Shown: one piece after another, positions 1 through 64,000 of the stretch
Numbering within the stretch: the stretch's first letter is position 1
Layout: the number at the start of each line of letters is the position of its first letter
Position numbers and translations under genes: made by a program
Source: a virus
Virus record (IMG/VR): IMGVR_UViG_3300045974_000100
Span: 1 to 64,000 of that record
Length of the DNA stretch: 64,000 nt
Direction: 5' to 3' (one strand)
The notes under the pieces: model-generated
The model's database searches: none
What the model was told of the DNA's origin: nothing
Seen by the model: the letters and a program-made list of their open reading frames with translations, nothing else

Positions 1-224
1 CGACCGTGACCGCTGACTGACAAGCCGCCGTTGAAGATCACGACAGTGCTGATGGAGTGCTCCTCAGTGCCGTCATAGGGGCGCACAGCATCGGGCTCGG
101 ACGGCGCAACATACATCGAGTGACCATTGACCTGCCATTCGGCATTCATAGGCAACGTCCCGTATGAAGCGAAGATTTCGAGGTTGCCGTTGTCGTCGCT
201 CTTAACCTTGAATCCGTACGTCAT
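1..224 (-). CDS. Hypothetical protein, 3' end outside window
   Basis: A leftward reading frame begins at an ATG at 224 and stays open to the window edge (74 complete codons, starting MTYGFKVKSDDNGN). An AAGGGA element lies about 10 nt upstream. It starts 3 nt after the stop of the preceding gene, so it belongs to the same leftward operon. The visible part is a small hydrophilic beta-rich chain with no motif I recognise. The C-terminus is missing because the gene runs off the window. Confidence 0.6.
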   Translation of the reverse strand, partial: MTYGFKVKSDDNGNLEIFASYGTLPMNAEWQVNGHSMYVAPSEPDAVRPYDGTEEHSISTVVIFNGGLSVSGHG

Positions 225-227
225 GGG

Positions 228-509
228 TTACCAATCCCTTGCTATTTGGGCTAACTCGGACAGGATGGGCGACCACTCCTTGATCAACATCTGAGCAGGA
301 CAGTTCACGTCCATGCCGCAGTGCAAGTTGATGAAGGTGTAGTACGCCGACTTGTGCTTACGGCCGGTACGAGTGCGTGTGACTTCAGGCTCCTTGTGGT
401 TCAGAGCCCACGCGTGGTCGTAGCCGCAGGTGTGTTCGGCCTTGATGATGACGGGTGCGTTCCCGCCGGTGACGATGTCCTTACGCAGGATCACCCAGTT
501 GAGCAGCAT
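228..509 (-). CDS. Hypothetical protein, 93 aa
   Basis: The ATG start overlaps the stop of the upstream gene at 509, which supports translational coupling. The protein has three cysteines and several histidines (CGYDH, HCGMDVNC), so metal binding is possible, but the spacing fits no zinc finger I know. A helical C-terminus follows. Function is unknown. Confidence 0.65.
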   Translation of the reverse strand: MLLNWVILRKDIVTGGNAPVIIKAEHTCGYDHAWALNHKEPEVTRTRTGRKHKSAYYTFINLHCGMDVNCPAQMLIKEWSPILSELAQIARDW

Positions 510-979
510 TAGTCCTCGATCTCCGGCAGCACTGCGCTAGTGACGGTGTGCTCCGGGACCGTGAGGCCCTCGGTCTGGATGTAGGTCATCAACTCGTAGA
601 AGTTGTACCGCAGAGCATCAGCCTTGACTACGGCCTCTTCCGCCTCGGCCAACTTCTTCTCGATCACGTCAGCGGCCTTGCCTAGCACGGCTTCGACCTC
701 GAGCGGCTCAGCCGGGAAGATCTGCACATCGGACTTGGGACCGTAGACGACGAACTTCGGGGTCGTGGCTTCGGTGTAGTTCTCACCCTGGGTGATCTCG
801 AACGCGGCGATGCCTGCCGTGCCCTCGGTGAGCATGACGTCGGTGACGATGCCGATGACGAGCTTGTAGGGGCTGGTCGAGTACTCCTGGTGCAGACGCT
901 TGTAGACGTCGCCCTTCTTCAGGTTGATGACGGTGATGATGTCAGCCGAGGCCTGGACGAGCTGGGTGAAGTTAGTCAT
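509..979 (-). CDS. Hypothetical protein, 156 aa
   Basis: This ATG-started gene overlaps its upstream neighbour by 4 nt and its downstream neighbour by 1 nt. The first 100 residues look like a mixed alpha/beta domain. Residues about 100-125 form a charged helix rich in Glu, Ala and Lys that could be a short coiled coil. No catalytic motif is visible and I do not recognise the family. Confidence 0.7.
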   Translation of the reverse strand: MTNFTQLVQASADIITVINLKKGDVYKRLHQEYSTSPYKLVIGIVTDVMLTEGTAGIAAFEITQGENYTEATTPKFVVYGPKSDVQIFPAEPLEVEAVLGKAADVIEKKLAEAEEAVVKADALRYNFYELMTYIQTEGLTVPEHTVTSAVLPEIED

Positions 980-1218
980 GAACGTGGGTCCTTAGGTGCG
1001 TGGAAGATGATGGATTCATTGCCGTGTTCGTCCATACGGACCAGGTCAGGCAACCCGTGGATCGAGGCGATCAGTTCAGACCATTCAGTGTCGTGAAGGA
1101 TGAACTGGCCTGCGTGCTGGAAGGTGCGGTTCTCGTCAGGTGCCACGAAGACCGTGACGGTGATGGGTGAGTTCAGGCCCTTGTGGACTTCGTGGGCGCG
1201 GAACTTGAAGATGCTCAT
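976..1218 (-). CDS. Hypothetical protein, 80 aa
   Basis: A short leftward gene coupled by 4-nt overlaps to both neighbours. The product is a small soluble protein of mixed charge with no recognisable domain. The coupled start and stop pairs in this cluster are the main evidence that it is real. Confidence 0.65.
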   Translation of the reverse strand: MSIFKFRAHEVHKGLNSPITVTVFVAPDENRTFQHAGQFILHDTEWSELIASIHGLPDLVRMDEHGNESIIFHAPKDPRS

Positions 1219-1406
1219 GAGTAGTTACTCGGATCCTCTTGTAGCTGGTTGCAGCCCACGGACAGATCGAGGATGGTCCACTCGTCGATGATGGTTTTGC
1301 CGCCCTCGTAGTGACAGGCGTCGATGCGGAAACGTGTGCAGTAGATGCCGTCCATGGAAGGCATGTGGAGTTCGTCCCCGACCTCCTTGCGGACATTGAC
1401 GATCAT
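1215..1406 (-). CDS. Hypothetical protein, 63 aa
   Basis: I place the start at the ATG at 1406 (protein MIVNVRKEVGDELH). It forms an ATGA overlap with the upstream stop at 1403. A more upstream in-frame start at 1433 would run deeper into that gene. The product has three cysteines and short beta strands. No function can be assigned. Confidence 0.6.
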   Translation of the reverse strand: MIVNVRKEVGDELHMPSMDGIYCTRFRIDACHYEGGKTIIDEWTILDLSVGCNQLQEDPSNYS

Positions 1407-1729
1407 TCCGGCACCTCCGCTGTGAAGATCCACTCGACGCGGACACCGGTGTAGTTGTCCTCAGTGACGCGGAGGCTGTAGTCGCGGTTGGTATGCGGAA
1501 TGTGTTCACCCTTCTCATCAAGCAACGCGTCACACCCTTTGCAATCGACCTCGCGGTAGCGCAGGGTCTGGGAACGCTGCTCAGTAACGACAGTGCCGGG
1601 GAAGTCCTGCTCGAGTTTCCACAGCGCCATCTTCGGGTCCGAGGCCATCTCAGCGACGATGTCGACGTAGGCGTTCTCAATGAGGACTCGGTCAATGTCT
1701 TGGACCCAGCCGTACTGGCGTTTAGTCAT
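1403..1729 (-). CDS. Hypothetical protein, 108 aa, possible metal-binding CxxC
   Basis: The ATG-started gene overlaps both neighbours (8 nt upstream, 4 nt downstream). A CKGC motif at about residue 63, in the context YREVDCKGCDALL, resembles a zinc-knuckle half, but only one CxxC pair is present. The N-terminus is helical. The family is not recognised. Confidence 0.68.
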   Translation of the reverse strand: MTKRQYGWVQDIDRVLIENAYVDIVAEMASDPKMALWKLEQDFPGTVVTEQRSQTLRYREVDCKGCDALLDEKGEHIPHTNRDYSLRVTEDNYTGVRVEWIFTAEVPE

Positions 1730-2018
1730 CCTTCTTCACCCGGTACTCCCGTGACCCTTCCTCTCTCGGTTCCCAATGGGTGACCGTGCCGTCCTCCTGC
1801 GTGGCTGAGAAACCAGCATCAATAAACGGCATGGGGATGATCTTGCCGTCCAGGAAACCGCCATGCAGTTGCACCAGGAACGGACGCGGAGTGGTCGGAG
1901 GCCAGTTCTTGAAACGGCCGTTGATCATGGTGATGCGTTGCCGTTCGTAGGCCTCAGCCTCCACCTGGAACGGGATCGGCACGCGGGTGTGCAATTCGGC
2001 TTCGAGCTCATCGCTCAT
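1722..2018 (-). CDS. Hypothetical protein, 98 aa
   Basis: The ATG at 2018 is preceded by a strong GGAGG about 6 nt upstream, marking a fresh translation start after the intergenic hairpin at 2083-2115. The protein is beta-rich (PRPFLVQLHGGFLDGK) with a charged end. Small proteins of this kind are common in the early regions of actinobacteriophages, but I cannot name this one. Confidence 0.7.
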   Translation of the reverse strand: MSDELEAELHTRVPIPFQVEAEAYERQRITMINGRFKNWPPTTPRPFLVQLHGGFLDGKIIPMPFIDAGFSATQEDGTVTHWEPREEGSREYRVKKDD

Positions 2019-2082
2019 GGGTTTCCTCCAAAGAAAATGCCCCCACCCCGAAAGGCAAGAGCGTCTGGCAGGCTGTGCGGGA

Positions 2083-2115
2083 GGGGGTCCCTCGGTGAGC
2101 GGCCTTGGGACCCCC
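2083..2115 (-). terminator. Intergenic 9-bp-stem hairpin
   Basis: GGGGGTCCC at 2083-2091 pairs perfectly with GGGACCCCC at 2107-2115 around a 15-nt loop. It sits between the DUF932 gene and the next leftward gene. No U-tract follows on either strand, so it may be an RNA-stability or attenuation hairpin rather than a full intrinsic terminator. Confidence 0.45.
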
Positions 2116-2126
2116 GTTCACCCCAC

Positions 2127-3113
2127 CTACAGGGCTGCCAGGATGCGTAGCGCGTCGGTTTTGGACGAGTCTCCGCGGAGCATCTGACGTTTGATGCGGG
2201 TGTCTTCGCTGTTCGCTCGGGTGAAGTGGTCAGCCATCTCGATCGCCGTCTGCATGACACCGTAGGCGTTGCCCCGGATCCCGTCAGTGGTGACAGCGTT
2301 CTCGTAGATGTTCTGGAACTGGGCCCGGCGCTGCATGACGCGGGACAACTGCACCCCACTCATGTCCGTGGAGTGCGGGATCCACTTGTCGATGAACTCG
2401 ACGAGCTGCGTCTTGGAGATCTGCTTGGTGACCAGTTCGGTGGCGATCTCCTTCCACTCCTCCTGGGTGCGGATGGCCTCGAGCATGGCCCGTCGTGCGT
2501 CCTTGACACGTTCCTGCCAGTTCGCGGTGTGCTTGATGGTCCAGCCGAACTTGTGCTTCTTGATGTTGTGGTCGGCGGCCGCCATCGTGTTCGCACAGAC
2601 AATGCGCACGGACGAGGCTCCGGCCCTCAGGCCTGAAGAGCCGTCGTGCGACGTCCAGAAGTTGGCGTAGTTCGCTGTGAGCGAAGGGTCCGTGGGGATC
2701 TGGAAAGGCTCGTCGACCAGGATCGTGGCGGCGATCGACCGACCACCGTCGAGGGAGACGACAGCGTCGAAGTTCAGCCGGCGCCCCAGGTCGCTGCCCA
2801 TGATGGCGTCGATGGTGTCACCGAACGTCTTGTTGTCGATGAGGGCGTAGGTGGACTTAGCCATGCCGAGGACCTCATCGGTGTCGTCACGGCGGATCTG
2901 CTTGAAAGCGTCCGAGTAGAGCAATCTCTGCTCTGTGGCGGTGGGCGCCAGTGGGTGGTCCCAGTAAGGCATGGGGACTTCGTACACGTCCCAGTCCATG
3001 CCGGCGATTGTGGCGGCCTCGGCGAAGGACTCGGGGTACTCGTCAACGACGGTTCCCATGCCGTGCCAGGCGGGTACGCGGACGAACACTCCGCGGTCGA
3101 AACGTGGTGCCAT
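2127..3113 (-). CDS. DUF932 phage/plasmid-like protein
   Basis: The 328-aa product matches the DUF932 (TIGR03299, phage/plasmid-like) family in length and layout. It has an N-terminal AWHGMGTVVDEY-type opening, a central beta region, the RIVCANTM segment near residue 170 and a helical C-terminus. The family is widespread in phages and plasmids and lies near replication genes, but its biochemical role is not settled. The start is the ATG at 3113, with AAGGAG about 7 nt upstream. It begins the downstream half of the early operon. Confidence 0.85.
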   Translation of the reverse strand: MAPRFDRGVFVRVPAWHGMGTVVDEYPESFAEAATIAGMDWDVYEVPMPYWDHPLAPTATEQRLLYSDAFKQIRRDDTDEVLGMAKSTYALIDNKTFGDTIDAIMGSDLGRRLNFDAVVSLDGGRSIAATILVDEPFQIPTDPSLTANYANFWTSHDGSSGLRAGASSVRIVCANTMAAADHNIKKHKFGWTIKHTANWQERVKDARRAMLEAIRTQEEWKEIATELVTKQISKTQLVEFIDKWIPHSTDMSGVQLSRVMQRRAQFQNIYENAVTTDGIRGNAYGVMQTAIEMADHFTRANSEDTRIKRQMLRGDSSKTDALRILAAL

Positions 3114-3130
3114 GTGGTGCTCCTTGTGTG

Positions 3131-3469
3131 TCAGTCGCTCGAGTAGTGCTCCATCGTGACGTGTGCGATTGACCGGCGGAAGCCTTCGATGAGGTATTCC
3201 TTGGGAGCGCCGCAGTGTTCTGTGTGTCGGATCAGTTCAGCTGCAAGCGCTTTGGCCATTTCCGTGGTGATCGCGTGGAGTTCGAGGTAGTCGTCACGAA
3301 GCTGTTGGACGGCTGCACTGTCCTTCGCAGTGCCGATGAGGTCTTCATAGACGTAGGTGGCGGCCGCGCTGACAGGGAGAGCAGCCTTGGCCAGGCCACC
3401 CTCCCCGTCAGTGTCTTCCAGGAACGCCAAGGTGATGGCGAGCATGGACAGACGCGCGTCGGATGTCAT
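3131..3469 (-). CDS. Hypothetical alpha-helical protein, 112 aa
   Basis: This mostly helical soluble protein starts at the ATG at 3469, coupled to the stop of its neighbour. It has two cysteines, no membrane segment and no visible catalytic motif. Its size and helical pattern would fit a small accessory protein of early phage metabolism, which is only a guess. Confidence 0.68.
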   Translation of the reverse strand: MTSDARLSMLAITLAFLEDTDGEGGLAKAALPVSAAATYVYEDLIGTAKDSAAVQQLRDDYLELHAITTEMAKALAAELIRHTEHCGAPKEYLIEGFRRSIAHVTMEHYSSD

Positions 3470-3843
3470 TACAGGTACTGGAACGACACGTCGATGCGGC
3501 CCTTTTGGACGTTCAGTTCCAGGGCCTGGGTGACGTTGCCTTCCGGGTCGTGCTTGAGCAGGGTGAGGGAACCACCGACGGTGAAGTTCTGTCCCTCGAC
3601 CGGGAGGATCGCGTAGTCGTCTTCGGTGGGCTGGTATTCGTCATAGCCAGCGTCGACGAGGTCTGCAGGGTCGTAGTCGGCGTACTCGGTGACGTCGACG
3701 GGCGGTTCGAATCCGCGCATGGGTGTGAGCCCGATGAGGTTGTCGTCGGGGATGCCGGGCGGGATGGGCATGTTGGGTAGGGCTGCGTCGGGCTGGGGGA
3801 CGCGGCGGCGGCGGGTGGGGCGGTCAGCGGGTGACTCAGACAC
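3469..3843 (-). CDS. Hypothetical proline-rich acidic protein, 124 aa
   Basis: A GTG start at 3843 is supported by an AAGGG element 8 nt upstream and overlaps the end of the HTH gene by 8 nt. The first 20 residues are Arg/Pro-rich (RPTRRRRVPQP), followed by a disordered Pro/Asp region and a C-terminal beta strand pair. A disordered basic tail on an acidic body could bind nucleic acid. Function is unknown. Confidence 0.62.
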   Translation of the reverse strand: MSESPADRPTRRRRVPQPDAALPNMPIPPGIPDDNLIGLTPMRGFEPPVDVTEYADYDPADLVDAGYDEYQPTEDDYAILPVEGQNFTVGGSLTLLKHDPEGNVTQALELNVQKGRIDVSFQYL

Positions 3844-4051
3844 TGGTTTTCCCTTCGATGTATCGGCGAAGTTCAGCGGCCTGAACGCGGGCGCGTGGCT
3901 GCTTGGAGTCCTTCACTCGAATGTCCACGGTGGCGAGTTCGCCTGTTTTGATGAGCCGGTAGACATGCATCCGGGAACATCGTAGAGCGTCTGCCACATC
4001 GGGAATGGTGAGTAGCTGGGGTGTTCCCGTGAGCGGTTCGGGTGTCTCCAT
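3836..4051 (-). CDS. Excisionase-like helix-turn-helix DNA-binding protein
   Basis: The 71-aa product has a MerR/excisionase-type winged HTH: LLTIPDVADALRCS at residues 13-26, then MHVYRLIKTGEL at 28-39 and a basic wing. This is the HTH_17 pattern seen in phage excisionases and small transcription factors. No integrase gene lies in the window, so a role as a transcriptional regulator is as likely as one as a recombination directionality factor. It is the last purely regulatory-looking gene before two virion-like genes upstream in the same operon. Confidence 0.75.
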   Translation of the reverse strand: METPEPLTGTPQLLTIPDVADALRCSRMHVYRLIKTGELATVDIRVKDSKQPRARVQAAELRRYIEGKTSV

Positions 4052-4090
4052 GCGTCACATACTGCATCACACCGTCACCGGTGTCTAGTC

Positions 4091-4675
4091 CTAGAGGACA
4101 GGCATCCCAGAAATCGGTCCAGCGACCGTCAAATAGATGCTCGTCACCGAACCGTTGATCTGATAGCAGGCCACATAGGACCCGATAACGTCCCCAGCCA
4201 CGCACGGAATCAGTGCCATGGCATTGGCGAACGCCGTGTTGCCGTTGATGTCCGTGACCAACGTCTTGCCGTTGACCATGGCAACCGTATTGACCGAGAA
4301 GTCGTGCTCGAAGTGGGACGTACCAGTACCAGGAGCGAAACCTGCCTGCGCAGTGGCGATGTAGAGCCCGTCTCGAGCCACCACCACACCGCCAGAACTG
4401 AACGTCATATCGGTGTCATTGGCCGACGAATACAGACCCTCCCACGACACCTGCACTGGAGCGGCACCAAACGTGAGAGCGATCGGGGTAGTGGTCTTGT
4501 ACACAACGATCGACCCGGCCGGCGGTGATGGGGTAATGCCTTGCCATTCGCCGTTCTTGTACATCAGCGCATGCGTCGGGCCGCCAGGGAGAACATCAGT
4601 GAGGTCAGTCAACTGATGGGTGTGACCCAACCTGGCCTGCTGAGTGCCCACCTTCATACCGGGATTGCCAGCCAT
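4091..4675 (-). CDS. Virion-type beta-sandwich protein, C1q/TNF-like
   Basis: The 194-aa chain opens with a short GHTHQLTDLTDV segment, common as a connector in phage fibres. It continues with a beta-rich jelly-roll-like domain whose GVVVARDGLYIATAQAGF segment near residue 95 resembles C1q/TNF-like domains of phage fibre and decoration proteins. The start codon overlaps the stop of the 434-aa fibre-like gene upstream, so the two are probably made together. A structural gene inside the leftward, replication-type operon is unusual. A fibre head or capsid decoration role is inferred from fold-like pattern only. Confidence 0.6.
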   Translation of the reverse strand: MAGNPGMKVGTQQARLGHTHQLTDLTDVLPGGPTHALMYKNGEWQGITPSPPAGSIVVYKTTTPIALTFGAAPVQVSWEGLYSSANDTDMTFSSGGVVVARDGLYIATAQAGFAPGTGTSHFEHDFSVNTVAMVNGKTLVTDINGNTAFANAMALIPCVAGDVIGSYVACYQINGSVTSIYLTVAGPISGMPVL

Positions 4676-5979
4676 TACGGCACCGTCACTCTCAACGTGA
4701 ATAGCGGAAGGGTGTCAGTCAAACCGATATGAGCGTCCAGGTGGTTCGTGCCGATGCCGGCCGACAGGACGTTGTTCCACATCAGGCCTTTAGCGTCCCC
4801 ATGCAGTAACGGATTCAAGAAGTCCGCAGCACCGGCGACCTGCAAGATGTACATGCGGTATTGCCCGCTTGGCTGCCCGGATCCGCTCCATGCGTCGATG
4901 TTCAGTCCGAGGACCCAGCCACCCGTACCGGTCAAACCAGTGATTGTGCCTTCAACCCACCTGGTGGTGTCAGTGATGTGCACACACCGCACCCGGTTGC
5001 CGATCGCATACGAACCCATGTTGTTGCCGCCAGTGGTGGCCACGCTGATGATGTTCGCGCCCATAGCTGGAGCGAAAGCGCCCACGATCGTGTTGTTGTA
5101 GCCGGCGGACACGAAAGGCAACGAGATCCATGCTTCAGTGCCAGGAAACATCCCCACGCCGGCGAACGCTGTACCGGTGAGGTACTGGTGGCCGGTGGTG
5201 GAGTCAAACGTCACCGACATGTCAGCGTAGGTGTGCAACTTCCACGGGATCGTCTGTCGCGCCGTCACACCCAACTGAGGAAGCGAGGACACATAGACCT
5301 CAACCTTGGACACTGTCGACCCGATAAGTGGTTGAAGGTCAGCAAGGTCATACCAACTCAAACCCTGCCAATAGTCGAAACCAGTACCAGAAGTTCCTGT
5401 CCGGCCGGTGATGGCGTGCAGTGTTGCAGGGTCAACCCAATCCCATCCGTCGGTGCTGCTGCCGCCACCAGAGCCCACAAGATACGGCTTGATGTAGTAG
5501 ACGCCAGAGGTGTTGAGCGCATCAATGAAGTTGATCGTGCCATCAGTGATGTTGAGCGTGATTGCTGTGTTGATGCCCGTTCCGGTGCCGGTGACGTTCG
5601 CCGACTCAGGGGAGGTGATGAGGTCAGATAAGGCCGCCACCACACGATGCTGATAGCGGCCCGTTCCCAACCCGTTCAACGTGATCGATGCTGTTGTGCC
5701 CGTGTCGGGTTGCGGTGTGGATGCCACGATCTTGTTGTTGGACACGTCGACCAGGAGGTAGAAGTTCGCCCCACTGACCTGGTTCCACGTGTAGGTGATG
5801 ATGCCGTAGTTGCCGCTCACGCTGAATGTCGCCACAAACCCGGTCGGGGCCGAGAGAGCGTCGGTGATCGACTTCGGCGTCCATGTGTCACTCGGTCCGA
5901 CGGTCCAGTCCGAGCCGACCATGTTGCCGCTAAACGGAAGGAAGATCCTCGGTGTAGGAGTACTCGTCAGACGGCTCAT
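4675..5979 (-). CDS. Putative minor tail/fibre protein with FN3-like domain
   Basis: The 434-aa product has a fibronectin type III-like segment at about residues 42-135 (APTGFVATF, ITYTWNQVSGANFY, GTGRYQHRVVA). A long Gly/Thr/Ser-rich beta region follows, typical of receptor-binding tail proteins. I start it at the ATG at 5979 because GGAG lies 7 nt upstream; a TTG three bases further out is less likely. It overlaps the end of the HTH gene by about 50 nt. It is coupled to the C1q-like gene downstream, so the pair may form one adhesin lying far from the main tail operon. Confidence 0.6.
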   Translation of the reverse strand: MSRLTSTPTPRIFLPFSGNMVGSDWTVGPSDTWTPKSITDALSAPTGFVATFSVSGNYGIITYTWNQVSGANFYLLVDVSNNKIVASTPQPDTGTTASITLNGLGTGRYQHRVVAALSDLITSPESANVTGTGTGINTAITLNITDGTINFIDALNTSGVYYIKPYLVGSGGGSSTDGWDWVDPATLHAITGRTGTSGTGFDYWQGLSWYDLADLQPLIGSTVSKVEVYVSSLPQLGVTARQTIPWKLHTYADMSVTFDSTTGHQYLTGTAFAGVGMFPGTEAWISLPFVSAGYNNTIVGAFAPAMGANIISVATTGGNNMGSYAIGNRVRCVHITDTTRWVEGTITGLTGTGGWVLGLNIDAWSGSGQPSGQYRMYILQVAGAADFLNPLLHGDAKGLMWNNVLSAGIGTNHLDAHIGLTDTLPLFTLRVTVP

Positions 5980-6487
5980 CAATTCGCTCCACGCTTGTGG
6001 TGTACATGGCGTTGGCTGCGGCTTGTTCCAAAGCCAAACGGTACCCCTCGGGGTCGTTTCGGGTGACGAGCGTGTGTAGCAACGTCGCCGAATCCAATGT
6101 CTCCAGGCCCATCAACTTGGCCCGTTTGTCGATGTAGGACAGCACCGTCCGAGCGGCGTTCACGTCGCCAGCGAGGGCGGCCGGATAGATCGCAGCCTGC
6201 ATCTCGTCGAGCCGTTCAATCTCCAACTGCAGCTGCTCGGTCTTCTTGGCCTGGGACACCATGTCGGCGGCCTCTTTGAGGTGCGTCACGGTGATCTGGC
6301 TGACCTCGTGGTGGGTGATGCCCAGTTCCTCGGCGATCTGCCAATAGGACTTGCCCTGGCGCCGGAGCCGGAGAGCCTCAGCGTTGCGCTTGTCGCGTTC
6401 CTCTTGTTCAGCGATCTCCGCCTCGGCTAACTGCCGGGCTTCGATCTCCTTGGCGAGCAAACCGCCGGCTGTGGGCTTACGAGGCAT
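5930..6487 (-). CDS. HTH protein resembling a small terminase subunit
   Basis: The 185-aa product has a helix-turn-helix near residues 42-62 (GKSYWQIAEELGITHHEVSQ). A charged helix follows, then the segment IYPAALAGDVNAARTVLSYI with a RAKLMGLE ending. That AGDxxAxxxxLxxxxxRAKLxGL pattern is common in phage small-terminase-like proteins. AGGAAGG lies 8 nt before the ATG at 6487, so I prefer this start to the in-frame GTG at 6496. The large terminase is 20 kb away on the other strand, so DNA recognition for packaging is an inference. Confidence 0.6.
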   Translation of the reverse strand: MPRKPTAGGLLAKEIEARQLAEAEIAEQEERDKRNAEALRLRRQGKSYWQIAEELGITHHEVSQITVTHLKEAADMVSQAKKTEQLQLEIERLDEMQAAIYPAALAGDVNAARTVLSYIDKRAKLMGLETLDSATLLHTLVTRNDPEGYRLALEQAAANAMYTTSVERIDEPSDEYSYTEDLPSV

Positions 6488-6767
6488 GAGCGACACCTTC
6501 CTGGCTGTGGGTTATAGATTCCCACAAAGCGAACGCCACGGCCCTGTTGCCGGAAGCCATACGGAGCAGTTTGCGCCGTTCAGCGGCGGACTGGCCTCCC
6601 CACACTCCCCATTGGTCCTCAGTCTTGAGAGCCAACTTCAAGCAACGGGCCGTGGCATGACACCAACCACAGATCGCTTTTGCCTTGAGGATCTCGCAAT
6701 GCGTCATCACTTCGTCAAGCCCGAACATCACCACTGGGCTCAAGCCCTTGCATAGGGCCTTCTCCAT
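6477..6767 (-). CDS. whiB: WhiB-family iron-sulfur transcription factor
   Basis: The 96-aa product has four cysteines in WhiB spacing: C6, then C33-x2-C36-x5-C42, to bind a 4Fe-4S cluster. The family turn GVWGG lies at residues 54-58, followed by a basic AAERRKLLR tail for DNA binding. WhiB proteins are restricted to actinobacteria and their phages and act with the principal sigma factor to regulate transcription, which points to the host group. The start at 6767 keeps the first cluster cysteine. It overlaps the resolvase gene by 53 nt and the HTH gene by 11 nt. Confidence 0.9.
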   Translation of the reverse strand: MEKALCKGLSPVVMFGLDEVMTHCEILKAKAICGWCHATARCLKLALKTEDQWGVWGGQSAAERRKLLRMASGNRAVAFALWESITHSQEGVAHAS

Positions 6768-7278
6768 CGTCGAATCCGAAATACGAGTGTCCGAATAGGG
6801 CGATACACGCAGCGTCGATGCTGTCCTGGGACGAGCAGAAGTCAAAGATGTCCGGGTGCTCAACTGCGAGCCACCTCGCAATGTCGCTCTTGCTGGCATT
6901 CCCCGCCCCTATGACTTTCTTCTTCCACACCATGGGATGAACAAACGTCAATCGCGACAATGGGACCCCAGCGCCATAAGCGGCAGAGGCCAAAGCCCCT
7001 TGAACGCGAGACATCCTCAACCCGGTTCGCATGTCCTTGTGGCCTTGAATCGAGTCCTCGATGACGACATAAGGTTCCCACTCCGGTGGCGCCGCGGAGA
7101 TGAACCCTCCCAACCACTGGGCCAAATTGGTGATGTAGAGCGTGTCGTCCTGCTTCTCAGCCAACTCCATTTCCTTCGTGGCCCACCAATCACCGGGATA
7201 CCAATGGCTTGAAGGGAAGAACGATGCGATGGCAATGCGCCTGGTCGCATAGTCGACACCGATGATGTACGGAGTCAC
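6715..7278 (-). CDS. RuvC-like Holliday junction resolvase
   Basis: The 187-aa protein has an RNase H-like fold with RuvC-type acidic residues: D9 in YIIGVDYATRR, E74 in VVIEDSIQG, and D152/D155 in SQDSIDAACIALFG. RuvC enzymes cut four-way junctions, and phage versions resolve replication or recombination intermediates before packaging. The start is a GTG at 7278, forming a GTGA overlap with the upstream stop. It sits between WhiB and a mini transglycosylase, upstream of which lie the replication genes. Confidence 0.8.
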   Translation of the reverse strand: MTPYIIGVDYATRRIAIASFFPSSHWYPGDWWATKEMELAEKQDDTLYITNLAQWLGGFISAAPPEWEPYVVIEDSIQGHKDMRTGLRMSRVQGALASAAYGAGVPLSRLTFVHPMVWKKKVIGAGNASKSDIARWLAVEHPDIFDFCSSQDSIDAACIALFGHSYFGFDDGEGPMQGLEPSGDVRA

Positions 7279-7502
7279 AGTCCTGCTTTCTTCGAGCAGA
7301 CAGGCCAAGCACCCCATCCCTGACGGGCCTGGATGTATTTGGCTAAGCGGAGCTGCTGTGCGGCGCTGGTGAAGCGGGCCTTGTCAGCCTTGACCCCGAT
7401 GTTGGGGAACCAGCGCTTGTCGATCTGGAACAGGCCCACGTAGGTGTGGGACCAGTCGACTTCGTGGACGTGCATGCGGCTTTCACAGAAAGCGATGGTC
7501 AT
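7275..7502 (-). CDS. Mini lytic transglycosylase-like protein, 75 aa
   Basis: The product MTIAFCESRMHVHEV looks like the catalytic core of transglycosylase/Rpf-type lysozyme folds. It has a catalytic-type glutamate at E7 in the CESR motif, GLFQID at 23-28 and GWGAWPVC at 62-69. C6 and C69 could form a disulfide as in Rpf domains. I start at the ATG at 7502, with a GGA 7 nt upstream; a much longer in-frame extension to 7847 reads through the neighbouring gene and has no lysozyme features. No signal peptide is visible. At 75 aa it is near the minimum for this fold, so activity is uncertain. Confidence 0.6.
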   Translation of the reverse strand: MTIAFCESRMHVHEVDWSHTYVGLFQIDKRWFPNIGVKADKARFTSAAQQLRLAKYIQARQGWGAWPVCSKKAGL

Positions 7503-7839
7503 CCAAGGTTCCGGCAACACCATTGAACGCGAGGAGAGCAACGTACTCTTCCGGCGTGAGGATGACGGCTGCAAGGTCGGGGTCGATGACTCCACTACGG
7601 CCGACGACTTTGTAGTTCCTGAGGATCTGTTCCCATGACTCAACTTCGGCATTGGGGAAAAGAACGTCAGTGGCCTGCTTGAGGCCAGGTGGGGCTTCGC
7701 TGGAGACACGCCAGCCGTCAAGGTCTCGGGTGTAGATCGGGATGAGGGCGCCGATGCTACGTCTTGCGGTGCAGAGGAGGGACCCCAAAGGAGGCTCAAC
7801 GTCAGGCAACTCATCAAGGTTAAGGAACTCAACTTCCAT
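7483..7839 (-). CDS. Hypothetical protein, 118 aa
   Basis: This soluble acidic protein is placed from the ATG at 7839; a TTG at 7857 is an alternative with no ribosome-binding site. A GGAG lies 12 nt before the chosen ATG, longer than usual. The chain is Asp/Glu-rich at its start (EVEFLNLDELPDVEP) and ends in a helical segment. Its end overlaps the mini transglycosylase gene by 20 nt. No domain is recognised. Confidence 0.62.
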   Translation of the reverse strand: MEVEFLNLDELPDVEPPLGSLLCTARRSIGALIPIYTRDLDGWRVSSEAPPGLKQATDVLFPNAEVESWEQILRNYKVVGRSGVIDPDLAAVILTPEEYVALLAFNGVAGTLDDHRFL

Positions 7840-7859
7840 ATCTTCATCAGTCTCCAATG

Positions 7860-8234
7860 TCAGAGGGACATCGACGCGCGAACCGAAGCGCCCATGGACT
7901 GGAACAGGGACACCTTCGTCCGCACCATCTCGGCACGTGCACGGCAGGCCTTCACCGACATTTCGGCTCCGGCCAGTTCTTCGCGTTCGCGTTCAGTGTT
8001 CACGTCGATGGTGGCGTCGGCTAGGGCCACAGTCATCTTTTCTCCGGACCGGTAGATCGCTACGCGGGCCTTGGCCTGAGCCAACTCGTAACTCTTCTTC
8101 GCCTCAACGTAGGCCTGCTCAGCGTCGATGAGGTCTTCGGTGACGCCTTCAAGGTCGAGTTCCACCTGCAGGAGGCGTTGCTCGATCTCCATCGGTGTCA
8201 TCGGTTGACGGTTCTTGGTACGTGGTGGGGTCAT
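7860..8234 (-). CDS. Hypothetical coiled-coil protein, 124 aa
   Basis: The ATG at 8234 has AAGGA 9 nt upstream and lies inside the end of the HNH gene (86-nt overlap). The product begins MTPPRTKNRQ and is then almost entirely helical. Long charged heptads at about residues 15-110 (ELDLEGVTEDLIDAEQAY onward) predict a coiled coil. This suggests a dimeric structural or adaptor protein. Function is unknown. Confidence 0.65.
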   Translation of the reverse strand: MTPPRTKNRQPMTPMEIEQRLLQVELDLEGVTEDLIDAEQAYVEAKKSYELAQAKARVAIYRSGEKMTVALADATIDVNTEREREELAGAEMSVKACRARAEMVRTKVSLFQSMGASVRASMSL

Positions 8235-8553
8235 TGTCGTTGATCCTTGTGTAGGTGCCGTCATCGTTGAGCATTGCCAGGAAAGCGCGATGCAAACGGA
8301 CCGGCACGAGGTAGGACAGTTGGTTGCCACGGATCATCCAGCCGTTCTGGTAAGCGACAGCAGGACTCAAGTGGATCGAATCGACGCTGCCGTTGTGGCA
8401 GTTGTGGTGGCAGATCAGCAGATTGCTGGGACGGTTGTCGGCGCGTTTACCGGTCTTGCGGTGGTGGACGGCGAACTGGTTCGTCATCGGGAAACCGCAC
8501 ACATCGCAGTAGCCGCGGGAACGCACCCACAGCACCATCCGGATGTTAGTCAT
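8149..8553 (-). CDS. HNH endonuclease
   Basis: The 134-aa product has the full HNH zinc-finger nuclease layout. C16/C19 (YCDVCG) and C48/C52 (LLICHHNCH) hold the structural zinc, and H30-H31, N44 and H53 form the catalytic set. Phage HNH proteins act as homing nucleases or in packaging and recombination. Free-standing copies beside terminase can be packaging partners, but this one sits in the replication operon. The start ATG at 8553 overlaps the Cas4-like gene by 8 nt. Confidence 0.85.
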   Translation of the reverse strand: MTNIRMVLWVRSRGYCDVCGFPMTNQFAVHHRKTGKRADNRPSNLLICHHNCHNGSVDSIHLSPAVAYQNGWMIRGNQLSYLVPVRLHRAFLAMLNDDGTYTRINDNDPTTYQEPSTDDTDGDRATPPAGGTRP

Positions 8554-9310
8554 CAAGCGCCGGTACTTGAGCCTGGTAGCAGTGCGGGGCGAAACCGCAG
8601 TTGTTTTCAAAGAGGAGTTCGTCCTGACGTGTGCGAGGGGTTTTCTTCAATACGGTGTTCTTGCAGCCTTCCAACATGGGTGGCAGTTCACGATTGTGGA
8701 TGGCTTCGTCAGCTGCGGTGAGGATCGCTGACACCGGCTTCCAGATGTTCGTGTCCCATTCCCACAACTGTTCAGACACCTTGCGGTAGTCGTAGGAGTT
8801 CACGAACACGAAGTACACCTGCAGCGTCTTCAAACCCTTCATGTACACGTGGGTGGCTGCCTTGTACCCCCACGACGGTCCGTGTTCAGCGAACCCTTGC
8901 CAGTTGCGGTCGTTCGCGGACTTGATTTCCAGCAACGCGTTGTCCTCAGCGAACAGCCCATCAGCGTTGCCACGGACCGCACCCAATGTCATGGGCACTT
9001 CAATGTCGGACAGAATGCCGGCGGCCAGGCCGTAGAACTGCCACTGGTAGTGCGTCCATGTGCCGTTCTCTGTGGCTTCCAGTGAGAACAGGTCCCAGGG
9101 CTTCTGCGGGATCTTGTAGTAGTTCAGGACGTGGGCGCGTACACAGTGCCCGTTCTTCGACCCGAACATGGACGGCCGCAGCTTGCGGGGACCGTTGATA
9201 CCGGACCGGTCATAGATCTGGTCCTTGATCATCACTTCAGCCACGCGTTCGGCTGCTTCACGTGCGTAGGGCGCGTTCCCTAGTTCAAACATCGCCTTCG
9301 CGTCTTGCAT
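8546..9310 (-). CDS. Cas4/RecB-like PD-(D/E)XK exonuclease
   Basis: The protein (254 aa from the ATG at 9310) has the RecB-nuclease motifs: D117 in GNADGLF, then E128-I-K130 in LLEIKSAND, and a following KAATHVYM segment. One cysteine (C56) precedes and three (C216, C238, C244) follow the nuclease core. This is the arrangement used by Cas4 and AddB-type enzymes to hold a 4Fe-4S cluster. It probably trims DNA ends in recombination-dependent replication. A GTG at 9370 is an alternative start but would overlap the polymerase gene by 86 nt; the chosen start has a weak ribosome site. Confidence 0.78.
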   Translation of the reverse strand: MQDAKAMFELGNAPYAREAAERVAEVMIKDQIYDRSGINGPRKLRPSMFGSKNGHCVRAHVLNYYKIPQKPWDLFSLEATENGTWTHYQWQFYGLAAGILSDIEVPMTLGAVRGNADGLFAEDNALLEIKSANDRNWQGFAEHGPSWGYKAATHVYMKGLKTLQVYFVFVNSYDYRKVSEQLWEWDTNIWKPVSAILTAADEAIHNRELPPMLEGCKNTVLKKTPRTRQDELLFENNCGFAPHCYQAQVPALDD

Positions 9311-12053
9311 CCTCGTCAAGGAGGGCAATCTGATCGGGGCTGCCAGCGGCCTTTCGTCGTTTGGTGACACGTTTTTCCACTTCTCCTAAGGGGAGATCAT
9401 CCAAAGCGCCGTCATCTGCGAGCGCTCCGATGGTGCCTCCTGCTGCTGTGGTGGTGTGGCCTTGAAGTATTGCGTTGCGCCCTGACACTGCACGGTGGTT
9501 CGCACGGGTGGCGAGGTCCACGACGCTCACGTAAGGGGAGTTGTCGATGATGGCTTGTGCTGCTTTTTCACCTACACCGGTGATGGACACCAGACCCCGA
9601 CGGATCGCGGTGGCTTCGTAGTCGACGACATACCCGAGTGAGGGCACGTTGACGTGTGGGGGAAGGATCTTCACCTTCGCTGCGCGGGCAGCCTTGGTGA
9701 ACTTGGTTTGGTCCTCGGTGGCGTCGAACGCGTTGAGCATCGCGCACCAGAACTCGAGCGGGTGGTAGATCTTGAACCAGGCCGTGATGTAGGCGTTGGC
9801 TGCATAGCCAGTGGCGTGAGCACGGTTGAACGAGTAGCCGGCGAACGCTTCAAGTGCGCGTTGAAGCCAGGCGTAGTCTTCGTCGTTCATGCCTGCTTCA
9901 CGAGCTAAGGCCTCCACGCGGATCAGCAGCTCGGCCAGGGTCTTCTTGGCGTTGCCGATGTTCTCGTTGGAGGCCTTGATGGCTTTGCGGGCCTTCTCGA
10001 TCTCTTCGATGGTCATGCCCAGGTTGCGGAAGATATCGAGCGCTTGCTCCTGGTACAAGAGCACACCGTACGTGTCCTTCGTGCCGTCCATGAGGATCGG
10101 ATGCCTCTGGGGGACGTCTTGCTTCTTGTGTTTACGGGCGATGTAGTCCTCAGTCGCACCGGAGTCCATCGTCGCCGGCCGGAACAATGCCATGGCTGCG
10201 ATGAGGTCGCCGAACTTCGTGGGCCGCAGACGTTTCGTCCCATACATGGACGCTTTGCCTTCCAGTTGGAAGACACCAGTGGTTTCACCCTTGGACAGCA
10301 TTCGGTACACGGCGCTGTTGCTGAAGTTGATGGTGCCCAGGTCGACACCAGTGGACTCGATCATCTCCGCGAGCGCCGTGTAGGTCTTGAGTCCGAGGAA
10401 GTCCAACTTCAACAGGCCCAGACGTTCCACATCGTCCTTGTCCAATGCGGTGACCAACGTGCCCGATGAGGCAATCCACACAAGTGGCACCACCGCATCG
10501 TCTTCAGGACTCGCGGTGACCAGCAGCCCTGCCGCACCCTTACCGGTGGAAATGTAGGGAGCACGCTTCTTGGCCTTGGACCCCAATGACTCAATGGCAG
10601 CCAACGCTTTGAAGTCTTCCGGTGGGATGGACTCCACCTTCGGCAACCCGGTGCGGGCACGCCACGTGTAGTACATCTTGATCAGCGAACCCTTGTCGGT
10701 GTCGTCGAAGTCTTTCTCCATCGACACCTGCGCCCACGTCCCGATATGGGTGACGCGGAAGTTGTTCGCCAACCAGTCCACAACCTCTTGGCGCCGTGAC
10801 CCATCCACATCAATGTCAATGTCGGGTGGCTTCATGCGGTCACGGGACAGGAACCGGTCGAACCGTAGGTCCCATTTGATCGGGTCGAACTGGGTGATGT
10901 CAGTCAACCAACACACCAACGATCCCGACGCTGATCCGCGGATAGCGAAGAAGATGCCACGGGAACGGATGTAGTTCGTGACCGCGCGGACGAACAGGAT
11001 GTAGCCAGAGAAGCCAGCCTCCTGCAGGACGTCCAACTCTTCTTGCATGCGTGAGTAGTAGTCGGCTTCCTTGGACTTGGGGATGCCGCCCGAGGCGATC
11101 ACACGCCCGAGGGCCGTCTTACACAACATCTCCAACTCGGTGTCAGGTTGACCCAGGCCAGAGATGTCAGGCACAGACAGTTTGAAGTTCTCCAACTGGG
11201 GGATACGCACACCGACCAGGTCTTGTAGATAGAGCAGACCTTCACGTCCGGCTTCCAGCACCTCTTCGGTGTGATTGTCGACGAGCCAGTTCCAGTCAGC
11301 GATGTGGTACGGCCCGCCATCGAACTTGGCGTCATCACTGTCGTTCGACCACGACACAAGCTGCTTATACGTGTCATGAATGGGCTGATGTTCCGGCAGC
11401 AGGTAATGGCTGTCTTGGGCCAGGATCATCGGCAGCCCCAGTTCGTTGGCCACCTTGAACAGGCGCTGGTTGTAGGCGGCGTCGTCATGCCATTCAGTGA
11501 CGATGTCGTGGTTCTGCGCCTCGATGAAGAACCGGTCGTTGAACCAGCGCGCCAACGTGATCAGGACGTTGTACAGGCCTGTGTCGTCATCAGCGGCGAT
11601 GAGTGTGCCGGCGACCCCACTAATGCAGGACGTCGTGCAGGCAATGCCCTCGAGGCGGCCGTGAGCGAACGCTGCAGCAAGGTCAGCCATGTCGATCAGT
11701 GGCTTGTAGCGGAAGTTCCGCATCGAGTCGTTGACCAGGCGCACGAGGTTCAAATAGCCCTGGTAGTTCAGGGCCAACAGGATCATGTGGAACGACTTCG
11801 GCCTTAGCGCACCGATCCGGTCGTAGGTGACATACGCTTCCACACCCGGCACCGGTTCGATGTCACGTTTGCGGCATTCGGTGTACAGCCGGACGACTCC
11901 ACCCATGTTGCCGTGGTCGGTGAGAGCCAAATGTGTGTAGTTCAGTTCAGCCGCCCGGTCCGCTATCGAATCGACAGTGGGGAGGGCATCTTTGAGGCTG
12001 AAACGAGAGTGAATGTGGGTCCACGGTTGCACAACTGTGTCACTGGGTGTCAT
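9285..12053 (-). CDS. dnaE: DNA polymerase III alpha subunit (DnaE-type), shortened
   Basis: The 922-aa family C replicative polymerase opens with a PHP domain (HIHSRFSLKD at 13-22, LTDHGN at 44-49). The palm aspartates are in PDIDIDVDGSRR at 410-421, and a third is D551 in KLDFLGLKTY. A helix-hairpin-helix (ITGVGEKAAQAI) follows near the end. Bacterial DnaE is about 1160 aa, so the C-terminal OB-fold and tau-binding part appear to be missing. It synthesises phage DNA and probably works with the adjacent primase and helicase. AAGGA precedes the ATG by about 9 nt, and an upstream hairpin separates it from the next gene. Confidence 0.93.
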   Translation of the reverse strand: MTPSDTVVQPWTHIHSRFSLKDALPTVDSIADRAAELNYTHLALTDHGNMGGVVRLYTECRKRDIEPVPGVEAYVTYDRIGALRPKSFHMILLALNYQGYLNLVRLVNDSMRNFRYKPLIDMADLAAAFAHGRLEGIACTTSCISGVAGTLIAADDDTGLYNVLITLARWFNDRFFIEAQNHDIVTEWHDDAAYNQRLFKVANELGLPMILAQDSHYLLPEHQPIHDTYKQLVSWSNDSDDAKFDGGPYHIADWNWLVDNHTEEVLEAGREGLLYLQDLVGVRIPQLENFKLSVPDISGLGQPDTELEMLCKTALGRVIASGGIPKSKEADYYSRMQEELDVLQEAGFSGYILFVRAVTNYIRSRGIFFAIRGSASGSLVCWLTDITQFDPIKWDLRFDRFLSRDRMKPPDIDIDVDGSRRQEVVDWLANNFRVTHIGTWAQVSMEKDFDDTDKGSLIKMYYTWRARTGLPKVESIPPEDFKALAAIESLGSKAKKRAPYISTGKGAAGLLVTASPEDDAVVPLVWIASSGTLVTALDKDDVERLGLLKLDFLGLKTYTALAEMIESTGVDLGTINFSNSAVYRMLSKGETTGVFQLEGKASMYGTKRLRPTKFGDLIAAMALFRPATMDSGATEDYIARKHKKQDVPQRHPILMDGTKDTYGVLLYQEQALDIFRNLGMTIEEIEKARKAIKASNENIGNAKKTLAELLIRVEALAREAGMNDEDYAWLQRALEAFAGYSFNRAHATGYAANAYITAWFKIYHPLEFWCAMLNAFDATEDQTKFTKAARAAKVKILPPHVNVPSLGYVVDYEATAIRRGLVSITGVGEKAAQAIIDNSPYVSVVDLATRANHRAVSGRNAILQGHTTTAAGGTIGALADDGALDDLPLGEVEKRVTKRRKAAGSPDQIALLDEDARREGDV

Positions 12054-12103
12054 TCTGGTGGTCCTTGTGTGTATGCGTGTGGTGCGCAGCGTGTGTGGTT
12101 TGC

Positions 12104-12144
12104 AGAAAGGGCCCCCGTCCCGTGTCGAGGCGAGGGCCCTTTCT
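12104..12144 (-). terminator. Intrinsic-terminator-like hairpin before dnaE
   Basis: AGAAAGGGCCC at 12104-12114 is a perfect 11-bp inverted repeat with GGGCCCTTTCT at 12134-12144 around a 19-nt loop. It lies in the 98-nt gap after the preceding leftward gene and before the polymerase start. The 3' arm ends in a short pyrimidine run (CCCTTTCT). It may partly terminate transcription or set polymerase expression relative to upstream genes. Confidence 0.65.
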
Positions 12145-12151
12145 CATGCCC

Positions 12152-13153
12152 CTAGAACGGGACGACGCGCAGTTCCTCAATGAGCTTCTTGAGTTCAGCC
12201 GTCTTCATCTCAGGGGTGACGGGCACACCACGAGCAGCCAAGAACTTGCGCAGCCGTGACGGCGACCATGACTTCACTTCAGCCTCAGTGGGCAGTGGTG
12301 CCAGTTCCTTCTCATCCACCGGAGCGGGAGTGGGAGTGGCGATCGCGTCGAGCGTGTCACCGTAGCCGGCCGTCGGTGAAGCCAGCGGGTTATCGGCTGG
12401 GTTGCCCTCTTCCCACGGGTCAGACTGCTGTGGGTCCTCCACACCGGAGTCGATGAACGCCACAGCACGAGCGCGAGCGTTGTCCTTCCACTCCTCGACG
12501 TTGAGCAGCAGGTCATCAGACACCGCGATCGCTGGCTTGTCGGGGAACGGCTCGACGTTGATCTCACCCTTTTGCCCGTGGGCTTCGATCTTCCACAGGT
12601 ACGAGGTGGGGTCCGAGGTCTTGGAGGCGTTGCGGAACGCAGCGAACAAGTCTTCGGTCTTGGTCTTACCCACCACGCGCAGGATGATCGGACGCTTACC
12701 TTCGACAGCCTTGACCAGGCGGCCGTCCTTACCGGCAGCGGCGTGAACCAGGACGCACATCGCAAGAGCGTCGGACACAGATGCCATGTCGCGGCCGTCC
12801 TTGCGTGGGTACTTTGTGGAACCGGCGACAGCGTCGTAGTACGGGTCGTACTTGGCTCGACGTTCCGGCTCACCGGTGGTCGGGTTGATGAAGATGCCAG
12901 GCTCGACGTCTTCCACGGGGAAGGTACGCAATGACGACGGCATGTCGCGCTTGCCGTGCGACTCCTTCAAACCGTCGAAGGCCATGACCTCGCGGTAGAA
13001 CACCCAGTCGGTGTGGGGTTCGAGGAACTGCAACCACACGACACCGTCCTTGGGGGTGAGGGCTGCAGAGAACACACCGTTGGATTCGGTGCCTGATCCT
13101 TCTTCTTTGCCAGCCCAGCCGGCACCGATGAAGTCTTCGGGGTTGTAACTCAC
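12152..13153 (-). CDS. Replication-associated protein, possible ssDNA-binding, SAP/LEM-like tail
   Basis: I start this 333-aa protein at the GTG at 13153 (VSYNPEDFIGAGW), which has AAGGAG exactly 9 nt upstream and lies just past the upstream stop. The central part mixes beta strands and acidic loops (EEWKDNARARAVAFID). A Pro/Thr-rich linker follows, then a C-terminal helix pair near residues 295-330 (SWSPSRLRKFLAARGVPVTP) resembling SAP/LEM DNA-binding modules. Its place between primase and polymerase fits a single-strand-binding or polymerase-accessory role. That assignment is inferred from context. Confidence 0.6.
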   Translation of the reverse strand: MSYNPEDFIGAGWAGKEEGSGTESNGVFSAALTPKDGVVWLQFLEPHTDWVFYREVMAFDGLKESHGKRDMPSSLRTFPVEDVEPGIFINPTTGEPERRAKYDPYYDAVAGSTKYPRKDGRDMASVSDALAMCVLVHAAAGKDGRLVKAVEGKRPIILRVVGKTKTEDLFAAFRNASKTSDPTSYLWKIEAHGQKGEINVEPFPDKPAIAVSDDLLLNVEEWKDNARARAVAFIDSGVEDPQQSDPWEEGNPADNPLASPTAGYGDTLDAIATPTPAPVDEKELAPLPTEAEVKSWSPSRLRKFLAARGVPVTPEMKTAELKKLIEELRVVPF

Positions 13154-13157
13154 GAGG

Positions 13158-13391
13158 TCATGCTCCTTGACGTAGGTGGTTGAGGAAGGCTTCGGTGTTC
13201 GCATCGAGTGAGGCCATCGTGTAGCCCTGGATGCGTTCGGACGCGTCGTATGGGTCTTCGCCCGGTTGGACGTAGCCTTCCCACTCGACGGACACGTAGT
13301 TGCGTTCGCCGCGGAACATCACGGCTTCGGTGACTTTCATCGTCACCTTGTCCTGACCAACAGTGCTGATCAGTTCTCCAAACTCAGTCAT
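13158..13391 (-). CDS. Hypothetical protein, 77 aa
   Basis: The ATG at 13391 overlaps the upstream stop by 8 nt. The product begins MTEFGELISTVGQDKVTMKV and has a beta-rich first half (RNYVSVEWEGYVQPGED) and a helical end. It is encoded within the replication module and is probably a small accessory factor. No motif is recognised. Confidence 0.65.
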   Translation of the reverse strand: MTEFGELISTVGQDKVTMKVTEAVMFRGERNYVSVEWEGYVQPGEDPYDASERIQGYTMASLDANTEAFLNHLRQGA

Positions 13392-13851
13392 CGTGGGCCT
13401 CTGGTGGTGTGGTGGAGTCGTCCTTGATTGCGACGTGTGGTTTGCGAGTCTTGGGAACACGAATCGCGTCGTACTGCTCTTGTGTGACTTCGCCGCTGCG
13501 CACAAGCATCTTGAGCCGTTCAGGCTGAACCTTGTACTTGGGCTGCCAGGCGGCAAACTTCTTGATGGTCTCCGTGGGCAAAAGCCGGTAGATCGCCACT
13601 GGGTCGTATTCATCCCAGTCGTCTGTGTACACCGGGTTCACGGTCACGTACTTCTGCAACATCGGATCCCACGCGCGATAGCGGTCTTCACCCACCATCG
13701 GCATCAACATTTCGTTGATTTCTTCGTTCTCAGCCTTCAGCTTCTCCATGATGCGTTTGTTCGTGAGGAAGCGTTCAACGAGTGGTTCGAGTTCGTCTGG
13801 CCCGTCATCCAAGGACAGGATGGGCCTGGGTTCTTCGGGTGGTGTGGTCAT
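13384..13851 (-). CDS. Hypothetical protein, 155 aa, DNA-metabolism neighbour
   Basis: The ATG-started gene is coupled to the primase gene by a 4-nt overlap. Residues 25-50 form a charged helix (LTNKRIMEKLKAENEEINEML). The rest is mixed, with basic patches near the C-terminus (VPKTRKPHVAIKDD). It has no cysteines or nuclease motif. Proteins of this type lie beside primases in other actinobacteriophages, but I cannot assign a function. Confidence 0.65.
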   Translation of the reverse strand: MTTPPEEPRPILSLDDGPDELEPLVERFLTNKRIMEKLKAENEEINEMLMPMVGEDRYRAWDPMLQKYVTVNPVYTDDWDEYDPVAIYRLLPTETIKKFAAWQPKYKVQPERLKMLVRSGEVTQEQYDAIRVPKTRKPHVAIKDDSTTPPEAHDD

Positions 13852-14672
13852 AGGTGGCTTTCGTGATAGGTGATGTCGAGGATGTCGATGCGCTGTCGTG
13901 CCGTGAGGTCGCCCGGATCCGCAACTGCAGGATCGAATCTAGACCAGTCCACTGACACCACAGGCGCGATCGTATTGAGATGATGCATGGCGGCGTCCAT
14001 GCCGTTGCGCCCGGCCTTGTCGGCGTCGAAGCCGAGCAAGATCCGTCGCGGCGCCATCGTTCTGATGTGCTGGATCTGTGGGAAGTGCAAGTTCGATCCG
14101 AACACACCGGCCAGGGTGATGTTGTCGATCGAGTTCCTGATCTCATCGAGTGCCATGACCCCGGATGCTCCTTCGACCAGGAGTAGGTCGCTGCCCCGTA
14201 CGGTGCCGAAGAACAAGGTTTGTGACGCGCGTACGTTCCACGGGTACCGGTATTTGGGTTGGCCGTCGGTGCGTGTGATGACACCCCACAGATCACCAGT
14301 CAGTGACCGCATCGGATAGGTGGGGTAGCCCGTCAACGGCATCGTGCCGCAACGGAAGTTGGCTGCCACCTGTTTGCCGTAACGTTGCGACCAGTACGGG
14401 GATGGCCAGTTCCCGGCACCGTCGAACATGTTGAGCCATTCCTCTGGGTAGATGTGAGGTGGCTGCTCAATGTCCAATCCGCGCAGCAGCGTTTCAGTGG
14501 ACGGAACATAGTCCTCAACCTTGCCGGTGGCACCGCACGCATAGCAGTACCAGACACCTTTGAGCACGTTCACTGACGCTGAAGCATCGTGGTCGTCGTG
14601 GGCTTCGCACAGGAATGGGCGTTCCTCCCCTCGTCCTGTGTGGAGTGCTTCTTGCAACGACATGGGCCGCAT
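13848..14672 (-). CDS. DnaG-type DNA primase
   Basis: The 274-aa primase has a zinc-binding domain with C22, H25, C43 and C46 (CHC2 type). A TOPRIM core follows, with E167 in LLLVEGASG and the D216-x-D218 pair in LLGFDADKAG. It would make RNA primers for lagging-strand synthesis. It lacks the helicase-binding C-terminal domain of bacterial DnaG, as is usual for phage primases. The start is the ATG at 14672 behind AAAGGAG; an ATG at 14663 is also possible. Confidence 0.88.
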   Translation of the reverse strand: MRPMSLQEALHTGRGEERPFLCEAHDDHDASASVNVLKGVWYCYACGATGKVEDYVPSTETLLRGLDIEQPPHIYPEEWLNMFDGAGNWPSPYWSQRYGKQVAANFRCGTMPLTGYPTYPMRSLTGDLWGVITRTDGQPKYRYPWNVRASQTLFFGTVRGSDLLLVEGASGVMALDEIRNSIDNITLAGVFGSNLHFPQIQHIRTMAPRRILLGFDADKAGRNGMDAAMHHLNTIAPVVSVDWSRFDPAVADPGDLTARQRIDILDITYHESHL

Positions 14673-14692
14673 GGGGCTCCTTTCGGGTATGA

Positions 14693-14718
14693 CAAAACAG
14701 ACCCACCCAACGTGGGGT
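14693..14718 (-). terminator. Weak intrinsic terminator between helicase and primase
   Basis: On the leftward strand, ACCCCAC and GTGGGT can pair with one bulge around a short loop (14701-14718), followed by CTGTTTTG. It sits in the 61-nt gap after the helicase stop. Partial termination here would lower primase and polymerase relative to helicase. Confidence 0.4.
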
Positions 14719-14733
14719 AGGCCTGCCTGTGTG

Positions 14734-16008
14734 TCAGTGACGTGCTTTGAACGCCTCGGCTTGCTTCTCGGTGACTTCGCCGAACACCAACTTGTTGGGA
14801 TCTGACCAGGTGTAGAACGGTTTGCAGATCTCACCGTTGCGGTTCTTCATCATCGAATGCTTGATCATGAGGCGTTGGTTCACCAGGGCTTGTTCGGCCA
14901 AGATGAGGTCGGCATCCATACCAAGGGAGTCTGACCCGAAGAGGTCTTCGATCCGTGGCTCTTTGGCATTGCCTTCACGGTTGACTCCAGCCGCGGTCCT
15001 ATTGAACTGGACTGCTGAGAGCAAAGGGATGTCATTGCGTTGAGCGACATTGTGCAGCTCCTGACTGACAGCCATGATGCGGTCCGACGGTGAGGCTGAC
15101 TTGTGCAGATGGTTGGCACGCAGTAACTGGATGTGGTCGATGACCATGAGCGTGTCGGGCTCGGCCCAGTCCTCAAGGTCATTGACGTTGACCGAGGGCA
15201 ATTCCTTGGTGGTGATGACGTTGATGTGGCCTGACTCTTCCTGCCATTGGTCGAGCAGGTCGTACTTGGTGCGCATATCGATGTCGGCCCAGTTGCCCTT
15301 GTACGAGTTGCGCAACATGTACCGGTAGAGCCTGTCAGCCATGCGGGACGTCTTCATCTCCAGTGAGAAGAAGTTGACGTTCCACCCGTACTCGGCTGCC
15401 GTGACTGCATGTTCAACCAGACGCCACGTTTTGCCCACACCCATGCGTGCCGCGATGAGCCACACTTCACCCGGTTGATGGCCGTTGGTGACGCGTTGCA
15501 GTTCATCACCGGGTACTGGGCATCCTTCGGCTTCGTTCTCGTCAGCCCTGTACTCGACGACGTTGATGCCTGGTTTGGTCAACGACCGGATGGTACCCAA
15601 CGAGTTCTGCAAACTTTTGACGATGTCGATGGGTTCGTCCACGTCGATCGAGCGCACCGCATCACCGAGACTGGATCGCAGTTCACGGTTCTGTGTGTCC
15701 CGGTTGACTTCGCCTGCAGCCCAGGTGATGGAGATGTCTGGTGCATAGGTGAACGTGGGGAACTTCGACTGCACCAAGGTGACTGCGGGTGCTTGGCCGG
15801 CGCGATGCTGATAGTCGGTGCAGAACCGATGGACCAGCGTGTGTGCGACGAAGTCCTTGTCCTTGATGCCGTACTTGCCTGGGGCGTACTCGCCTGTCTC
15901 AAGCAGGGCCGAGATGAAGTAGGCCTCGTTGTTGATGATGGGTGCGTTGGTGCCGGCTGGCCGCAGTTGGGTGACTGAGGCTTTAGCCGAACCGGTGTCG
16001 GTTGGCAT
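14734..16008 (-). CDS. DnaB-like replicative helicase
   Basis: The 424-aa RecA-fold helicase has a Walker A variant AARMGVGKT at 186-194 with the essential lysine, and Walker B MVIDHIQLL at 288-296. A VQFNR segment further on corresponds to the DnaB motif H3/H4 region. The N-terminal 120 residues resemble the DnaB primase-interacting domain. It probably unwinds the fork ahead of the phage polymerase and recruits the adjacent primase. The start is the ATG at 16008. Confidence 0.9.
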   Translation of the reverse strand: MPTDTGSAKASVTQLRPAGTNAPIINNEAYFISALLETGEYAPGKYGIKDKDFVAHTLVHRFCTDYQHRAGQAPAVTLVQSKFPTFTYAPDISITWAAGEVNRDTQNRELRSSLGDAVRSIDVDEPIDIVKSLQNSLGTIRSLTKPGINVVEYRADENEAEGCPVPGDELQRVTNGHQPGEVWLIAARMGVGKTWRLVEHAVTAAEYGWNVNFFSLEMKTSRMADRLYRYMLRNSYKGNWADIDMRTKYDLLDQWQEESGHINVITTKELPSVNVNDLEDWAEPDTLMVIDHIQLLRANHLHKSASPSDRIMAVSQELHNVAQRNDIPLLSAVQFNRTAAGVNREGNAKEPRIEDLFGSDSLGMDADLILAEQALVNQRLMIKHSMMKNRNGEICKPFYTWSDPNKLVFGEVTEKQAEAFKARH

Positions 16009-16068
16009 AGGGGTCCTTGTGGTCCGTGGTGTGTGGATTGCACGCTACTCCCGGCTAAGGACTCCGAG

Positions 16069-16779
16069 TCAAGCCCGTGACGCATCCATGTGTCGTAGTT
16101 CCTCCCGATAATCGGTGAAGGCCTGGTAGGCGAAGGAGGGTGCGAGTGCTCGAGCAACCGACTCACCGTAGACAGGTCCGTGTTGCGCAATGAGTTCCGC
16201 TGTGTCGTCCTGAGACTCATAGAGAACACTCAACGCCCACACATCACCCTTGAGGTAGGCGTCGACAGCTTCCACATCGGTGAGCATGCAGCCATGCAGG
16301 AACTCTGCGAACAGGCCGTCAGATTCCAAGCCAGCATTTCGTTCCATGGTGCGTTGACGGGTCGTCTGGTTGTCGAACATGAACCCGATGAACGACGAGT
16401 CCCACCGGTCACTGAATGGATTGTGGTCCAGGTGGTAGAACGTCCGGTCGCCCTCTTCGATGGGTTTGCCCGCGCGGATTGATTGCCCTGAATGCTCGTA
16501 CATCCAGATGGGCAGGATCAGCAGCGGCGAGTAGAGATCAGTGATGAGGTCGTACATCTCCAGCTCGTTGGCGTGCTTGGCGTAGGCGATCATCAACGGT
16601 TCGAGGCCGTCGACGTCACCCATGTACTCACCTCGAATCCAGATGGCAAGGTTGCCGTCCAGGTCACCGGTGTCATCGCGTGGCCACAGGCTTTGGTCCT
16701 CGGTGTCGAGTTCGTAGCCACGCACGACCAGGTGCTTGGTGTCATCGCGGAACATTTCATCGCTGTCGGCTGGTGCCAT
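16069..16779 (-). CDS. Hypothetical acidic protein, 236 aa
   Basis: A leftward gene starting at the ATG at 16779, overlapping its upstream neighbour by 1 nt. The product is Asp/Glu-rich with many aromatic residues and mostly helical stretches. There are no membrane segments or obvious catalytic motifs. A 60-nt gap with no clear signal separates it from the helicase gene. Function is unknown. Confidence 0.7.
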   Translation of the reverse strand: MAPADSDEMFRDDTKHLVVRGYELDTEDQSLWPRDDTGDLDGNLAIWIRGEYMGDVDGLEPLMIAYAKHANELEMYDLITDLYSPLLILPIWMYEHSGQSIRAGKPIEEGDRTFYHLDHNPFSDRWDSSFIGFMFDNQTTRQRTMERNAGLESDGLFAEFLHGCMLTDVEAVDAYLKGDVWALSVLYESQDDTAELIAQHGPVYGESVARALAPSFAYQAFTDYREELRHMDASRA

Positions 16780-17078
16780 CAGTGGCCTGCTTTCTGCTGC
16801 TCATGGTCTTCAAGCCAAGATGAGCGGGCAATCCGTAACTGTCGCTGCTCTTCGACGAGCGCGTCCGCCTGGGCAGATTCACCGGGGAGGAAGCCACCGA
16901 GAGAGTGAAATCGGGCCTGGAACTCTCCCCACAGGACAGGGAAGGCCTTCTTGAGCAGTTCGAGGTTGTCAGGGTCGGCTTTGTAGCAGGCCGCCATTAT
17001 CAGCGTGGCGAACGTGGGTATGTCCTCAAGGATGCCGGCGTTGAGGTCCAGGGCCTTGATGTAGTCGTGGTGGCTCAT
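16779..17078 (-). CDS. Hypothetical helical protein, 99 aa
   Basis: The ATG-started gene overlaps upstream by 4 nt. The chain begins MSHHDYIKALDLNAG and is mostly helical, with a Leu/Ala-rich middle and a charged C-terminal helix. A regulatory or adaptor role is possible, but nothing specific is seen. Confidence 0.68.
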   Translation of the reverse strand: MSHHDYIKALDLNAGILEDIPTFATLIMAACYKADPDNLELLKKAFPVLWGEFQARFHSLGGFLPGESAQADALVEEQRQLRIARSSWLEDHEQQKAGH

Positions 17079-17287
17079 TGCGTCCTCGCTTGTGGTGAAC
17101 GGGGCAAGTCAACGGTGTACACAGCCTCGACGAGGTAGCACACCTTGCCTTCGTAGTCATTGGTGCGTGAGACCTTGAGGGTGGTGTCCCTGCACTTGCC
17201 CGTAGCAATGGCATCAGCCATCTCGCGCAGGTATGTAGCCAGACTCACCGGGTACACCAGCAAGCCTTCGTCCGCGACGTGAGCCAT
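17075..17287 (-). CDS. Hypothetical protein, 70 aa
   Basis: The ATG at 17287 (MAHVADEGLLVYPVS) forms an ATGA overlap with the upstream stop. A longer in-frame version from 17380 is disfavoured because its extra N-terminus is Arg/Trp-rich shadow sequence. The product is a small alpha/beta protein with two cysteines. No function is assigned. Confidence 0.62.
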   Translation of the reverse strand: MAHVADEGLLVYPVSLATYLREMADAIATGKCRDTTLKVSRTNDYEGKVCYLVEAVYTVDLPRSPQARTQ

Positions 17288-17682
17288 CAGCCACCATCCC
17301 TCAGGTCTGGCTCGAACTGGCCGATCGCGAAACACCAGAGCCATGAGGACCCATCGACGTAAAGCCGCGGGTAGTCCCATGGGTCCTGGTTGGGCTCAGC
17401 GAGGTAGCGCACCTCATCCAAGGGAGCACCAGGCATGAGGACCTCGATCTGTGCTCCACCGGTGATCTCGACGATGAAGGTCCAGCGTCCCTCGTCCGGC
17501 TCAATGGGATTGATCCACCAGGCGATGCGGTCGTTGTAGTCCGGATAGGCGTCAAGGACGTCGGTGATGAAGGCTGCCATGTTCTTCATGGCGTGGCTCT
17601 CGGTGATCTCCTCAGCGATAACGGGGCCGGTGCCGGGGTTGATGTGGATCCGAGCCAGGGGGTTGAAGTAACGGCCGGTCAT
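17287..17682 (-). CDS. Hypothetical protein, 131 aa
   Basis: The ATG-started gene is coupled to both neighbours by 1-4 nt overlaps. It has a helical middle (AFITDVLDAYPDYNDRIAWW) and a Trp-rich C-terminal half. It lies second in the leftward transcript from the control region, so it should be among the earliest expressed genes. Function is unknown. Confidence 0.68.
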   Translation of the reverse strand: MTGRYFNPLARIHINPGTGPVIAEEITESHAMKNMAAFITDVLDAYPDYNDRIAWWINPIEPDEGRWTFIVEITGGAQIEVLMPGAPLDEVRYLAEPNQDPWDYPRLYVDGSSWLWCFAIGQFEPDLRDGG

Positions 17683-17945
17683 GATGCTCCCTCGATGTCT
17701 TTGATGCGGTCAGCGATCTCCTCGAGCGAGGTGACGATGTCGTGGAGTGCAGCGATCTTGGCCATCTCGATTTCAGCCATGAATGTGTCGTGGGCTACTT
17801 GCTGGTGGAGCCGGTTGGCTTCGATGGTCGCTCGGACGTCACCACCTCGTGGTGGGAGGTTGAGGACCTCGGCGCCGATGCTGATGAAGTCAATTTGGTG
17901 TGAGGCCATGTCCTTGCGGGCGCGTAGACGTTCAACTGCGTTCAT
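17679..17945 (-). CDS. Hypothetical first gene of leftward operon, 88 aa
   Basis: The ATG at 17945 has AGGAAGG about 8 nt upstream and is the first start after the promoter region. The protein is helical: a basic N-terminus (VERLRARKDMASHQ) and long amphipathic helices to the end, possibly a coiled-coil dimer. As the promoter-proximal gene it may be an early takeover or regulatory protein, inferred from position only. Confidence 0.65.
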   Translation of the reverse strand: MNAVERLRARKDMASHQIDFISIGAEVLNLPPRGGDVRATIEANRLHQQVAHDTFMAEIEMAKIAALHDIVTSLEEIADRIKDIEGAS

Positions 17946-17977
17946 GTGTGGTCCTTCCTATGTGCGGGCATGCAAAA

Positions 17978-18024
17978 GGTAGGGAGATCTGCGGGTGCGC
18001 GTGCTACCTACAGTTCTCCCTACC
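17978..18024 (-). promoter_or_regulatory. 5' leader hairpin with U-tract (possible attenuator)
   Basis: GGTAGGGAGA at 17978-17987 is a perfect 10-bp inverted repeat with TCTCCCTACC at 18015-18024 around a 27-nt loop. In the leftward transcript, which should start near 18027, the stem is followed at once by UUUUGC. This is the shape of an intrinsic terminator placed within the first 50 nt of the RNA. It could be an attenuator, an antitermination target or a stabilising 5' hairpin. Confidence 0.6.
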
Positions 18025-18033
18025 CTGGATCTG

Positions 18034-18039
18034 AGTATA
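18034..18039 (-). promoter_or_regulatory. Leftward promoter, extended -10 element
   Basis: Read leftward, TGGTATACT gives an extended -10 (TGn plus TATACT), with the hexamer at 18034-18039. No good -35 hexamer lies 16-18 bp further upstream. That position is occupied by the tandem repeats at 18050-18097, which suggests activator-dependent or repressor-controlled initiation. Expected start is near 18027. It would drive the whole leftward block. Confidence 0.55.
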
Positions 18040-18049
18040 CCAGAGGGGT

Positions 18050-18097
18050 GTGACACATGTATAGCCATGAGTGACACATGTATCCCCATCAGTGACA
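18050..18097. repeat. 21-bp tandem operator-like repeats
   Basis: GTGACACATGTAT begins at 18050 and again at 18071. The full 21-bp units match at 18 of 21 positions. A third, shorter GTGACA starts exactly 21 bp later at 18092. A 21-bp period is two DNA turns, placing each copy on the same helix face. The repeats cover the -35 side of the leftward promoter, so a cooperative regulator site is likely. Confidence 0.65.
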
Positions 18098-18123
18098 GCC
18101 TGAGACACAGCCCAACACGTCGG

Positions 18124-18154
18124 TTGTTTTCTTTTTCGATTTCTGCGCTATACT
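18124..18154 (+). promoter_or_regulatory. Possible rightward promoter
   Basis: TATACT at 18149-18154 is a good -10 hexamer. The best -35 is TTGTTT at 18124-18129, with a 19-bp spacer that is longer than ideal. Transcription would start near 18161, just before a perfect 16-bp palindrome, and produce the structured leader ahead of the virion genes. Confidence 0.4.
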
Positions 18155-18160
18155 GCTTTT

Positions 18161-18440
18161 GACCTTGACGTACGTCAAGTTAGCCCTTCGGGCTCAACCC
18201 GGCTGGCGCCGACCCGAAAGAAGGCGCAAAGCCGGAGGTTAGAACTACAACAACAAGCTTTACGTAAAGATAAATAGTTGGAGACAACTCGACTGAATAA
18301 ATGACGGCCGCTACGCACTGAGCAGGTGCTAGGCGGCCATTGTCATGTCTAGATGTAAGAACTTCCCTGGCGGGAGTAACCTTCCCTGGTAGAAGCACTT
18401 CACCTGGTCTAACCCCAAGAAGCCGCTCACCAGGAGAGAC
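18161..18440 (+). ncRNA. Structured leader RNA ahead of rightward operon
   Basis: About 280 nt without a gene but dense with helices. They are: the palindrome CTTGACGTACGTCAAG at 18164-18179; a stem 182-186/190-194; three stacked helices 196-199/237-240, 200-204/230-234 and 206-210/223-227; two competing helices 243-247/275-279 and 276-280/285-289, the second closed by a GAGA loop; and a long hairpin at 18301-18346 with stems of 5, 6 and 4 bp. Three CCTGG boxes (366-370, 385-389, 404-408) can pair with CCAGG in the ribosome-binding site at 18430-18434. A cis-regulatory RNA is likely. I could not match it to a known riboswitch class. Confidence 0.55.
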
Positions 18441-18887
18441 ATGACAGACGACCAAGAACCAGACGGCACACCGAACCCCGACCACGAGCATTGGGCAGGC
18501 GACACCGCCCCCTGGAACCTCGGAGACCAGCCCAATGGCAACCCCGACCCAGGCACCGGCCACATTCACACACCTGACCACGGACTGGACTGGGACAGCG
18601 TCGAAGTGGACCCCACCGCCCCCAAGGCCGAATGGGTGGAGATCGACGGAGATGAAGAACTCCTCGACCCAGTCGAAGCCGAGTACGACGATGAAGGTGA
18701 ACTCATCACCCCGGAAGGCGAAGCCCTACCCGAGTTGGTTGAACCCATCGATGAAGGCGTCGAGACTGACACCGACCAGCTCGTCGAGTACGGCGAAGGC
18801 ACCAAGGAGTTCCTGGAGCAGGCTGCGAAGGCTGAACAGGACGAAGAAGCCGTCTTGACCGAACTGGCCAAGGAGGACAAGTCATGA
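18441..18887 (+). CDS. Hypothetical acidic disordered protein, 148 aa
   Basis: First gene of the rightward block, starting at an ATG with AGGAGA 5 nt upstream. The ribosome site can pair with CCTGG boxes in the leader. The product is extremely acidic, Pro/Gly-rich at its start and Glu-rich after residue 70, and probably largely disordered. Acidic proteins of this type can mimic DNA or act as chaperones, but no function is assigned. Its stop overlaps the next start. Confidence 0.7.
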   Translation: MTDDQEPDGTPNPDHEHWAGDTAPWNLGDQPNGNPDPGTGHIHTPDHGLDWDSVEVDPTAPKAEWVEIDGDEELLDPVEAEYDDEGELITPEGEALPELVEPIDEGVETDTDQLVEYGEGTKEFLEQAAKAEQDEEAVLTELAKEDKS

Positions 18888-19366
18888 CGCTCTACGTCAA
18901 CACCGCCCTGTTCACCCGCCAACCGCTGTGGAACCCGGCCCAGGCCGTCAACTACGCCAAGGGCCAGGTCACCAAGCCGTCCCGCAACTGGACCAACGAC
19001 TGCGACATGTTCGCCGGCGCCATGGTGTGGGGCTTCGGCGGCTCGGGTAACACCGGCGCGAAGCAGGACTACGACCTCACCCCGAACAACCGCAAGCACC
19101 ACATGGACGTGAAGAACGCCCCACTAGGGGCGCAGGTGTACTGGGCAACTGGTCGCTGGTGGCACACGGCCCTCGTCGTTGGTGCGGGCGGCCTTGTCGC
19201 GTCCACAGACGTCCTGCGACCGGGACGAGTGGACTTGGTGAACTTCGACCTCATCAGCCACAAGTGGAACGCCAAGTGCATGGGGTGGACCATCCCGGAC
19301 CTGCGTATGGCCTGGGGCCGCAACCCGTCCTCACCGCCGAGCAAGACCCACATCCCAGGCGCGTAA
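18884..19366 (+). CDS. Cysteine-peptidase-like cell-wall hydrolase (NlpC/P60 or CHAP type)
   Basis: The 160-aa single-domain protein has a cysteine in NDCDMFAGAMVWGF (C40) and a histidine in RWWHTALVVG (H94) after PLGAQVYW. This Cys...His order and the glycine-rich strands resemble NlpC/P60 and CHAP peptidoglycan peptidases. A plausible role is endolysin or virion-associated lysin. It is ATGA-coupled to the acidic protein upstream. It lacks a signal peptide and any obvious cell-wall-binding domain, so the call is moderate. Confidence 0.55.
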   Translation: MTLYVNTALFTRQPLWNPAQAVNYAKGQVTKPSRNWTNDCDMFAGAMVWGFGGSGNTGAKQDYDLTPNNRKHHMDVKNAPLGAQVYWATGRWWHTALVVGAGGLVASTDVLRPGRVDLVNFDLISHKWNAKCMGWTIPDLRMAWGRNPSSPPSKTHIPGA

Positions 19367-19434
19367 CTGCCAGCGAATGACCGGTGCACTGGCTACTGTG
19401 GCGAGTGAACCATTCGACGAGGAAGGAACCCGAC

Positions 19435-19692
19435 ATGGGTCTTCAAGTGATCCGTCTTGGTACGAATGAAGACGGCACCCCGCAGTACCACTACGAAGCA
19501 CCTGGTGAGCATGTCGTCATCACGGGTCCTGCCACGGGCAACGTCACACTGCCTGACGGCACGGTCGTCGACGTCACTGCGCCGGTCATCCTGGCTGACA
19601 GCCAAGAACACGCGATCCAGATCGCCAACGCCATCGCAGGTGAGCAGCCTGTCGTGGACGCCCCTGTTCCCACCGAACCTCCCGTCCAGTAA
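19435..19692 (+). CDS. Hypothetical small virion-type protein, 85 aa
   Basis: The ATG at 19435 has AGGAAGGA about 7 nt upstream; an ATG at 19384 lacks this. The chain is beta-rich (YHYEAPGEHVVITGPATGN) and ends in a helix and a Pro-rich tail. It resembles small beta proteins encoded next to fibres. Function is unknown. Confidence 0.65.
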   Translation: MGLQVIRLGTNEDGTPQYHYEAPGEHVVITGPATGNVTLPDGTVVDVTAPVILADSQEHAIQIANAIAGEQPVVDAPVPTEPPVQ

Positions 19693-19702
19693 GGGGTAGA
19701 TC

Positions 19703-20074
19703 ATGGCTCTGGCCTCTGCTGCGGCTGAGAACGCTGCACTCAACGGACTTGCAGGCGTCGGCTCTACCAACACGATGCCGTTCGTTGCCTTGCACACCGC
19801 TTCCCCGTCGACCACGGGCGCCAACGAGAACGCGAACGCTGGTTCGTACGCTCGCCAGGCCTGCTCATGGAACGCGGCCTCCGGTGGCACGATGACGAAC
19901 TCCACGGCCCTGACGTTCTCCACGTTGGGCACGATTGCCGTCACTCACATCGGCACCTGGTCGATCGTCACCTATGCAGGTGGCACGTACTCGATCGGTG
20001 CGGCTCTGGGTTCGTCGGTCACGGCCGCGTCCATCACGATCGCCTCTGGCGCCATCACCCTGTCTGCCACGTAA
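19703..20074 (+). CDS. Tail-fibre-family beta protein, paralogue 1
   Basis: The 123-aa product belongs to a small family present three times in this window (also at 56718 and 60709). A helical start is followed by a line such as MPFVALHTASPSTTG, then alternating strands with Thr/Ala/Gly (THIGTWSIVTYAGG). These proteins are typical short fibre or tail-tip components of actinobacteriophages. It begins a run of fibre-type genes ahead of terminase. Confidence 0.6.
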   Translation: MALASAAAENAALNGLAGVGSTNTMPFVALHTASPSTTGANENANAGSYARQACSWNAASGGTMTNSTALTFSTLGTIAVTHIGTWSIVTYAGGTYSIGAALGSSVTAASITIASGAITLSAT

Positions 20075-20083
20075 GGGCTGGTC

Positions 20084-20890
20084 ATGGCCATCACCAATGG
20101 TGACCTGTACATCGCTGCTGCGAAGCAGATGCTGCCGTTCATGAAGAGCGGCTCCATCACGACTGTCGCAAACACGCTGTTCAGCATCTTCAGCCAGGCT
20201 GGTAACCCCGGTGCTGGCACATTGGCGATGGCCGCCAACCCTGGCACGGTCCCTGATGACACAGTGGCCGGCTATCCGTCGCTGAACGCGTTCGGTGGTG
20301 GCAACACCGGCTACCTCACGCGCGTGGCCTATGCCAGTTCAGTGCCGTGCCGCATGTACTTGTTCGACCGCTTGTGGGGTATGACGTTCGTCCTCACCAC
20401 GTTGACGACGATCACGGTGACGTCTCCTCCGTCGTACTCGGCCCGCGTGCCTGGCGGTACAGACTTCAGTGGGTTGAAGATCTTCCTCGAGGTCACGACT
20501 GCTGTGTCGGCTACGGCCACGACGGTTACTGTCACGTACACGAACCAGGCGGGCGTCACTGGTCACACGACGGGTGCCACAGCGTCACTGTCTGGCTTCA
20601 TCGCAGGCCGCATGCTCGAACTGCCTCTTGCTGCTGGTGACACGGGTGTGCAGAAGATCGAGTCGATTGTTGTGGGTGGCACAGTGGCCACGACGGGTGT
20701 CATGAACGTCTTCATCGCCAGGCCGCTGTGGACAGGCCGCGTCATGATCGCCAACGCTGGTGACGTGCACGGCATCGACCGCATGGGTATGCCGCAGGTG
20801 TTCGCTACCTCAGCGCTCTTCCTTGCAGTGGCCACGGACGGTACCGCGTCTGGTCTTCCTGAGCTGTTGTACGAAGTCGCTAACGGCTAA
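20084..20890 (+). CDS. Putative virion structural protein, 268 aa
   Basis: An ATG-started gene in the fibre cluster. It has a short helical N-terminus, then beta-rich sequence heavy in Thr, Val and Gly, ending in an aromatic segment. No enzymatic motif is present. Its context between two fibre-type genes suggests a fibre or baseplate component. The specific role is unknown. Confidence 0.6.
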   Translation: MAITNGDLYIAAAKQMLPFMKSGSITTVANTLFSIFSQAGNPGAGTLAMAANPGTVPDDTVAGYPSLNAFGGGNTGYLTRVAYASSVPCRMYLFDRLWGMTFVLTTLTTITVTSPPSYSARVPGGTDFSGLKIFLEVTTAVSATATTVTVTYTNQAGVTGHTTGATASLSGFIAGRMLELPLAAGDTGVQKIESIVVGGTVATTGVMNVFIARPLWTGRVMIANAGDVHGIDRMGMPQVFATSALFLAVATDGTASGLPELLYEVANG

Positions 20891-20904
20891 CGGGGAGGTC
20901 TGTC

Positions 20905-23900
20905 GTGGTACAGCCTCTTGGTGGTCGTAATCTTCGTCCGGACGGCCTGTTCTTCCCGTTCGGTGAGCCTGACCCCAGCATCAACTCTGAGGGCCTGCTC
21001 AACTCCTACGTCTTTCCTGGCAACAGGCCGTCCCCAGCACTTGAAGCGCGCGGCGAGTTCTACCAGATCGGCACAGGCACGTCGATCACGCTGAACCACG
21101 GAACTGGGTGGACCAACAAGCCCCAGTCGGGCGACATCATGGTCGTCACTGTCGTGTGGGATGGCGACTCCAATGGTGCGGGTGCTACTCCGTCTGGGTG
21201 GACGGTGTTGGCCTCGGGCTTCATCCGTAATGGCGGGTCGAACAACGACGGTGCTACGCCTGGGTTCGGGGTGTACTACAAGTTCGCTACTGGTTCAGAA
21301 ACCACAGAGACGTGGAGTGCAGCCTCGTCGACGAACAACTCCATTGCCGTGGTGGGTGTGGCCTACATCGGTGCAAGCACACCTGTTGTGGTGGGCGGGG
21401 ACTACGGAGCATCAGGCCACATAGGCGCGACGTCGATGACGTTGACGAACGCCGTCACTGTAGGCACAGCCGGATCGACGTTGGCGTTGTTCTGGTTGGC
21501 TGACCACTCCACCACCGTCTCGACGATGCGTGGTTCACCTGGCATGTCCTCGAGGTATGCCCAGGGCGCGAACGTGCTGTTGGGTGAGCGCGCAACTCTA
21601 CAGATGCAGTTGCAGCAAAATGCCCAGAGCGGTGCTCAGTCGGGCATCTCCAACCTCGACAGTTTCGCCAGCCTCAACTGGGGCATGGTGGCAGTCGAGA
21701 TCCCTGCCAAGGTCTTTGCTGTTCCCTCTGGCTCATTGAGTCTGGGTGGATCTGCGGGTAGCGCGGCCGCGGCTCCTGCCATCACTGGCGTCTTGATCAT
21801 CGCGTCGTTCTCAGGCATCAACACCACGGCCAATGCCGGTGCATCTGGTTCAGTGACGTTGTCGGGGACGGGCACTGGCAGTTCGGGTGGCGTGTCGGCC
21901 ACAGCCACTGGTTCGCTCACATTGGGTGGGTCTGCCACGTCTGTGGGTGCGGCGACAGCTGCAGGGTCGCTCACTCTTGCAGGTGCTGCGGCGAACATCG
22001 TTCAAGGCCTGACTGGTTCCCTCACTCTTGCGGGTACGGCAACAGCCGGAGCGCCCGTCAGCGCGAACGGCGCATTGACCCTTGCAGGGACGACTACTGC
22101 TCGAGCGGCTGCTACTGCGACAGCGTCGATCGTTCTCGCTGGTACGTCTGCGTGGGTGGTGTCTGCAGTCTCGGGTGCGTTGACACTGGGTGGAAGTGCG
22201 TCTGCGGCTGCTAATGCTCCTCCCGCGGTTGGGGCTCTCACCTTGTCGGGTACTGCGACGTGGCTTGCTCCTGCGATCACGGGTTCGATTACGCTTGCCG
22301 CGTCGGCGACCTGGATAGCGCCGGTGATTGCCGGGTCAGTGAGTCTGGCTGGAACCGCCGCGCTGAGGGGTGCCGCGAGTGCCGTCGGCTCACTGACCTT
22401 GGCGAGCACAGCGACCACTCAAGTCGTGGGCATCGCAGGATCTGTGGTGCTGGTTGGGTCTGCCACAGCTCAGTCACCTGGCGTAGCGACTGGTTCGCTT
22501 ACTTTGTCGGGCGCCGTAAGTGCCAAGGCTGTGGGTGTTGCATCAGGTTCGCTCACTCTTGCCGGTGCAGCAGTAGGACCAGGTACTGCAGCGACTGGTT
22601 CGATCGCGTTGTCGGGAACCGTGCTGTCGACCTTGCCCGGTGGTTTGGCCACGATTTCGGTGCCCTATACCGGCGTCGTCAGCCTGCCAAGTTCTAGTTT
22701 GTTGGTGTCTGACTTCCCTGGCCTTGCTGCCGCATTGCAGCCAAACGACATACTTCTCGTCGCGTTGTGCGCGAGCGGTGACAACGTTCAAGCCACTGCT
22801 CCTGCAAGCATCGACTGGACAACAGGCTCTAACGGGTTTGCCACGCTTGGCACGTGTCGTCAAGTCAACGGTGGTTCGCCGTTGTTCCAGGGCTACAACA
22901 TCATGATGTGGAAGCGCAGTCCGAACTCTTCGGATTCCGTTTGCAGCAGTATGGGCGGCATTTCGTGGACTGACACTGCCTACACTGCTGGCGTCGCCAT
23001 GATTATCCGTGGCGCTGATACAAGTTCTACTCCGTTCGAGGCGTTAGGTGACGGGGCGCTCGTCAATACTGAACCTTCTTGGTCAGCTCAGACGGTGACG
23101 GCGACATCAGGGTCGTTGAGTACAGGCGACGTTCTCGTCAACGCGATTTATGGCTATGAAGCCACTGGCACTCCTGCATCTCCACCTGGCGGTGTGACGC
23201 TGGCTGGTGTCACCAATGTGCAGAACGGCGTATTTGCCGCTCTTGGTTACCAGTTGAGTCCAGGAACAGGTGTTCAGTCACGTAACTGGACATTGACGGG
23301 TGCAGCCACTCCCATTGCTCGTTGGAATCCTGTCGCTGTTGGTTTCAAGGCCGGTGTGGGAACGAGCGGTCCTGGCATCATCGCCAATGCTGGTGCGTCG
23401 GGAAGTTTGTCGTTGGGTGGTGGGGCAACACCTGCAGCTCGAGCAACTGCCACTGGGTCGCTGTCTTTGGGTGGCGGCGCAACGCCGTCCTCTACTGCTG
23501 CGGGCTCGTTGACTCTTGGAGGTACAGCAGCAGCGAATGCTCCTGTTACGTCGACCGGCGCGTTGACGCTTGCCGGTTCTGCTGCTTGGCTGGCACCAGC
23601 GGTGACTGGGGCACTGTCATTGAGCGCGGCAGCGGTGTGGTCCGCACCTGCTCTGACAGGCTCGATCTCGCTATCGGGCGCGGCCAGTCCCGTTGCCCCG
23701 GTCGCTGCGTCTGGTTCGTTGTCTCTGGCAGGCCTGGTCAACTTCGGCATATTCGCCATTGGCTCCCTCACGTTGTCAGGGTCTTTAGCCGCTAGAGGTG
23801 CTGCTACTTCCAATGGTTCGATCACGTTGGTTGGAAGTTCGACTGCTACCTCCAACACCACCGCGTCGGGATCGCTCACCCTGAGTGGAAGTGCCACATG

Positions 23901-24834
23901 GACCGTTGTATCCATTGGAAGCCTGCTCCTGGCGGGAACAGTAACGGCGAACGCTGCGACGACTGCCACTGGTTCGATCGTGCTTACTGGGACTGCCGCG
24001 TGGGTTGCTCCATCCGTCTCGGGATCCCTTGTGTTGGCGGTGACGGCCAATGCAGTTGCCCCGTCCTTAGCGTCGGGGAGCCTATCCCTAGCAATGTCAG
24101 CAGGCTCGATCGCACCGGTTAGTGCTTCGGGCTCGCTCAACCTGGCCGTTGCGCTTAACGCGATCGCGCGGGCTACCGCTTCTGGCTCCCTCACGCTGGC
24201 TGGCATCACGAACCTGGCCACGGTGGTCACTGGGTCTCTGACTCTGTCTGCGGTTGCCTCATGGGTTGCGCCTGCGGTCAGTGGAGCGATCACGTTGTCT
24301 GGGAGCACAAATGCCCTCGTCAGTGGAGGGGCGAGTGGGTCTCTGACGCTTGGCGGTAGCGCCGGGTGGGTGGTCCGTGGCATTACGGGTGCGGTGACGT
24401 TGTCGGGCGTGGCGGCGCCAAGTGCGTTGACAAGTGTCAACGGGTCGCTGACTCTCGGCGCTGCTGCCTTCTGGACCGTGGTGCCTACAGGCTCCCTCGC
24501 TCTTGCCGGGGCCGTTACTGCGAAAGCGACGACGACGGCATCGGGGTCCGTGTCCTTGTCAGGGACTGCGCTCGTGTCCGGCCTGGCGTTCGCCACGGGA
24601 AGCCTCACTCTGGCTGGTCAGGCCTTCTGGGTCACACCTGGCATCACAGGCAGCATCACTCTTGCTATGTCGGCCTATGCGATAGCCGGCGCCCCAATCG
24701 GCACGTCATGGGAAGGCGTCTTGACCGGCATCATCAGCCGGTGGGCGGTGTATCCCGGACGACGGTGGGAGGCTTATGAGCGTCCGGACAATGGTTGGGC
24801 GACGTCGGGTCTGATCCGAGGAGGAACGGTATGA
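20905..24834 (+). CDS. Giant repeat fibre/adhesin, 1309 aa
   Basis: A GTG-started protein with two repeat blocks and two globular domains. Residues 40-275 and about 575-825 are similar beta-sandwich-like domains (GDIMVVTVVW, NDILLVALC, and RWNPVAVGFK near the end of the second). Residues 276-570 hold about 16, and 830-1270 about 25, copies of an 18-20-residue unit with core G-S-[LIV]-[TS]-L-[AS]-G. Such repeats probably form a long beta-helical or beta-solenoid shaft. The C-terminus (RWAVYPGRRWEAYERPDNG) is distinct and may be the tip or attachment. A receptor-binding role is inferred from architecture. Confidence 0.75.
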   Translation: MVQPLGGRNLRPDGLFFPFGEPDPSINSEGLLNSYVFPGNRPSPALEARGEFYQIGTGTSITLNHGTGWTNKPQSGDIMVVTVVWDGDSNGAGATPSGWTVLASGFIRNGGSNNDGATPGFGVYYKFATGSETTETWSAASSTNNSIAVVGVAYIGASTPVVVGGDYGASGHIGATSMTLTNAVTVGTAGSTLALFWLADHSTTVSTMRGSPGMSSRYAQGANVLLGERATLQMQLQQNAQSGAQSGISNLDSFASLNWGMVAVEIPAKVFAVPSGSLSLGGSAGSAAAAPAITGVLIIASFSGINTTANAGASGSVTLSGTGTGSSGGVSATATGSLTLGGSATSVGAATAAGSLTLAGAAANIVQGLTGSLTLAGTATAGAPVSANGALTLAGTTTARAAATATASIVLAGTSAWVVSAVSGALTLGGSASAAANAPPAVGALTLSGTATWLAPAITGSITLAASATWIAPVIAGSVSLAGTAALRGAASAVGSLTLASTATTQVVGIAGSVVLVGSATAQSPGVATGSLTLSGAVSAKAVGVASGSLTLAGAAVGPGTAATGSIALSGTVLSTLPGGLATISVPYTGVVSLPSSSLLVSDFPGLAAALQPNDILLVALCASGDNVQATAPASIDWTTGSNGFATLGTCRQVNGGSPLFQGYNIMMWKRSPNSSDSVCSSMGGISWTDTAYTAGVAMIIRGADTSSTPFEALGDGALVNTEPSWSAQTVTATSGSLSTGDVLVNAIYGYEATGTPASPPGGVTLAGVTNVQNGVFAALGYQLSPGTGVQSRNWTLTGAATPIARWNPVAVGFKAGVGTSGPGIIANAGASGSLSLGGGATPAARATATGSLSLGGGATPSSTAAGSLTLGGTAAANAPVTSTGALTLAGSAAWLAPAVTGALSLSAAAVWSAPALTGSISLSGAASPVAPVAASGSLSLAGLVNFGIFAIGSLTLSGSLAARGAATSNGSITLVGSSTATSNTTASGSLTLSGSATWTVVSIGSLLLAGTVTANAATTATGSIVLTGTAAWVAPSVSGSLVLAVTANAVAPSLASGSLSLAMSAGSIAPVSASGSLNLAVALNAIARATASGSLTLAGITNLATVVTGSLTLSAVASWVAPAVSGAITLSGSTNALVSGGASGSLTLGGSAGWVVRGITGAVTLSGVAAPSALTSVNGSLTLGAAAFWTVVPTGSLALAGAVTAKATTTASGSVSLSGTALVSGLAFATGSLTLAGQAFWVTPGITGSITLAMSAYAIAGAPIGTSWEGVLTGIISRWAVYPGRRWEAYERPDNGWATSGLIRGGTV

Positions 24835-25121
24835 ACCGGTTGGATCTGCCCAAGGGCACCCTCGAGTACGTGACGATGGTGGTGACCCGCACAGCCAACG
24901 ATGTGGACCCCAGTACGTTGACGGCGAAGATCGCCATTGTCACGTGGGGCACGACCCCTGTCTCGGGTGACTTCAACACTGCGACCTGGTTGACCGACGT
25001 TCATGGCTGGGGTGTGCTCACGAACACAACCGCGATGTCGGGGAAGTATGCGGTGTGGCTCAAGGTCACTGCAACACCCGAAGTGCCGTTGCTTGGCCCT
25101 GCGTTGCTCACCGTGGGCTAA
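24831..25121 (+). CDS. Hypothetical fibre-associated protein, 96 aa
   Basis: The ATG at 24831 overlaps the giant fibre stop (ATGA) and has GGAGGAAC upstream. The product MNRLDLPKGTLEYVTM is a compact beta-sandwich-like protein with many Val and Thr. It is probably a fibre partner or chaperone, judging by coupling alone. Confidence 0.65.
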   Translation: MNRLDLPKGTLEYVTMVVTRTANDVDPSTLTAKIAIVTWGTTPVSGDFNTATWLTDVHGWGVLTNTTAMSGKYAVWLKVTATPEVPLLGPALLTVG

Positions 25122-25148
25122 CGTAAAGACGTTCATCAGGAGGAAGTC

Positions 25149-25496
25149 ATGGCGTTCCGATCTGGCCAGTTCAAGGCCCTCAGCACAGGTGCCACTGTTC
25201 CGCTGCTCAGTTGTTCGGCTACGGGCGGCCAGTTGATGGGTCTGCTGTGGTCGAACCCGACCGCCACGGACTGCTACATCAAGCTGTATGACCTGGCAGC
25301 AGCCCCAGCACCGGCTTCGGACGTCCCGTTCATGACCATTAAGGCCACAGCGGGCACTACTGGCGCGTTGAGTGTCAGCAAAGACAACGCCATCCGCTTT
25401 ACCAACGGCATTCAGGTCCGTGCGACCCTCACAGCACCCAACACCGTCACCGACAACCCTGTCGCTGGCATCGCCATCGTCGCTTCCGTCCAGTAG
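25149..25496 (+). CDS. Putative virion protein, 115 aa
   Basis: An ATG start behind AGGAGGAAG. The Ala/Thr/Val-rich beta chain (MAFRSGQFKALSTGATVPLL) has no enzymatic motif. It resembles small decoration proteins in length and composition. It sits between the fibre cluster and terminase. Confidence 0.6.
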   Translation: MAFRSGQFKALSTGATVPLLSCSATGGQLMGLLWSNPTATDCYIKLYDLAAAPAPASDVPFMTIKATAGTTGALSVSKDNAIRFTNGIQVRATLTAPNTVTDNPVAGIAIVASVQ

Positions 25497-25505
25497 GAGG
25501 TAGCC

Positions 25506-25898
25506 GTGCCCGCTCCATGGCTCGAACTCATCAAAGAAAAGGGCCTCAAGGCCGCAAAACCGGCATTTACGCCCCTTGATGACACCCATTCGTTCCGGTA
25601 CGCCTACTTGTACCTCGAGGATTGGCAGGGTCCGATCGGTGGCCTGCAGGTTCTTCACAAGCATGTGGACGGAACGTACTGCGGCGGCGATTTGACCTTC
25701 GATCACCACGGCAAACCCGGCCAGGTGGTGTGGACTCCGGTGCAGATGACACCGATTTGGCTCAAGGAGCCTGTCCGTTTCCCGTGTGGGGACCGTGGAC
25801 GCATCGTGTCGGGCACGTGGGTCGGTGAAATGATCCCGGAGCCTGAGGATGACGGTGTCCAGGTGAGCATTGATGACTACTTCGATTCAGGAGTCTGA
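25506..25898 (+). CDS. Hypothetical protein upstream of terminase, 130 aa
   Basis: A GTG start after AGGAGGTAG. The chain has several His residues and two Cys (YCGGDLTFDHHGKPGQ), then an acidic C-terminus. It overlaps the terminase start by 26 nt, which suggests coupling. It is in the usual place for a small terminase subunit but has no HTH, so that role is not supported. Unknown. Confidence 0.62.
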   Translation: MPAPWLELIKEKGLKAAKPAFTPLDDTHSFRYAYLYLEDWQGPIGGLQVLHKHVDGTYCGGDLTFDHHGKPGQVVWTPVQMTPIWLKEPVRFPCGDRGRIVSGTWVGEMIPEPEDDGVQVSIDDYFDSGV

Positions 25899-27429
25899 AC
25901 CGGAAGCACGCCGCTTGGTGTTGTCGCGGCCGCCCACCACGAAGGATGAACTGTGGTGGATTGTCAAAGCCTTGTGGGGTGTGAAGATCCCGCGGAAGCA
26001 GATCTGCCCCGACCATGTGGCGCCGTTTGACGCTTTCGCGGAAGGGTACTTCGGCAATGATGCGAACTGGGTCCTCTGGTACGGCTCCCGAGGTACTGGG
26101 AAGTCACTCATGTTGGCTTTGCTTGCCCTCACCAAGGCAGCAATCCTCGACATCAATGTCACCCTTCTCGGTGGATCTATGGCGCAGTCTCAGAACGTCC
26201 ATGAGCACGTCAGTAACCTGCTCGTCTACCCCTGGGCACCCAAGTGGACGATGGATGGCGACCCCACACAGACCCAACTGAAGTTCCTGGCGGGTAACTG
26301 GATTCGCCCGCTTCCTGCGTCGCAGAAGACCGTCCGTGGCCCTCACCCTCATATGACGATGCTTGATGAGATCGACGAGATGGAGAAGGCCATCTATGAC
26401 GCCGCTCAGGGCCAGGCGATGGAGAAGGAGAACATGCGTGGGGTGACGATCCCCGAAATGACGGTGGCGTCCTCAACGTGGCAGAACCCGATGGGCACCT
26501 TCCAGGAGGTCCGTGACGAGGCCCTGGAGAAGGGCATGCCGATCCGGACGTGGTGCTTCAAAGAGGTGCTCAAGACTGAGCAGAACCCGTATGGGTGGAT
26601 GAAGCCGGAGTTCCTTGAACGTAAGCGTCGCTCGGTGCCACGCGAGATGTTCCGCGTCGAGTATGAGTTGGGTGAGCCGGCCGGTGGCTCGCGTGCCTTC
26701 GACATGACGTTGGTGGAGAAGTACTTCGTCGAGTTGCCGATCGTGTGGGAGAAGCACAACCTCAACGACGACATCTTCGTGTTTGAACAGCCGGTGGCTG
26801 GTGCGCAGTACGCAGCTGGTGCTGACTGGGGCAAAGAGCGCGACAAGACGGTGTTTGTGGTGCAGCGCATCGATGAACGTCCGTACAAGACGGTGTACTT
26901 CCGTCGGGTGAACCGTCAGCCGTGGCCTCGCATGATCACAGCGTTCAATGACCTGTGCAGCAAGTACCACGCTTCTGGCGCCCATGACTCGACCGGCCTG
27001 GGCAACGTCATCAATGACTACGCCGATGAGCGCACGTTGAAGGTGCTGTTCGTGGGTCGTGCTCGTACTGAACTGCTCACTGAATACATCGTGGCGATGG
27101 AGTCGGGGGAGTATCGGTTGCCTCGGAACACGTCAGCGTTTGTGGCTCACAAGGCGACCACGGTGGAGGAGATCTACGCTCCCGCTCGGTGGAATGCGCA
27201 CCTGGCCGATGAAGTGGCGGCGTTCGCGGTCGCGCATCAAGCGGCGGTCCGCATGCCGCCTCCCATCACTGGCGAGTTCATCAAGTCTGATCCGCGCCCG
27301 GCCGCGGCGTTTGCCGGGTTGAACACGACCCCGTCCCAGGCGATGTCTGGTGGGTCTCGGGTGGAGGAGATCGTTGCCCATGTGGGTCGCGATGACGGCC
27401 CTGAGAATGGTGCTTTGGCTCGGTGGTGA
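25873..27429 (+). CDS. terL: Large terminase subunit (TerL)
   Basis: The 518-aa packaging motor has Walker A YGSRGTGKS at 70-78, Walker B MTMLDE at 161-166 and a nuclease domain beginning AGADWGKERDKT with D318. Further acidic positions are in HDSTGLGN and HLADEVAAF. It cuts concatemers and pumps DNA into the procapsid through the portal encoded about 2.3 kb downstream. I use the ATG at 25873, with AGGTGAG about 5 nt upstream, rather than the TTG three bases earlier. Confidence 0.93.
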   Translation: MTTSIQESEPEARRLVLSRPPTTKDELWWIVKALWGVKIPRKQICPDHVAPFDAFAEGYFGNDANWVLWYGSRGTGKSLMLALLALTKAAILDINVTLLGGSMAQSQNVHEHVSNLLVYPWAPKWTMDGDPTQTQLKFLAGNWIRPLPASQKTVRGPHPHMTMLDEIDEMEKAIYDAAQGQAMEKENMRGVTIPEMTVASSTWQNPMGTFQEVRDEALEKGMPIRTWCFKEVLKTEQNPYGWMKPEFLERKRRSVPREMFRVEYELGEPAGGSRAFDMTLVEKYFVELPIVWEKHNLNDDIFVFEQPVAGAQYAAGADWGKERDKTVFVVQRIDERPYKTVYFRRVNRQPWPRMITAFNDLCSKYHASGAHDSTGLGNVINDYADERTLKVLFVGRARTELLTEYIVAMESGEYRLPRNTSAFVAHKATTVEEIYAPARWNAHLADEVAAFAVAHQAAVRMPPPITGEFIKSDPRPAAAFAGLNTTPSQAMSGGSRVEEIVAHVGRDDGPENGALARW

Positions 27430-27489
27430 CTCCCGGTGAAAGGTTCTTGTGAGCCCTACTCTGGGGGTAGCCACTCCTAGGAGGCTTCC

Positions 27490-27849
27490 ATGATCCACAA
27501 CGTCGACATCCTCACCTGGGCGCGTGTCCTGGGTCTGCTTGTCCCCTTTGTCGTCGCGTTCATTACGAAGGCGCAATCTTCATCGAAGGTCAAAGGGTGG
27601 GTCCATGCGGCCGGTGTTGTGATCGCCGGCGCGATCCCGATCTTCATTTCGACAGGTCACCAGCAGACGGTGGGCCTGTGGTTGAACTCAATACTGAACG
27701 CTTTCGTCGTGTCCGGTGTCGCGTACTTCGCGCTGTACAAGCCCACTGGGCTCAGCGAGGCGGTGTCCAACGTCGTTCCTATGTTCGGCTTTGGTAAACC
27801 CGATCCCACCAAGGTCGCCAACGTAGACGTGCCCCCAAAGGCTGCCTAG
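27490..27849 (+). CDS. Holin-like membrane protein, three TM segments
   Basis: The 119-aa protein has hydrophobic segments at about residues 10-27, 38-54 and 66-84 and a soluble C-terminus. This fits a class I holin, which forms inner-membrane holes so the lysin can reach the wall. GGAGG lies about 6 nt before the ATG. A second polytopic membrane gene follows 2 nt later. Holin function is inferred from topology and context. Confidence 0.6.
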   Translation: MIHNVDILTWARVLGLLVPFVVAFITKAQSSSKVKGWVHAAGVVIAGAIPIFISTGHQQTVGLWLNSILNAFVVSGVAYFALYKPTGLSEAVSNVVPMFGFGKPDPTKVANVDVPPKAA

Positions 27850-27851
27850 TT

Positions 27852-28331
27852 ATGAAGCTCATCCTGCGTGTGGCGTGGCTCGGGATCACAGAGAAGCCAT
27901 TCGCTCTCACGGCAGGCCTCACGCTGTTTGCCGCGGGGGTCATCGGCATTGTGCGCCGGTGGCCTCCGTGGCTGTGGGAAGACATTCATTCGCCGTGGGA
28001 GAAGGTCGCCGCGTTTTACCTCTTCTTCGGCTCGTTGTTGTTCTTACTCGGGTTAGTCATGCACCAGATCGGCAAGTGGGCTGGCCGCTGTTATCTGTGG
28101 GGCTTGTGGCTCCTGTGGAGCGCCAGTCTGCTCATGCTTATCGCCGTCTTCCTCCATCACTCAGCTGTGAATTGGGAGGAACATGACATCCCTTCGATCG
28201 CCATTTGGGGTGGATTCTTGCTGAGTTTCACATTGGCCCTGTTCGGTTTCGCTCACGAAGAGAGACAGAAGCGAGTGGTCAAGAAACTCATGCTGGACTG
28301 GGCGGAAGATACCGACAATGACGGGACTTGA
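27852..28331 (+). CDS. Polytopic membrane protein, 159 aa
   Basis: Four hydrophobic stretches lie near residues 17-35, 52-72, 80-101 and 118-135, separated by short charged loops, with a charged C-terminus (ERQKRVVKKLMLDW). It is adjacent to the holin-like gene and overlaps the next membrane gene. A second holin, antiholin or accessory lysis membrane protein is possible. No enzyme motif is seen. Confidence 0.6.
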   Translation: MKLILRVAWLGITEKPFALTAGLTLFAAGVIGIVRRWPPWLWEDIHSPWEKVAAFYLFFGSLLFLLGLVMHQIGKWAGRCYLWGLWLLWSASLLMLIAVFLHHSAVNWEEHDIPSIAIWGGFLLSFTLALFGFAHEERQKRVVKKLMLDWAEDTDNDGT

Positions 28332-28623
28332 GATCATGCTTGCGACAGCAGCAGCGCTAGCAGCGCCCGTGGGTGGTGTGACGACAACCATCATCTTGAA
28401 ACGCAAGGCACCGGCTGAGAAGGACATTCAGTCACTTGAGGGTACGAAGTTGTCCTTCGACATCATGGTGGACACCCTCAAGCAGGCGAAGTCGCGCATT
28501 ACGGCCCTTGAAGAGCAGTGCGCGAGACAGCAGATTGAACTGGACAACACGCGGTCGCAGTTGCGTGCGGCCCGGAATGACCTGGAAGACCTGCAACGCA
28601 AGATCGAGGGAAGCCTCGGTTGA
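28318..28623 (+). CDS. Membrane-anchored coiled-coil protein, 101 aa
   Basis: A single hydrophobic segment at residues 5-27 precedes a charged coiled coil from about 45 to 98 (DTLKQAKSRITALEEQC). The arrangement matches a bitopic inner-membrane protein such as a spanin-like or holin-regulating factor. It overlaps the preceding membrane gene by 14 nt, giving a three-gene membrane cassette after terminase. Confidence 0.58.
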   Translation: MTGLEIMLATAAALAAPVGGVTTTIILKRKAPAEKDIQSLEGTKLSFDIMVDTLKQAKSRITALEEQCARQQIELDNTRSQLRAARNDLEDLQRKIEGSLG

Positions 28624-28659
28624 GCCGAGTACCGTGGAACCAACGTAGGGAGGCCCACT

Positions 28660-29784
28660 GTGGGTGACTTCGGTAGCGACGCTCTTGTGGGTAAGTCGAT
28701 GAAGACTGCCTACAAGACGGGCAGGGCATCCCGCGAACTGGTGGACACCCTTGAACGGTGGTCGCCGTCTAGGACTGGTTTCGGGTTGGACAAGCCAGGT
28801 CCGATGCCGCGTCGTGAGAAGGTCGCGTACCGGGTGGGCTACAAGCAGCCTGAGATGGAGAACGCGAAGCATAAGGCTGAACCGCTTGCTCTTCCTGCGG
28901 CCGCTGTAGGTGCTGGTGGTCTTCTCGTCGCCGCAGAGTATGACCGGGCGAAGAAGCGTCAACGTCGTGTGTCTAAGGGCGACTTGGGCGAGATGCGTGA
29001 GTGGTTGCCGAAGATCTACAGCCACGGCAAGACCATCCGTCGTGTGGATGCGGCGATGGACACGTCCAGGGGTGCTGAGAAGTTCATGGACGCTAAGAAG
29101 CAGCCCACGCTTCGCCGCAAGGCCAAGACTCACGCCGCCAACGCCGCTTACCGTCTTGGCTATCGTGAACCTGAGGTCAAGATCGGGGCTGCCGCAACTG
29201 CCTCTGGTGGCGCTATGGTCGGCGGTCTGACCGCTGTTAACCATGTGTGGCCCAAGGATGCCCACAAAGAGTCACTGGTGGGTAAAGCGTGGAATCAAAC
29301 GGACTACGGGATGCCTCCGTCGGCTCACCCGATCGGCGACCGGATCACTCCGAGCAATGCTGTCTTGGGTGGTGCTGCTGGGGCGGCGGCTGTGTCGGCG
29401 CGGTCTTTCAGCAATGCCCGCAACATGGACAACACGCTGATGGACCGGCACGAACTGAACCAACGGGGCCTGGACTCGGCGAAGTTGAAGCGTCAGGCTG
29501 CACAGAAGGACGTCGACTATGTGCATCGCGGCCGGTCAGTGACCAAGCCGTTGAAGCCGACGAAGTATCGGACGTTGCGAGCCGACCAGGGCATGTCTCG
29601 AGCGATGATCGACGAGGGTCGGGCAGCGGGTCGGGTGCGTCAGTCGTACACGGCACTGGGCCGGGCGGACAAGTTGGCCTCGCATGCGCGTGGTGCGGGC
29701 GCGTTAGGTGCAGTGGGCGCTGTCGGCCTCGGCTACCTGGGTATGAAGATGAAGTCTCGCCAAAATAGTCAGGTGCAGTACTGA
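28660..29784 (+). CDS. Basic glycine-zipper protein with RxGYxxPE motifs, 374 aa
   Basis: A GTG start with GGAGG 7 nt upstream. The protein is Lys/Arg-rich and carries two copies of a motif: YRVGYKQPEM at 57-66 and YRLGYREPEV at 164-173. Each is followed within 25 residues by a Gly/Ala-rich hydrophobic segment. The same motif recurs in the 768-aa protein encoded at 41349. Another Gly/Ala segment lies near residue 345. A virion-internal or membrane-inserting ejection role is an inference. It overlaps the portal start. Confidence 0.6.
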   Translation: MGDFGSDALVGKSMKTAYKTGRASRELVDTLERWSPSRTGFGLDKPGPMPRREKVAYRVGYKQPEMENAKHKAEPLALPAAAVGAGGLLVAAEYDRAKKRQRRVSKGDLGEMREWLPKIYSHGKTIRRVDAAMDTSRGAEKFMDAKKQPTLRRKAKTHAANAAYRLGYREPEVKIGAAATASGGAMVGGLTAVNHVWPKDAHKESLVGKAWNQTDYGMPPSAHPIGDRITPSNAVLGGAAGAAAVSARSFSNARNMDNTLMDRHELNQRGLDSAKLKRQAAQKDVDYVHRGRSVTKPLKPTKYRTLRADQGMSRAMIDEGRAAGRVRQSYTALGRADKLASHARGAGALGAVGAVGLGYLGMKMKSRQNSQVQY

Positions 29785-31487
29785 TGACTGAAATGACCGG
29801 TGGTCGGGCTCTGGTCCTCAACAACCCTCCGCAAGGTTTGGGTGCTGGTGAGGAGCAGGCCCTCGATGAGGCGTTGAAAACGTCGCCTGACATCGAACTG
29901 GGTCTGTCCGGTCTGAAGCGGTACGGCGGCATCGTCGACGAAGAGTTCCTGCCGCAGTTGCGCGGGTCGCTCAAGGCGATTCAGATCTACCGGGAGATGT
30001 CGGACAACGACCCCATCATCGGGTCGGCTCTGTTCGCCATCAACAATCTGATCCGCAACGTGGACTGGCGTGTTGAGCCGTCCGGTAAGGACAAGGAGTC
30101 CGCGGACGCGGCGAAGTTCGTCGAAGAGTGCATGGAGGACATGGCCTCTCCGTGGGGTGACTTCATCATGGAGGTGCTGTCGTGCCTGCCGTATGGATTC
30201 GCGTGGCACGAGATCGTCTACAAGAAGCGTGACGGCCTGTACGCCAAGGATGGCGCGCACCGGAGCAAGTTCACTGACGGCAAGATCGGCTGGCGCAAGA
30301 TGCCGTTGCGCTCCCAGGACACCTGGCTGCGGTGGATCTTCGAGGACAACGGTGACGTGAAGGCGTTCGTCCAGTTGGCCCCTCCGACGTTCAAGACGAC
30401 GTACATCCCGATCGAGAAGTCGTTGCTGTTCCGCTACAAGACGTTCAAGGGCAACCCTGAAGGTGTCTCGATGCTGCGCCAGGCCTACCGGCCGTGGTTT
30501 ATGAAGAAGCGCATCGAAGAGTTCGAAGCCATCGGTGTGGAACGTGACTTGGCTGGTTTGCCTGTCATCAAGGTGCCGGCGAAGTACTTGAAGGCGAAGT
30601 CGGGCACGGACGAGTACAAGGCTGTGCAGGGTTTCACGAAGATGGCGAAGTCGTTGCGCCGTGGCGAGTCCGAGGGTGTTGTGTTCCCGTTGGAGTTCGA
30701 CCAGGACTCGAAGCAGCCCATGTTCTCGATCGAACTGTTGGGGTCTCCTGGTGGCCGCCAGTTCAACACGAACGAGATCATCCAACGCTATGAGGAGCGC
30801 ATCCTTCAGACGATGCTCGCTGACTGGCTTCTGGTGGGCCATGACGGCGGCACCGGCTCGTATTCGATGCACGTGGACAAGACCGGCATCTTCCGGACGG
30901 CGTTGAACTCGATCACGCAGATGATCGCTGATGTGCTCAACCGTCACGCCATTCCGCGGCTGTTCGAGTTGAACGGATGGCGCCCGGAGTCGTTGCCGAA
31001 GATCGTCCCGTCTGACGTTGACGCCCCTGACATCACCCAGTTGTCGCAGTTCATGTCCCAGATGGCCGGTATCGGCTTGAACTGGTTCCCGGACGCCGAT
31101 CTGGAGAACATGCTGCGCAAGGCGGCCCGTCTGCCGGTCCTGGACGAGGACGAGATGGAACGCCGGCGCATGTTGCAGCAGAAAGCGGAGTCGACGCAGT
31201 TCGCTCAGGCCAACCTCGAGTATGTGGACTCTCGTTTGCAGCTCGCGCAGGCCCTTGGTGCAGGTATGCCCTCGGATCAGGCCGCCCAAGCGGTGCAGTC
31301 GGGCCGTCAGCAGGACATGCAGCAGGAGCAGGGCCAGATCTCGGCTCAGCAGCAGGAGCAGTCGGCTCAGGCCGGTCATCAACGTCAACTGGAGTCCGCC
31401 GAGCATTCCTCGAAGTTGGCGATCTCGTCGGGGAAGGACAAGAAGCCGGCGGGTGGTGGGAAGAGTGGCGGGTCTTCCAAGACGTGA
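29784..31487 (+). CDS. Portal protein
   Basis: The 567-aa product resembles DUF935/Mu gp29-type portals. After an N-terminal arm comes the stem-wing pattern with DNDPIIGSALFAINNLI near residue 73, a Trp-rich core (LPYGFAWHEIVYKKRDG) and AYRPWFMKKRIEEFEAIG near 234. A Gln-rich coiled tail of about 70 residues ends the protein. It forms the DNA gate at the head vertex and docks terminase. ATGA overlap with the upstream gene supports the start. Confidence 0.85.
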   Translation: MTEMTGGRALVLNNPPQGLGAGEEQALDEALKTSPDIELGLSGLKRYGGIVDEEFLPQLRGSLKAIQIYREMSDNDPIIGSALFAINNLIRNVDWRVEPSGKDKESADAAKFVEECMEDMASPWGDFIMEVLSCLPYGFAWHEIVYKKRDGLYAKDGAHRSKFTDGKIGWRKMPLRSQDTWLRWIFEDNGDVKAFVQLAPPTFKTTYIPIEKSLLFRYKTFKGNPEGVSMLRQAYRPWFMKKRIEEFEAIGVERDLAGLPVIKVPAKYLKAKSGTDEYKAVQGFTKMAKSLRRGESEGVVFPLEFDQDSKQPMFSIELLGSPGGRQFNTNEIIQRYEERILQTMLADWLLVGHDGGTGSYSMHVDKTGIFRTALNSITQMIADVLNRHAIPRLFELNGWRPESLPKIVPSDVDAPDITQLSQFMSQMAGIGLNWFPDADLENMLRKAARLPVLDEDEMERRRMLQQKAESTQFAQANLEYVDSRLQLAQALGAGMPSDQAAQAVQSGRQQDMQQEQGQISAQQQEQSAQAGHQRQLESAEHSSKLAISSGKDKKPAGGGKSGGSSKT

Positions 31488-31725
31488 CGTTCTTCGTTTC
31501 GCGCACGGCATGGTGTTGCAGCAGATCCAGCGCGAACAGGGCAATGTTGACGAACTGTTCCACCTGTACCTACAGGAAAGCGCGAAGTCGGGGTGGCCCG
31601 TGCAGGTGGCGGTCTTCAACATCGTCCGGGCGTTGAGTGCGGTGGGCGCGAAACTCGCCGAATCCGTGGACGATGAGGTTGTGAGCAGTCTGACTGTGAG
31701 CCTGATTGGGGATGACCGTGACTGA
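31465..31725 (+). CDS. Hypothetical helical protein, 86 aa
   Basis: A GTG at 31465 lies inside the end of the portal gene. The in-frame ATG at 31512 is an alternative with no ribosome site. The helical product (HGMVLQQIQREQGNVDELF) ends in DDRD and overlaps the next gene by about 8 nt. It fills the gap between portal and the next basic protein. Function is unknown. Confidence 0.5.
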   Translation: MAGLPRRDVLRFAHGMVLQQIQREQGNVDELFHLYLQESAKSGWPVQVAVFNIVRALSAVGAKLAESVDDEVVSSLTVSLIGDDRD

Positions 31726-32980
31726 GCAGATGCCGGAACGGGCTTCACGCCGTAACGCTGCCACTCGTGCAGCTGCGGGTGGGGCCTTGTTTGGTTTGGG
31801 GTCAGCCACGCACTCTCTGGTTCGTTCTGATGTGGACCGTGTGTCGGGTTCGAAGGGTTGGGCGGGCGCCGGCAAGGATTCTGGCCATGTTCTGTCAGTC
31901 GGTCGGCGTAAGTTGGTCGATCACGGCCTTGCAGCCAAGCGAGCCAAGGAAGTGTTCCTGAACCCGGCTCACATCGGTGGGGGCATGTTGGGTCGGGCGG
32001 CCCAGATCACGGGCGCTGGCCTTGCTCTGATGGGCGCGAAGGGCATTGTGGCGCCGTCTGAGAAGAACGCCAGCAAGTTGTCGATGCATAACGAGATCGT
32101 CCGGCCGATGATCAACCACGCCACTCCCATTGACCCGGAGAAGATGGAAGCCCGGCTGCGTCGCCGTCAACCGGTGGCTAAGCGTCTTCCGGAGTCTGAG
32201 TGGAACGATCTGCAGCGCCGTCGTCGGCGGCAGCGGAAGATCGCGTTGACTTCTGGCACGTTGGGTGTGAGTGCTCTGGCGTTGCGTGGTCCGGACGCGG
32301 TGAAGTTCGCCGTCCGCCACAACCCAGAGAAGCTGAAGATGATCACTCCCGCGGTGAAGCACTCTCAGCACGCCTCAAACCTTCTGGGTACTGGTTCGAT
32401 CGGTATCGGCTCGATGGGTGCGTTCAACTCGGCGAAGATGGCCCACCTCGAGCACGAGCACGACAACGAGTTGCAGCGTCTGTCCAACATGGCTTCGTCG
32501 GCTGTCCGTAAGGACGCCTGGTTGGACAAGTACCGTGACCGGATCTCTCCGTCGGCTGAGCACGGATACAAGCATCTGAAGGGTGGTCGCAATGAAGCCC
32601 GAGGTACTGCCGTGGGAAGTGGCCTCTTGTCGGCAGGGTCGGGTGCGGCCGCGATCGGAGCGCTTCGTCGTGGAAACAAGGTCGACGGCGCCATGCTCTC
32701 CGCTGCGGCTCTGTCTTCCGGCATTGCCACGTATCAGCAGGGCAAGAAGGCTCATACCTGGAACAAGAAGTTGGGCAAGATCAAGGCCAAGGGTGAAGAA
32801 CGTGCCGCTCAAGGTATCTACGGCAAGGACCGTGAGGTAGCGAAGGCGTTCGGACTGATTCGACCCCCGAAGCCACCGAAGTTGGGGCCGTCGTCGATCC
32901 GTCGTGCCACCCTTAGACGGGGTGCTTCGGGGGCTATGGTCAACGTGAAGGCTGCGCCTGTGTCTGGAGGACTCCGGTGA
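31718..32980 (+). CDS. Basic glycine-zipper protein, 420 aa
   Basis: I place the start at the GTG at 31718, 6 nt after GGGG and overlapping the preceding stop; an ATG at 31712 is also possible. The Lys/Arg-rich chain contains about six Gly/Ala hydrophobic segments (such as AAAGGALFGLGSA near the start and GGGMLGRAAQITGAGLALMG). The pattern resembles proteins that insert in membranes on ejection. It lies between portal and the 1167-aa protein. Function is inferred, not shown. Confidence 0.55.
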   Translation: MTEQMPERASRRNAATRAAAGGALFGLGSATHSLVRSDVDRVSGSKGWAGAGKDSGHVLSVGRRKLVDHGLAAKRAKEVFLNPAHIGGGMLGRAAQITGAGLALMGAKGIVAPSEKNASKLSMHNEIVRPMINHATPIDPEKMEARLRRRQPVAKRLPESEWNDLQRRRRRQRKIALTSGTLGVSALALRGPDAVKFAVRHNPEKLKMITPAVKHSQHASNLLGTGSIGIGSMGAFNSAKMAHLEHEHDNELQRLSNMASSAVRKDAWLDKYRDRISPSAEHGYKHLKGGRNEARGTAVGSGLLSAGSGAAAIGALRRGNKVDGAMLSAAALSSGIATYQQGKKAHTWNKKLGKIKAKGEERAAQGIYGKDREVAKAFGLIRPPKPPKLGPSSIRRATLRRGASGAMVNVKAAPVSGGLR

Positions 32981-35900
32981 CGACAAACGCACGACTCCTT
33001 GAGGTCATCCGTAAGCACGGACGCCAGGACCCGGATGCGGGCTGCCAACTCATCGACCAGGCGCTCATCTCGTACATGGATGACCTGGAGAAGTCGATGG
33101 GTCAGGATTTGGCTGACCTGCGCCTGGCTGCGGCCGGTGAGGCCATTTCCATCGGTAAGCGTGCGCTGGGCCGCGAATATGTGGAGTCGATCGCGAAGGG
33201 TGTGTACCCGGACGACGTTGACATGCTGCAACGCGCCCAGTGGATCGCTGACATTGAGCAGGCGCTGCTTGTGGCGAAGGCCGGTAACCCGTTCGGGCCT
33301 GGTTCTGGCACATCTACGGGTTCTGATGATGTGGAGAACTGGCAGGACGGCTCTCACCGTCGCGTCGTTCGTAACCGGTTCGGCCGGTTCGCCCGGTCCA
33401 TCAGCGACAAGGGCGCCAACCCGTGGTTCGGCCCGCATGCTCGCCGTTCCCCTCGGATCTTGACTGACGCCACCATCGGTGAGGGCAAAGAGGCCAAGTA
33501 CAAGGATTCGCTGTCACCTGAGGACAAGGCGCAAGCCTCGGTTCACCAGGGCCAGTGGAACCACGTCAACGATCTGATGCAGGAGTTCCTCGACTCGTTC
33601 GGGACGAACAAGGGTGTCAACGCGATCGTCACTTTGCGCGGCGAGGACGGCCGGGACAAGTATTGGGAACTCCCGATGGAGGGTGTGGAGCGCGGCAAGC
33701 AACTGCCGAAGCACTACGACTGGCCGTTGGGCGACAAGGCTGTCCAGATCGAGTTCGTTCCATCTGCGGACGCCAACGAGAACGAGATGAAGCGCCTGAA
33801 CGCGTTCGAGAACATGAACCTCATGGGTATGCCTGGCTATGCCCGTATGGCCTCGGTGGACCCGAAGCAGTGGTCGAAGTTGGCGGACACGTTCACGGAC
33901 AAGAACAAGGCCAACCAGTGGGACGAGAACGGCCGTTTGGGCCAGTTCATGGGCCGTACTGCGGCGATCACAGACGTGTTGCAGGCGTCGGGGTTCAACA
34001 ACAAGTACACGGGCCTCGCAGGACTTGTAGGGTCGCTCGGCCCAGATGCCGCGAAGGTGCTGGACCCGTACGTGCGCCAGGCCGCCTACCGTTACCGCGG
34101 CACTGAGACCACGCCGTCTTCGCAGTTGCGTAGCGAATTGGCCACTCCTGCGGCTCACACCATGGACGAGAACGAGGTGTTGGCTGAGCAGGCCCGCGCC
34201 ACTGAGTCTGTAAGGACTGCGCGTCCGGGCGGTTTGCACCCTGTTGATGGTGCGATCGCGTTGGCGTCGAAGAACCGTGAGGAGATGACTCCGGACCAGT
34301 TCAACATGCGTGTCCGAGCCAACCTTGCGGGTGGTTTCCTGGCTGGGAAGTTGCCGAAGGACCTGGCGACCGCTGAACTGTCACGCCGTTCGGGCCACAT
34401 CCTGCCCAGTCAGGGCGTGTTGCTCGACGACAAGGGCAAGATCGTCTCCCAGTCGGTCGGATACGCCGATGACCACTACTTGCCGTTCGACCTCAAGAAC
34501 CTCTCCCGTCTGCGCGGGGGCCAATACGTCCGGACGCGTGTTCAGGGAGGGCTGACGGGAGAGGACATCTACACGGCGGTGCAGACAGGAGCCCGTAAGG
34601 CTTCAGTGGTCTCGTCGTCGGGCTATTTCTCGCTCGAGTTCGCCCCTGATTTCCGTGGCGGCCGCGCGAACAGCGACAAAGCACGCCAAATGTATGACCG
34701 GTACTTGAAGATCCTTCAGGCCGTCGACGAGTCGGGCATGTACGTCCGCGACATCGACCCGTTGAAGAGGGAGCAACTGCGGTCCCGCGCGATCGACATC
34801 GCGAACGGCGACAAGGACATGTTCAAGCGCGAGTTTGAGCGTCTCGTCGACGAGGAGCGCATGAGTTCGGGCCGGGTGGAGGAAGGCGACCTCGACACGT
34901 TGCACGAAGAGGTTGTGCGGGATCTGTCTGCGGGTGGGAAGCAGGCACGTCCGGCTGACATCGCTGACGAGTTTGAGCGTCGGGTGGAGGAGAAGCGCAA
35001 CCTGCAGGCGTCGGAGTTGAAGTTGAACGCTGAAGGGTATGCGTTGGCGTTGCACACGTTGCAGCAGCAGTACCCGTACTTCATTCGGGCGATCGAGTTC
35101 CACGACCTCAAGGGCGCCGGCGGTTTCCTCAACGCTTTGGGTGTGCCTGGGAACGTGCCGGCGAACCGTCACGCCAAGGACATGGGTCGGGTGCGTCGCG
35201 GGGATCTGCGTCCGGACCAGGTCGGGTTCAAGCCGAAGGAAAGCAGCGAGCAGGTCCGTGAATACAGCGCCCCAGCCGGTGCTGCGCCGAAGCCTGCCGC
35301 TATGGAGGGTGAAGACACCGCGGAGGAGGCCTCTAAGCCGACCGACGTGGTGAAGCCGAACGCTCCGAAGATGCCTACGGGCCGGTTCAGCCAGATCATC
35401 GACCAGTCTCGTCCTTCCCTGGACAACCAGAAGGGCCAGACGTTGGGTGCGTTCTTTGACGCCTGCGCGTTGGCCGGCACGAGCAAGTACGAGGAGCGTT
35501 TGGGGCTGGGATCGTCCAGTTTCGACTCTCAGACCACGAACTTGGCTCGCGTCACCTGGTTGATGGCTCATAACAAGGATGACTCGATGGCGGTCCTGAA
35601 TGGGCCGAACGGTGGGGAAGCGGTCGCTGCGTTGGGTGACGCGGAAGCGGTGAAGTCCGCATGGCAGGCCGCATTGGGCTTGTCAGCGAACCCGTCACTT
35701 CAGGGCTCGGATGAAGACCTCGAGACGACAATTCTGGGGTCCAACAAGCGCAGCGTCGTGTCCGACCGGATCGCTGAAATCGCTGCCCGTGCGTCCGATC
35801 TACTGTTCGTCACCTCTGGTCCTGGTCCGTTCACGCCTCCGCGTGGTGACGTGTTCGCTGCTGATGCGCGTGCCCAGTTGCCGTCGCAGGTTCAGTCGTT

Positions 35901-36480
35901 GACGAGTTACGAGCAACTGTTGGCATGGGCTGATAGTGACAAGAAGGGCGCGAACGAGGTTCAGTCACGCGCGAAGCAGTTGATGTCTACTGCGCACGGT
36001 CCGTCGTTGACGGGTGCTTCTCGTGCGGCTCAGGAGCAGTTGAACTTGCTCAAGGCAATCAAGACTGCTCGTCGTGAATGGTCGCGTCGTTCCGATAAAG
36101 AGCGCACAACGAACGCATTCCAGCAGGCCGTGGCCAATGCTTACGGCGCTGGGTTCAAGACGAACATGCTCAGCGGCTTTTTGACCGCGTACAAGCCGAA
36201 CGAACTCACTGATGATGTCCTGCGGACGGAAGCTGAAGACATTCAGTCCGGTTGGACGTTCCTCACCGCGCAGCGCACCTTGAACCTCATGGACGCCAGG
36301 TCGGCTGACTGGGTGGATCGCGTGCTGTCTGGAGGTGGTGGTGCGGGCCCAAAAGCGTGGCCGGCCCCGGATCACAGCCTGGCGGCGTATCAGGTGGGCA
36401 AGTCGTCCTCGCCCCGACGGGTCGTCATCTTGCCGAAGGATCATCCGGTCAGCAAAGCGGTCCAGGCCAGACACATGTAG
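32977..36480 (+). CDS. Giant virion-operon protein, 1167 aa
   Basis: A GTG start with GGAGG 7 nt upstream, overlapping the preceding stop. An N-terminal helical domain is followed by the basic segment RNRFGRFARSISDKG near residue 131, like the G-R-F tails of phage head proteins. Long alpha/beta regions and a Pro/Ala linker near 770 follow. No catalytic motif is recognised. A canonical slippery heptamer at 36348-36354 would join residues 1-1126 to the following AAA+ ORF, giving a 1449-aa fusion; without slippage the chain ends at 1167. Head-interior or assembly role is a guess. Confidence 0.65.
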   Translation: MTTNARLLEVIRKHGRQDPDAGCQLIDQALISYMDDLEKSMGQDLADLRLAAAGEAISIGKRALGREYVESIAKGVYPDDVDMLQRAQWIADIEQALLVAKAGNPFGPGSGTSTGSDDVENWQDGSHRRVVRNRFGRFARSISDKGANPWFGPHARRSPRILTDATIGEGKEAKYKDSLSPEDKAQASVHQGQWNHVNDLMQEFLDSFGTNKGVNAIVTLRGEDGRDKYWELPMEGVERGKQLPKHYDWPLGDKAVQIEFVPSADANENEMKRLNAFENMNLMGMPGYARMASVDPKQWSKLADTFTDKNKANQWDENGRLGQFMGRTAAITDVLQASGFNNKYTGLAGLVGSLGPDAAKVLDPYVRQAAYRYRGTETTPSSQLRSELATPAAHTMDENEVLAEQARATESVRTARPGGLHPVDGAIALASKNREEMTPDQFNMRVRANLAGGFLAGKLPKDLATAELSRRSGHILPSQGVLLDDKGKIVSQSVGYADDHYLPFDLKNLSRLRGGQYVRTRVQGGLTGEDIYTAVQTGARKASVVSSSGYFSLEFAPDFRGGRANSDKARQMYDRYLKILQAVDESGMYVRDIDPLKREQLRSRAIDIANGDKDMFKREFERLVDEERMSSGRVEEGDLDTLHEEVVRDLSAGGKQARPADIADEFERRVEEKRNLQASELKLNAEGYALALHTLQQQYPYFIRAIEFHDLKGAGGFLNALGVPGNVPANRHAKDMGRVRRGDLRPDQVGFKPKESSEQVREYSAPAGAAPKPAAMEGEDTAEEASKPTDVVKPNAPKMPTGRFSQIIDQSRPSLDNQKGQTLGAFFDACALAGTSKYEERLGLGSSSFDSQTTNLARVTWLMAHNKDDSMAVLNGPNGGEAVAALGDAEAVKSAWQAALGLSANPSLQGSDEDLETTILGSNKRSVVSDRIAEIAARASDLLFVTSGPGPFTPPRGDVFAADARAQLPSQVQSLTSYEQLLAWADSDKKGANEVQSRAKQLMSTAHGPSLTGASRAAQEQLNLLKAIKTARREWSRRSDKERTTNAFQQAVANAYGAGFKTNMLSGFLTAYKPNELTDDVLRTEAEDIQSGWTFLTAQRTLNLMDARSADWVDRVLSGGGGAGPKAWPAPDHSLAAYQVGKSSSPRRVVILPKDHPVSKAVQARHM
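36348..36354 (+). promoter_or_regulatory. Candidate -1 programmed frameshift site
   Basis: C CCA AAA in the frame of the 1167-aa gene fits the X XXY YYZ rule for -1 slippage. It lies within the 171-nt interval between the last -1-frame stop (36306) and the 0-frame stop (36478). The AAA+ frame has only one start-like codon there, the GTG at 36357, and no nearby ribosome site. GC-rich inverted sequence (GGCCGGCC) just downstream could form a stimulator. Confidence 0.5.
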
Positions 36481-37325
36481 ATGCCAACAAGGTCGTCGAA
36501 CTGCGCAACCGGCTCGACAACCTCACTGGCATGGCAGGTGTGAAGAACCAGGTCCAGTCGATCATCGACACGACCGTCGACGACTATCAGCGCATCGAGG
36601 CTGGTAAGCCGCCGAAGGACTCCACACACCACATGGTCATCACTGGCCCGCCTGGTGTGGGTAAGACGATGGTCACGTCCGAGATTCTGGCTCCGCTGTT
36701 CTACAACCTTGGTGTCACTGACCGTCCGTCTGCGGCTGACCCGTTCCGTGCCTCTGACTTGGTGTCCGAGTACGTGGAGGGCACCCGTAAGAAGGTCCGT
36801 GACTGGTGGGAGAAGAACCGTGGGGGAGTGCTTTTCCTCGACGAGGCGTATGTGTTGGCGCCGTCGAAGTCGAAGTACGGCCCTGAGGCGATCGACGAAA
36901 TGATGCAGCTCATGGACAAGGACCGCCGTGATGGGGTCCACACTGTCCTGGTGATGGCTGGTTACCCGCATGAGATGAAGGAGTTCCTGGACACGGTCAA
37001 CCCAGGGTTCAAGTCGCGTATCCCGCACCGCATCAACATGCCTGCGTATTCTGCGGAGGACCAGCACAAGATCTTGCAGGGCATGATGGAGCGCCAGCAG
37101 GACGTGGTGACCCCGGAAACGAGCCGTGTGATCGGTGACGCGGTGGGTCGTCTGTCCACACATCCGAACAACGCGAATGGCCGCACAATGTCGAACTTCC
37201 ACCAGCAGATGTCACGGGCGCGTGCGACTCGTCGGGCTGTGAACCCGGCGTCGAGCGCCATTGACGAGTTCTTGCCGGCCGATGTGAAGCGTGCGGAAGC
37301 GGAAGAAAGCCGGTCTATGTCGTGA
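36357..37325 (+). CDS. CbbX/SpoVK/EccA-family AAA+ ATPase
   Basis: The AAA+ module (about 280 aa) has a leading helix LDNLTGMAGVKNQV at 53-66, Walker A GPPGVGKT at 97-104, Walker B VLFLDEA at 158-164, sensor strand VLVMAGYP, and an arginine-finger region NPGFKSRIPHRI near 215. This is the CbxX/CfqX family, whose members remodel protein complexes (Rubisco activase CbbX, type VII secretion EccA). It may be translated as a -1 frameshift extension of the upstream giant protein, or independently from the GTG at 36357, which lacks a good ribosome site. Such an ATPase in a virion operon is unusual. Confidence 0.85.
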   Translation: MAGPGSQPGGVSGGQVVLAPTGRHLAEGSSGQQSGPGQTHVDANKVVELRNRLDNLTGMAGVKNQVQSIIDTTVDDYQRIEAGKPPKDSTHHMVITGPPGVGKTMVTSEILAPLFYNLGVTDRPSAADPFRASDLVSEYVEGTRKKVRDWWEKNRGGVLFLDEAYVLAPSKSKYGPEAIDEMMQLMDKDRRDGVHTVLVMAGYPHEMKEFLDTVNPGFKSRIPHRINMPAYSAEDQHKILQGMMERQQDVVTPETSRVIGDAVGRLSTHPNNANGRTMSNFHQQMSRARATRRAVNPASSAIDEFLPADVKRAEAEESRSMS

Positions 37326-40027
37326 GGTGGTGGGATGACCCGTCAACAGCGCGCACCGTCCTTGGTGTCGTGGACGATTCTGACGTCGGCCAAGGGGTGG
37401 GTACGGCCGTTCTCGGCTATCACGCTCTCGCTATGGGTGCTCTCAAACCTTTGGCTGCGGCTACTCTCGTCGACTCGGGCCAGGTTCGTAACGCTCTCGC
37501 CCATGTGGATCTAGAGCCGGTCAAAGAGGCCATGGCGATGGCACTGTCGCATGCTGTGGATGATCCGGAGTTGATCGCTGAACGGTTCGTCAACGGCATG
37601 CACGAGTCGTCGTCTGCTCTCACGACGCGCCTGGTCGACGTGTGGACGAACTCGAAGATGGCATGGCCGCAGGCAATCGAACGCGCCGCTGAGGTTCACG
37701 GTGTCCCTCCGGAGTTCCTGGGCACTTACCCGGTGGACGCGAAGTTGCCGATGTTCCCGGAGTCTGTGCGCCGTGACAAGGCTGACCGTGTCCTCATGTC
37801 GTTCGCCGGCAGCTTGTCGAGCATTCCGGACGTGCCGGCTGTCTTGGCGAAGTCCTACCAGTTCGAAGAGGACCATCCGCGGGGTGAAGGTGGGAAGTTC
37901 CGCACTAAGGAGGAGCAGGAGAGGGACGCCCGTAAGGCCAAGCGGATCAAACGCATGAACCGGATGAACGCGGTCACAGCGCAGGCTCAGCAGAAGCGCA
38001 CCACGCAACGGGTGAAGGTGGAACGCGCCGAACAGGAGCAAGCCAACCAGGCCGAGCAGATGCGCCAGTTGATGGCGTTGCAGCCGACCCGTGCAGCGTT
38101 GCAAGAGGAACTGGGCATGGTGCCGCTCAAGCGCCAGTCCGGTCTGCAGGGGCGCCAATCTCAGCCGAAGGTGCAAGGTAAGGGCCAGGACGGCCCGTCA
38201 CCGTACCCGGAGATCAGCGACGCCCTACTCAAGCGGTACCCCGGTGACTATCCCTCTGCGGCGATCGCTTCGGACAAGGTGTTCTTCCTCATTCCGAATG
38301 CTGTGTCGTCGATCATCGACAATGAGTTCAACGGCACACCGCTGTCGTGGTGGAACTTGGCTGAAGCGGCCGGTGCTGCCCCTCATGCGGTGCGGAAGTT
38401 CAACCCGATGTCGGAAAACGAGTTCAACACGTTCGTCCGGAACAAGCTGCTGAACAGCACCGAGTACCAGGCTGCAGTGAACAAACTCATCTCTGTGGGT
38501 AGTTCGGGTGAGACGGGCCGTATTGGGAGCGCGGAGTACCAGGCGGCGTTGGACAACGTCTCGAGGGCCGCCCAGGTCGTCATCGACAACGCTCCGGAGT
38601 TCCGTGAGTACACGGTGGGGTGGACGCCTGGTGACGAGTTCCTCATCCATGACGCGAACATGTCATCACCGGTGCCTGAGAAGTGGCTGCCGGCGGAGGG
38701 CGCCAAGTACACACCTCTTCCCACGGTGACTTCTGGCAGTGGTGTGAAGGCTGAGGTGTTCGTCGATCTCCCTGGGTTGAAGGGAACGCCGCACAAGCAA
38801 CGCCTCCAGGTGCATTTCCCGGCTACTCAGGAGTTCGGCGCTGGCCAAATGTACGGCGGTGGCATCACCAGTGGGCCTCACGTAGCGGTGGAGTTCGGCA
38901 AGTCTGGTGAGTGGGAGGAACAGGAGCATCCTCGTGGGGATCGTGGCCTATTCACGGACAAGCCAGTGAGCCGCAGAGACGTCCGGGCGCGTCGGTTTAT
39001 GGCGATCCAGCAGCAAACCAAGCAACGTCGGTCTCGTGATGTGCGTCAGGAAACTGTTCGCGCGCAGCAAGAGGCCCCAGCCGTCGCAGCGGAGCGCTCG
39101 AAGCTTGTGGATCTGTTCGGTGCACGGGAACAGCCCCTTGAGCGTCGTCAGTCCGGCCTTCAGGGCCGTCAACGTCGTGAGTCGCTGAGTGGGTTGCAGG
39201 CTCCGTTGCCTCGTCCGAAGGCCACTCCGCATGTGTTGGACGGCATGTTGGGCTTCTATACGCCTGATTTCCTCCCCGACATCGCGTTCATTGACCCGAA
39301 AGGCGCCAAACCAGGTGACATCTGGGACAACGAGGCAGGCTTTGATGCCAACGAACCGGATGCGATCAACCCACACATGGAGCCGGTCGCGAACTTCAGC
39401 GACATCGGGGTGGATACCGGCAGTGGGGCATCAAAGTCGATCATCATCAAGGTCGACAAGGGGTCGTGGTTCTCCAACACAGTCCTGTCGAACGCTCACC
39501 GGGACCAGGCGCAGACACCTGAGCAGGCCAACACGTCAGGGAACGCCGCCTACAAGAAGATCTTGGACTACATCCAGAACCGTCACGAGATGTTGTCGGC
39601 TGTGTTCGATGACCAGGAAGTCGCGCAGGGTGAAGCCGACCGGATGAACTTGTTCGACACGAAGGCCGGCCGTGACTCTTACGAATGGGTCGACGAGGAC
39701 GGCACTGACGTCGGGTCTGAGCACTACCAGGTGATCCCGGCGCCGGTCGGTGGCAAGGAACGGTTCCGCATCGTCCCCGCTTACGCCGATGACCGTGAGG
39801 GCTCTGTTGTCCGCAACTCGCTGAACTTGCTCACTGGCACTCCGCAGGCGTGGAAAGAGTTCGCCCGGACGGGTCAGGCCCGCATCGAACGCGTCAACAC
39901 GTCCCACAACACCTATGACTGGGATGCGAACGATCTGATGTACGGCGGGGACAAGATCCTTTCGACTGAAGTGAACACCGATGTGGCGTTGTTCCGCATC
40001 AGCCCTGTTACCGGTGAACGGCGTTGA
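37322..40027 (+). CDS. Duplicated HPRG-module protein, 901 aa
   Basis: A GTG start overlaps the AAA+ stop. Two tandem modules sit 351 residues apart, beginning with HPRG at 185 and 536, each in a short G-x-F basic context. A basic helix and RQSGLQGRQ follow (271-279 and 609-617), then about 250-280 residues of alpha/beta sequence. The HPR-x-x-G-x-F motif occurs in phage head proteins such as MuF/portal tails. The N-terminal 160 residues are helical. Head-interior or effector roles are possible; no toxin catalytic motif was recognised. Confidence 0.6.
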   Translation: MRWWDDPSTARTVLGVVDDSDVGQGVGTAVLGYHALAMGALKPLAAATLVDSGQVRNALAHVDLEPVKEAMAMALSHAVDDPELIAERFVNGMHESSSALTTRLVDVWTNSKMAWPQAIERAAEVHGVPPEFLGTYPVDAKLPMFPESVRRDKADRVLMSFAGSLSSIPDVPAVLAKSYQFEEDHPRGEGGKFRTKEEQERDARKAKRIKRMNRMNAVTAQAQQKRTTQRVKVERAEQEQANQAEQMRQLMALQPTRAALQEELGMVPLKRQSGLQGRQSQPKVQGKGQDGPSPYPEISDALLKRYPGDYPSAAIASDKVFFLIPNAVSSIIDNEFNGTPLSWWNLAEAAGAAPHAVRKFNPMSENEFNTFVRNKLLNSTEYQAAVNKLISVGSSGETGRIGSAEYQAALDNVSRAAQVVIDNAPEFREYTVGWTPGDEFLIHDANMSSPVPEKWLPAEGAKYTPLPTVTSGSGVKAEVFVDLPGLKGTPHKQRLQVHFPATQEFGAGQMYGGGITSGPHVAVEFGKSGEWEEQEHPRGDRGLFTDKPVSRRDVRARRFMAIQQQTKQRRSRDVRQETVRAQQEAPAVAAERSKLVDLFGAREQPLERRQSGLQGRQRRESLSGLQAPLPRPKATPHVLDGMLGFYTPDFLPDIAFIDPKGAKPGDIWDNEAGFDANEPDAINPHMEPVANFSDIGVDTGSGASKSIIIKVDKGSWFSNTVLSNAHRDQAQTPEQANTSGNAAYKKILDYIQNRHEMLSAVFDDQEVAQGEADRMNLFDTKAGRDSYEWVDEDGTDVGSEHYQVIPAPVGGKERFRIVPAYADDREGSVVRNSLNLLTGTPQAWKEFARTGQARIERVNTSHNTYDWDANDLMYGGDKILSTEVNTDVALFRISPVTGERR

Positions 40028-40060
40028 AATGCGCCATGATGAAGCGATTAGGAGGTTGTC

Positions 40061-40828
40061 GTGGCTGACTCAATGACGGTCGTCAAGTCCCTAAACGAGA
40101 TTGACCCCGGTTTCCAGCGCCTGTGCAAGACGATGTTCGGCGACGGGGTCGACACGGAGCGTCTGTGGACGTACCTCTACGGGGTCGACGGCATCACCAA
40201 GATGGCTCCTCCGGACGCGCATGTGCTTTCTTCCGGCGCGAAGCAGGGCGGTAAGCGCATCTTGGCCGCGGTGAAGTCCCGTCCCGGCATTGCGCTGGAG
40301 TCGTCGTCTGCTGCTGTGCTCGCTGACCGGTCCATTGCTCGGCGTAAGCGCAAGCCACAGCCCAAGATGTACTCGCCGTTCGACTACGACACGCCGACGT
40401 TCGTCGCTAAGGGTGTCATCACTGGCACTGACCCGGTCCGCCAGCAGGTTTTTGGCTGGGCGTCGATCTCTGAGCACAACGGTGTCCTGATTGAGGACCG
40501 CCAGGGCGACATCATCATGGAGCCGGAACTGGAGAAGGCGGCCTACAAGTACGTGGTCGACTCGCGTGTGGGTGGCGACGAGCATCGCCGTGTCCCGGTG
40601 CAGAAGTTCGATGACGGCATGATTCCCCTTCACGCCTCTGACTTGATCGAGTCGATGGTGTTCACGAAGGAGAAGATCGCCAAGCTGCATCTTCCGGAGT
40701 CCACTCCGATCGGCTGGTGGGTGGGGTTCCAGGTCAACGACAACCAGGTGTGGGACGACGTCGTCACCGGTAAGCGCACCGGTTTCAGCATCCATGGCAA
40801 GGGTCGCCGTATCCCGGTCGAGGCCTGA
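40061..40828 (+). CDS. Prohead protease-like protein (XkdF, Peptidase S78_2)
   Basis: The 255-aa product matches the XkdF-type prohead protease. A basic N-terminal region leads to VFGWASIS and QGDIIMEPELEKAAY near residues 130-165, then PLHASDLIESMVFTKEK and GWWVGFQVND with a GFSIHGKGRR end. Family members process capsid and scaffold during maturation. The start is a GTG with GGAGG upstream. It is followed directly by the Tad2-like gene. Confidence 0.82.
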   Translation: MADSMTVVKSLNEIDPGFQRLCKTMFGDGVDTERLWTYLYGVDGITKMAPPDAHVLSSGAKQGGKRILAAVKSRPGIALESSSAAVLADRSIARRKRKPQPKMYSPFDYDTPTFVAKGVITGTDPVRQQVFGWASISEHNGVLIEDRQGDIIMEPELEKAAYKYVVDSRVGGDEHRRVPVQKFDDGMIPLHASDLIESMVFTKEKIAKLHLPESTPIGWWVGFQVNDNQVWDDVVTGKRTGFSIHGKGRRIPVEA

Positions 40829-40829
40829 C

Positions 40830-41054
40830 GTGGAGTTCGGGTGGGCCTTGGAGGTCCTCAAAGAGGGTGGTCGTGTTGCCCGTGTGGGGTGGAACGGCCC
40901 GAATCAGTGGATCGCCATGCAGCACCCGGACGAGCATTCGAAGATGACGTTGCGCTACATCTACATCCACACGGTTCAGGGTGACCTTGTTCCGTGGCTG
41001 GCTAGTCAGACTGATTTGATCGCTGAGGACTGGGTGGAGGTGCCTGATGAGTGA
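40830..41054 (+). CDS. tad2: Tad2/DUF2829-like anti-Thoeris protein
   Basis: The 74-aa product from the GTG at 40830 (GAGG about 8 nt upstream) matches the DUF2829 signature: FGWALEVLK at 3-11, RVARVGWNG at 15-23, YIYIHT at 43-48 and VPWLASQTDLIAEDW at 54-68. The family includes Tad2, which binds the Thoeris signal molecule and shields the phage from that defence. No other known defence gene is nearby. Its place between the protease and a virion gene could give late expression, or it may act from the virion; both are inferences. Confidence 0.85.
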   Translation: MEFGWALEVLKEGGRVARVGWNGPNQWIAMQHPDEHSKMTLRYIYIHTVQGDLVPWLASQTDLIAEDWVEVPDE

Positions 41055-41352
41055 ACGCCCCCAGGTGTCTGCACTGATCGGTAAGGCCTCCCGTTTCGTT
41101 CCGGCTGACGCCCAACCGTTGGGTCCGCTCGACTTCGGGCATCCCATCCCTCAGATCGGCCACCGTCCCATTGATCCTGTGTTGATGTCGTCTGCGGCTC
41201 GGATGATGGTCGACGCGGAGGCTGCAGCGTTTGGAAGACGCGTAAGCCGTAAGCGCCGTCGTGAACTGCAGGGCGCCTACACCGACTTCGCTGGTGGACG
41301 CCAGTGGCTATACGCCCCGTTGAACTCCGCGATCTCAGGGAACAACCGATGA
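41047..41352 (+). CDS. Hypothetical protein, 101 aa
   Basis: An ATG-started gene overlapping Tad2 by 8 nt and the next gene by 4 nt. The middle has basic stretches (RRVSRKRRRELQG) suggesting nucleic-acid or scaffold contact. No domain is recognised. It probably belongs with the head-associated set. Confidence 0.62.
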   Translation: MSERPQVSALIGKASRFVPADAQPLGPLDFGHPIPQIGHRPIDPVLMSSAARMMVDAEAAAFGRRVSRKRRRELQGAYTDFAGGRQWLYAPLNSAISGNNR

Positions 41353-43655
41353 GCAGCCCAGTCCGGCAGTACAAGCAGCCCTCGAAGGCTGAGACCGCTG
41401 TCGGCATTGGTCTGAACACTGTCGCGTTGGCTGGTGGTGTGTCGGGGTTGTCCCAGGCCACGGACCATTTCCGTCGTCGCGTGTTCAACATCCCGATCGA
41501 TGCCCGCTCCACTGAGGAGAAGGCCGCTGCACGCCTGGCGAAGGTGCCGTCGAAGCCGTTGAAGGCCGCTGTAAGACCGATTTTGGAGCATCCTCGTGGT
41601 GCTGCGATTGGTCTTGCTGGTGGTGCGATGGGGTTGCATGCCACTGAATTGGTGGGAGATGTGTTGGCGCGGCGGTCGTTCCGTCGTCAGCAGCAGGCCA
41701 ACAAGGACAGTGTGGGTAAGGCGTTGACGCCGTTTGCCTCGGTGGCGCCGAAGGACAAGCACATCTTCCCGACGAAGCCGAAGAAGGTGGGTGTGCAGGG
41801 CGCTGGTCTTGCCTCCAAGCCCACGTCGGTGGCGTCGAATCCTCAGAGTCAGAACGGTCAAGTGTTGAAGGGGTTTGTGATGAGCGACTTGGGTAACGAG
41901 ACCCCGTTCGGCTCCCGTTCGTTGGCTGCCGAGGACGTCTCCAAGGGCATGTTGGGTGTCGCACTTGCGGGTGCGAAGTCGTTGCGTGGCGGTGCGAACA
42001 TCATCGGCCGGCAGCTGCGGTCTGAGGGTGGCGCCAAGACGGTGGGCAACCAGTTGGCCCAGGGTTTCCGCGGCCGTACGGCAGGAATGTCGCGTAACGC
42101 GGAGATGGGCGAGAAGTTGGGTCAGCGGGTGCAGGGTGTGAATCCTCGTTCGCCGTTCCCGACGCATGCTGGTCCGACGTCTCCGATGCGTTCTCCGATC
42201 ATGCCGGCGTTCCGGATCGGCTACCGCGCTCCTGAGATCGCTGGGGCTGCAGGTCTTGGTTTGGGTGCTGGTGCGTTGGGTGAGGCACACGGCCGTCATG
42301 TGTCTAAAGCTGCCATGGGACCTCGTACCGCTGCTCGAGCGCAGGAACTGGCTGGCAAACTCGCTGGCCGTCGCGCTTTCACGCCGAAGGAAAAGACTGT
42401 TCTCGCGGGCAAACAGCATCGCGCTCAGGGACTGGTTGAGCGTTCCCATGAAACGGCTGAGCAGTCCGCTGACTGGCGCAAGTTCGGCGGGGAACAGGAC
42501 CGTGAGGACCGCGGGTTCAACAAGGCTCGCAACTTCGTTGAGCGGTTCGACTGGGATCAGAAGACTGGGGCGCGTCGCAAGGCCATTCCGGGCTACAAGA
42601 CTTCGCCTCCTCGTCAGCGCGCACTGACTGGCGACAACAAGACTTACCTGGGCATGCCGAATAACCCTGGTACGGGTACCCGCCAGGGTTTGGGCGCTGG
42701 TCGTGGTGGCGAAACGGTCGACTACGAGTACACGGGCAATCGTCGCGTGCGGAAGTCCACTGACCGTGACCGTCGCGCTGGCAAGGGCTTCCAACAGTTG
42801 GGTGCCGCTGAATTGGCCGCTGCCCCGGTTGCTGGTGGCGCTGGTGCTGTCGGTTTGCACTCCATGAAGCGCAACATCGGTCAGCAGAAGCACTGGGAAG
42901 AGGCTTCCACTCACATGAACGGTGAGGCGAAGATCAACGCCCTGGTGAACTCGTCCAAGCATGAACTCAAGGCCTACAAGATGGCCCAGTTGGGTGGTCG
43001 TGGGACAGCGATCGGTGCTGGTTTGGCTGCGTTCGGCGCCACTGACCTGGCGATCGGCCACCACTTGAAGAACCGCGGCCGCAAGCCTGTCGCCAAGGGT
43101 ATGAAGCCCATCCGCAACGTGGGAGCGCCATTCCTTCGCCGTTATGCCGGACGCAACAACCCGGTGAAGGTCACGGAGATCATGGCGCGTTCCAAGGGCA
43201 ACCTGGCTCTTCGCGCGCATGACGCCACTCACGGCCTCAATCCGTCTGGTGACGCGCTTCAGCGGTCCAACCCGTTCCTTCCTGGCGCTACGCATCAGCG
43301 AGGGAAGTTGGTCATGGACATGAACGGAGCCGCCGGTCGTAACGCTGACCGTGCTGTGTCCAAGGCTGAACGCCGTTTCGACGCCGAGTCTGACCGTCAA
43401 CGCCGCGTCGGTATCTCCGCTGGCGCTGGTGTCGCAGGTGGCGCAGGTCTGGGTTACGCAGCCCACCACCACTTGAAGGGTTCCGGCGCCATCAACTACG
43501 ACAAGGGCCGGCTGTTGCTCAACGGTCGTAAAGCTGCCGGTACGCATCGTGGCCGCATCGGTTTGGGCCTCGCAGCCGGTTCAGCGATCGCCAGTTCTGC
43601 CGGTATCGGTGCCTACTCGTATGGCACGTCTGAGCGGAACCGCCGATGGAACTGA
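41349..43655 (+). CDS. Large basic glycine-zipper protein, 768 aa
   Basis: The ATG at 41349 overlaps the upstream stop. The Lys/Arg/Gly-rich chain has about eight Gly/Ala hydrophobic segments (first at 17-33, second at 85-97, one at 297-312, two near the C-terminus). It carries FRIGYRAPEI at 288-297, the motif also found twice in the protein at 28660, and HPRG at 81-84. The pattern suggests a protein that can cross or perforate membranes, as ejection proteins do. No signal peptide or enzyme motif is visible. Role inferred from pattern and location. Confidence 0.6.
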   Translation: MSSPVRQYKQPSKAETAVGIGLNTVALAGGVSGLSQATDHFRRRVFNIPIDARSTEEKAAARLAKVPSKPLKAAVRPILEHPRGAAIGLAGGAMGLHATELVGDVLARRSFRRQQQANKDSVGKALTPFASVAPKDKHIFPTKPKKVGVQGAGLASKPTSVASNPQSQNGQVLKGFVMSDLGNETPFGSRSLAAEDVSKGMLGVALAGAKSLRGGANIIGRQLRSEGGAKTVGNQLAQGFRGRTAGMSRNAEMGEKLGQRVQGVNPRSPFPTHAGPTSPMRSPIMPAFRIGYRAPEIAGAAGLGLGAGALGEAHGRHVSKAAMGPRTAARAQELAGKLAGRRAFTPKEKTVLAGKQHRAQGLVERSHETAEQSADWRKFGGEQDREDRGFNKARNFVERFDWDQKTGARRKAIPGYKTSPPRQRALTGDNKTYLGMPNNPGTGTRQGLGAGRGGETVDYEYTGNRRVRKSTDRDRRAGKGFQQLGAAELAAAPVAGGAGAVGLHSMKRNIGQQKHWEEASTHMNGEAKINALVNSSKHELKAYKMAQLGGRGTAIGAGLAAFGATDLAIGHHLKNRGRKPVAKGMKPIRNVGAPFLRRYAGRNNPVKVTEIMARSKGNLALRAHDATHGLNPSGDALQRSNPFLPGATHQRGKLVMDMNGAAGRNADRAVSKAERRFDAESDRQRRVGISAGAGVAGGAGLGYAAHHHLKGSGAINYDKGRLLLNGRKAAGTHRGRIGLGLAAGSAIASSAGIGAYSYGTSERNRRWN

Positions 43656-44155
43656 GGCTTGCTTCTACGGGCGTGGCCAAGGGTCTTCCTGTGGCGCTGC
43701 GTAGCGTCAGCGAGAGCACTCTGTACGGTGAACAACGTCGCCTGGCGCATCGCAGTGGTCGGGTGGCTGCTCGCGGTGTGGCGTTGGCGCGTGAGAACTA
43801 CCGCAAGTCCCCTGACATGGCGGCGCTGCTGCATCAGGCAAGTAAGAAGGCGGGACAAGCTGGTGTCCAGGCGCGGCGAGATGCGCGGTCTCTGGTCGGC
43901 AAGGCTGATGTCCCTGACGAGCCGGAACGTCGGCCGTTCTCAATACCTAACCCGAAGAAGAAGCCGAACGGTTCTGTGGCATCGATTGAGCAGGCTGTGA
44001 AGCGCTCGGGTAAAGGACGCCGTGTGGCGTTAATCGCGATTCCCGTTGGGGTTGGTGCTGCCGGTGCTGGCGCCTTTGGTTTACATGCTGCGACACGCAG
44101 TCGAACCAAAGTTGCTAGTGGGGCGCGTAACTCCTCAAGTTCGGTCAGGATGTGA
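43646..44155 (+). CDS. Basic glycine-zipper protein, 169 aa
   Basis: An ATG-started gene overlapping the preceding one by 10 nt. The product is highly basic with a helical first half and one C-terminal Gly/Ala hydrophobic segment near residues 127-150 (ALIAIPVGVGAAGAGAFG). Basic body plus hydrophobic end matches its larger neighbours. Its product may act with the 768-aa protein. Function is unknown. Confidence 0.58.
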   Translation: MELRLASTGVAKGLPVALRSVSESTLYGEQRRLAHRSGRVAARGVALARENYRKSPDMAALLHQASKKAGQAGVQARRDARSLVGKADVPDEPERRPFSIPNPKKKPNGSVASIEQAVKRSGKGRRVALIAIPVGVGAAGAGAFGLHAATRSRTKVASGARNSSSSVRM

Positions 44156-44160
44156 CTGTT

Positions 44161-45276
44161 ATGAGTACACGGCAGCGTTACGCACTGGTCGACATGGATC
44201 TCGATGAGGTGTCCACGGTCGGCATCCCAGCTAACCAGTTGGGGATGATTGTCTTGGCCAAAAGTGCCGGCAGCGGCCAAGACCTGATTTCCGAGGAGGG
44301 TTCCATGCCGGGTCAAGAGTTGTATGACGCTGAAGGCAGGGTCGTTGACCCGGAGGCGCTGGAAGTTGGCGACTACGTGTATGACGGTCCAGATGATGAA
44401 GCCGAAGAGTTCCAGGTTGTTCCTGTGGACGAAGACGGTTACATCCTCGAAGACGAACTCGAGCTTGTCGGCAAGGCTGGCGAACTTGAGATGGGTGGAC
44501 GCGCTGCACGGTATGGCGCGAAGGCCTCGAAGGCTCGCCGTGCGTTGCAGGCTCAGGGTGATCGTGCCCGTGCCGGCGCTGGCCGCGCCAAGAACTACAT
44601 GGTCGAGCACCGCCCCACTGCAAGTCCTGGTGAGGCTGGCGAGAAGTGGCACACAGGTGGCCGTGAAGGTTACCGCCTGACTTCCGAGGGCAAGCGAGTC
44701 GCTGGCTATGCCGGTGCGGGCGCTGGTGCTCTCGGTGCTGCTGGTGGTGGCGGTTACGCTGCTGGCCGTCGTGGCCATGTGGGCAAGTCGTTCGCCCAGT
44801 CGATCCTCGACGATGTGTCCAAGGCCGTCACCACTGACGACCAGATCAGCATCGTTGCCAAGGCGCTGCAGCAGTCCGAGAACGAGCGCGAGTTGCTCAT
44901 TCGGAAGTCTGCGCAGCTCGAGGCTCGCCTGAACGAAGCCGAAGACGCTGCGACGTTGAACTGGGCGATCTCCAAGGCTGCCGAGTACAACTTGCCGATC
45001 GACGCCGACGAGTTCGGTCCGATCCTCAAGCGCCTGGTCGAGAACATGCCTGAGCGCGACATGTACGTGCTCGACGAACTGTTCAAGTCCATCGGTGCCA
45101 CATTCTTCGAGGAACTGGGTTACAACGGCGGTTCACCGGAGTCGTCTTACGACTACGTGGCCGCCGCCGCTCAGGAACTCGTCGCCAAGACAGGTGCTTC
45201 GGACGCGCAGGCCATCACGGCCATGTACAACGCGAACCCGGACGCCTACGACGCCTACCTCGCGGAAGGACGGTAA
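44161..45276 (+). CDS. Putative capsid scaffold/assembly protein, 371 aa
   Basis: The ATG at 44161 has AGGA 10 nt upstream; a GTG at 44152 is closer to it than is useful. The N-terminus has a DEVSTVGIPANQLGMIVLAK segment typical of protease/scaffold proteins encoded just before capsid genes. It is followed by an acidic region, a glycine-rich stretch near 190-210 and a helical domain with heptads to about 260. Position directly before decoration and capsid genes supports a scaffold role. Confidence 0.6.
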   Translation: MSTRQRYALVDMDLDEVSTVGIPANQLGMIVLAKSAGSGQDLISEEGSMPGQELYDAEGRVVDPEALEVGDYVYDGPDDEAEEFQVVPVDEDGYILEDELELVGKAGELEMGGRAARYGAKASKARRALQAQGDRARAGAGRAKNYMVEHRPTASPGEAGEKWHTGGREGYRLTSEGKRVAGYAGAGAGALGAAGGGGYAAGRRGHVGKSFAQSILDDVSKAVTTDDQISIVAKALQQSENERELLIRKSAQLEARLNEAEDAATLNWAISKAAEYNLPIDADEFGPILKRLVENMPERDMYVLDELFKSIGATFFEELGYNGGSPESSYDYVAAAAQELVAKTGASDAQAITAMYNANPDAYDAYLAEGR

Positions 45277-45282
45277 CGGCTC

Positions 45283-45702
45283 ATGGCTTCCGACGAGCGC
45301 GTTGTCGCGTACACCCTCCAGGCTGACTCCAGCATCGGCATTTACACGGGTCCTCCCGGTATGCCGGGTTCGGCCAGCCCCAACAACGGCAAGGCGTACT
45401 GCTTTGTGAAGATCACTGGCACCCGCCAGGTGGGTTTGCAGAGCGTCGCTGGTGCTGCATCGATCGGCGTGCTGTACAGCAAGCCCCAGGCAACCGGTGA
45501 TCCTGCTGCGGTAGCGGTCTCCGGCATCGTCAAGGTCCTGACAGACGCGACAGCAACGATCGTGGCCGGTTCGCCGATCACCTCGAATGCTGCCGGTCTT
45601 GCCAAGGTCGGTGTTCCGGGAACGGACGCCATCCAGGGCTATGCCTTGCAGGGGTCGACGACGACGAGCCAACTCATCTCCGTCCTCCTCCGTCAGCCGT
45701 AA
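45283..45702 (+). CDS. Head decoration protein
   Basis: The 139-aa beta-rich protein (MASDERVVAYTLQADSSIG) has a GTDAIQGYALQ segment near residue 116, as found in DUF2190-type capsid cement proteins. It lies between the scaffold-like gene and the capsid gene. It probably binds the outer shell as trimers to stabilise it. Confidence 0.7.
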   Translation: MASDERVVAYTLQADSSIGIYTGPPGMPGSASPNNGKAYCFVKITGTRQVGLQSVAGAASIGVLYSKPQATGDPAAVAVSGIVKVLTDATATIVAGSPITSNAAGLAKVGVPGTDAIQGYALQGSTTTSQLISVLLRQP

Positions 45703-45715
45703 GGGGTAGCTGAAC

Positions 45716-46699
45716 ATGCCTACGTCACCGTTCCAGAGCGACCTGCACGTCAACGCCCCGTTGACCAACGTGTCGATCGCCTACATCCAGTCTTCGGACG
45801 TCTACATCGCGGACAAGATCTTCCCCAAGGTCCCTGTCCAGAAGCAGACCGACGTCTACTGGAAGTACAGCAAGTCCGATTGGCGTCGTTCGGACGCTCA
45901 GCTTCGTGCTCCTGGCACTGAGTCCGCAGGGACCGAGTGGAAGAACACGACTGACGTCTACAGTGCCAAGGTTTACGCCTTGCACCACGACATCGACGAC
46001 CAGACGCGCGCCAACGCGGACAGCAACTTCCACCTCGACTCCGACGCGACTGAGTTCATCACGAACCAGATGCTTCTCAAGCGCGACATCGACTGGACGA
46101 CCAAGTACTTCCAGCCTGGTGTGTGGGCGAACAACAAGGTGGGAACGACGGACTTCACCCAGTGGGACGCGGCCGGGTCTGACCCGATCGACAACGTCAC
46201 CGACTGGATCCTGCAGTTCCGTCTGCTCACCGGCTACACGCCGAACAAGATGATCATGGGCGCGCAGGTGCTGAAGAAGTTGAAGCAGCACCCGGACATC
46301 CTCGACCGCATCAAGTACACCCAGAAGGGCATCGTCACAGTTGACCTGTTGGCGACACTCTTCGAGGTGCCCGAGATCTACGTTCCGTACGCCACCAAGG
46401 CGAACACGATCGAGTTCCCGGATGCTGTCACCCAGGACGCCGCGGCGACCTACTCGTTCGTGTCGGACTCCAAGAGCGTGCTGCTCTGCTACGCGCCGAA
46501 GTCTCCTTCGCTGCTCACCCCGTCGGCTGGCTACACGTTCACGTGGAACGGCTACCTCGGTGGCAACAAGGAAGGCATCCGCGTGAAGCGCTTCCGTCAC
46601 GAACTGATCGAAGCCGACCGCGTCGAAGCTGCCATGACCTACGACATGAAGGTCGTTGCGGCAGACATGGGTTGGTTCGCCAGCGCAGTTGTCGCGTAA
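45716..46699 (+). CDS. Major capsid protein
   Basis: The 327-aa product has the length and layout of a phage major capsid protein of the E-like group: an N-terminal arm, SIAYIQSSDVYIADKIFPKV near residue 20, a long charged helix and beta P-domain, and a C-terminal beta sheet (YTFTWNGYLGGNKEG). It follows scaffold and decoration genes and precedes connectors. A ribosome site (GGGG) lies about 6 nt before the ATG. Confidence 0.85.
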   Translation: MPTSPFQSDLHVNAPLTNVSIAYIQSSDVYIADKIFPKVPVQKQTDVYWKYSKSDWRRSDAQLRAPGTESAGTEWKNTTDVYSAKVYALHHDIDDQTRANADSNFHLDSDATEFITNQMLLKRDIDWTTKYFQPGVWANNKVGTTDFTQWDAAGSDPIDNVTDWILQFRLLTGYTPNKMIMGAQVLKKLKQHPDILDRIKYTQKGIVTVDLLATLFEVPEIYVPYATKANTIEFPDAVTQDAAATYSFVSDSKSVLLCYAPKSPSLLTPSAGYTFTWNGYLGGNKEGIRVKRFRHELIEADRVEAAMTYDMKVVAADMGWFASAVVA

Positions 46700-46708
46700 G
46701 GACTGACC

Positions 46709-46981
46709 ATGAGCTACAAGACCACGACGGCAGTCATCAAGGCCATCAAGCCGCTTCGGTTGTCCAACGGCGCCAACATCGCCATCGGTGCAACCTTGAC
46801 GACGGCTCAGGTGCAACTGCTGGGTCGCAAACTTGGCGCTCTGATCAACGGCGGTTACGTGTCGGTCACCCCTGACCCGTACGGCCGTGACATGTACACG
46901 ACAGCGGTTCACAAGTGCAACCCTGGCCCGACGCATCTTTCGCCTGCTTTGGTGAAGATCGCTCGGGGTGGGGTCGCGTGA
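46709..46981 (+). CDS. Hypothetical head-associated protein, 90 aa
   Basis: An ATG-started gene right after the capsid gene. The product MSYKTTTAVIKAIKPLRLSN has a basic start and short strands and helices. It overlaps the next gene by 4 nt. Its location suggests a connector or head-completion component; the sequence itself is not diagnostic. Confidence 0.65.
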   Translation: MSYKTTTAVIKAIKPLRLSNGANIAIGATLTTAQVQLLGRKLGALINGGYVSVTPDPYGRDMYTTAVHKCNPGPTHLSPALVKIARGGVA

Positions 46982-47250
46982 CGACGAAGGCCGCGGGTCC
47001 CAGTACAACTGGGGCCCCGGCCCGTCACTCGTTGTCTCCCCGCGAGGAGCGGGTGGAGTTGTTGGCTAAGGCGCAGGCCCGGTCGTCTCGATTGCCTAAG
47101 GGCGTCCACTACGTGGCGTTGGCGAACTTGCAGATGCCTGATGGTTCGGTGCGTCGGAAGGGTTCGCTGGTTCCTGAGGCGAACTCGTGGGGTCGTGTTG
47201 AGGGCTATGTGCGGGCCGGTCAACTGGCGGTTGTGCACGGCACGAAGTAA
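46978..47250 (+). CDS. Hypothetical protein, 90 aa
   Basis: A GTG at 46978 (GTGA overlap with the preceding stop) gives a product starting VTTKAAGPSTTGAPARH. A disordered start leads to a charged helix and beta segment (RRKGSLVPEANSWGRV). A head-tail joining or regulatory role is possible. No family is recognised. Confidence 0.6.
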   Translation: MTTKAAGPSTTGAPARHSLSPREERVELLAKAQARSSRLPKGVHYVALANLQMPDGSVRRKGSLVPEANSWGRVEGYVRAGQLAVVHGTK

Positions 47251-47262
47251 CGGAGGCTCACT

Positions 47263-47772
47263 GTGACGTCGACGTTCTCGTACTCCGGTGATCCGTCCTT
47301 CAGCGACAACGACCAGGTCCGGTATTGGCTGCAAGATGTCTACGCGGACCGGCCGCTGTTCTCCGATGAGGAGATCGCCTTCGAGTTCAGCCTCTACAAG
47401 GACAAGTACGCCCTCCCGCAGCTGTACACCGCTGGCCAGTTGGCTCGGACGATCTGTGCCCGGTGGGCGCGCGAGGTCGCTGTGTCTGCTGATGGCGTGT
47501 CAGTGGCGTTGTCTGCTCTGCTGACCCAATACCAAACCCTTGCCACGGTGTTGTGTGACCGGTGGGCGCAGATGGACTCCGAGGGTGTGGTCGATTGGAC
47601 TCGCCTCACTGACCTCAACATCCCGGACTACACGATCGACCCGCTTCAGGTGGGCATTGGGTGGACGGACAGTCGTCTGGCTGGGCAGCAGCATTGGGGT
47701 TACATCGGCGAGGGTGGCCCGTTCCATGGCTTCGAACCGGAGTTCCTTACTCCTGGTGGGGAATGGGGGTAA
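47263..47772 (+). CDS. Head-tail connector/adaptor protein
   Basis: The 169-aa helical protein (GTG start, GGAGG upstream) begins with a DNDQVRYWLQDVYADRPLF segment typical of adaptor proteins in the second position after the capsid. Long helices follow with a Trp/Gly-rich end. It would sit under the portal as the first connector ring. Assigned by synteny and pattern. Confidence 0.65.
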   Translation: MTSTFSYSGDPSFSDNDQVRYWLQDVYADRPLFSDEEIAFEFSLYKDKYALPQLYTAGQLARTICARWAREVAVSADGVSVALSALLTQYQTLATVLCDRWAQMDSEGVVDWTRLTDLNIPDYTIDPLQVGIGWTDSRLAGQQHWGYIGEGGPFHGFEPEFLTPGGEWG

Positions 47773-47775
47773 CCC

Positions 47776-48273
47776 GTGTCGGTTCCTATGCCTGAACGGG
47801 TGACTGGGGTCGCGTTGGCCACTCAGGTGGCACGCTCCTACGCCACGAACAACATGGTGTCTGCGATCCGTGTGGAGCGTATGGCGCAACAGCCCCTTGA
47901 TCCGGTGGATAAGTCGCAGCCGATCGTGGCTATTGCGACCTTGTATGAGGGTCCTGCGCGGATCGCGGCAATCAACGGCCCGGACGTCATCATGCTCGGT
48001 GGTGGCCCTCAGGTGTTTTCCGCCGGCTACATGTCGATCCCGTTGGGTGAGGACGGTATCCGGGTGGGTGACATTGCTACAGTCACGTCGCACCAGGATC
48101 CGATGCTTGTGGGCCGGTGCTTCCGCGTCACTGATGTGCAAACGGGTACGTGGATCGCTGCGGTGCGCCGCATGCAGGTGCTGGGCATTGACCGGTCCGA
48201 GTTTACGACCTCTGTGCCTGACCCGATGCCGTCTGATCCGGCTCCCATCCCTGCGTCTTGGCTTGACCTATGA
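47776..48273 (+). CDS. Head-tail stopper-like protein
   Basis: The 165-aa beta-rich protein (GTG start at 47776) follows the adaptor, the usual place of the stopper. GPARIAAINGPDVIMLGGGP near residue 58 and later beta strands resemble DUF6093-like connectors. It would seal the head and bind the tail. The last 20 residues are Pro-rich. Confidence 0.62.
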   Translation: MSVPMPERVTGVALATQVARSYATNNMVSAIRVERMAQQPLDPVDKSQPIVAIATLYEGPARIAAINGPDVIMLGGGPQVFSAGYMSIPLGEDGIRVGDIATVTSHQDPMLVGRCFRVTDVQTGTWIAAVRRMQVLGIDRSEFTTSVPDPMPSDPAPIPASWLDL

Positions 48274-48554
48274 CCGGGCCACGTGAGCATGCTCGTCAGA
48301 TGCAACAGTTCGCTGACGCGTTGCCGCAGGTGCAGGCCGCTGCTGTGGCTGCAGGCCAACTGCAAGCCGAGCAGCGAGGTATGGGCGTGTCGGTGTCCGG
48401 TGACAGGCTCACCATCACCTCGGCGATGCCGAAACTCACCTTCACCGGTAAGGGCACCCCGAAGGTCGCGGCCGCGCATAACGTCCCGGAGCGGGCGATC
48501 GCTGAAGCCATGGGCAAGGCCGGGTCTAAGAAGATCTCGGAGATGACCCAATGA
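48270..48554 (+). CDS. Head-tail joining protein, HK97 gp10-like position
   Basis: The 94-aa protein starts ATGA-coupled to the stopper gene and is helical with Ala/Gln-rich stretches (LPQVQAAAVAAGQLQA). It occupies the slot of HK97 gp10-like neck proteins, between stopper and tail terminator. Sequence similarity cannot be judged by eye. Confidence 0.55.
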   Translation: MTGPREHARQMQQFADALPQVQAAAVAAGQLQAEQRGMGVSVSGDRLTITSAMPKLTFTGKGTPKVAAAHNVPERAIAEAMGKAGSKKISEMTQ

Positions 48555-49021
48555 TCGACGCCGGTGCGTTCACCTCGTACCTGATCACGTTCCTGGGAGC
48601 GAACACCACGGACGTCCTCATCGGCGACGGAGTGACTCCCAAAGGCGGAGGTCCGCTCAAGGGTCAGCCGGGGGTGGAGGGTTTCGCGCCGTACATCGTC
48701 CTCATGCCCACTCGCATCGTGCAGGACGGCCAGGACATTCTTGGGGCTTCGCTGGCGTGGCGGCTCACGTACTCCTATGAGGTATTCGGTGGGTCCCGTA
48801 AACAGTGCGACGCCATCCTCACCGACTGCCGGGAGGCGTTGGATGAACTGTTGGTGTTGAAGTTCCAGGTTCCTGGCACGGGCACGCAGCACTGGGGTGG
48901 CAATTCGTTGAACTGGCGTGAGTGGGGTTCCCCAGCCCGAGATGACTCAACCCAGCCTTATTCCTTCCGGGCGGTGGACAGTTTCACCCTGTTCGCAGCG
49001 ATTACCGGCGAATCGGTCTAG
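48551..49021 (+). CDS. Tail terminator protein
   Basis: The 156-aa product begins MIDAGAFTSYLITFLG and has an alpha/beta layout with a WRLTYSYEVFG strand and a DAILTDCREALDELL helix. These, with its place just before the tail tube gene, match tail terminators that cap the tube and set its length. Coupled by ATGA to the upstream gene. Confidence 0.68.
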   Translation: MIDAGAFTSYLITFLGANTTDVLIGDGVTPKGGGPLKGQPGVEGFAPYIVLMPTRIVQDGQDILGASLAWRLTYSYEVFGGSRKQCDAILTDCREALDELLVLKFQVPGTGTQHWGGNSLNWREWGSPARDDSTQPYSFRAVDSFTLFAAITGESV

Positions 49022-49065
49022 AGCGCACTACCCTTCCAAATAGGTTCCCAACTTAGGAGTCACCG

Positions 49066-49920
49066 ATGGCACGCATCATCCCGAACGCGAACACGTGGAT
49101 CGGCCTTCTTTCGGCGGATCCGTCTTCAGCCACGTACGCGGCAGACCTTGCAGTGGTCACTGTCGCCCTGGCGAACAAGGCGAACCCGACGGTTGCGGAC
49201 CTCACTGCGTCGCACAACATCACCCACTCGATTCAGGGCATTGACCCGAACGTGACGGGCAACATTCTCCCCACACCGGCTCTGGACAAGTTGTTCGAAG
49301 AGTCGATGATGGGCACGTCGAGCGGTTCGATCACGGGCGAGATGTACCGTGACGACGTCGACGACTACGCCTGGACTCACTTGAAGAAGGGCACAGTCGG
49401 CCTGATCTACATCAGCCGCTTCGGCACCGCTGGTCTTCAGCCCGTCGCTGGTCAAACCGTGGAGGCCTGGCCGTTCCAGGTGTCGGCGCGTACCGCCCAG
49501 GGCCTGGCCAACAACACGGTGCAGACGTTCCAGTTGAACGCCGCTGTCCCGTCCGAGCCGATGATCGACGTCACTGTTGTGGCGACTGCGCTCACCGTTC
49601 CGTCCGCGCCTCTCAACCTGGTTGCGGCGAAGGAAGCCACTGGCGTTCTGGTCCTGGACTGGGATGCTCCTGGCTACAACGGTGGTTCGGCCATCACCGG
49701 CTACGAGATCTGGGGCATCAACGCCACTGGTTCTGGTGCTCTCACCTCGGCTGGTCCGTTCACCACGAAGCTCACGTCGGGCTTCACCCAGCCGACCGGT
49801 TCAACCACGGCCCGCATCACAGCCCCCGCTGCCGGTGTCTTCAACTGGTACGAGGTCAAGGCCGTCAACGCCCAGGGTTCCTCGGCGTTCTCCACCCCGG
49901 CTGGCGCCAACTCCGCCTGA
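49066..49920 (+). CDS. Major tail (tube) protein with C-terminal FN3 domain
   Basis: The 284-aa protein has a tube domain in residues 1-170 (TGNILPTPALDKLFEESM, GTVGLIYISRFG). A fibronectin type III/Ig-like domain follows at 178-284 (PSAPLNLVA, LDWDAPGYNGGSAITGYE). Such decorations on tail tubes are common and may bind host glycans. The gene starts a new group after the connectors, and a hairpin follows its stop at 49937-49968. Confidence 0.82.
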   Translation: MARIIPNANTWIGLLSADPSSATYAADLAVVTVALANKANPTVADLTASHNITHSIQGIDPNVTGNILPTPALDKLFEESMMGTSSGSITGEMYRDDVDDYAWTHLKKGTVGLIYISRFGTAGLQPVAGQTVEAWPFQVSARTAQGLANNTVQTFQLNAAVPSEPMIDVTVVATALTVPSAPLNLVAAKEATGVLVLDWDAPGYNGGSAITGYEIWGINATGSGALTSAGPFTTKLTSGFTQPTGSTTARITAPAAGVFNWYEVKAVNAQGSSAFSTPAGANSA

Positions 49921-49936
49921 TCCCCGCAGACCACAG

Positions 49937-49968
49937 CGCCCTCACTGCTCCCGAGATCGGTGGGGGCG
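49937..49968 (+). terminator. Hairpin after tail tube gene (copy 1 of duplicated element)
   Basis: CGCCCTCAC at 49937-49945 pairs with GTGGGGGCG at 49960-49968 (one G-U pair). The sequence from 49962 to 49981 (ending GTGCTGTCTGG) recurs with one change at 50528-50547. No U-tract follows, so it may act as RNA-processing or partial terminator signal. Confidence 0.5.
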
Positions 49969-50003
49969 TTGTGCTGTCTGGATAACGGTGGGAGGCTCAG
50001 GGT

Positions 50004-50420
50004 GTGACAACACGACAGATCGATCCTGAACTCGTCACACGATGGGTTCGACACGCTGAGCGGTACTCCGAGAAGGACTTGCTCATTGCTTTGTACGTCC
50101 ACACACGATCGTTGGAGATCCGCATGACTGACCTCGAAACTGCTGTAGCCGACCTTCAGACCGCCGTTGCTGGCGTTGCTGACCGTGTCGGCCCCACCGT
50201 CGATGCCCTCAAGCAGGCCGTCGCTGATGCCCAGACCGCTCTCGACAACGCGAACTCGGCTGATGCCGTAGAGGACGCTGCTGCCGCCCAACAGATCGCT
50301 GACCTGCAGGCGGCTCTCGATGCTCTCACCGCAGCTGGCACGACCGCGGCCACGGCCATCGAGGCCAACGTCGCGTCCCTCAACACGATCGCAGCGCCGG
50401 CGGCACCGCCTGTCGCATGA
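50004..50420 (+). CDS. Alanine-rich coiled-coil protein, 138 aa
   Basis: A GTG-started gene between two copies of a hairpin-plus-box element. Residues 1-35 are basic and helical. From 40 to 130 the chain is an Ala/Asp-rich coiled coil (DLETAVADLQTAVAGVADRV). It looks like an insertion cassette (moron) between tail tube and chaperone genes. A trimeric fibre segment or stabilising virion protein is possible. Overlaps a 24-aa membrane peptide gene. Confidence 0.62.
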   Translation: MTTRQIDPELVTRWVRHAERYSEKDLLIALYVHTRSLEIRMTDLETAVADLQTAVAGVADRVGPTVDALKQAVADAQTALDNANSADAVEDAAAAQQIADLQAALDALTAAGTTAATAIEANVASLNTIAAPAAPPVA

Positions 50421-50491
50421 ACTCGACCCTGATCACGGTTCTTGTCGTGGTCGCAGTAATCGCGTTAGTGATCTGGATCGTCAGACGCTGA
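50417..50491 (+). CDS. Single-TM mini-protein, 24 aa
   Basis: ATGA-coupled to the coiled-coil gene. The 24-codon frame encodes MNSTLITVL followed by a continuous hydrophobic stretch with a positive end (IWIVRR), a complete transmembrane helix with inside-positive C-terminus. It lies inside the same hairpin-flanked cassette. No own ribosome site is visible beyond coupling, so expression is uncertain. Possible roles include membrane anchoring or a mini-holin. Confidence 0.45.
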   Translation: MNSTLITVLVVVAVIALVIWIVRR

Positions 50492-50502
50492 TGTAGCGCC
50501 TT

Positions 50503-50534
50503 CGCCCCTGGTTCCTTCATTGGTTCCGGGGGCG
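50503..50534 (+). terminator. Hairpin before tail chaperone genes (copy 2)
   Basis: CGCCCCTGG at 50503-50511 pairs with CCGGGGGCG at 50526-50534 with one G-U pair. The following 50528-50547 repeats the element after the tail tube gene with 19 of 20 bases identical. It closes the cassette that holds the coiled-coil gene and mini-protein. Confidence 0.5.
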
Positions 50535-50590
50535 TCGTGCTGTCTGGAGTAGTGTCTGGCCTGTAGAACCGCTCACTACAGGAGGAAGCA

Positions 50591-50986
50591 ATGCCCCCAC
50601 GCGCCAAGTCGTTCTCATTCGAGGACTTCATCTCCAAGCCGATGCGCAACCGCACGTACACGATGGACTCCGGTGACAACAAGATCACGGTGAAGGTTCA
50701 GGCCATCGGGTCGAAGGCGTGGGAAGCGCTCATCGCCGAGCACCCGGCCCCCAAGGGTCAGAAGCAGGAACCCAACGAGGGCCCGACCCCATGGGACAAG
50801 GACACGTTCCCGGCCGCTCTCATCTCGGCGTGCGTTGTGGAACCGGCCATGACCGTGGAGCAGGCCCAGCAGGTATGGGATTCGGACAATTTCTCCCTCG
50901 GTGAGAAGCGGGACCTGTTCCAGGCGTGCATCGGCATCTGCCAGGACGGCCTCGATATCCCTCTTCAGAAGCCGGCTGCGGGCTGA
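50591..50986 (+). CDS. Tail assembly chaperone (G-type)
   Basis: The 131-aa product begins MPPRAKSFSFEDFISKPMR and is followed by a second frame and then the tape measure, the classic position of the lambda G equivalent. It has a beta/alpha first half and acidic helical second half. It helps the tape measure nucleate tail tube assembly and is not part of the virion. AGGAGG precedes the ATG by about 6 nt. Confidence 0.72.
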   Translation: MPPRAKSFSFEDFISKPMRNRTYTMDSGDNKITVKVQAIGSKAWEALIAEHPAPKGQKQEPNEGPTPWDKDTFPAALISACVVEPAMTVEQAQQVWDSDNFSLGEKRDLFQACIGICQDGLDIPLQKPAAG

Positions 50987-51005
50987 CCCCACCTTCTATC
51001 TGGAA

Positions 51006-51338
51006 ATGTCGTGGTGCACTGACCATGGCCTTCCGCATTCGGCGTTGTTTGAGTGGGAACAGGCAGACCGCGGCAAGTTGATCGCGTACCTCATGGAGTC
51101 GTCCTCCCGGTGCCAGACCTGTGGCACATCACCGTGGGAGTGGGACGAGATGACGAACAACCTCAACGCCCCGTATCTGCCTGTTCACACGACGTGTATG
51201 GGCTGCCAGATGCTCGAGCAGGCTCGGACGTCGAATGAGGAGTTGCCAGCGGGCACCCGCGTAGTGTTGGAACCGGCGGAAAAGGCTGCGGTGATCTTGG
51301 CTGAGAAGGATCGACGGATGGCCCAAGCCCGACGGTAG
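51006..51338 (+). CDS. Tail assembly chaperone extension (GT-type), probably by frameshift
   Basis: The frame overlaps the end of the chaperone gene in the +1 register. Its conserved part begins MSWCTDHGLPHSALFEW at the ATG at 51006, which lacks a ribosome site. Slippage at or near the weak UGAC stop at 50984-50987 would give about 248 aa. The CQTCG and CMGC pairs suggest a zinc-binding fold seen in this family. Upstream of 51006 the +1 frame stays open through the overlap, as expected for a fusion. Confidence 0.6.
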   Translation: MSWCTDHGLPHSALFEWEQADRGKLIAYLMESSSRCQTCGTSPWEWDEMTNNLNAPYLPVHTTCMGCQMLEQARTSNEELPAGTRVVLEPAEKAAVILAEKDRRMAQARR

Positions 51339-51347
51339 GAGGTTGGC

Positions 51348-54300
51348 GTGTTCGATCAGGACGTCACGACTACGTTCAATGCGGACATGTCGGGCTACTC
51401 GGCCTCTCTGCACCAAGCCATTGCCCTGTCCAACCAGTACGCCGACTCCGCGGACACGATGCTGGGGTCCCTCGGCAAGTTGAACATCGCGTCGTCTCTG
51501 CTGATCAAGTCGTTCGCGGGCCTGACGCAGTCGAACAAGATGGCCACATCCCAGGCCGCTGCCTACCAGCAGATGCTCGAGGGCGTCAGTGCGACGGCTT
51601 TGGCGGCCGGTCAGTCCATCACTGGGGTACAGAACGCCACGTTGAAGTTGGCCCGCTCGTACCCGATCGGTATGGGTCAGGCCGTCGCTCAGACCAAGCA
51701 GTTGCAGCAGTCCGGTGTGGTGACGGCTAAGGCGATCCAGCAGCTCGGTGTCGAGTTCACGAAGTTGGGTGCTGCCACTGGCACGTACGGCCCGGCGTTG
51801 GGTGACTCGTTCCTGCAGTTGACCCGGACGATGGGTAACTCGATCAACCAGGTCGGCAAACTGGGCGACTCGTTGACCTCGGTGACGGCCAAGTACGGCG
51901 CCAGCGCTGCCTCGGTGGTCCAGTTCTCCAAGGCCATCGCTCCGGTCGCGTCGATCGCCGGCATGACTCAAACCCAGGTCATGGGTATCTCCACCGCCTT
52001 CTCCCGGCTCGGTGATGACGGGTACCGCGCGGCAAACGCGTTCAACAAGATCGTCCTGGATATGACGCGGTCGATCACGTACGGCACCCCTGAGGTGAAG
52101 TCCTACGCTTCCGCGCTGAACATGACCACGGACCAGATGACCCGGTTGTTCAAGACCGATCCGTCGGCGTTCATCGTCAAGTTCACCAACACCATCAACA
52201 CCCAGGGTGTGAAGTCGATCAAGACCTTGGACCAGTTGGGCTTCGACGGCCTGAACACGTTCAAGGCGATCCAGACGTTGGCGAAGTCCGGGGACCTGCA
52301 GGCTGTCATCAACACGTCGGTGTCGTCGTTCGGTAACGGGTCGACGAACAAGGCCGCCGGCGAAGCCATGGGCGGGGTCAACGACAAACTGTCCAAGTTG
52401 CAAGAGAACATGAGCCAGACGGTCGCCGCTACCGGTAAGCCGTTCCTTGGCTACATGGGCAGCGTCTTGGATGTGGCGAACAGCCTGTCTGAGGCCGTCA
52501 ACAAGATCGCTACTTCTCCGCTGGCTCAGACGTTGCAGACGTGGGGTGCGGGTTTCAAGTTCGTCGCTACTGCCGCCATGCACCTGGTCACAGCGATGAC
52601 GTTGATCGGTATGGGCCGCGGCATCGGTATGAAGATCGGCGCCTCGGGTATGGCTGCGAACTTCATGAGCGGGTTCCGCAACCCTGAACTGGCCCGGTCC
52701 GGTGGCATGGTCTCCGGGATGGGCGGCATAGCTGCGATGCCTCTCATGGCATATCGCAATGCCGGCGGTGGTCCTGGTGTGTTCCGCATGGGTGGCCGGA
52801 TGGCGATGAACACCTCGTCGATGTTGATGATGGCCAACGCGAACATGATCAACGGCGGCTGGGGTAAGGGCTCTGTGGTGGGTGCGCAGCGGATGCGTGC
52901 TGCTGAAGATGTGGCGCACTACCAGCAGACCGGCATGTGGCCTGTGCGGCAGACCGCCGCCAACCCGGTCCTCACTCCGTACGCACCTGGCATGGCTCCG
53001 GCTGAGGGCGAAATCATCGGCGGTCAGAAGGTCACCAAGTGGCAGGCCGCTGAACTGCGGTTACGGCAGCAGGGTGTGGTGGCCAAAGAAGGCTTCATGG
53101 GTGAGCATTCGGTGCGGAACTTCGGCCGGGCGTTCGCCTACCAGGGTGCTGCTACCGGCATGGCTGGCGCTCGCATCGCTGGTTCGGGTCTCAAGGGCAT
53201 TGGTATGGCCGCTGGGATGCTCACTGGGTTGCCGCTTCCTGCGGTAGGTGCGGTGGCCGGTATCGGTGCTGCGGCCTATGTCGGGGACAAGTTGTACCGC
53301 GACGCCCAGCAGAAGGCCGCTGATATCCGTTCGATCGCCACTGCGCAGACGGTGAACACGGCGTTCAACAACTTCGCTGAGAAAGCCGGTACCGCCACCC
53401 GCAGCCTCACAAGCTTCTCCACGATCGTCACCGAATCGACGATGAAGTTGGCGAACCAGTCGACGACATGGTCACAGGCTGGAAAGCTGTCAGCTGCTCA
53501 GTTGTCCTCGGCTAAGCAACCGTCCTACAAGGCGTCCTACACGACTCCGAAGGGTGTGTACGGTTCGACCGACGTCGCCACCTGGATGGGGTTGATGTTG
53601 GGTCCGAACCCGACAGCTCCGGAAGTGTCCAAGGTCGGTCAGGACATTGCTGCGCGTACTGGTCAGGGCCCTGATGTGGCGCAGGCGGCGTTGGCGAAAC
53701 TGACGGGTCAAGGCACCGGCTACAGGGGTGTGGACCTTGGCTCTATGAGTGGGACGATCGGCCGGCTGGAAGGTAACCAGGGCCTGTCGACGAAGTTCTA
53801 CAAGCAGGTCGGTGAGTACGGGCGCAACGCTCAAGCCCAGGCGCAGCAGACCTACGGCGACAAGGCGTCCTCTGGGGTGGGCTTCTCTCAGGGCGCCCAG
53901 TTGTTGAAGTCGATCGTGGCTGCTGAGCGTGCCGGCAAGTTGGGTATCAACTCACGTAAGCAAGGTTTGGCGCAGGTCGCGGCGTTCATGGGGTTGGACA
54001 AGACCGGCCAGCAGCAGTTGCAGGACGCGTACCAGGAGTCTCGAGCGAACTTGGTCGTCGGCCAGGAAAGCAAGTACAACTTCTCCCTCGGCAACGTCCG
54101 GTCGGGTCTGTCGGGCACGTCCCGGTCGACGTTCGACGCGAACAAGGGCTACACCAGTCAGGGTGGCTATGCGGCTAACCCGGCGTCGTTCGCTGAACTG
54201 ACCTCGGATGCGAAGACGGCCATGTCGACGGTGGTGAACTTCGCCAACGTGTTCGGCAAGCAGGGCGCGAAGGTGTCCAACGCTATGGGCGCGATCGCCT

Positions 54301-56243
54301 CAGAGATGTACGGCCAGGATCGGATGGCTGTCCTGAATGGCTCTGGGTATGTTCCTGGCGCCCGGTCGTTCTCCCAGACGGGGTCGGCTTCGCAGCAGCG
54401 TGGCGCGGGTATCTACTCACAGAACCAGAAGTACGGGTTCGACGCGAAGATCAGCAAGTACGTTGAGGAACTCATGCTTCACCCGGACAACGCGGGTGCG
54501 GCCTATGGTGCGTCAACGTCCCAGGCCAAGCAGTTGTACAAGGCCGCTCCCACCGGCGGCACCAACGGCGCGATCGCCATGCTGTTGAACCAGACCCCGC
54601 AGTCCTCACCGTTGTATGGGGTTCTTCAGCAGGCCGCGTCGACGACGCAAGCGGTGCAGTCCACGAACCTCACAGCGTTGCCGACCCAGCAGTGGAAGTC
54701 AGCGATCAGCGCTTGGCATGGGGACACGCAGCAGCTAGCGAAGAACCCGGCCATGTCGGACCAGGGCGCGTTGGCATTGTTCGGTGCCGACAAGCAGGCC
54801 CAACAGCAGGCATTGCAGTCCTATTTGGGGTTCGCACAGCAGTGGTTGGCGGCTGAGGACCAAACCCATGTGGCGCTCGAGCGAGCCAATGAGGGTTACC
54901 ACATCAACGTGAAACGGTCGACGGATGCGTTCAACCGCAACCAGTTGGTCAACCAGCAGGCGTTCAACCGGTCGCTGCAACGGCAGGCGAAGGCGGCAGC
55001 GTTGGCGTTGGCTGAACCGTACACACGCATGCAGGCCGGGTTCGTCTCTGATGCGTCCGGTGCGATCCAGAACGTGAACGACAAGTCGAAGACGTACATG
55101 AACCAACTGGACCAGGTGAAGCAGCTCAAGAAGATGGGGCTGACGCAGAACGCAGTAGACCAGTTCTCGTTGGGCACTCAGGGCAACTGGCAGCAAACGT
55201 CGCAGGTGTTCAACGATCTGTCGCAGAACAAGAACTTCATTGCGCAGATGAACAAGGCCGCTCAGGCCGCTTTGGCTGCTGGTCACGCTGCGGTGGCGGA
55301 CAAGTCGAATGTTGCGGTGCAGCAGGCCACCCAGGACTACAAGATTTCGGTGGCGAACCAGCGCAAGGAGTTCAACATCGGTCTGGGGAACATGCGTCAG
55401 GATCTGGGGTTGCAGCAGCGGTACGCGTTGCAGGATCTGGCTCGTGCCGGCACCGAGTACGGGAACTCAGCCGCGGACATCAACAAGAAGTTCATCGCGA
55501 AGATCAGTGACCTGCCTGGGTATGCGAAGGCGAAGATGGGGCCGAACATCATTGGCCTGGTCAAGGACATGAAGGCGTCGTTTAAGTCGGCGTGGGCTGA
55601 CCAGTTCCGCGGCTTGCCGAACCCGTTGGATGGTGGCTCGTCGACGACTGGTGCGGTGGATGCGAACGGTGTGGCCACGGCGTGGAAGTCGATCGCTGGT
55701 GCCCGTGTGGACAGTGTGGGGACGCACAGCATCACGATCCACAAGAACGGCACGATCATGACGATCACTGGCCTGTCGACGATCCCGGCGGGTATCACCA
55801 AGGACAGCGTCATCAACGTGGGTGAAGTGTTGGGTACGTCCACGAAGTCGGCGTTGAAGGTGTCGGTGAAGCACACGGCCACCTCACAGCCCGCTTCCAC
55901 GTATGCGCCGCCTACGGCTCTTGGTGGTGTGACGATGATGCCGCAGATCCGTACGGTCGGTGAGGCTGATCCGGAGGCGATCATCCCGTTGAACCGTCGA
56001 GGCACGTCAGTCATTGCGGCGGCCATGAAGGACTACATGACGTTCAACGATTTGAAGTCGAACCAGACGGCAGGACATTCGATCGTTGTCCACAACACGT
56101 ACAACTACGACCACTCGACGGCGATCAATGGTCCGATCAGTGTCGTGTCGCAGGACCCGATGGACATGATGAAGAAGATGCAGGCCAAGAAGCAGTTGAC
56201 GGCGCTCACAAGCAAGCGAGGTGCGATGAGCAGTGGTGGATAA
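51348..56243 (+). CDS. Tape measure protein, 1631 aa
   Basis: A GTG start after AGGAGG. The protein has an N-terminal helical domain, TP901/PhageMin-tail-like repeats (AGQSITGVQNATLKLARS), hydrophobic segments near 404-428 and 615-645, then long coiled coils. It ends with the usual GEADPEAIIPLNRRG motif near residue 1530-1545. Its length sets tail length: at about 1.5 angstrom per residue a tail near 245 nm is expected, minus end domains. Host membrane penetration by the hydrophobic segments is known for related proteins. Confidence 0.93.
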   Translation: MFDQDVTTTFNADMSGYSASLHQAIALSNQYADSADTMLGSLGKLNIASSLLIKSFAGLTQSNKMATSQAAAYQQMLEGVSATALAAGQSITGVQNATLKLARSYPIGMGQAVAQTKQLQQSGVVTAKAIQQLGVEFTKLGAATGTYGPALGDSFLQLTRTMGNSINQVGKLGDSLTSVTAKYGASAASVVQFSKAIAPVASIAGMTQTQVMGISTAFSRLGDDGYRAANAFNKIVLDMTRSITYGTPEVKSYASALNMTTDQMTRLFKTDPSAFIVKFTNTINTQGVKSIKTLDQLGFDGLNTFKAIQTLAKSGDLQAVINTSVSSFGNGSTNKAAGEAMGGVNDKLSKLQENMSQTVAATGKPFLGYMGSVLDVANSLSEAVNKIATSPLAQTLQTWGAGFKFVATAAMHLVTAMTLIGMGRGIGMKIGASGMAANFMSGFRNPELARSGGMVSGMGGIAAMPLMAYRNAGGGPGVFRMGGRMAMNTSSMLMMANANMINGGWGKGSVVGAQRMRAAEDVAHYQQTGMWPVRQTAANPVLTPYAPGMAPAEGEIIGGQKVTKWQAAELRLRQQGVVAKEGFMGEHSVRNFGRAFAYQGAATGMAGARIAGSGLKGIGMAAGMLTGLPLPAVGAVAGIGAAAYVGDKLYRDAQQKAADIRSIATAQTVNTAFNNFAEKAGTATRSLTSFSTIVTESTMKLANQSTTWSQAGKLSAAQLSSAKQPSYKASYTTPKGVYGSTDVATWMGLMLGPNPTAPEVSKVGQDIAARTGQGPDVAQAALAKLTGQGTGYRGVDLGSMSGTIGRLEGNQGLSTKFYKQVGEYGRNAQAQAQQTYGDKASSGVGFSQGAQLLKSIVAAERAGKLGINSRKQGLAQVAAFMGLDKTGQQQLQDAYQESRANLVVGQESKYNFSLGNVRSGLSGTSRSTFDANKGYTSQGGYAANPASFAELTSDAKTAMSTVVNFANVFGKQGAKVSNAMGAIASEMYGQDRMAVLNGSGYVPGARSFSQTGSASQQRGAGIYSQNQKYGFDAKISKYVEELMLHPDNAGAAYGASTSQAKQLYKAAPTGGTNGAIAMLLNQTPQSSPLYGVLQQAASTTQAVQSTNLTALPTQQWKSAISAWHGDTQQLAKNPAMSDQGALALFGADKQAQQQALQSYLGFAQQWLAAEDQTHVALERANEGYHINVKRSTDAFNRNQLVNQQAFNRSLQRQAKAAALALAEPYTRMQAGFVSDASGAIQNVNDKSKTYMNQLDQVKQLKKMGLTQNAVDQFSLGTQGNWQQTSQVFNDLSQNKNFIAQMNKAAQAALAAGHAAVADKSNVAVQQATQDYKISVANQRKEFNIGLGNMRQDLGLQQRYALQDLARAGTEYGNSAADINKKFIAKISDLPGYAKAKMGPNIIGLVKDMKASFKSAWADQFRGLPNPLDGGSSTTGAVDANGVATAWKSIAGARVDSVGTHSITIHKNGTIMTITGLSTIPAGITKDSVINVGEVLGTSTKSALKVSVKHTATSQPASTYAPPTALGGVTMMPQIRTVGEADPEAIIPLNRRGTSVIAAAMKDYMTFNDLKSNQTAGHSIVVHNTYNYDHSTAINGPISVVSQDPMDMMKKMQAKKQLTALTSKRGAMSSGG

Positions 56244-56709
56244 CCTCACGTTGTCGTGTCGCATTTCCACGGCCCCTGGCACGTATGGGACGCCGATCGC
56301 TGGCATCTGGAACTACTCGTCATGGCTGCAACTCAATGACCGGATCCACTACACGGTGGAGAAGGAGTCGTTCGGGGACACGGCGGTGACGCACCAGAAG
56401 CAGGAGGTGACGTCGCCGTTCTTTGAGGGGTCGTTTACGGCGTTCAGCAAGCGGGCCAACATCCAGGTGCCGTTGAACGTGTATGTCAACGCCGCCACTC
56501 CTGCTGCGCTGAACACGTATCTTGATGCGTTGACGAACGCCTGCGACCAGCCGAACTTCTCGGTGGAGTTCCAGGACAGCGACAGTGACGAGTATTGGGA
56601 CTGCACGGCCAGTGATTACACGGTGTCGGCTCCGGTGGAGTTGCGGCATGCCCGGATGGCGTTGGTGAAGATCTCGCTGGTGCGGTTGCCCGGCGTGCGT
56701 CGCGTTTAG
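56233..56709 (+). CDS. Minor tail protein, distal-tail type, 158 aa
   Basis: A GTG start overlapping the tape measure by 11 nt. The beta-rich product (VDNLTLSCRISTAPGTYG) with a tube-domain-like pattern sits in the position of the distal tail protein. Two cysteines lie near the middle and end. It would join the tube to the tail tip. Assigned mainly by position. Confidence 0.6.
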   Translation: MVDNLTLSCRISTAPGTYGTPIAGIWNYSSWLQLNDRIHYTVEKESFGDTAVTHQKQEVTSPFFEGSFTAFSKRANIQVPLNVYVNAATPAALNTYLDALTNACDQPNFSVEFQDSDSDEYWDCTASDYTVSAPVELRHARMALVKISLVRLPGVRRV

Positions 56710-56717
56710 GAGACCTG

Positions 56718-57131
56718 ATGTCTGCGTTCACTCCGTCCGGGTCGAAGGACCTGCTCACGGCCTATTTCAAGCCGTCGACTCCGGTGAACATGTGGTTGAC
56801 GTTGTGCACGTATGTGCCCATCCCGCAGGACACCGGTGCGACGTTGTTGGAGCCGAAGTCTGCGAACGGGTTCGCTCGGGTGGCGTTGAACTTGGCGACG
56901 GCGAACTGGACGGTGGACTCCTCTGGCATGTTCGTCTCGAACACGAGCCTGATCTCGTTCGCCACCCCATCAGCCGCGTGGGGCCGTATCACCGGGTGGG
57001 CGCTTGTGGACAACGCCACCATCGGTGCCGGCAACGTGAAGGCCGCCGGTGAACTGATGCCTGCGCAGTGGATCAACGCCACCGACGTCGTGCAGATCAA
57101 GGCTGGCGTCCTTCGGGTCATGGTGTTGTAG
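56718..57131 (+). CDS. Tail-fibre-family beta protein, paralogue 2
   Basis: The 137-aa product shares the layout of the proteins at 19703 and 60709: a short helix with a TLCTYVPIPQDTG line, then repeated strands (FARVALNLATANWT, WGRITGWALVDN). It lies among minor tail genes, so it is probably a tail-tip component. The ATG follows AGGAGAC by 5 nt. Confidence 0.62.
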   Translation: MSAFTPSGSKDLLTAYFKPSTPVNMWLTLCTYVPIPQDTGATLLEPKSANGFARVALNLATANWTVDSSGMFVSNTSLISFATPSAAWGRITGWALVDNATIGAGNVKAAGELMPAQWINATDVVQIKAGVLRVMVL

Positions 57132-58256
57132 ATGAAGGATGCTGTTGATGGTGCTGCGGCGAAGGTTCCCACACCGATCACTGTGAATCTGACTCCTGGC
57201 CAGGTTGTTCTATGGACGGCTGGGAGCATGGCCCTCAAGCCAAGGCGACCGCTTGCGTCCATCCCGTCGATCTTGAACGAAACGGCGCTCACGTTCGGCC
57301 TCCCGGACTACATGCCAGTGAACGGTATGCCCACGCAGCCCCAAGACGGGGCCTTCCTGCGGGTCATCACGACGTTGAGCGCTTCTGCCACGCCCAGTAA
57401 CCCCAGTGGCTACACACCCGCTCCTGGCCTCGTCCCGGACCCTGGCTCGATCCAACTGGTCCACAACTTGCTGTTGCCGTGGGCGCACTGGCAGATGAAG
57501 GCCGCGAACTGGACAGATTCGACCCATACGCTCACCCCGGCAGGGCACAAGACGTCATTTGTCCCGAACCTCGTCGGCAACCGGACTGCGTCAGCGGCCT
57601 CCACCGGCTTCCAGTCCTACCCACGGATGGTGTTCGGGTGGGGTCGTGGCCGTGGCGGCAAGTTCACCAACGACTCGATCCTGTTCATCAACCCATACAC
57701 GTACTTGTCGACGGTGTCCCAGCCGTTCGTATCAGGGTCGATGACTGCGCTGATTTCGGTGTTCGCTGGGGAGAGTTACTCCGGCGACGTGCCCATCATG
57801 ATGATCAAAGACATCTCGGGCCGGTCCTGGACGGTGCGCCTGTCCTCAAGCAAGGTGTCCCTGGTGGACTCAGTGTGGTCCGGGGCCCGCATCGACATCC
57901 CCATCTCGCCGGCAGCTGCACAGGGACGCGACCCCATCATGGTGGGGCTGAGCGTGGGGTCGGAGATCTACTACTACGCCGACGAAACCAACCACCCGGC
58001 TTCTGTGACCAGGCCGATCGCATTGCTGTCGCTGTGGGACGGGAAGAACACCTACATGAACCGGATGCTTCTGGCCGGTGGCATCAGTGGTGTGAAGGAT
58101 CTGATCGTGGGCACCAACAGCGTCATCGACGATGACAACGGCCAGTTCTACGTCAACGATGTGATCGCCTATGACAAGTTCATGACGGGCGCGGAGTTGA
58201 AGATGCGCCTCCAACAGATCGGTGCGCTGAACGGGATGAACGCTAATGGGCAGTGA
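57132..58256 (+). CDS. Minor tail protein with lectin-like domain, 374 aa
   Basis: An ATG-started gene abutting its neighbour. The N-terminal third is beta-rich and Pro-rich. Residues about 145-365 look like a concanavalin/LamG-type jelly roll (SMTALISVFAGESYSGDVP, WTVRLSSSKVSLVDSVW, then AGGISGVKDLIVGTNSV) ending in YDKFMTGAELKMRLQQ. Such domains bind sugars on the cell surface. It overlaps the next gene by 11 nt. Confidence 0.65.
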   Translation: MKDAVDGAAAKVPTPITVNLTPGQVVLWTAGSMALKPRRPLASIPSILNETALTFGLPDYMPVNGMPTQPQDGAFLRVITTLSASATPSNPSGYTPAPGLVPDPGSIQLVHNLLLPWAHWQMKAANWTDSTHTLTPAGHKTSFVPNLVGNRTASAASTGFQSYPRMVFGWGRGRGGKFTNDSILFINPYTYLSTVSQPFVSGSMTALISVFAGESYSGDVPIMMIKDISGRSWTVRLSSSKVSLVDSVWSGARIDIPISPAAAQGRDPIMVGLSVGSEIYYYADETNHPASVTRPIALLSLWDGKNTYMNRMLLAGGISGVKDLIVGTNSVIDDDNGQFYVNDVIAYDKFMTGAELKMRLQQIGALNGMNANGQ

Positions 58257-60597
58257 AGCCTCCAACACCACTCCCACCATTCACACCGCTGGTGGTCGGT
58301 TCCGCGTCATCATCGACCCACTGGTAGGGCCTGCTGTGGACGCCACGATCGTCCGGGAGTTACCCACACTTGTGGACAGCATGGGGACAGCCGACCCGTT
58401 CGGTCCCACATCGGTGCAGGTGTCGTTCCCCGGCGTCACCTTGTTGGACCAGATCGGTGGTGGGGATCTGTGGTGGATGGTGCCCGAAGCCAACATCGAC
58501 ATCGTGTGGGAGAACGCCGCCGGCACGGAGGTGTGGGTGTGGGAAGGCTTCATGGAGTCCATCAACTGGACGAAGTCCGGGGACTCGTTGGGGACGACGT
58601 GGACCTGCCAGGGTGCGCTGTTTGAAGCGGATCACATTCAGGCCAAGCCGGAGTTCCTGTACCAGCCGTTGCCGTATGAGCATGCGATCGGCCGGTTCTT
58701 CGAAGCGCGCGCTGATGGACGCTGCCAGCCGATGACTGTGGAGTGGCCTGCTGGGTGGGCGACGGTGTTCAACCGGCAACAGTCGCCGTACAACAACCCG
58801 ACCAGGCCGTGGTGGGTTCCCTCGAATGTGCTGCAGGGTGAGAAGTGGACAGGCCTGGTCACCAGGAACGCCGGCACCCACAACGGTGCGCTCACCGACT
58901 ACATCACGTCCCTATTGACGAACATGAAGACACCGCAGGGCCGGTGGACTCTTGCATTGGATCCGGGCCGGCAACCGGTGCTGCGCATGGTGCCGTATGT
59001 GCCGATCGCTGACTCGTCGACGTTGGTCATTGATGCCACCTGGCCCGGCGTCGACTTGGATCTCACTGCCGACCATTCTCAGACGGCTAACGTCATCTAC
59101 GGGTCAGTGACCTCGTTGCAGGGTGACTCGTATTCGGGTCTCGAGGTGTCCGCTGACGGCGCCACAACCCGCTGGGAGCCGTTCGCGTTCGAACCATCTG
59201 TGGAACCAGCGGACCCGAACCACAACATGTACTTCAACCCGGCTCGGATGCGCCGCGAGATCACCATCGACTTCCCGCAAGGGGTGTCCGTCAAGGACGC
59301 GAAGACGATCGCGCAACAGCACTTCAACGTCGTCGGGGACCCTGGTGTGTCCGGGACGATCACATTGCAGGGCGTCGAACCGTATGTCGGTATCCCCACG
59401 GTGACGTTGACCAGTGACCCGGTGGCCCACAACACGAACAAGATCCGCACCGTCACTCCGACGTCGACGACGTACCCGTGGCGTGCCATCCACGCGGGGC
59501 AGAAGATCCAGGTGCGTGGTCTGTTCGGACGCGAAGACGGGTTGACCTTCTACGTCACCGCCACCCAAGGCACCGCAGACAACATCCAACTCACTGTGGA
59601 CACGAAGTCCCGCGACCAGTTCACCCTGGCTGAGATCAAGGCCCGCACCCGTGACGCTTTGGTGCCGACACGTCAGTTGAAGGTCGCCGGTGAGGGTGGC
59701 ACGTTCGACCCGATCATCAAGGATCTGCTGTGGCCATGGTCCTACGCCGATGGTGCAGGGGTGGTGCCGTTGCAGGCCCGCAGTTTGTGGACGGACATCC
59801 CACCGGACATCCTCACTGACCTGGACTTCCCGTGGACGGCGTTGACGACGAAACGCTCCCCGAAGCATTGGCCTGACTCGTACATCAAGATCCCACCGAT
59901 GAGCACCAGCAAGGCCGACTACAACTGGTCGTTCGCCAAGCGCAAGATCGACGCTGATGGTGGCATCACGATCATCACGAACTGGCGTGTGCTCCTGTCG
60001 GCCAACGGCACGATCAGCCTGTCCCAGTTCGCCCTGTATGACGAGAACGGGAACTTGGTGCAACTGCCGTTCCATGTGTCGCTGTACTTGAACAACGCCA
60101 TGGTGCTGCCCAGCATGATGCCGCAGATCCCTTCGGACGGGTCAACGTATGCCTGGCCTGCCGGTCAGCACTACCCGTTCTTCCCTGGTGCGTTCGAAAT
60201 CAAGGACGCCAACGGGCGCGTGTTGCCGTCAGCGAAGCAGACCGTGGTGAACGCCCAAGTCCTCACCGGCTGGGGTAACGGCTATGAGATGGCCGGCTAT
60301 TGGCCTGGGCACCAGTCGGACACGTCCAGCATCGTCACTGGCATGCTCGTCGACGAGTCCACGTGGACGTATGACTTCAGCTTGCAGAACACCGCGCAGA
60401 AGGGTGTGGACGCCCAACGCACACCGACGCAGAACATGGGCATCTATAACTCGAAGACGAAGCGGTGGACGGCAAACACAAACACGGTCCGGGCTGCGGT
60501 GATGATCTACTGCGAGAACACGACCGGCAAGAACATCTACATGTTGGGGCGGCTGTTCCGCGACGCTCTGGGTGTGGCCACGATGCAGGGAGGGTGA
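58246..60597 (+). CDS. Large minor tail/baseplate hub protein, 783 aa
   Basis: An ATG-started gene following the lectin-like protein. The first 380 residues resemble tail hub proteins: FRVIIDPLVG and SVQVSFPG strands, a long beta-rich core and several Trp. Later parts are Pro/Gly-rich strands with Trp-Pro segments. It probably forms the tail tip and may carry receptor contacts. Two other fibre-type genes follow. Confidence 0.65.
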   Translation: MGSEASNTTPTIHTAGGRFRVIIDPLVGPAVDATIVRELPTLVDSMGTADPFGPTSVQVSFPGVTLLDQIGGGDLWWMVPEANIDIVWENAAGTEVWVWEGFMESINWTKSGDSLGTTWTCQGALFEADHIQAKPEFLYQPLPYEHAIGRFFEARADGRCQPMTVEWPAGWATVFNRQQSPYNNPTRPWWVPSNVLQGEKWTGLVTRNAGTHNGALTDYITSLLTNMKTPQGRWTLALDPGRQPVLRMVPYVPIADSSTLVIDATWPGVDLDLTADHSQTANVIYGSVTSLQGDSYSGLEVSADGATTRWEPFAFEPSVEPADPNHNMYFNPARMRREITIDFPQGVSVKDAKTIAQQHFNVVGDPGVSGTITLQGVEPYVGIPTVTLTSDPVAHNTNKIRTVTPTSTTYPWRAIHAGQKIQVRGLFGREDGLTFYVTATQGTADNIQLTVDTKSRDQFTLAEIKARTRDALVPTRQLKVAGEGGTFDPIIKDLLWPWSYADGAGVVPLQARSLWTDIPPDILTDLDFPWTALTTKRSPKHWPDSYIKIPPMSTSKADYNWSFAKRKIDADGGITIITNWRVLLSANGTISLSQFALYDENGNLVQLPFHVSLYLNNAMVLPSMMPQIPSDGSTYAWPAGQHYPFFPGAFEIKDANGRVLPSAKQTVVNAQVLTGWGNGYEMAGYWPGHQSDTSSIVTGMLVDESTWTYDFSLQNTAQKGVDAQRTPTQNMGIYNSKTKRWTANTNTVRAAVMIYCENTTGKNIYMLGRLFRDALGVATMQGG

Positions 60598-60598
60598 C

Positions 60599-60709
60599 AT
60601 GCCATACGGACTGTTCAACTGGCACGAGTACGGCCGTCGCAACCAGGATGAGCGATTGACCCACGGCCCCGGTAAGCGCAAGCGCAAGCCACGGAAGAAG
60701 AACCGCTGA
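60599..60709 (+). CDS. Basic mini-protein, 36 aa
   Basis: An ATG after AGGGAGG with a frame of 36 codons encoding MPYGLFNWHEYGRRNQDERL and a Lys/Arg-rich tail (KRKRKPRKKNR). The stop overlaps the next ATG (TGATG), supporting real translation coupling. The product has about 14 basic residues in 36 and may bind nucleic acid or an acidic protein. Function is unknown. Confidence 0.55.
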   Translation: MPYGLFNWHEYGRRNQDERLTHGPGKRKRKPRKKNR

Positions 60710-61074
60710 TGTCCAGTGCACTGTCGTCGCTGTACGTCGGAGGGCTGCTCACAACGATGTCCACCGACCTGGCCTACGTGTCGTTGTACACCGCCGAACC
60801 GGACGAAACCCTGCCCACAACGAACGAGTCGACGGCCGGACGCATCCCGGTGACGTGGGCACTGACAGGGTCACGGACGATCCAGAACTCCTCTGTGCTG
60901 CAGTGGGCGTCAGTCACACCGGGCACGTACTCCTATGTGGGCCTGTGGGCGGCCGCCAGCGGGTCTACAGCGAGTTTGTTCCGCGGTTGGCTACAACTCC
61001 CAGCCCCCATCACCGTCCCCATCACCACAGGCCTTGTGCTGGCAGCAAGCACGTTGACCATCGGCTTCCCGTAA
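60709..61074 (+). CDS. Tail-fibre-family beta protein, paralogue 3
   Basis: The 121-aa product is the third copy of the family: LAYVSLYTAEPDETLP near the start, GRIPVTWALTGSRT and WASVTPGTYSYVGLWAAASG strands, and a C-terminal hydrophobic segment (LVLAASTLTIGFP). It ends the rightward virion block, 15 nt before the A-run of the leftward terminator at 61089. A tail-tip or short fibre role is likely. Confidence 0.65.
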   Translation: MSSALSSLYVGGLLTTMSTDLAYVSLYTAEPDETLPTTNESTAGRIPVTWALTGSRTIQNSSVLQWASVTPGTYSYVGLWAAASGSTASLFRGWLQLPAPITVPITTGLVLAASTLTIGFP

Positions 61075-61088
61075 AGGCCCCAGAAACA

Positions 61089-61144
61089 CAAAAAGACCCA
61101 TGTAGGGGGACCCCAGCCCGTAGGCCAGAGCCCCCCTCAGGGTC
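61089..61144 (-). terminator. Strong bidirectional intrinsic terminator
   Basis: GACCC at 61095-61099 pairs with GGGTC at 61140-61144, and AGGGGG at 61104-61109 with CCCCCT at 61132-61137 inside. Leftward RNA ends in a CUUUUU tract (reverse of AAAAAG at 61089-61094), a canonical intrinsic terminator for the leftward genes. It also sits after the last rightward gene, so it separates convergent transcripts. Confidence 0.8.
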
Positions 61145-61625
61145 ACACCGGTGTGTCGAGGAACGCTTCGATCCGGTCATAAGACCAGGGATCGTTGTCG
61201 ACGCGCTTACCGCGTTCAGCTTCGAAGCGGCCCCACGACGGCGACCCCGGCACATACGGGTTATCCCCGGCCGGGTTGGGAGCGTTGGTGATGCGTTCAA
61301 TCTCAGCCTCAGTCTCAGCGATGAGGCGCAACTTTTCCGCGCGAGAGGTGTTGATCATCTCGGACGGGTCGTAGTTCACGGAGCCAGCCGGCTTCTTCTT
61401 CGGCGGCACTGTCTTGTAAGTGGTCACTGGTTCGGTCACTACGGGAACACCGTCCTTGAAGAAGACGGCGAGCCTGCGCACCGTGTCGACCGCTGCGAAC
61501 ACTGACTGGACCACTCCGGTGACCTGGTGGAACTGGTTCAGGCCCGGAATGAGTCCGGCAGGGTTCGCTTTCACGAACGAAACGAGGCTAGTGACAACCA
61601 CGAGTGAGACGACGATCCAAACCAT
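61143..61625 (-). CDS. Membrane-anchored protein, 160 aa
   Basis: The ATG at 61625 has AGGA 6 nt upstream. A strong hydrophobic segment at residues 1-18 (MVWIVVSLVVVTSLVSF) would anchor it in the membrane or serve as an uncleaved signal. The rest has a Pro/Lys linker and a charged helix (NTSRAEKLRLIAETEAE). It overlaps the upstream gene by 55 nt. It ends at the strong terminator. Function is unknown. Confidence 0.62.
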   Translation of the reverse strand: MVWIVVSLVVVTSLVSFVKANPAGLIPGLNQFHQVTGVVQSVFAAVDTVRRLAVFFKDGVPVVTEPVTTYKTVPPKKKPAGSVNYDPSEMINTSRAEKLRLIAETEAEIERITNAPNPAGDNPYVPGSPSWGRFEAERGKRVDNDPWSYDRIEAFLDTPV

Positions 61626-62545
61626 GTATGGTCCTGTCGAAACGTGGGCTTGTCATTGTGGTCGAACCATTTGTCGGCGCCCCACAGCCACCCGTCAAAG
61701 GTGAGCCGTGACGCGTCCGGCAGCATCGATTGCACCCCGATGGGGAGAGCCGTCATGTAGTTGACTGCCTTCTCCACGGCGTCTTGCACGTTCTCGTTGA
61801 ACACGGCTTCTAGAACATTGGCTTTGGTCTGGTGGAACACTGTGCTGTCCACGATGACGTCGGGGTTCTCAGTCATCCATTCAGTCATCATCCGACCGGC
61901 TTTGAACCCGTACCGTTCCACGAACGCCAACGGGCCCTCCTTGAGGGTCTCCTCGAACTCGTCCGACGGGTCGCCCACCTCACCGATCCAATGGCACTCC
62001 AGGCAACCCAACAGTTCCGAGATGAAGTACACGGCTGACAGGTGCTTGTTCCAATGGGCGATCAGTTCGGTATGGACAGCGTCGGACACCGGATGCACCG
62101 ACCAGGTCGGCAACAGTCCGCGCTCGCCTTCGCCAGCAGATTCCTCTGTGGCTTCGTCGGCGAACAGTTCCACGGGGAGGTTCCTGTTCCAACCATCGAA
62201 CAGGTCCACGGAGAAGTCGACGATCACGGTGGGGAAGGGAATGTCGAGTTCCAGGAAGCTGATGATCTCGACGATCTCCGGGGAGACCTTGAGGTCACGC
62301 ATCACTGGCGACTCCCACCACACCGGGACGGGAATGAACGACCCTGCGAGAGGTTGCGACCAATGTCGGGCGTCCTTGCAGAGCGTGTCCCAGTTCTGAA
62401 CCAAAGCAATCCCCAGACCCGAAGACCCAGGGGCGTGAAGCCGTGCAAACGATCCGGTGGCATCGATGGGTTCGATGAGCCGATAACCGGCGAGGGGAAG
62501 GCGGAAGGCCGGGAATCCGTACCCGACCTTCCCACCTTCAGCCAC
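61571..62545 (-). CDS. Hypothetical protein, 324 aa
   Basis: A GTG start whose first base overlaps the upstream TAG. The protein is soluble, Trp- and Phe-rich, with several helices (EFEETLKEGPLAFVERYG) and a His/Trp-rich end. There are three cysteines and no catalytic motif I recognise. It lies between two membrane-associated genes, so it may work with them at the envelope. Confidence 0.62.
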   Translation of the reverse strand: MAEGGKVGYGFPAFRLPLAGYRLIEPIDATGSFARLHAPGSSGLGIALVQNWDTLCKDARHWSQPLAGSFIPVPVWWESPVMRDLKVSPEIVEIISFLELDIPFPTVIVDFSVDLFDGWNRNLPVELFADEATEESAGEGERGLLPTWSVHPVSDAVHTELIAHWNKHLSAVYFISELLGCLECHWIGEVGDPSDEFEETLKEGPLAFVERYGFKAGRMMTEWMTENPDVIVDSTVFHQTKANVLEAVFNENVQDAVEKAVNYMTALPIGVQSMLPDASRLTFDGWLWGADKWFDHNDKPTFRQDHTWFGSSSHSWLSLASFRS

Positions 62546-63597
62546 TACTTGCGGGGGCGCTGCTTACCGCCCTGGTTACGGTGCTGGGGCTTTCCAGGCA
62601 ACTGGCGCTCCAACTCCTTGACCGCCGCGTCAGCATGCTCGTTGGCCACGATCTTCAAAGGGTGGTCATCTGGGAGAGCGTCGGGGTTAGCCAACTCTTC
62701 CTCAGTGAACGTGCCTTCGGGGACCTGAACCTCGACCAGGCCGTCTGCACGGACCATGGTGGTTCCCTCGATGTTCTCGGGGAGGTCAGCCGGAGCGGCC
62801 TCGGAGGCCGGCGCAGGCGCAATGACAGGCTCGACAACGCTGGACTCAACGGTCACGACAGACACTGGCTTCTTCGTGATCATGTTGTAGGCCATGATGC
62901 CCACGGTCGTCAGCAGGGAGATACCGACGATCGACACCAACGCGGGGAAGCCGCCGTAGACGATGGCGCCGAGCGCGTTGGACAGAACCGGAATGCCTTG
63001 CAGGAATGACGGGACGCCGAAGCTGAATCCGAAGAACGACGCCATGCGGATGGACAGCGCCAGTGACGCTGTTGCTGAGGACACCGAAGTGACAACCTCT
63101 GAGCGGATCGCCATTTGCAGGTGACCCTTGACGTACTCGAGCGCCGGGAAGGCGTTGGACAGGCCGAGTTGGGCCATGGCCAGGTAGTGGTTCACGGTGT
63201 CCCGGTACTTGATGACAGCCGGCTTGTTGCCGTTGGCGTCGGCCTTGGTGACCCAAGAGATGGGGTGCTCAACCAAGTGAAGCGCGGAGCCGATGACACG
63301 GTCGATGGTCCAGCCGATCGCGTAGACGATGCCGTTGAAGGCCTTGGTGGCCAACGCGACAATGGGTTCGGTCAGTTTCGCGAACCCTCCTCGAATCGAC
63401 AGCCAGCCGATCCCAGCCCATGTGGCTGCAGCTCCTGCCTGCGTCTTGACGACGTCGGGGATCCAGTCCGTGACCTTGCTGGTGGCGCTGAGCACGAATG
63501 ACTTCACGTACTCAAAGGCCATGTGCGCCTTGTCCAGGATGACCTGGAGGAAGCGGAGCCGTGATGTGGCTCGTGGGGCAACAACGGATGTTGTCAC
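62545..63597 (-). CDS. Polytopic membrane protein, 350 aa
   Basis: I start at the GTG at 63597 (VTTSVVAPRATSR), which has AAGGAG 7 nt upstream; a longer form from 63717 would read through the parS region. The N-terminal 200 residues have amphipathic helices, and two or three strong hydrophobic segments follow at about 195-215 and 235-268. An acidic, Pro-rich C-terminal third is probably cytosolic. A parS palindrome lies 20 bp upstream, so its expression may be tied to ParB binding. Function is unknown. Confidence 0.6.
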   Translation of the reverse strand: MTTSVVAPRATSRLRFLQVILDKAHMAFEYVKSFVLSATSKVTDWIPDVVKTQAGAAATWAGIGWLSIRGGFAKLTEPIVALATKAFNGIVYAIGWTIDRVIGSALHLVEHPISWVTKADANGNKPAVIKYRDTVNHYLAMAQLGLSNAFPALEYVKGHLQMAIRSEVVTSVSSATASLALSIRMASFFGFSFGVPSFLQGIPVLSNALGAIVYGGFPALVSIVGISLLTTVGIMAYNMITKKPVSVVTVESSVVEPVIAPAPASEAAPADLPENIEGTTMVRADGLVEVQVPEGTFTEEELANPDALPDDHPLKIVANEHADAAVKELERQLPGKPQHRNQGGKQRPRK

Positions 63598-63616
63598 TTC
63601 GAACTCCTTGACTAGT

Positions 63617-63632
63617 GGTTTCACGTGAAACC
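63617..63632. promoter_or_regulatory. parS: Perfect parS-type palindrome (ParB-binding site)
   Basis: GGTTTCACGTGAAACC at 63617-63632 is a perfect 16-bp palindrome. It contains the consensus bacterial parS core GTTTCACGTGAAAC used by actinobacterial chromosomal ParB. No ParA or ParB gene is in the window. It is in the leader of the membrane protein gene. It could tether phage DNA to host partition or use a phage ParB encoded elsewhere. Confidence 0.8.
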
Positions 63633-63661
63633 AGGTGGTGTGGTGCAGGGTGCTGCGTTGC

Positions 63662-63769
63662 GTTATGCACCCACAGGGTTGGCAGGACCGACAGGAGTTG
63701 CAGTTGAACAGGACCACACGTGAAACCCAAGGAGTTCAACCGGTCCTGCCAACCTTGTCGGCGCATAAC
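63662..63769. repeat. 29-bp inverted repeat around a half parS site
   Basis: Arms at 63662-63690 and 63741-63769 are inverted copies that match at 26 of 29 positions, beginning GTTATGC and ending GGTTGGCAGGACCG. They flank a 50-bp centre. That centre contains CACACGTGAAACC (63715-63727), which has one perfect parS half site. The whole 108 bp could fold as a cruciform or an RNA hairpin, and may be a regulator, recombinase or partition site. Confidence 0.7.
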
Positions 63770-63772
63770 AAA

Positions 63773-63815
63773 GGGAACGGCCCGCCCGCAATCTCGGTGC
63801 GAACGGACCGTTCCC
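63773..63815 (-). terminator. Intrinsic terminator of the rightmost gene
   Basis: GGGAACGG at 63773-63780 pairs with CCGTTCCC at 63808-63815 around a 27-nt loop. In the leftward transcript it follows the partial zinc protein and is followed by UUUGUU. It isolates that gene from the membrane protein operon. Confidence 0.7.
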
Positions 63816-63835
63816 GGTGTCTCCGGAGGGAGACG

Positions 63836-64000
63836 TTAAGCCACTGTCAGCCCGAGGTCTTCGAGCGGAATCAGTGCGTTACAGGCTGGGCAGCAAAGCC
63901 GCTCAGTGGTGGAGCCGTCGATAGCACCGACTCCGAAGCCAGGCAGGCCTGACGTGGTGATGGTGTTCTCGGTGCGGCCGACCAGGGGCACGACACGGTG
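63836..64000 (-). CDS. C-terminal part of a zinc-binding-type protein
   Basis: An open frame from the window edge to a TAA at 63836-63838 encodes the last 54 residues of a leftward gene. The segment TERLCCPACNALIPLEDLG has a CPAC pair like a zinc-ribbon end. The start is outside the window. A terminator follows at once. Function cannot be judged from the tail. Confidence 0.55.
   Translation of the reverse strand, partial: HRVVPLVGRTENTITTSGLPGFGVGAIDGSTTERLCCPACNALIPLEDLGLTVA

Follow-up and report, generated by a model that had tools for sequence, protein, structure and literature searches.

We report that a phage genome in which no ParA or ParB was recognized carries what is probably a working parS site, an 18-bp perfect palindrome that, judged from its sequence, would be read by host ParB. 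The generality of parS in unrelated phages is the main new result of this work: the site recurs among them far above chance, which suggests that phages borrow the protein with which their hosts sort chromosomes. That host ParB binds such sites in the cell, and that the phage gains from this binding, we infer.

The window, i.e. the whole 64,000-nt stretch of DNA analysed here, is part of a 73,167-bp virus record that encodes a terminase, a portal, a major capsid protein, a DnaE-type DNA polymerase, a DnaB helicase and a primase. The original prediction had singled out GGTTTCACGTGAAACC (63617–63632) as a flawless palindrome containing a parS core, and this is borne out: the core, GTTTCACGTGAAAC (63618–63631), is exact, and the palindrome remains perfect out to 18 bp (TGGTTTCACGTGAAACCA, 63616–63633), a length that no other perfect palindrome of the window reaches. 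Chromosomal ParABS systems pair a Spo0J-type ParB with a parS consensus such as TGTTNCACGTGAAACA or GTTTCACGTGAAAC (PMC7022226), and the window site has the 14–16 bp palindrome of this chromosomal type. A search of the rest of the record for further copies, as had been proposed, left the exact GTTTCACGTGAAAC single in the entire 73,167 bp, and the second-best 14-mer in the window differs from it at three positions. Under order 1–3 Markov models, 0.8e-4 to 3.8e-4 exact 14-mers are expected per window (one per 2,600–13,000 windows), in line with the earlier estimate of about one per 4,000; the site was chosen out of many scanned windows, so that one chance match per several thousand is expected. 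No GC-skew switch was seen at the palindrome in a coarse profile. The window's other 16-bp perfect palindrome, CTTGACGTACGTCAAG (18164–18179), is unrelated to parS; it is intergenic, lies between divergent gene blocks and is an operator candidate.

The site occupies the leader of a short minus-strand gene series, in the order terminator-like hairpin, large hairpin, palindrome, AAGGAG, GTG start, membrane gene and two more genes. The intrinsic-terminator-like hairpin (63773–63815, minus strand), which has a TTTGTT tail, closes the upstream gene; taken together, sites of this terminator-like kind are no more frequent than in shuffled sequence. The large leader hairpin (63662–63769, minus strand), with two 29-nt arms that are 90% complementary and a 50-nt loop, is the strongest close inverted repeat of the window. 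The palindrome lies 19 nt upstream of the GTG start (63597) of a putative membrane protein of about 350 aa (62545–63597, minus strand; hydrophobic stretches judged by eye), and a Shine-Dalgarno (SD) sequence, AAGGAG, stands between the two (63609–63604). Two further genes follow on the same strand (61571–62545 and 61143–61625), and none of the three (61143–63597) has a Pfam or PHROG match. The claim that the site lies between genes stands if the gene begins at GTG 63597, the start that has the SD; one open frame, from GTG 63717, does run across the palindrome.

Also new here is an inverted duplication of half the palindrome together with the SD within the hairpin of the gene's own leader. The copy, which sits inside the hairpin loop (63717–63737, plus strand), consists of CACGTGAAACC (63717–63727) and CAAGGAGTTC (63728–63737), and in an mRNA of minus-strand sense it is complementary to the parS half and the SD that stand before the gene. 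We considered CAAGGAGTTC as a window-wide start-associated repeat (16 copies with at most one mismatch versus 3.9 in shuffles), and rejected it as most copies are inside predicted genes; only two are accompanied by the half-palindrome, both in this leader.

The original prediction had seen no partition gene, and this holds for the 73,167-bp record, which may be a fragment and which has no match to ParB_N (PF02195) or AAA_31/ParA (PF13614). Integrase-family matches are likewise absent from the record, which encodes a small HTH_17/excisionase-like protein (3836–4051, minus strand). Capsid identity to Arthrobacter phages is about 41%, and just as high to some Pseudomonas and Rhizobium phages, while the polymerase is closest to those of Gordonia, Brevibacterium and Streptomyces phages; the host is likely actinobacterial.

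Is the phage sequence the one that bacteria use? We surveyed 12 genomes of named actinobacteria, all of which hold the exact 18-mer, and located their ParB genes with TIGR00180. Each genome contains 3–14 copies of GTTTCACGTGAAAC, and none contains the reversed control. Among the sites listed, most cluster near the ParB gene and a few lie elsewhere; the distance from cluster to parB is about 10 kb or less in most genomes and about 20–30 kb in one Corynebacterium. Clusters can be dense, with five sites in 3.1 kb in Promicromonospora and seven in 0.8 kb in a Dermabacteraceae strain. Among these 12 genomes the same sequence therefore marks parB regions of bacterial chromosomes, and from this clustering and the absence of the reversed pattern we conclude that the phage carries the parS sequence of the hosts. 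More broadly, at least 120 bacterial contig stretches contain the exact 18-mer, including Arthrobacter, Streptomyces, Glutamicibacter and Corynebacterium. Together with the excess of parS in phages over a matched control, described below, this gives good support to the identification of the site as a genuine chromosomal-type parS.

The excess in phages was seen in two collections. Within IMG/VR, parS with AAGGAG no more than 15 nt downstream (GTTTCACGTGAAACN{0,15}AAGGAG) occurs in at least 119 viral stretches, some of which could be host or plasmid DNA, whereas the matched control GTTTGACGTCAAAC, equal to the parS version in composition, self-complementarity and folding ability, was found before AAGGAG in none. 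Since this hairpin-competent control is missing before SDs, it appears that the sequence itself, and not its folding, has been selected. In 42 aligned examples, the window included, the palindrome is the sole common part, and the distances to SD and start codon vary; the exact GG..CC-flanked variant was not found before an SD in any other IMG/VR contig. Among named phages, a 31-base query built on TGTTTCACGTGAAACA matched 319 of 50,697 records (~0.6%), versus 2 (0.004%) for the control, in BLAST counts that take in partial matches and are inflated by near-identical phages. The matches range over tailed phages, microviruses and one inovirus. Sixty records taken evenly from the 319 include viruses infecting Listeria, Microbacterium, Arthrobacter, Gordonia, Curtobacterium, Glutamicibacter, Lactobacillus, Enterococcus, Bacillus and Chryseobacterium, as well as microviruses such as Spiroplasma phage 4. 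No enterobacterial phage was among these 60; chromosomal par genes are missing from the Enterobacteriaceae (PMC7022226).

Copy number and gene content were assessed in 47 longer parS-bearing viral records. As these were picked for having parS, the extra copies alone count as evidence: 12 records carry 2–7 exact copies, and the reversed control is absent from all. ParB_N was matched in 10 of the 47 (six above the cut-off) and in none of the other 37. In two viral contigs with three and five parS copies (L212 and L298), all eight are intergenic and seven lie no more than 55 nt from a predicted gene boundary. The inovirus bajarodino virus 3 (PQ006097) has six exact parS in 6,183 bases, compared with 0.03 in shuffles.

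Some of the individual genomes deserve description. The PQ006097 copies span 705–5935, with four between annotated genes and two within; one of these two falls just past a start codon. Gordonia phage Woes has two parS cores (1870–1920 and 2290–2330) in the leader regions of genes 89 and 90, both small, each core being centred in a longer perfect palindrome whose arms differ from, and are unrelated to, those of the other; a second repeated hairpin, GAGTCATCCGACTC, adjoins the parS palindromes in these leaders. Two well-known laboratory phages with an exact or nearly exact 16-bp parS would be convenient for tests: Listeria phage A511 has an exact 16-bp parS at 21138–21153, under gp51, and Bacillus phage B103 matches 25 of 26 query bases at 15607–15632, within gene 15, the endolysin gene. 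A literature search with little coverage of subscription journals and none of preprints found no paper with both phage and GTTTCACGTGAAAC, and phrase searches returned nothing, or phages that encode their own parABS; earlier reports of parS in phages may exist.

The closest relatives of the window phage mostly lack the site. When the membrane protein, the terminase and a 783-aa tail-region protein served as queries, megablast and tblastn recovered no relative among named phages, nor did single-protein scans of IMG/VR with the membrane protein and the 783-aa protein, and relatives were reached by capsid alignment alone. The nearest 24 records, with 53–71% capsid identity, have no detectable homologue of the membrane protein, and exact parS is absent from 23 of these 24, many of which are fragments. 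Across all 41 relative records there is one exact copy, in G019, which we rejected as a case of conservation: it sits inside an FkbM-like methyltransferase frame. Nor is there an excess of parS within two mismatches (5, versus 5 for the control). With the exact site in just one of 41 relatives, inside a gene, and no excess of near matches, we conclude that parS is not a trait which this group inherited. Its absence from nearly all of the nearest relatives, and its single copy in the window phage, count against a host-ParB reading of the site.

How might a phage use such a site? ParB loads at parS and then spreads as a CTP-dependent clamp (PMC12704722), and parS-bound ParB is able to lower the expression of adjacent genes (PMC7022226). 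At the phage parS, host ParB would bind, clamp shut in a CTP-dependent manner and then move along into the neighbouring viral sequence. One outcome may be that the cell handles the phage genome as it does its own origin region, keeping it at the nucleoid and passing it to daughter cells while an infection is slow or in a carrier state; inoviruses and carrier-state phages would be well served by this. Alternatively, the cluster of ParB may damp the early operon behind the site. We rate these two outcomes about equal. The original prediction is partly supported: use of host ParB is the most probable explanation, and among the three roles that it named (segregation, hiding at the nucleoid and autoregulation of the membrane gene) the data favour none over the others. 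We are evenly divided on a wider proposal, in which many lineages (ssDNA inoviruses, microviruses, and tailed phages of Actinobacteria and Firmicutes) would carry intergenic host-type parS ahead of ribosome binding sites, mostly without a ParB of their own, to load the host's ParB CTPase clamp, with the window phage as a single-copy example.

Three other explanations have to be weighed against reading by host ParB. A 14-mer match might have arisen without selection among the very many windows scanned, and for this particular site chance has to be considered because the site is single and was picked from a large scan; its lack of conservation in relatives, and the position of the G019 copy in a coding gene, fit such an origin. 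The contrast between 319 named-phage records and 2 for the matched control, however, means that most perfect parS in phages are not due to chance, and the window site is also the sole 18-bp palindrome of its window, intergenic beside an SD and half duplicated nearby. Given the named-phage base rates, we regard chance as the less likely reading, and an unlikely one. Somewhat more doubtful still is that the palindrome and the loop copy of half-palindrome and SD form one RNA element, a switch in which the loop would pair with the SD region and block translation while the palindrome forms a competing small hairpin. This is a live rival on account of the antisense copy, lodged within the loop region of the large hairpin: it can form 21 pairs (11 + 10 nt) with one 6-nt bulge and a duplex energy of −36.6 kcal/mol, and its 11-mer arose in 0 of 20,000 shuffles. 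The leader, moreover, folds better than 200 of 200 shuffles (z −4.06); an Rfam search returned only sub-threshold chance matches. Against the switch, the 21-pair loop-to-tail pairing is topologically demanding, no relatives were found that carry the element, and the hairpin-competent palindrome of the same composition is missing ahead of SDs in viral contigs (0 versus at least 119), so that it takes more than RNA folding to account for this particular sequence.

The site might instead be the operator of a phage regulator that shares the parS sequence by coincidence, or be bound by a phage ParB-like protein that the models used here missed, which we consider the least probable of the three. Intergenic palindromes ahead of genes are typical of operators, the excisionase-like HTH protein noted above could be such a regulator, and the ParB_N matches in 10 of the 47 parS-bearing viral records show that some phages of this kind may have a ParB. 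The record of the window phage, on the other hand, has no ParB_N match, and one exact copy plus one half copy in the leader do not amount to a multi-copy operator set. That unrelated phages of ParB-bearing hosts share the exact host parS points rather to one conserved reader, host ParB.

If host ParB does load on viral genomes, phages would be making use of the clamp at the heart of chromosome segregation in most bacteria. For non-integrating phages this would be a simple route to stay at the nucleoid and reach daughter cells; alternatively, the segregation state of the host would set phage gene expression. The idea is directly testable in phages of tractable hosts that have the site, e.g. the phi29-like phage B103 of Bacillus subtilis.

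Several known systems bear comparison with this arrangement. The start-associated and extended start-associated repeats of cluster K mycobacteriophages comprise an inverted repeat shortly upstream of the SD; their sequences are specific to the phages, and a single genome has them at many of its genes. The window site is similarly an inverted repeat close upstream of an SD, but it is present in one copy and has the sequence of host parS. KorB and plasmid ParB proteins regulate transcription from promoter-proximal sites (reviewed in PMC7022226), and a ParB-type protein bound just upstream of the membrane gene could damp it in a like manner; KorB is plasmid-encoded, whereas the reader proposed here is the ParB of the host chromosome. 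Extrachromosomal prophages of cluster A mycobacteriophages (RedRock, Miko) encode their own ParA and ParB, and the parS loci of RedRock consist of arrayed 8-bp direct repeats (PMC7157519). The window phage resembles these in having a centromere-like site and a record free of integrase matches. It differs in that no parA or parB of the RedRock type was found (no PF02195 or PF13614 match), and its site is a single palindrome of chromosomal type, with no tandem 8-bp array in 63400–64000. Compared with chromosomal ParABS, the site is unusual in being phage-borne and single, in a record with no parA or parB match; its 14-bp core is nevertheless identical to chromosomal parS, and the exact 18-mer is found in bacterial, and in particular actinobacterial, chromosomes.
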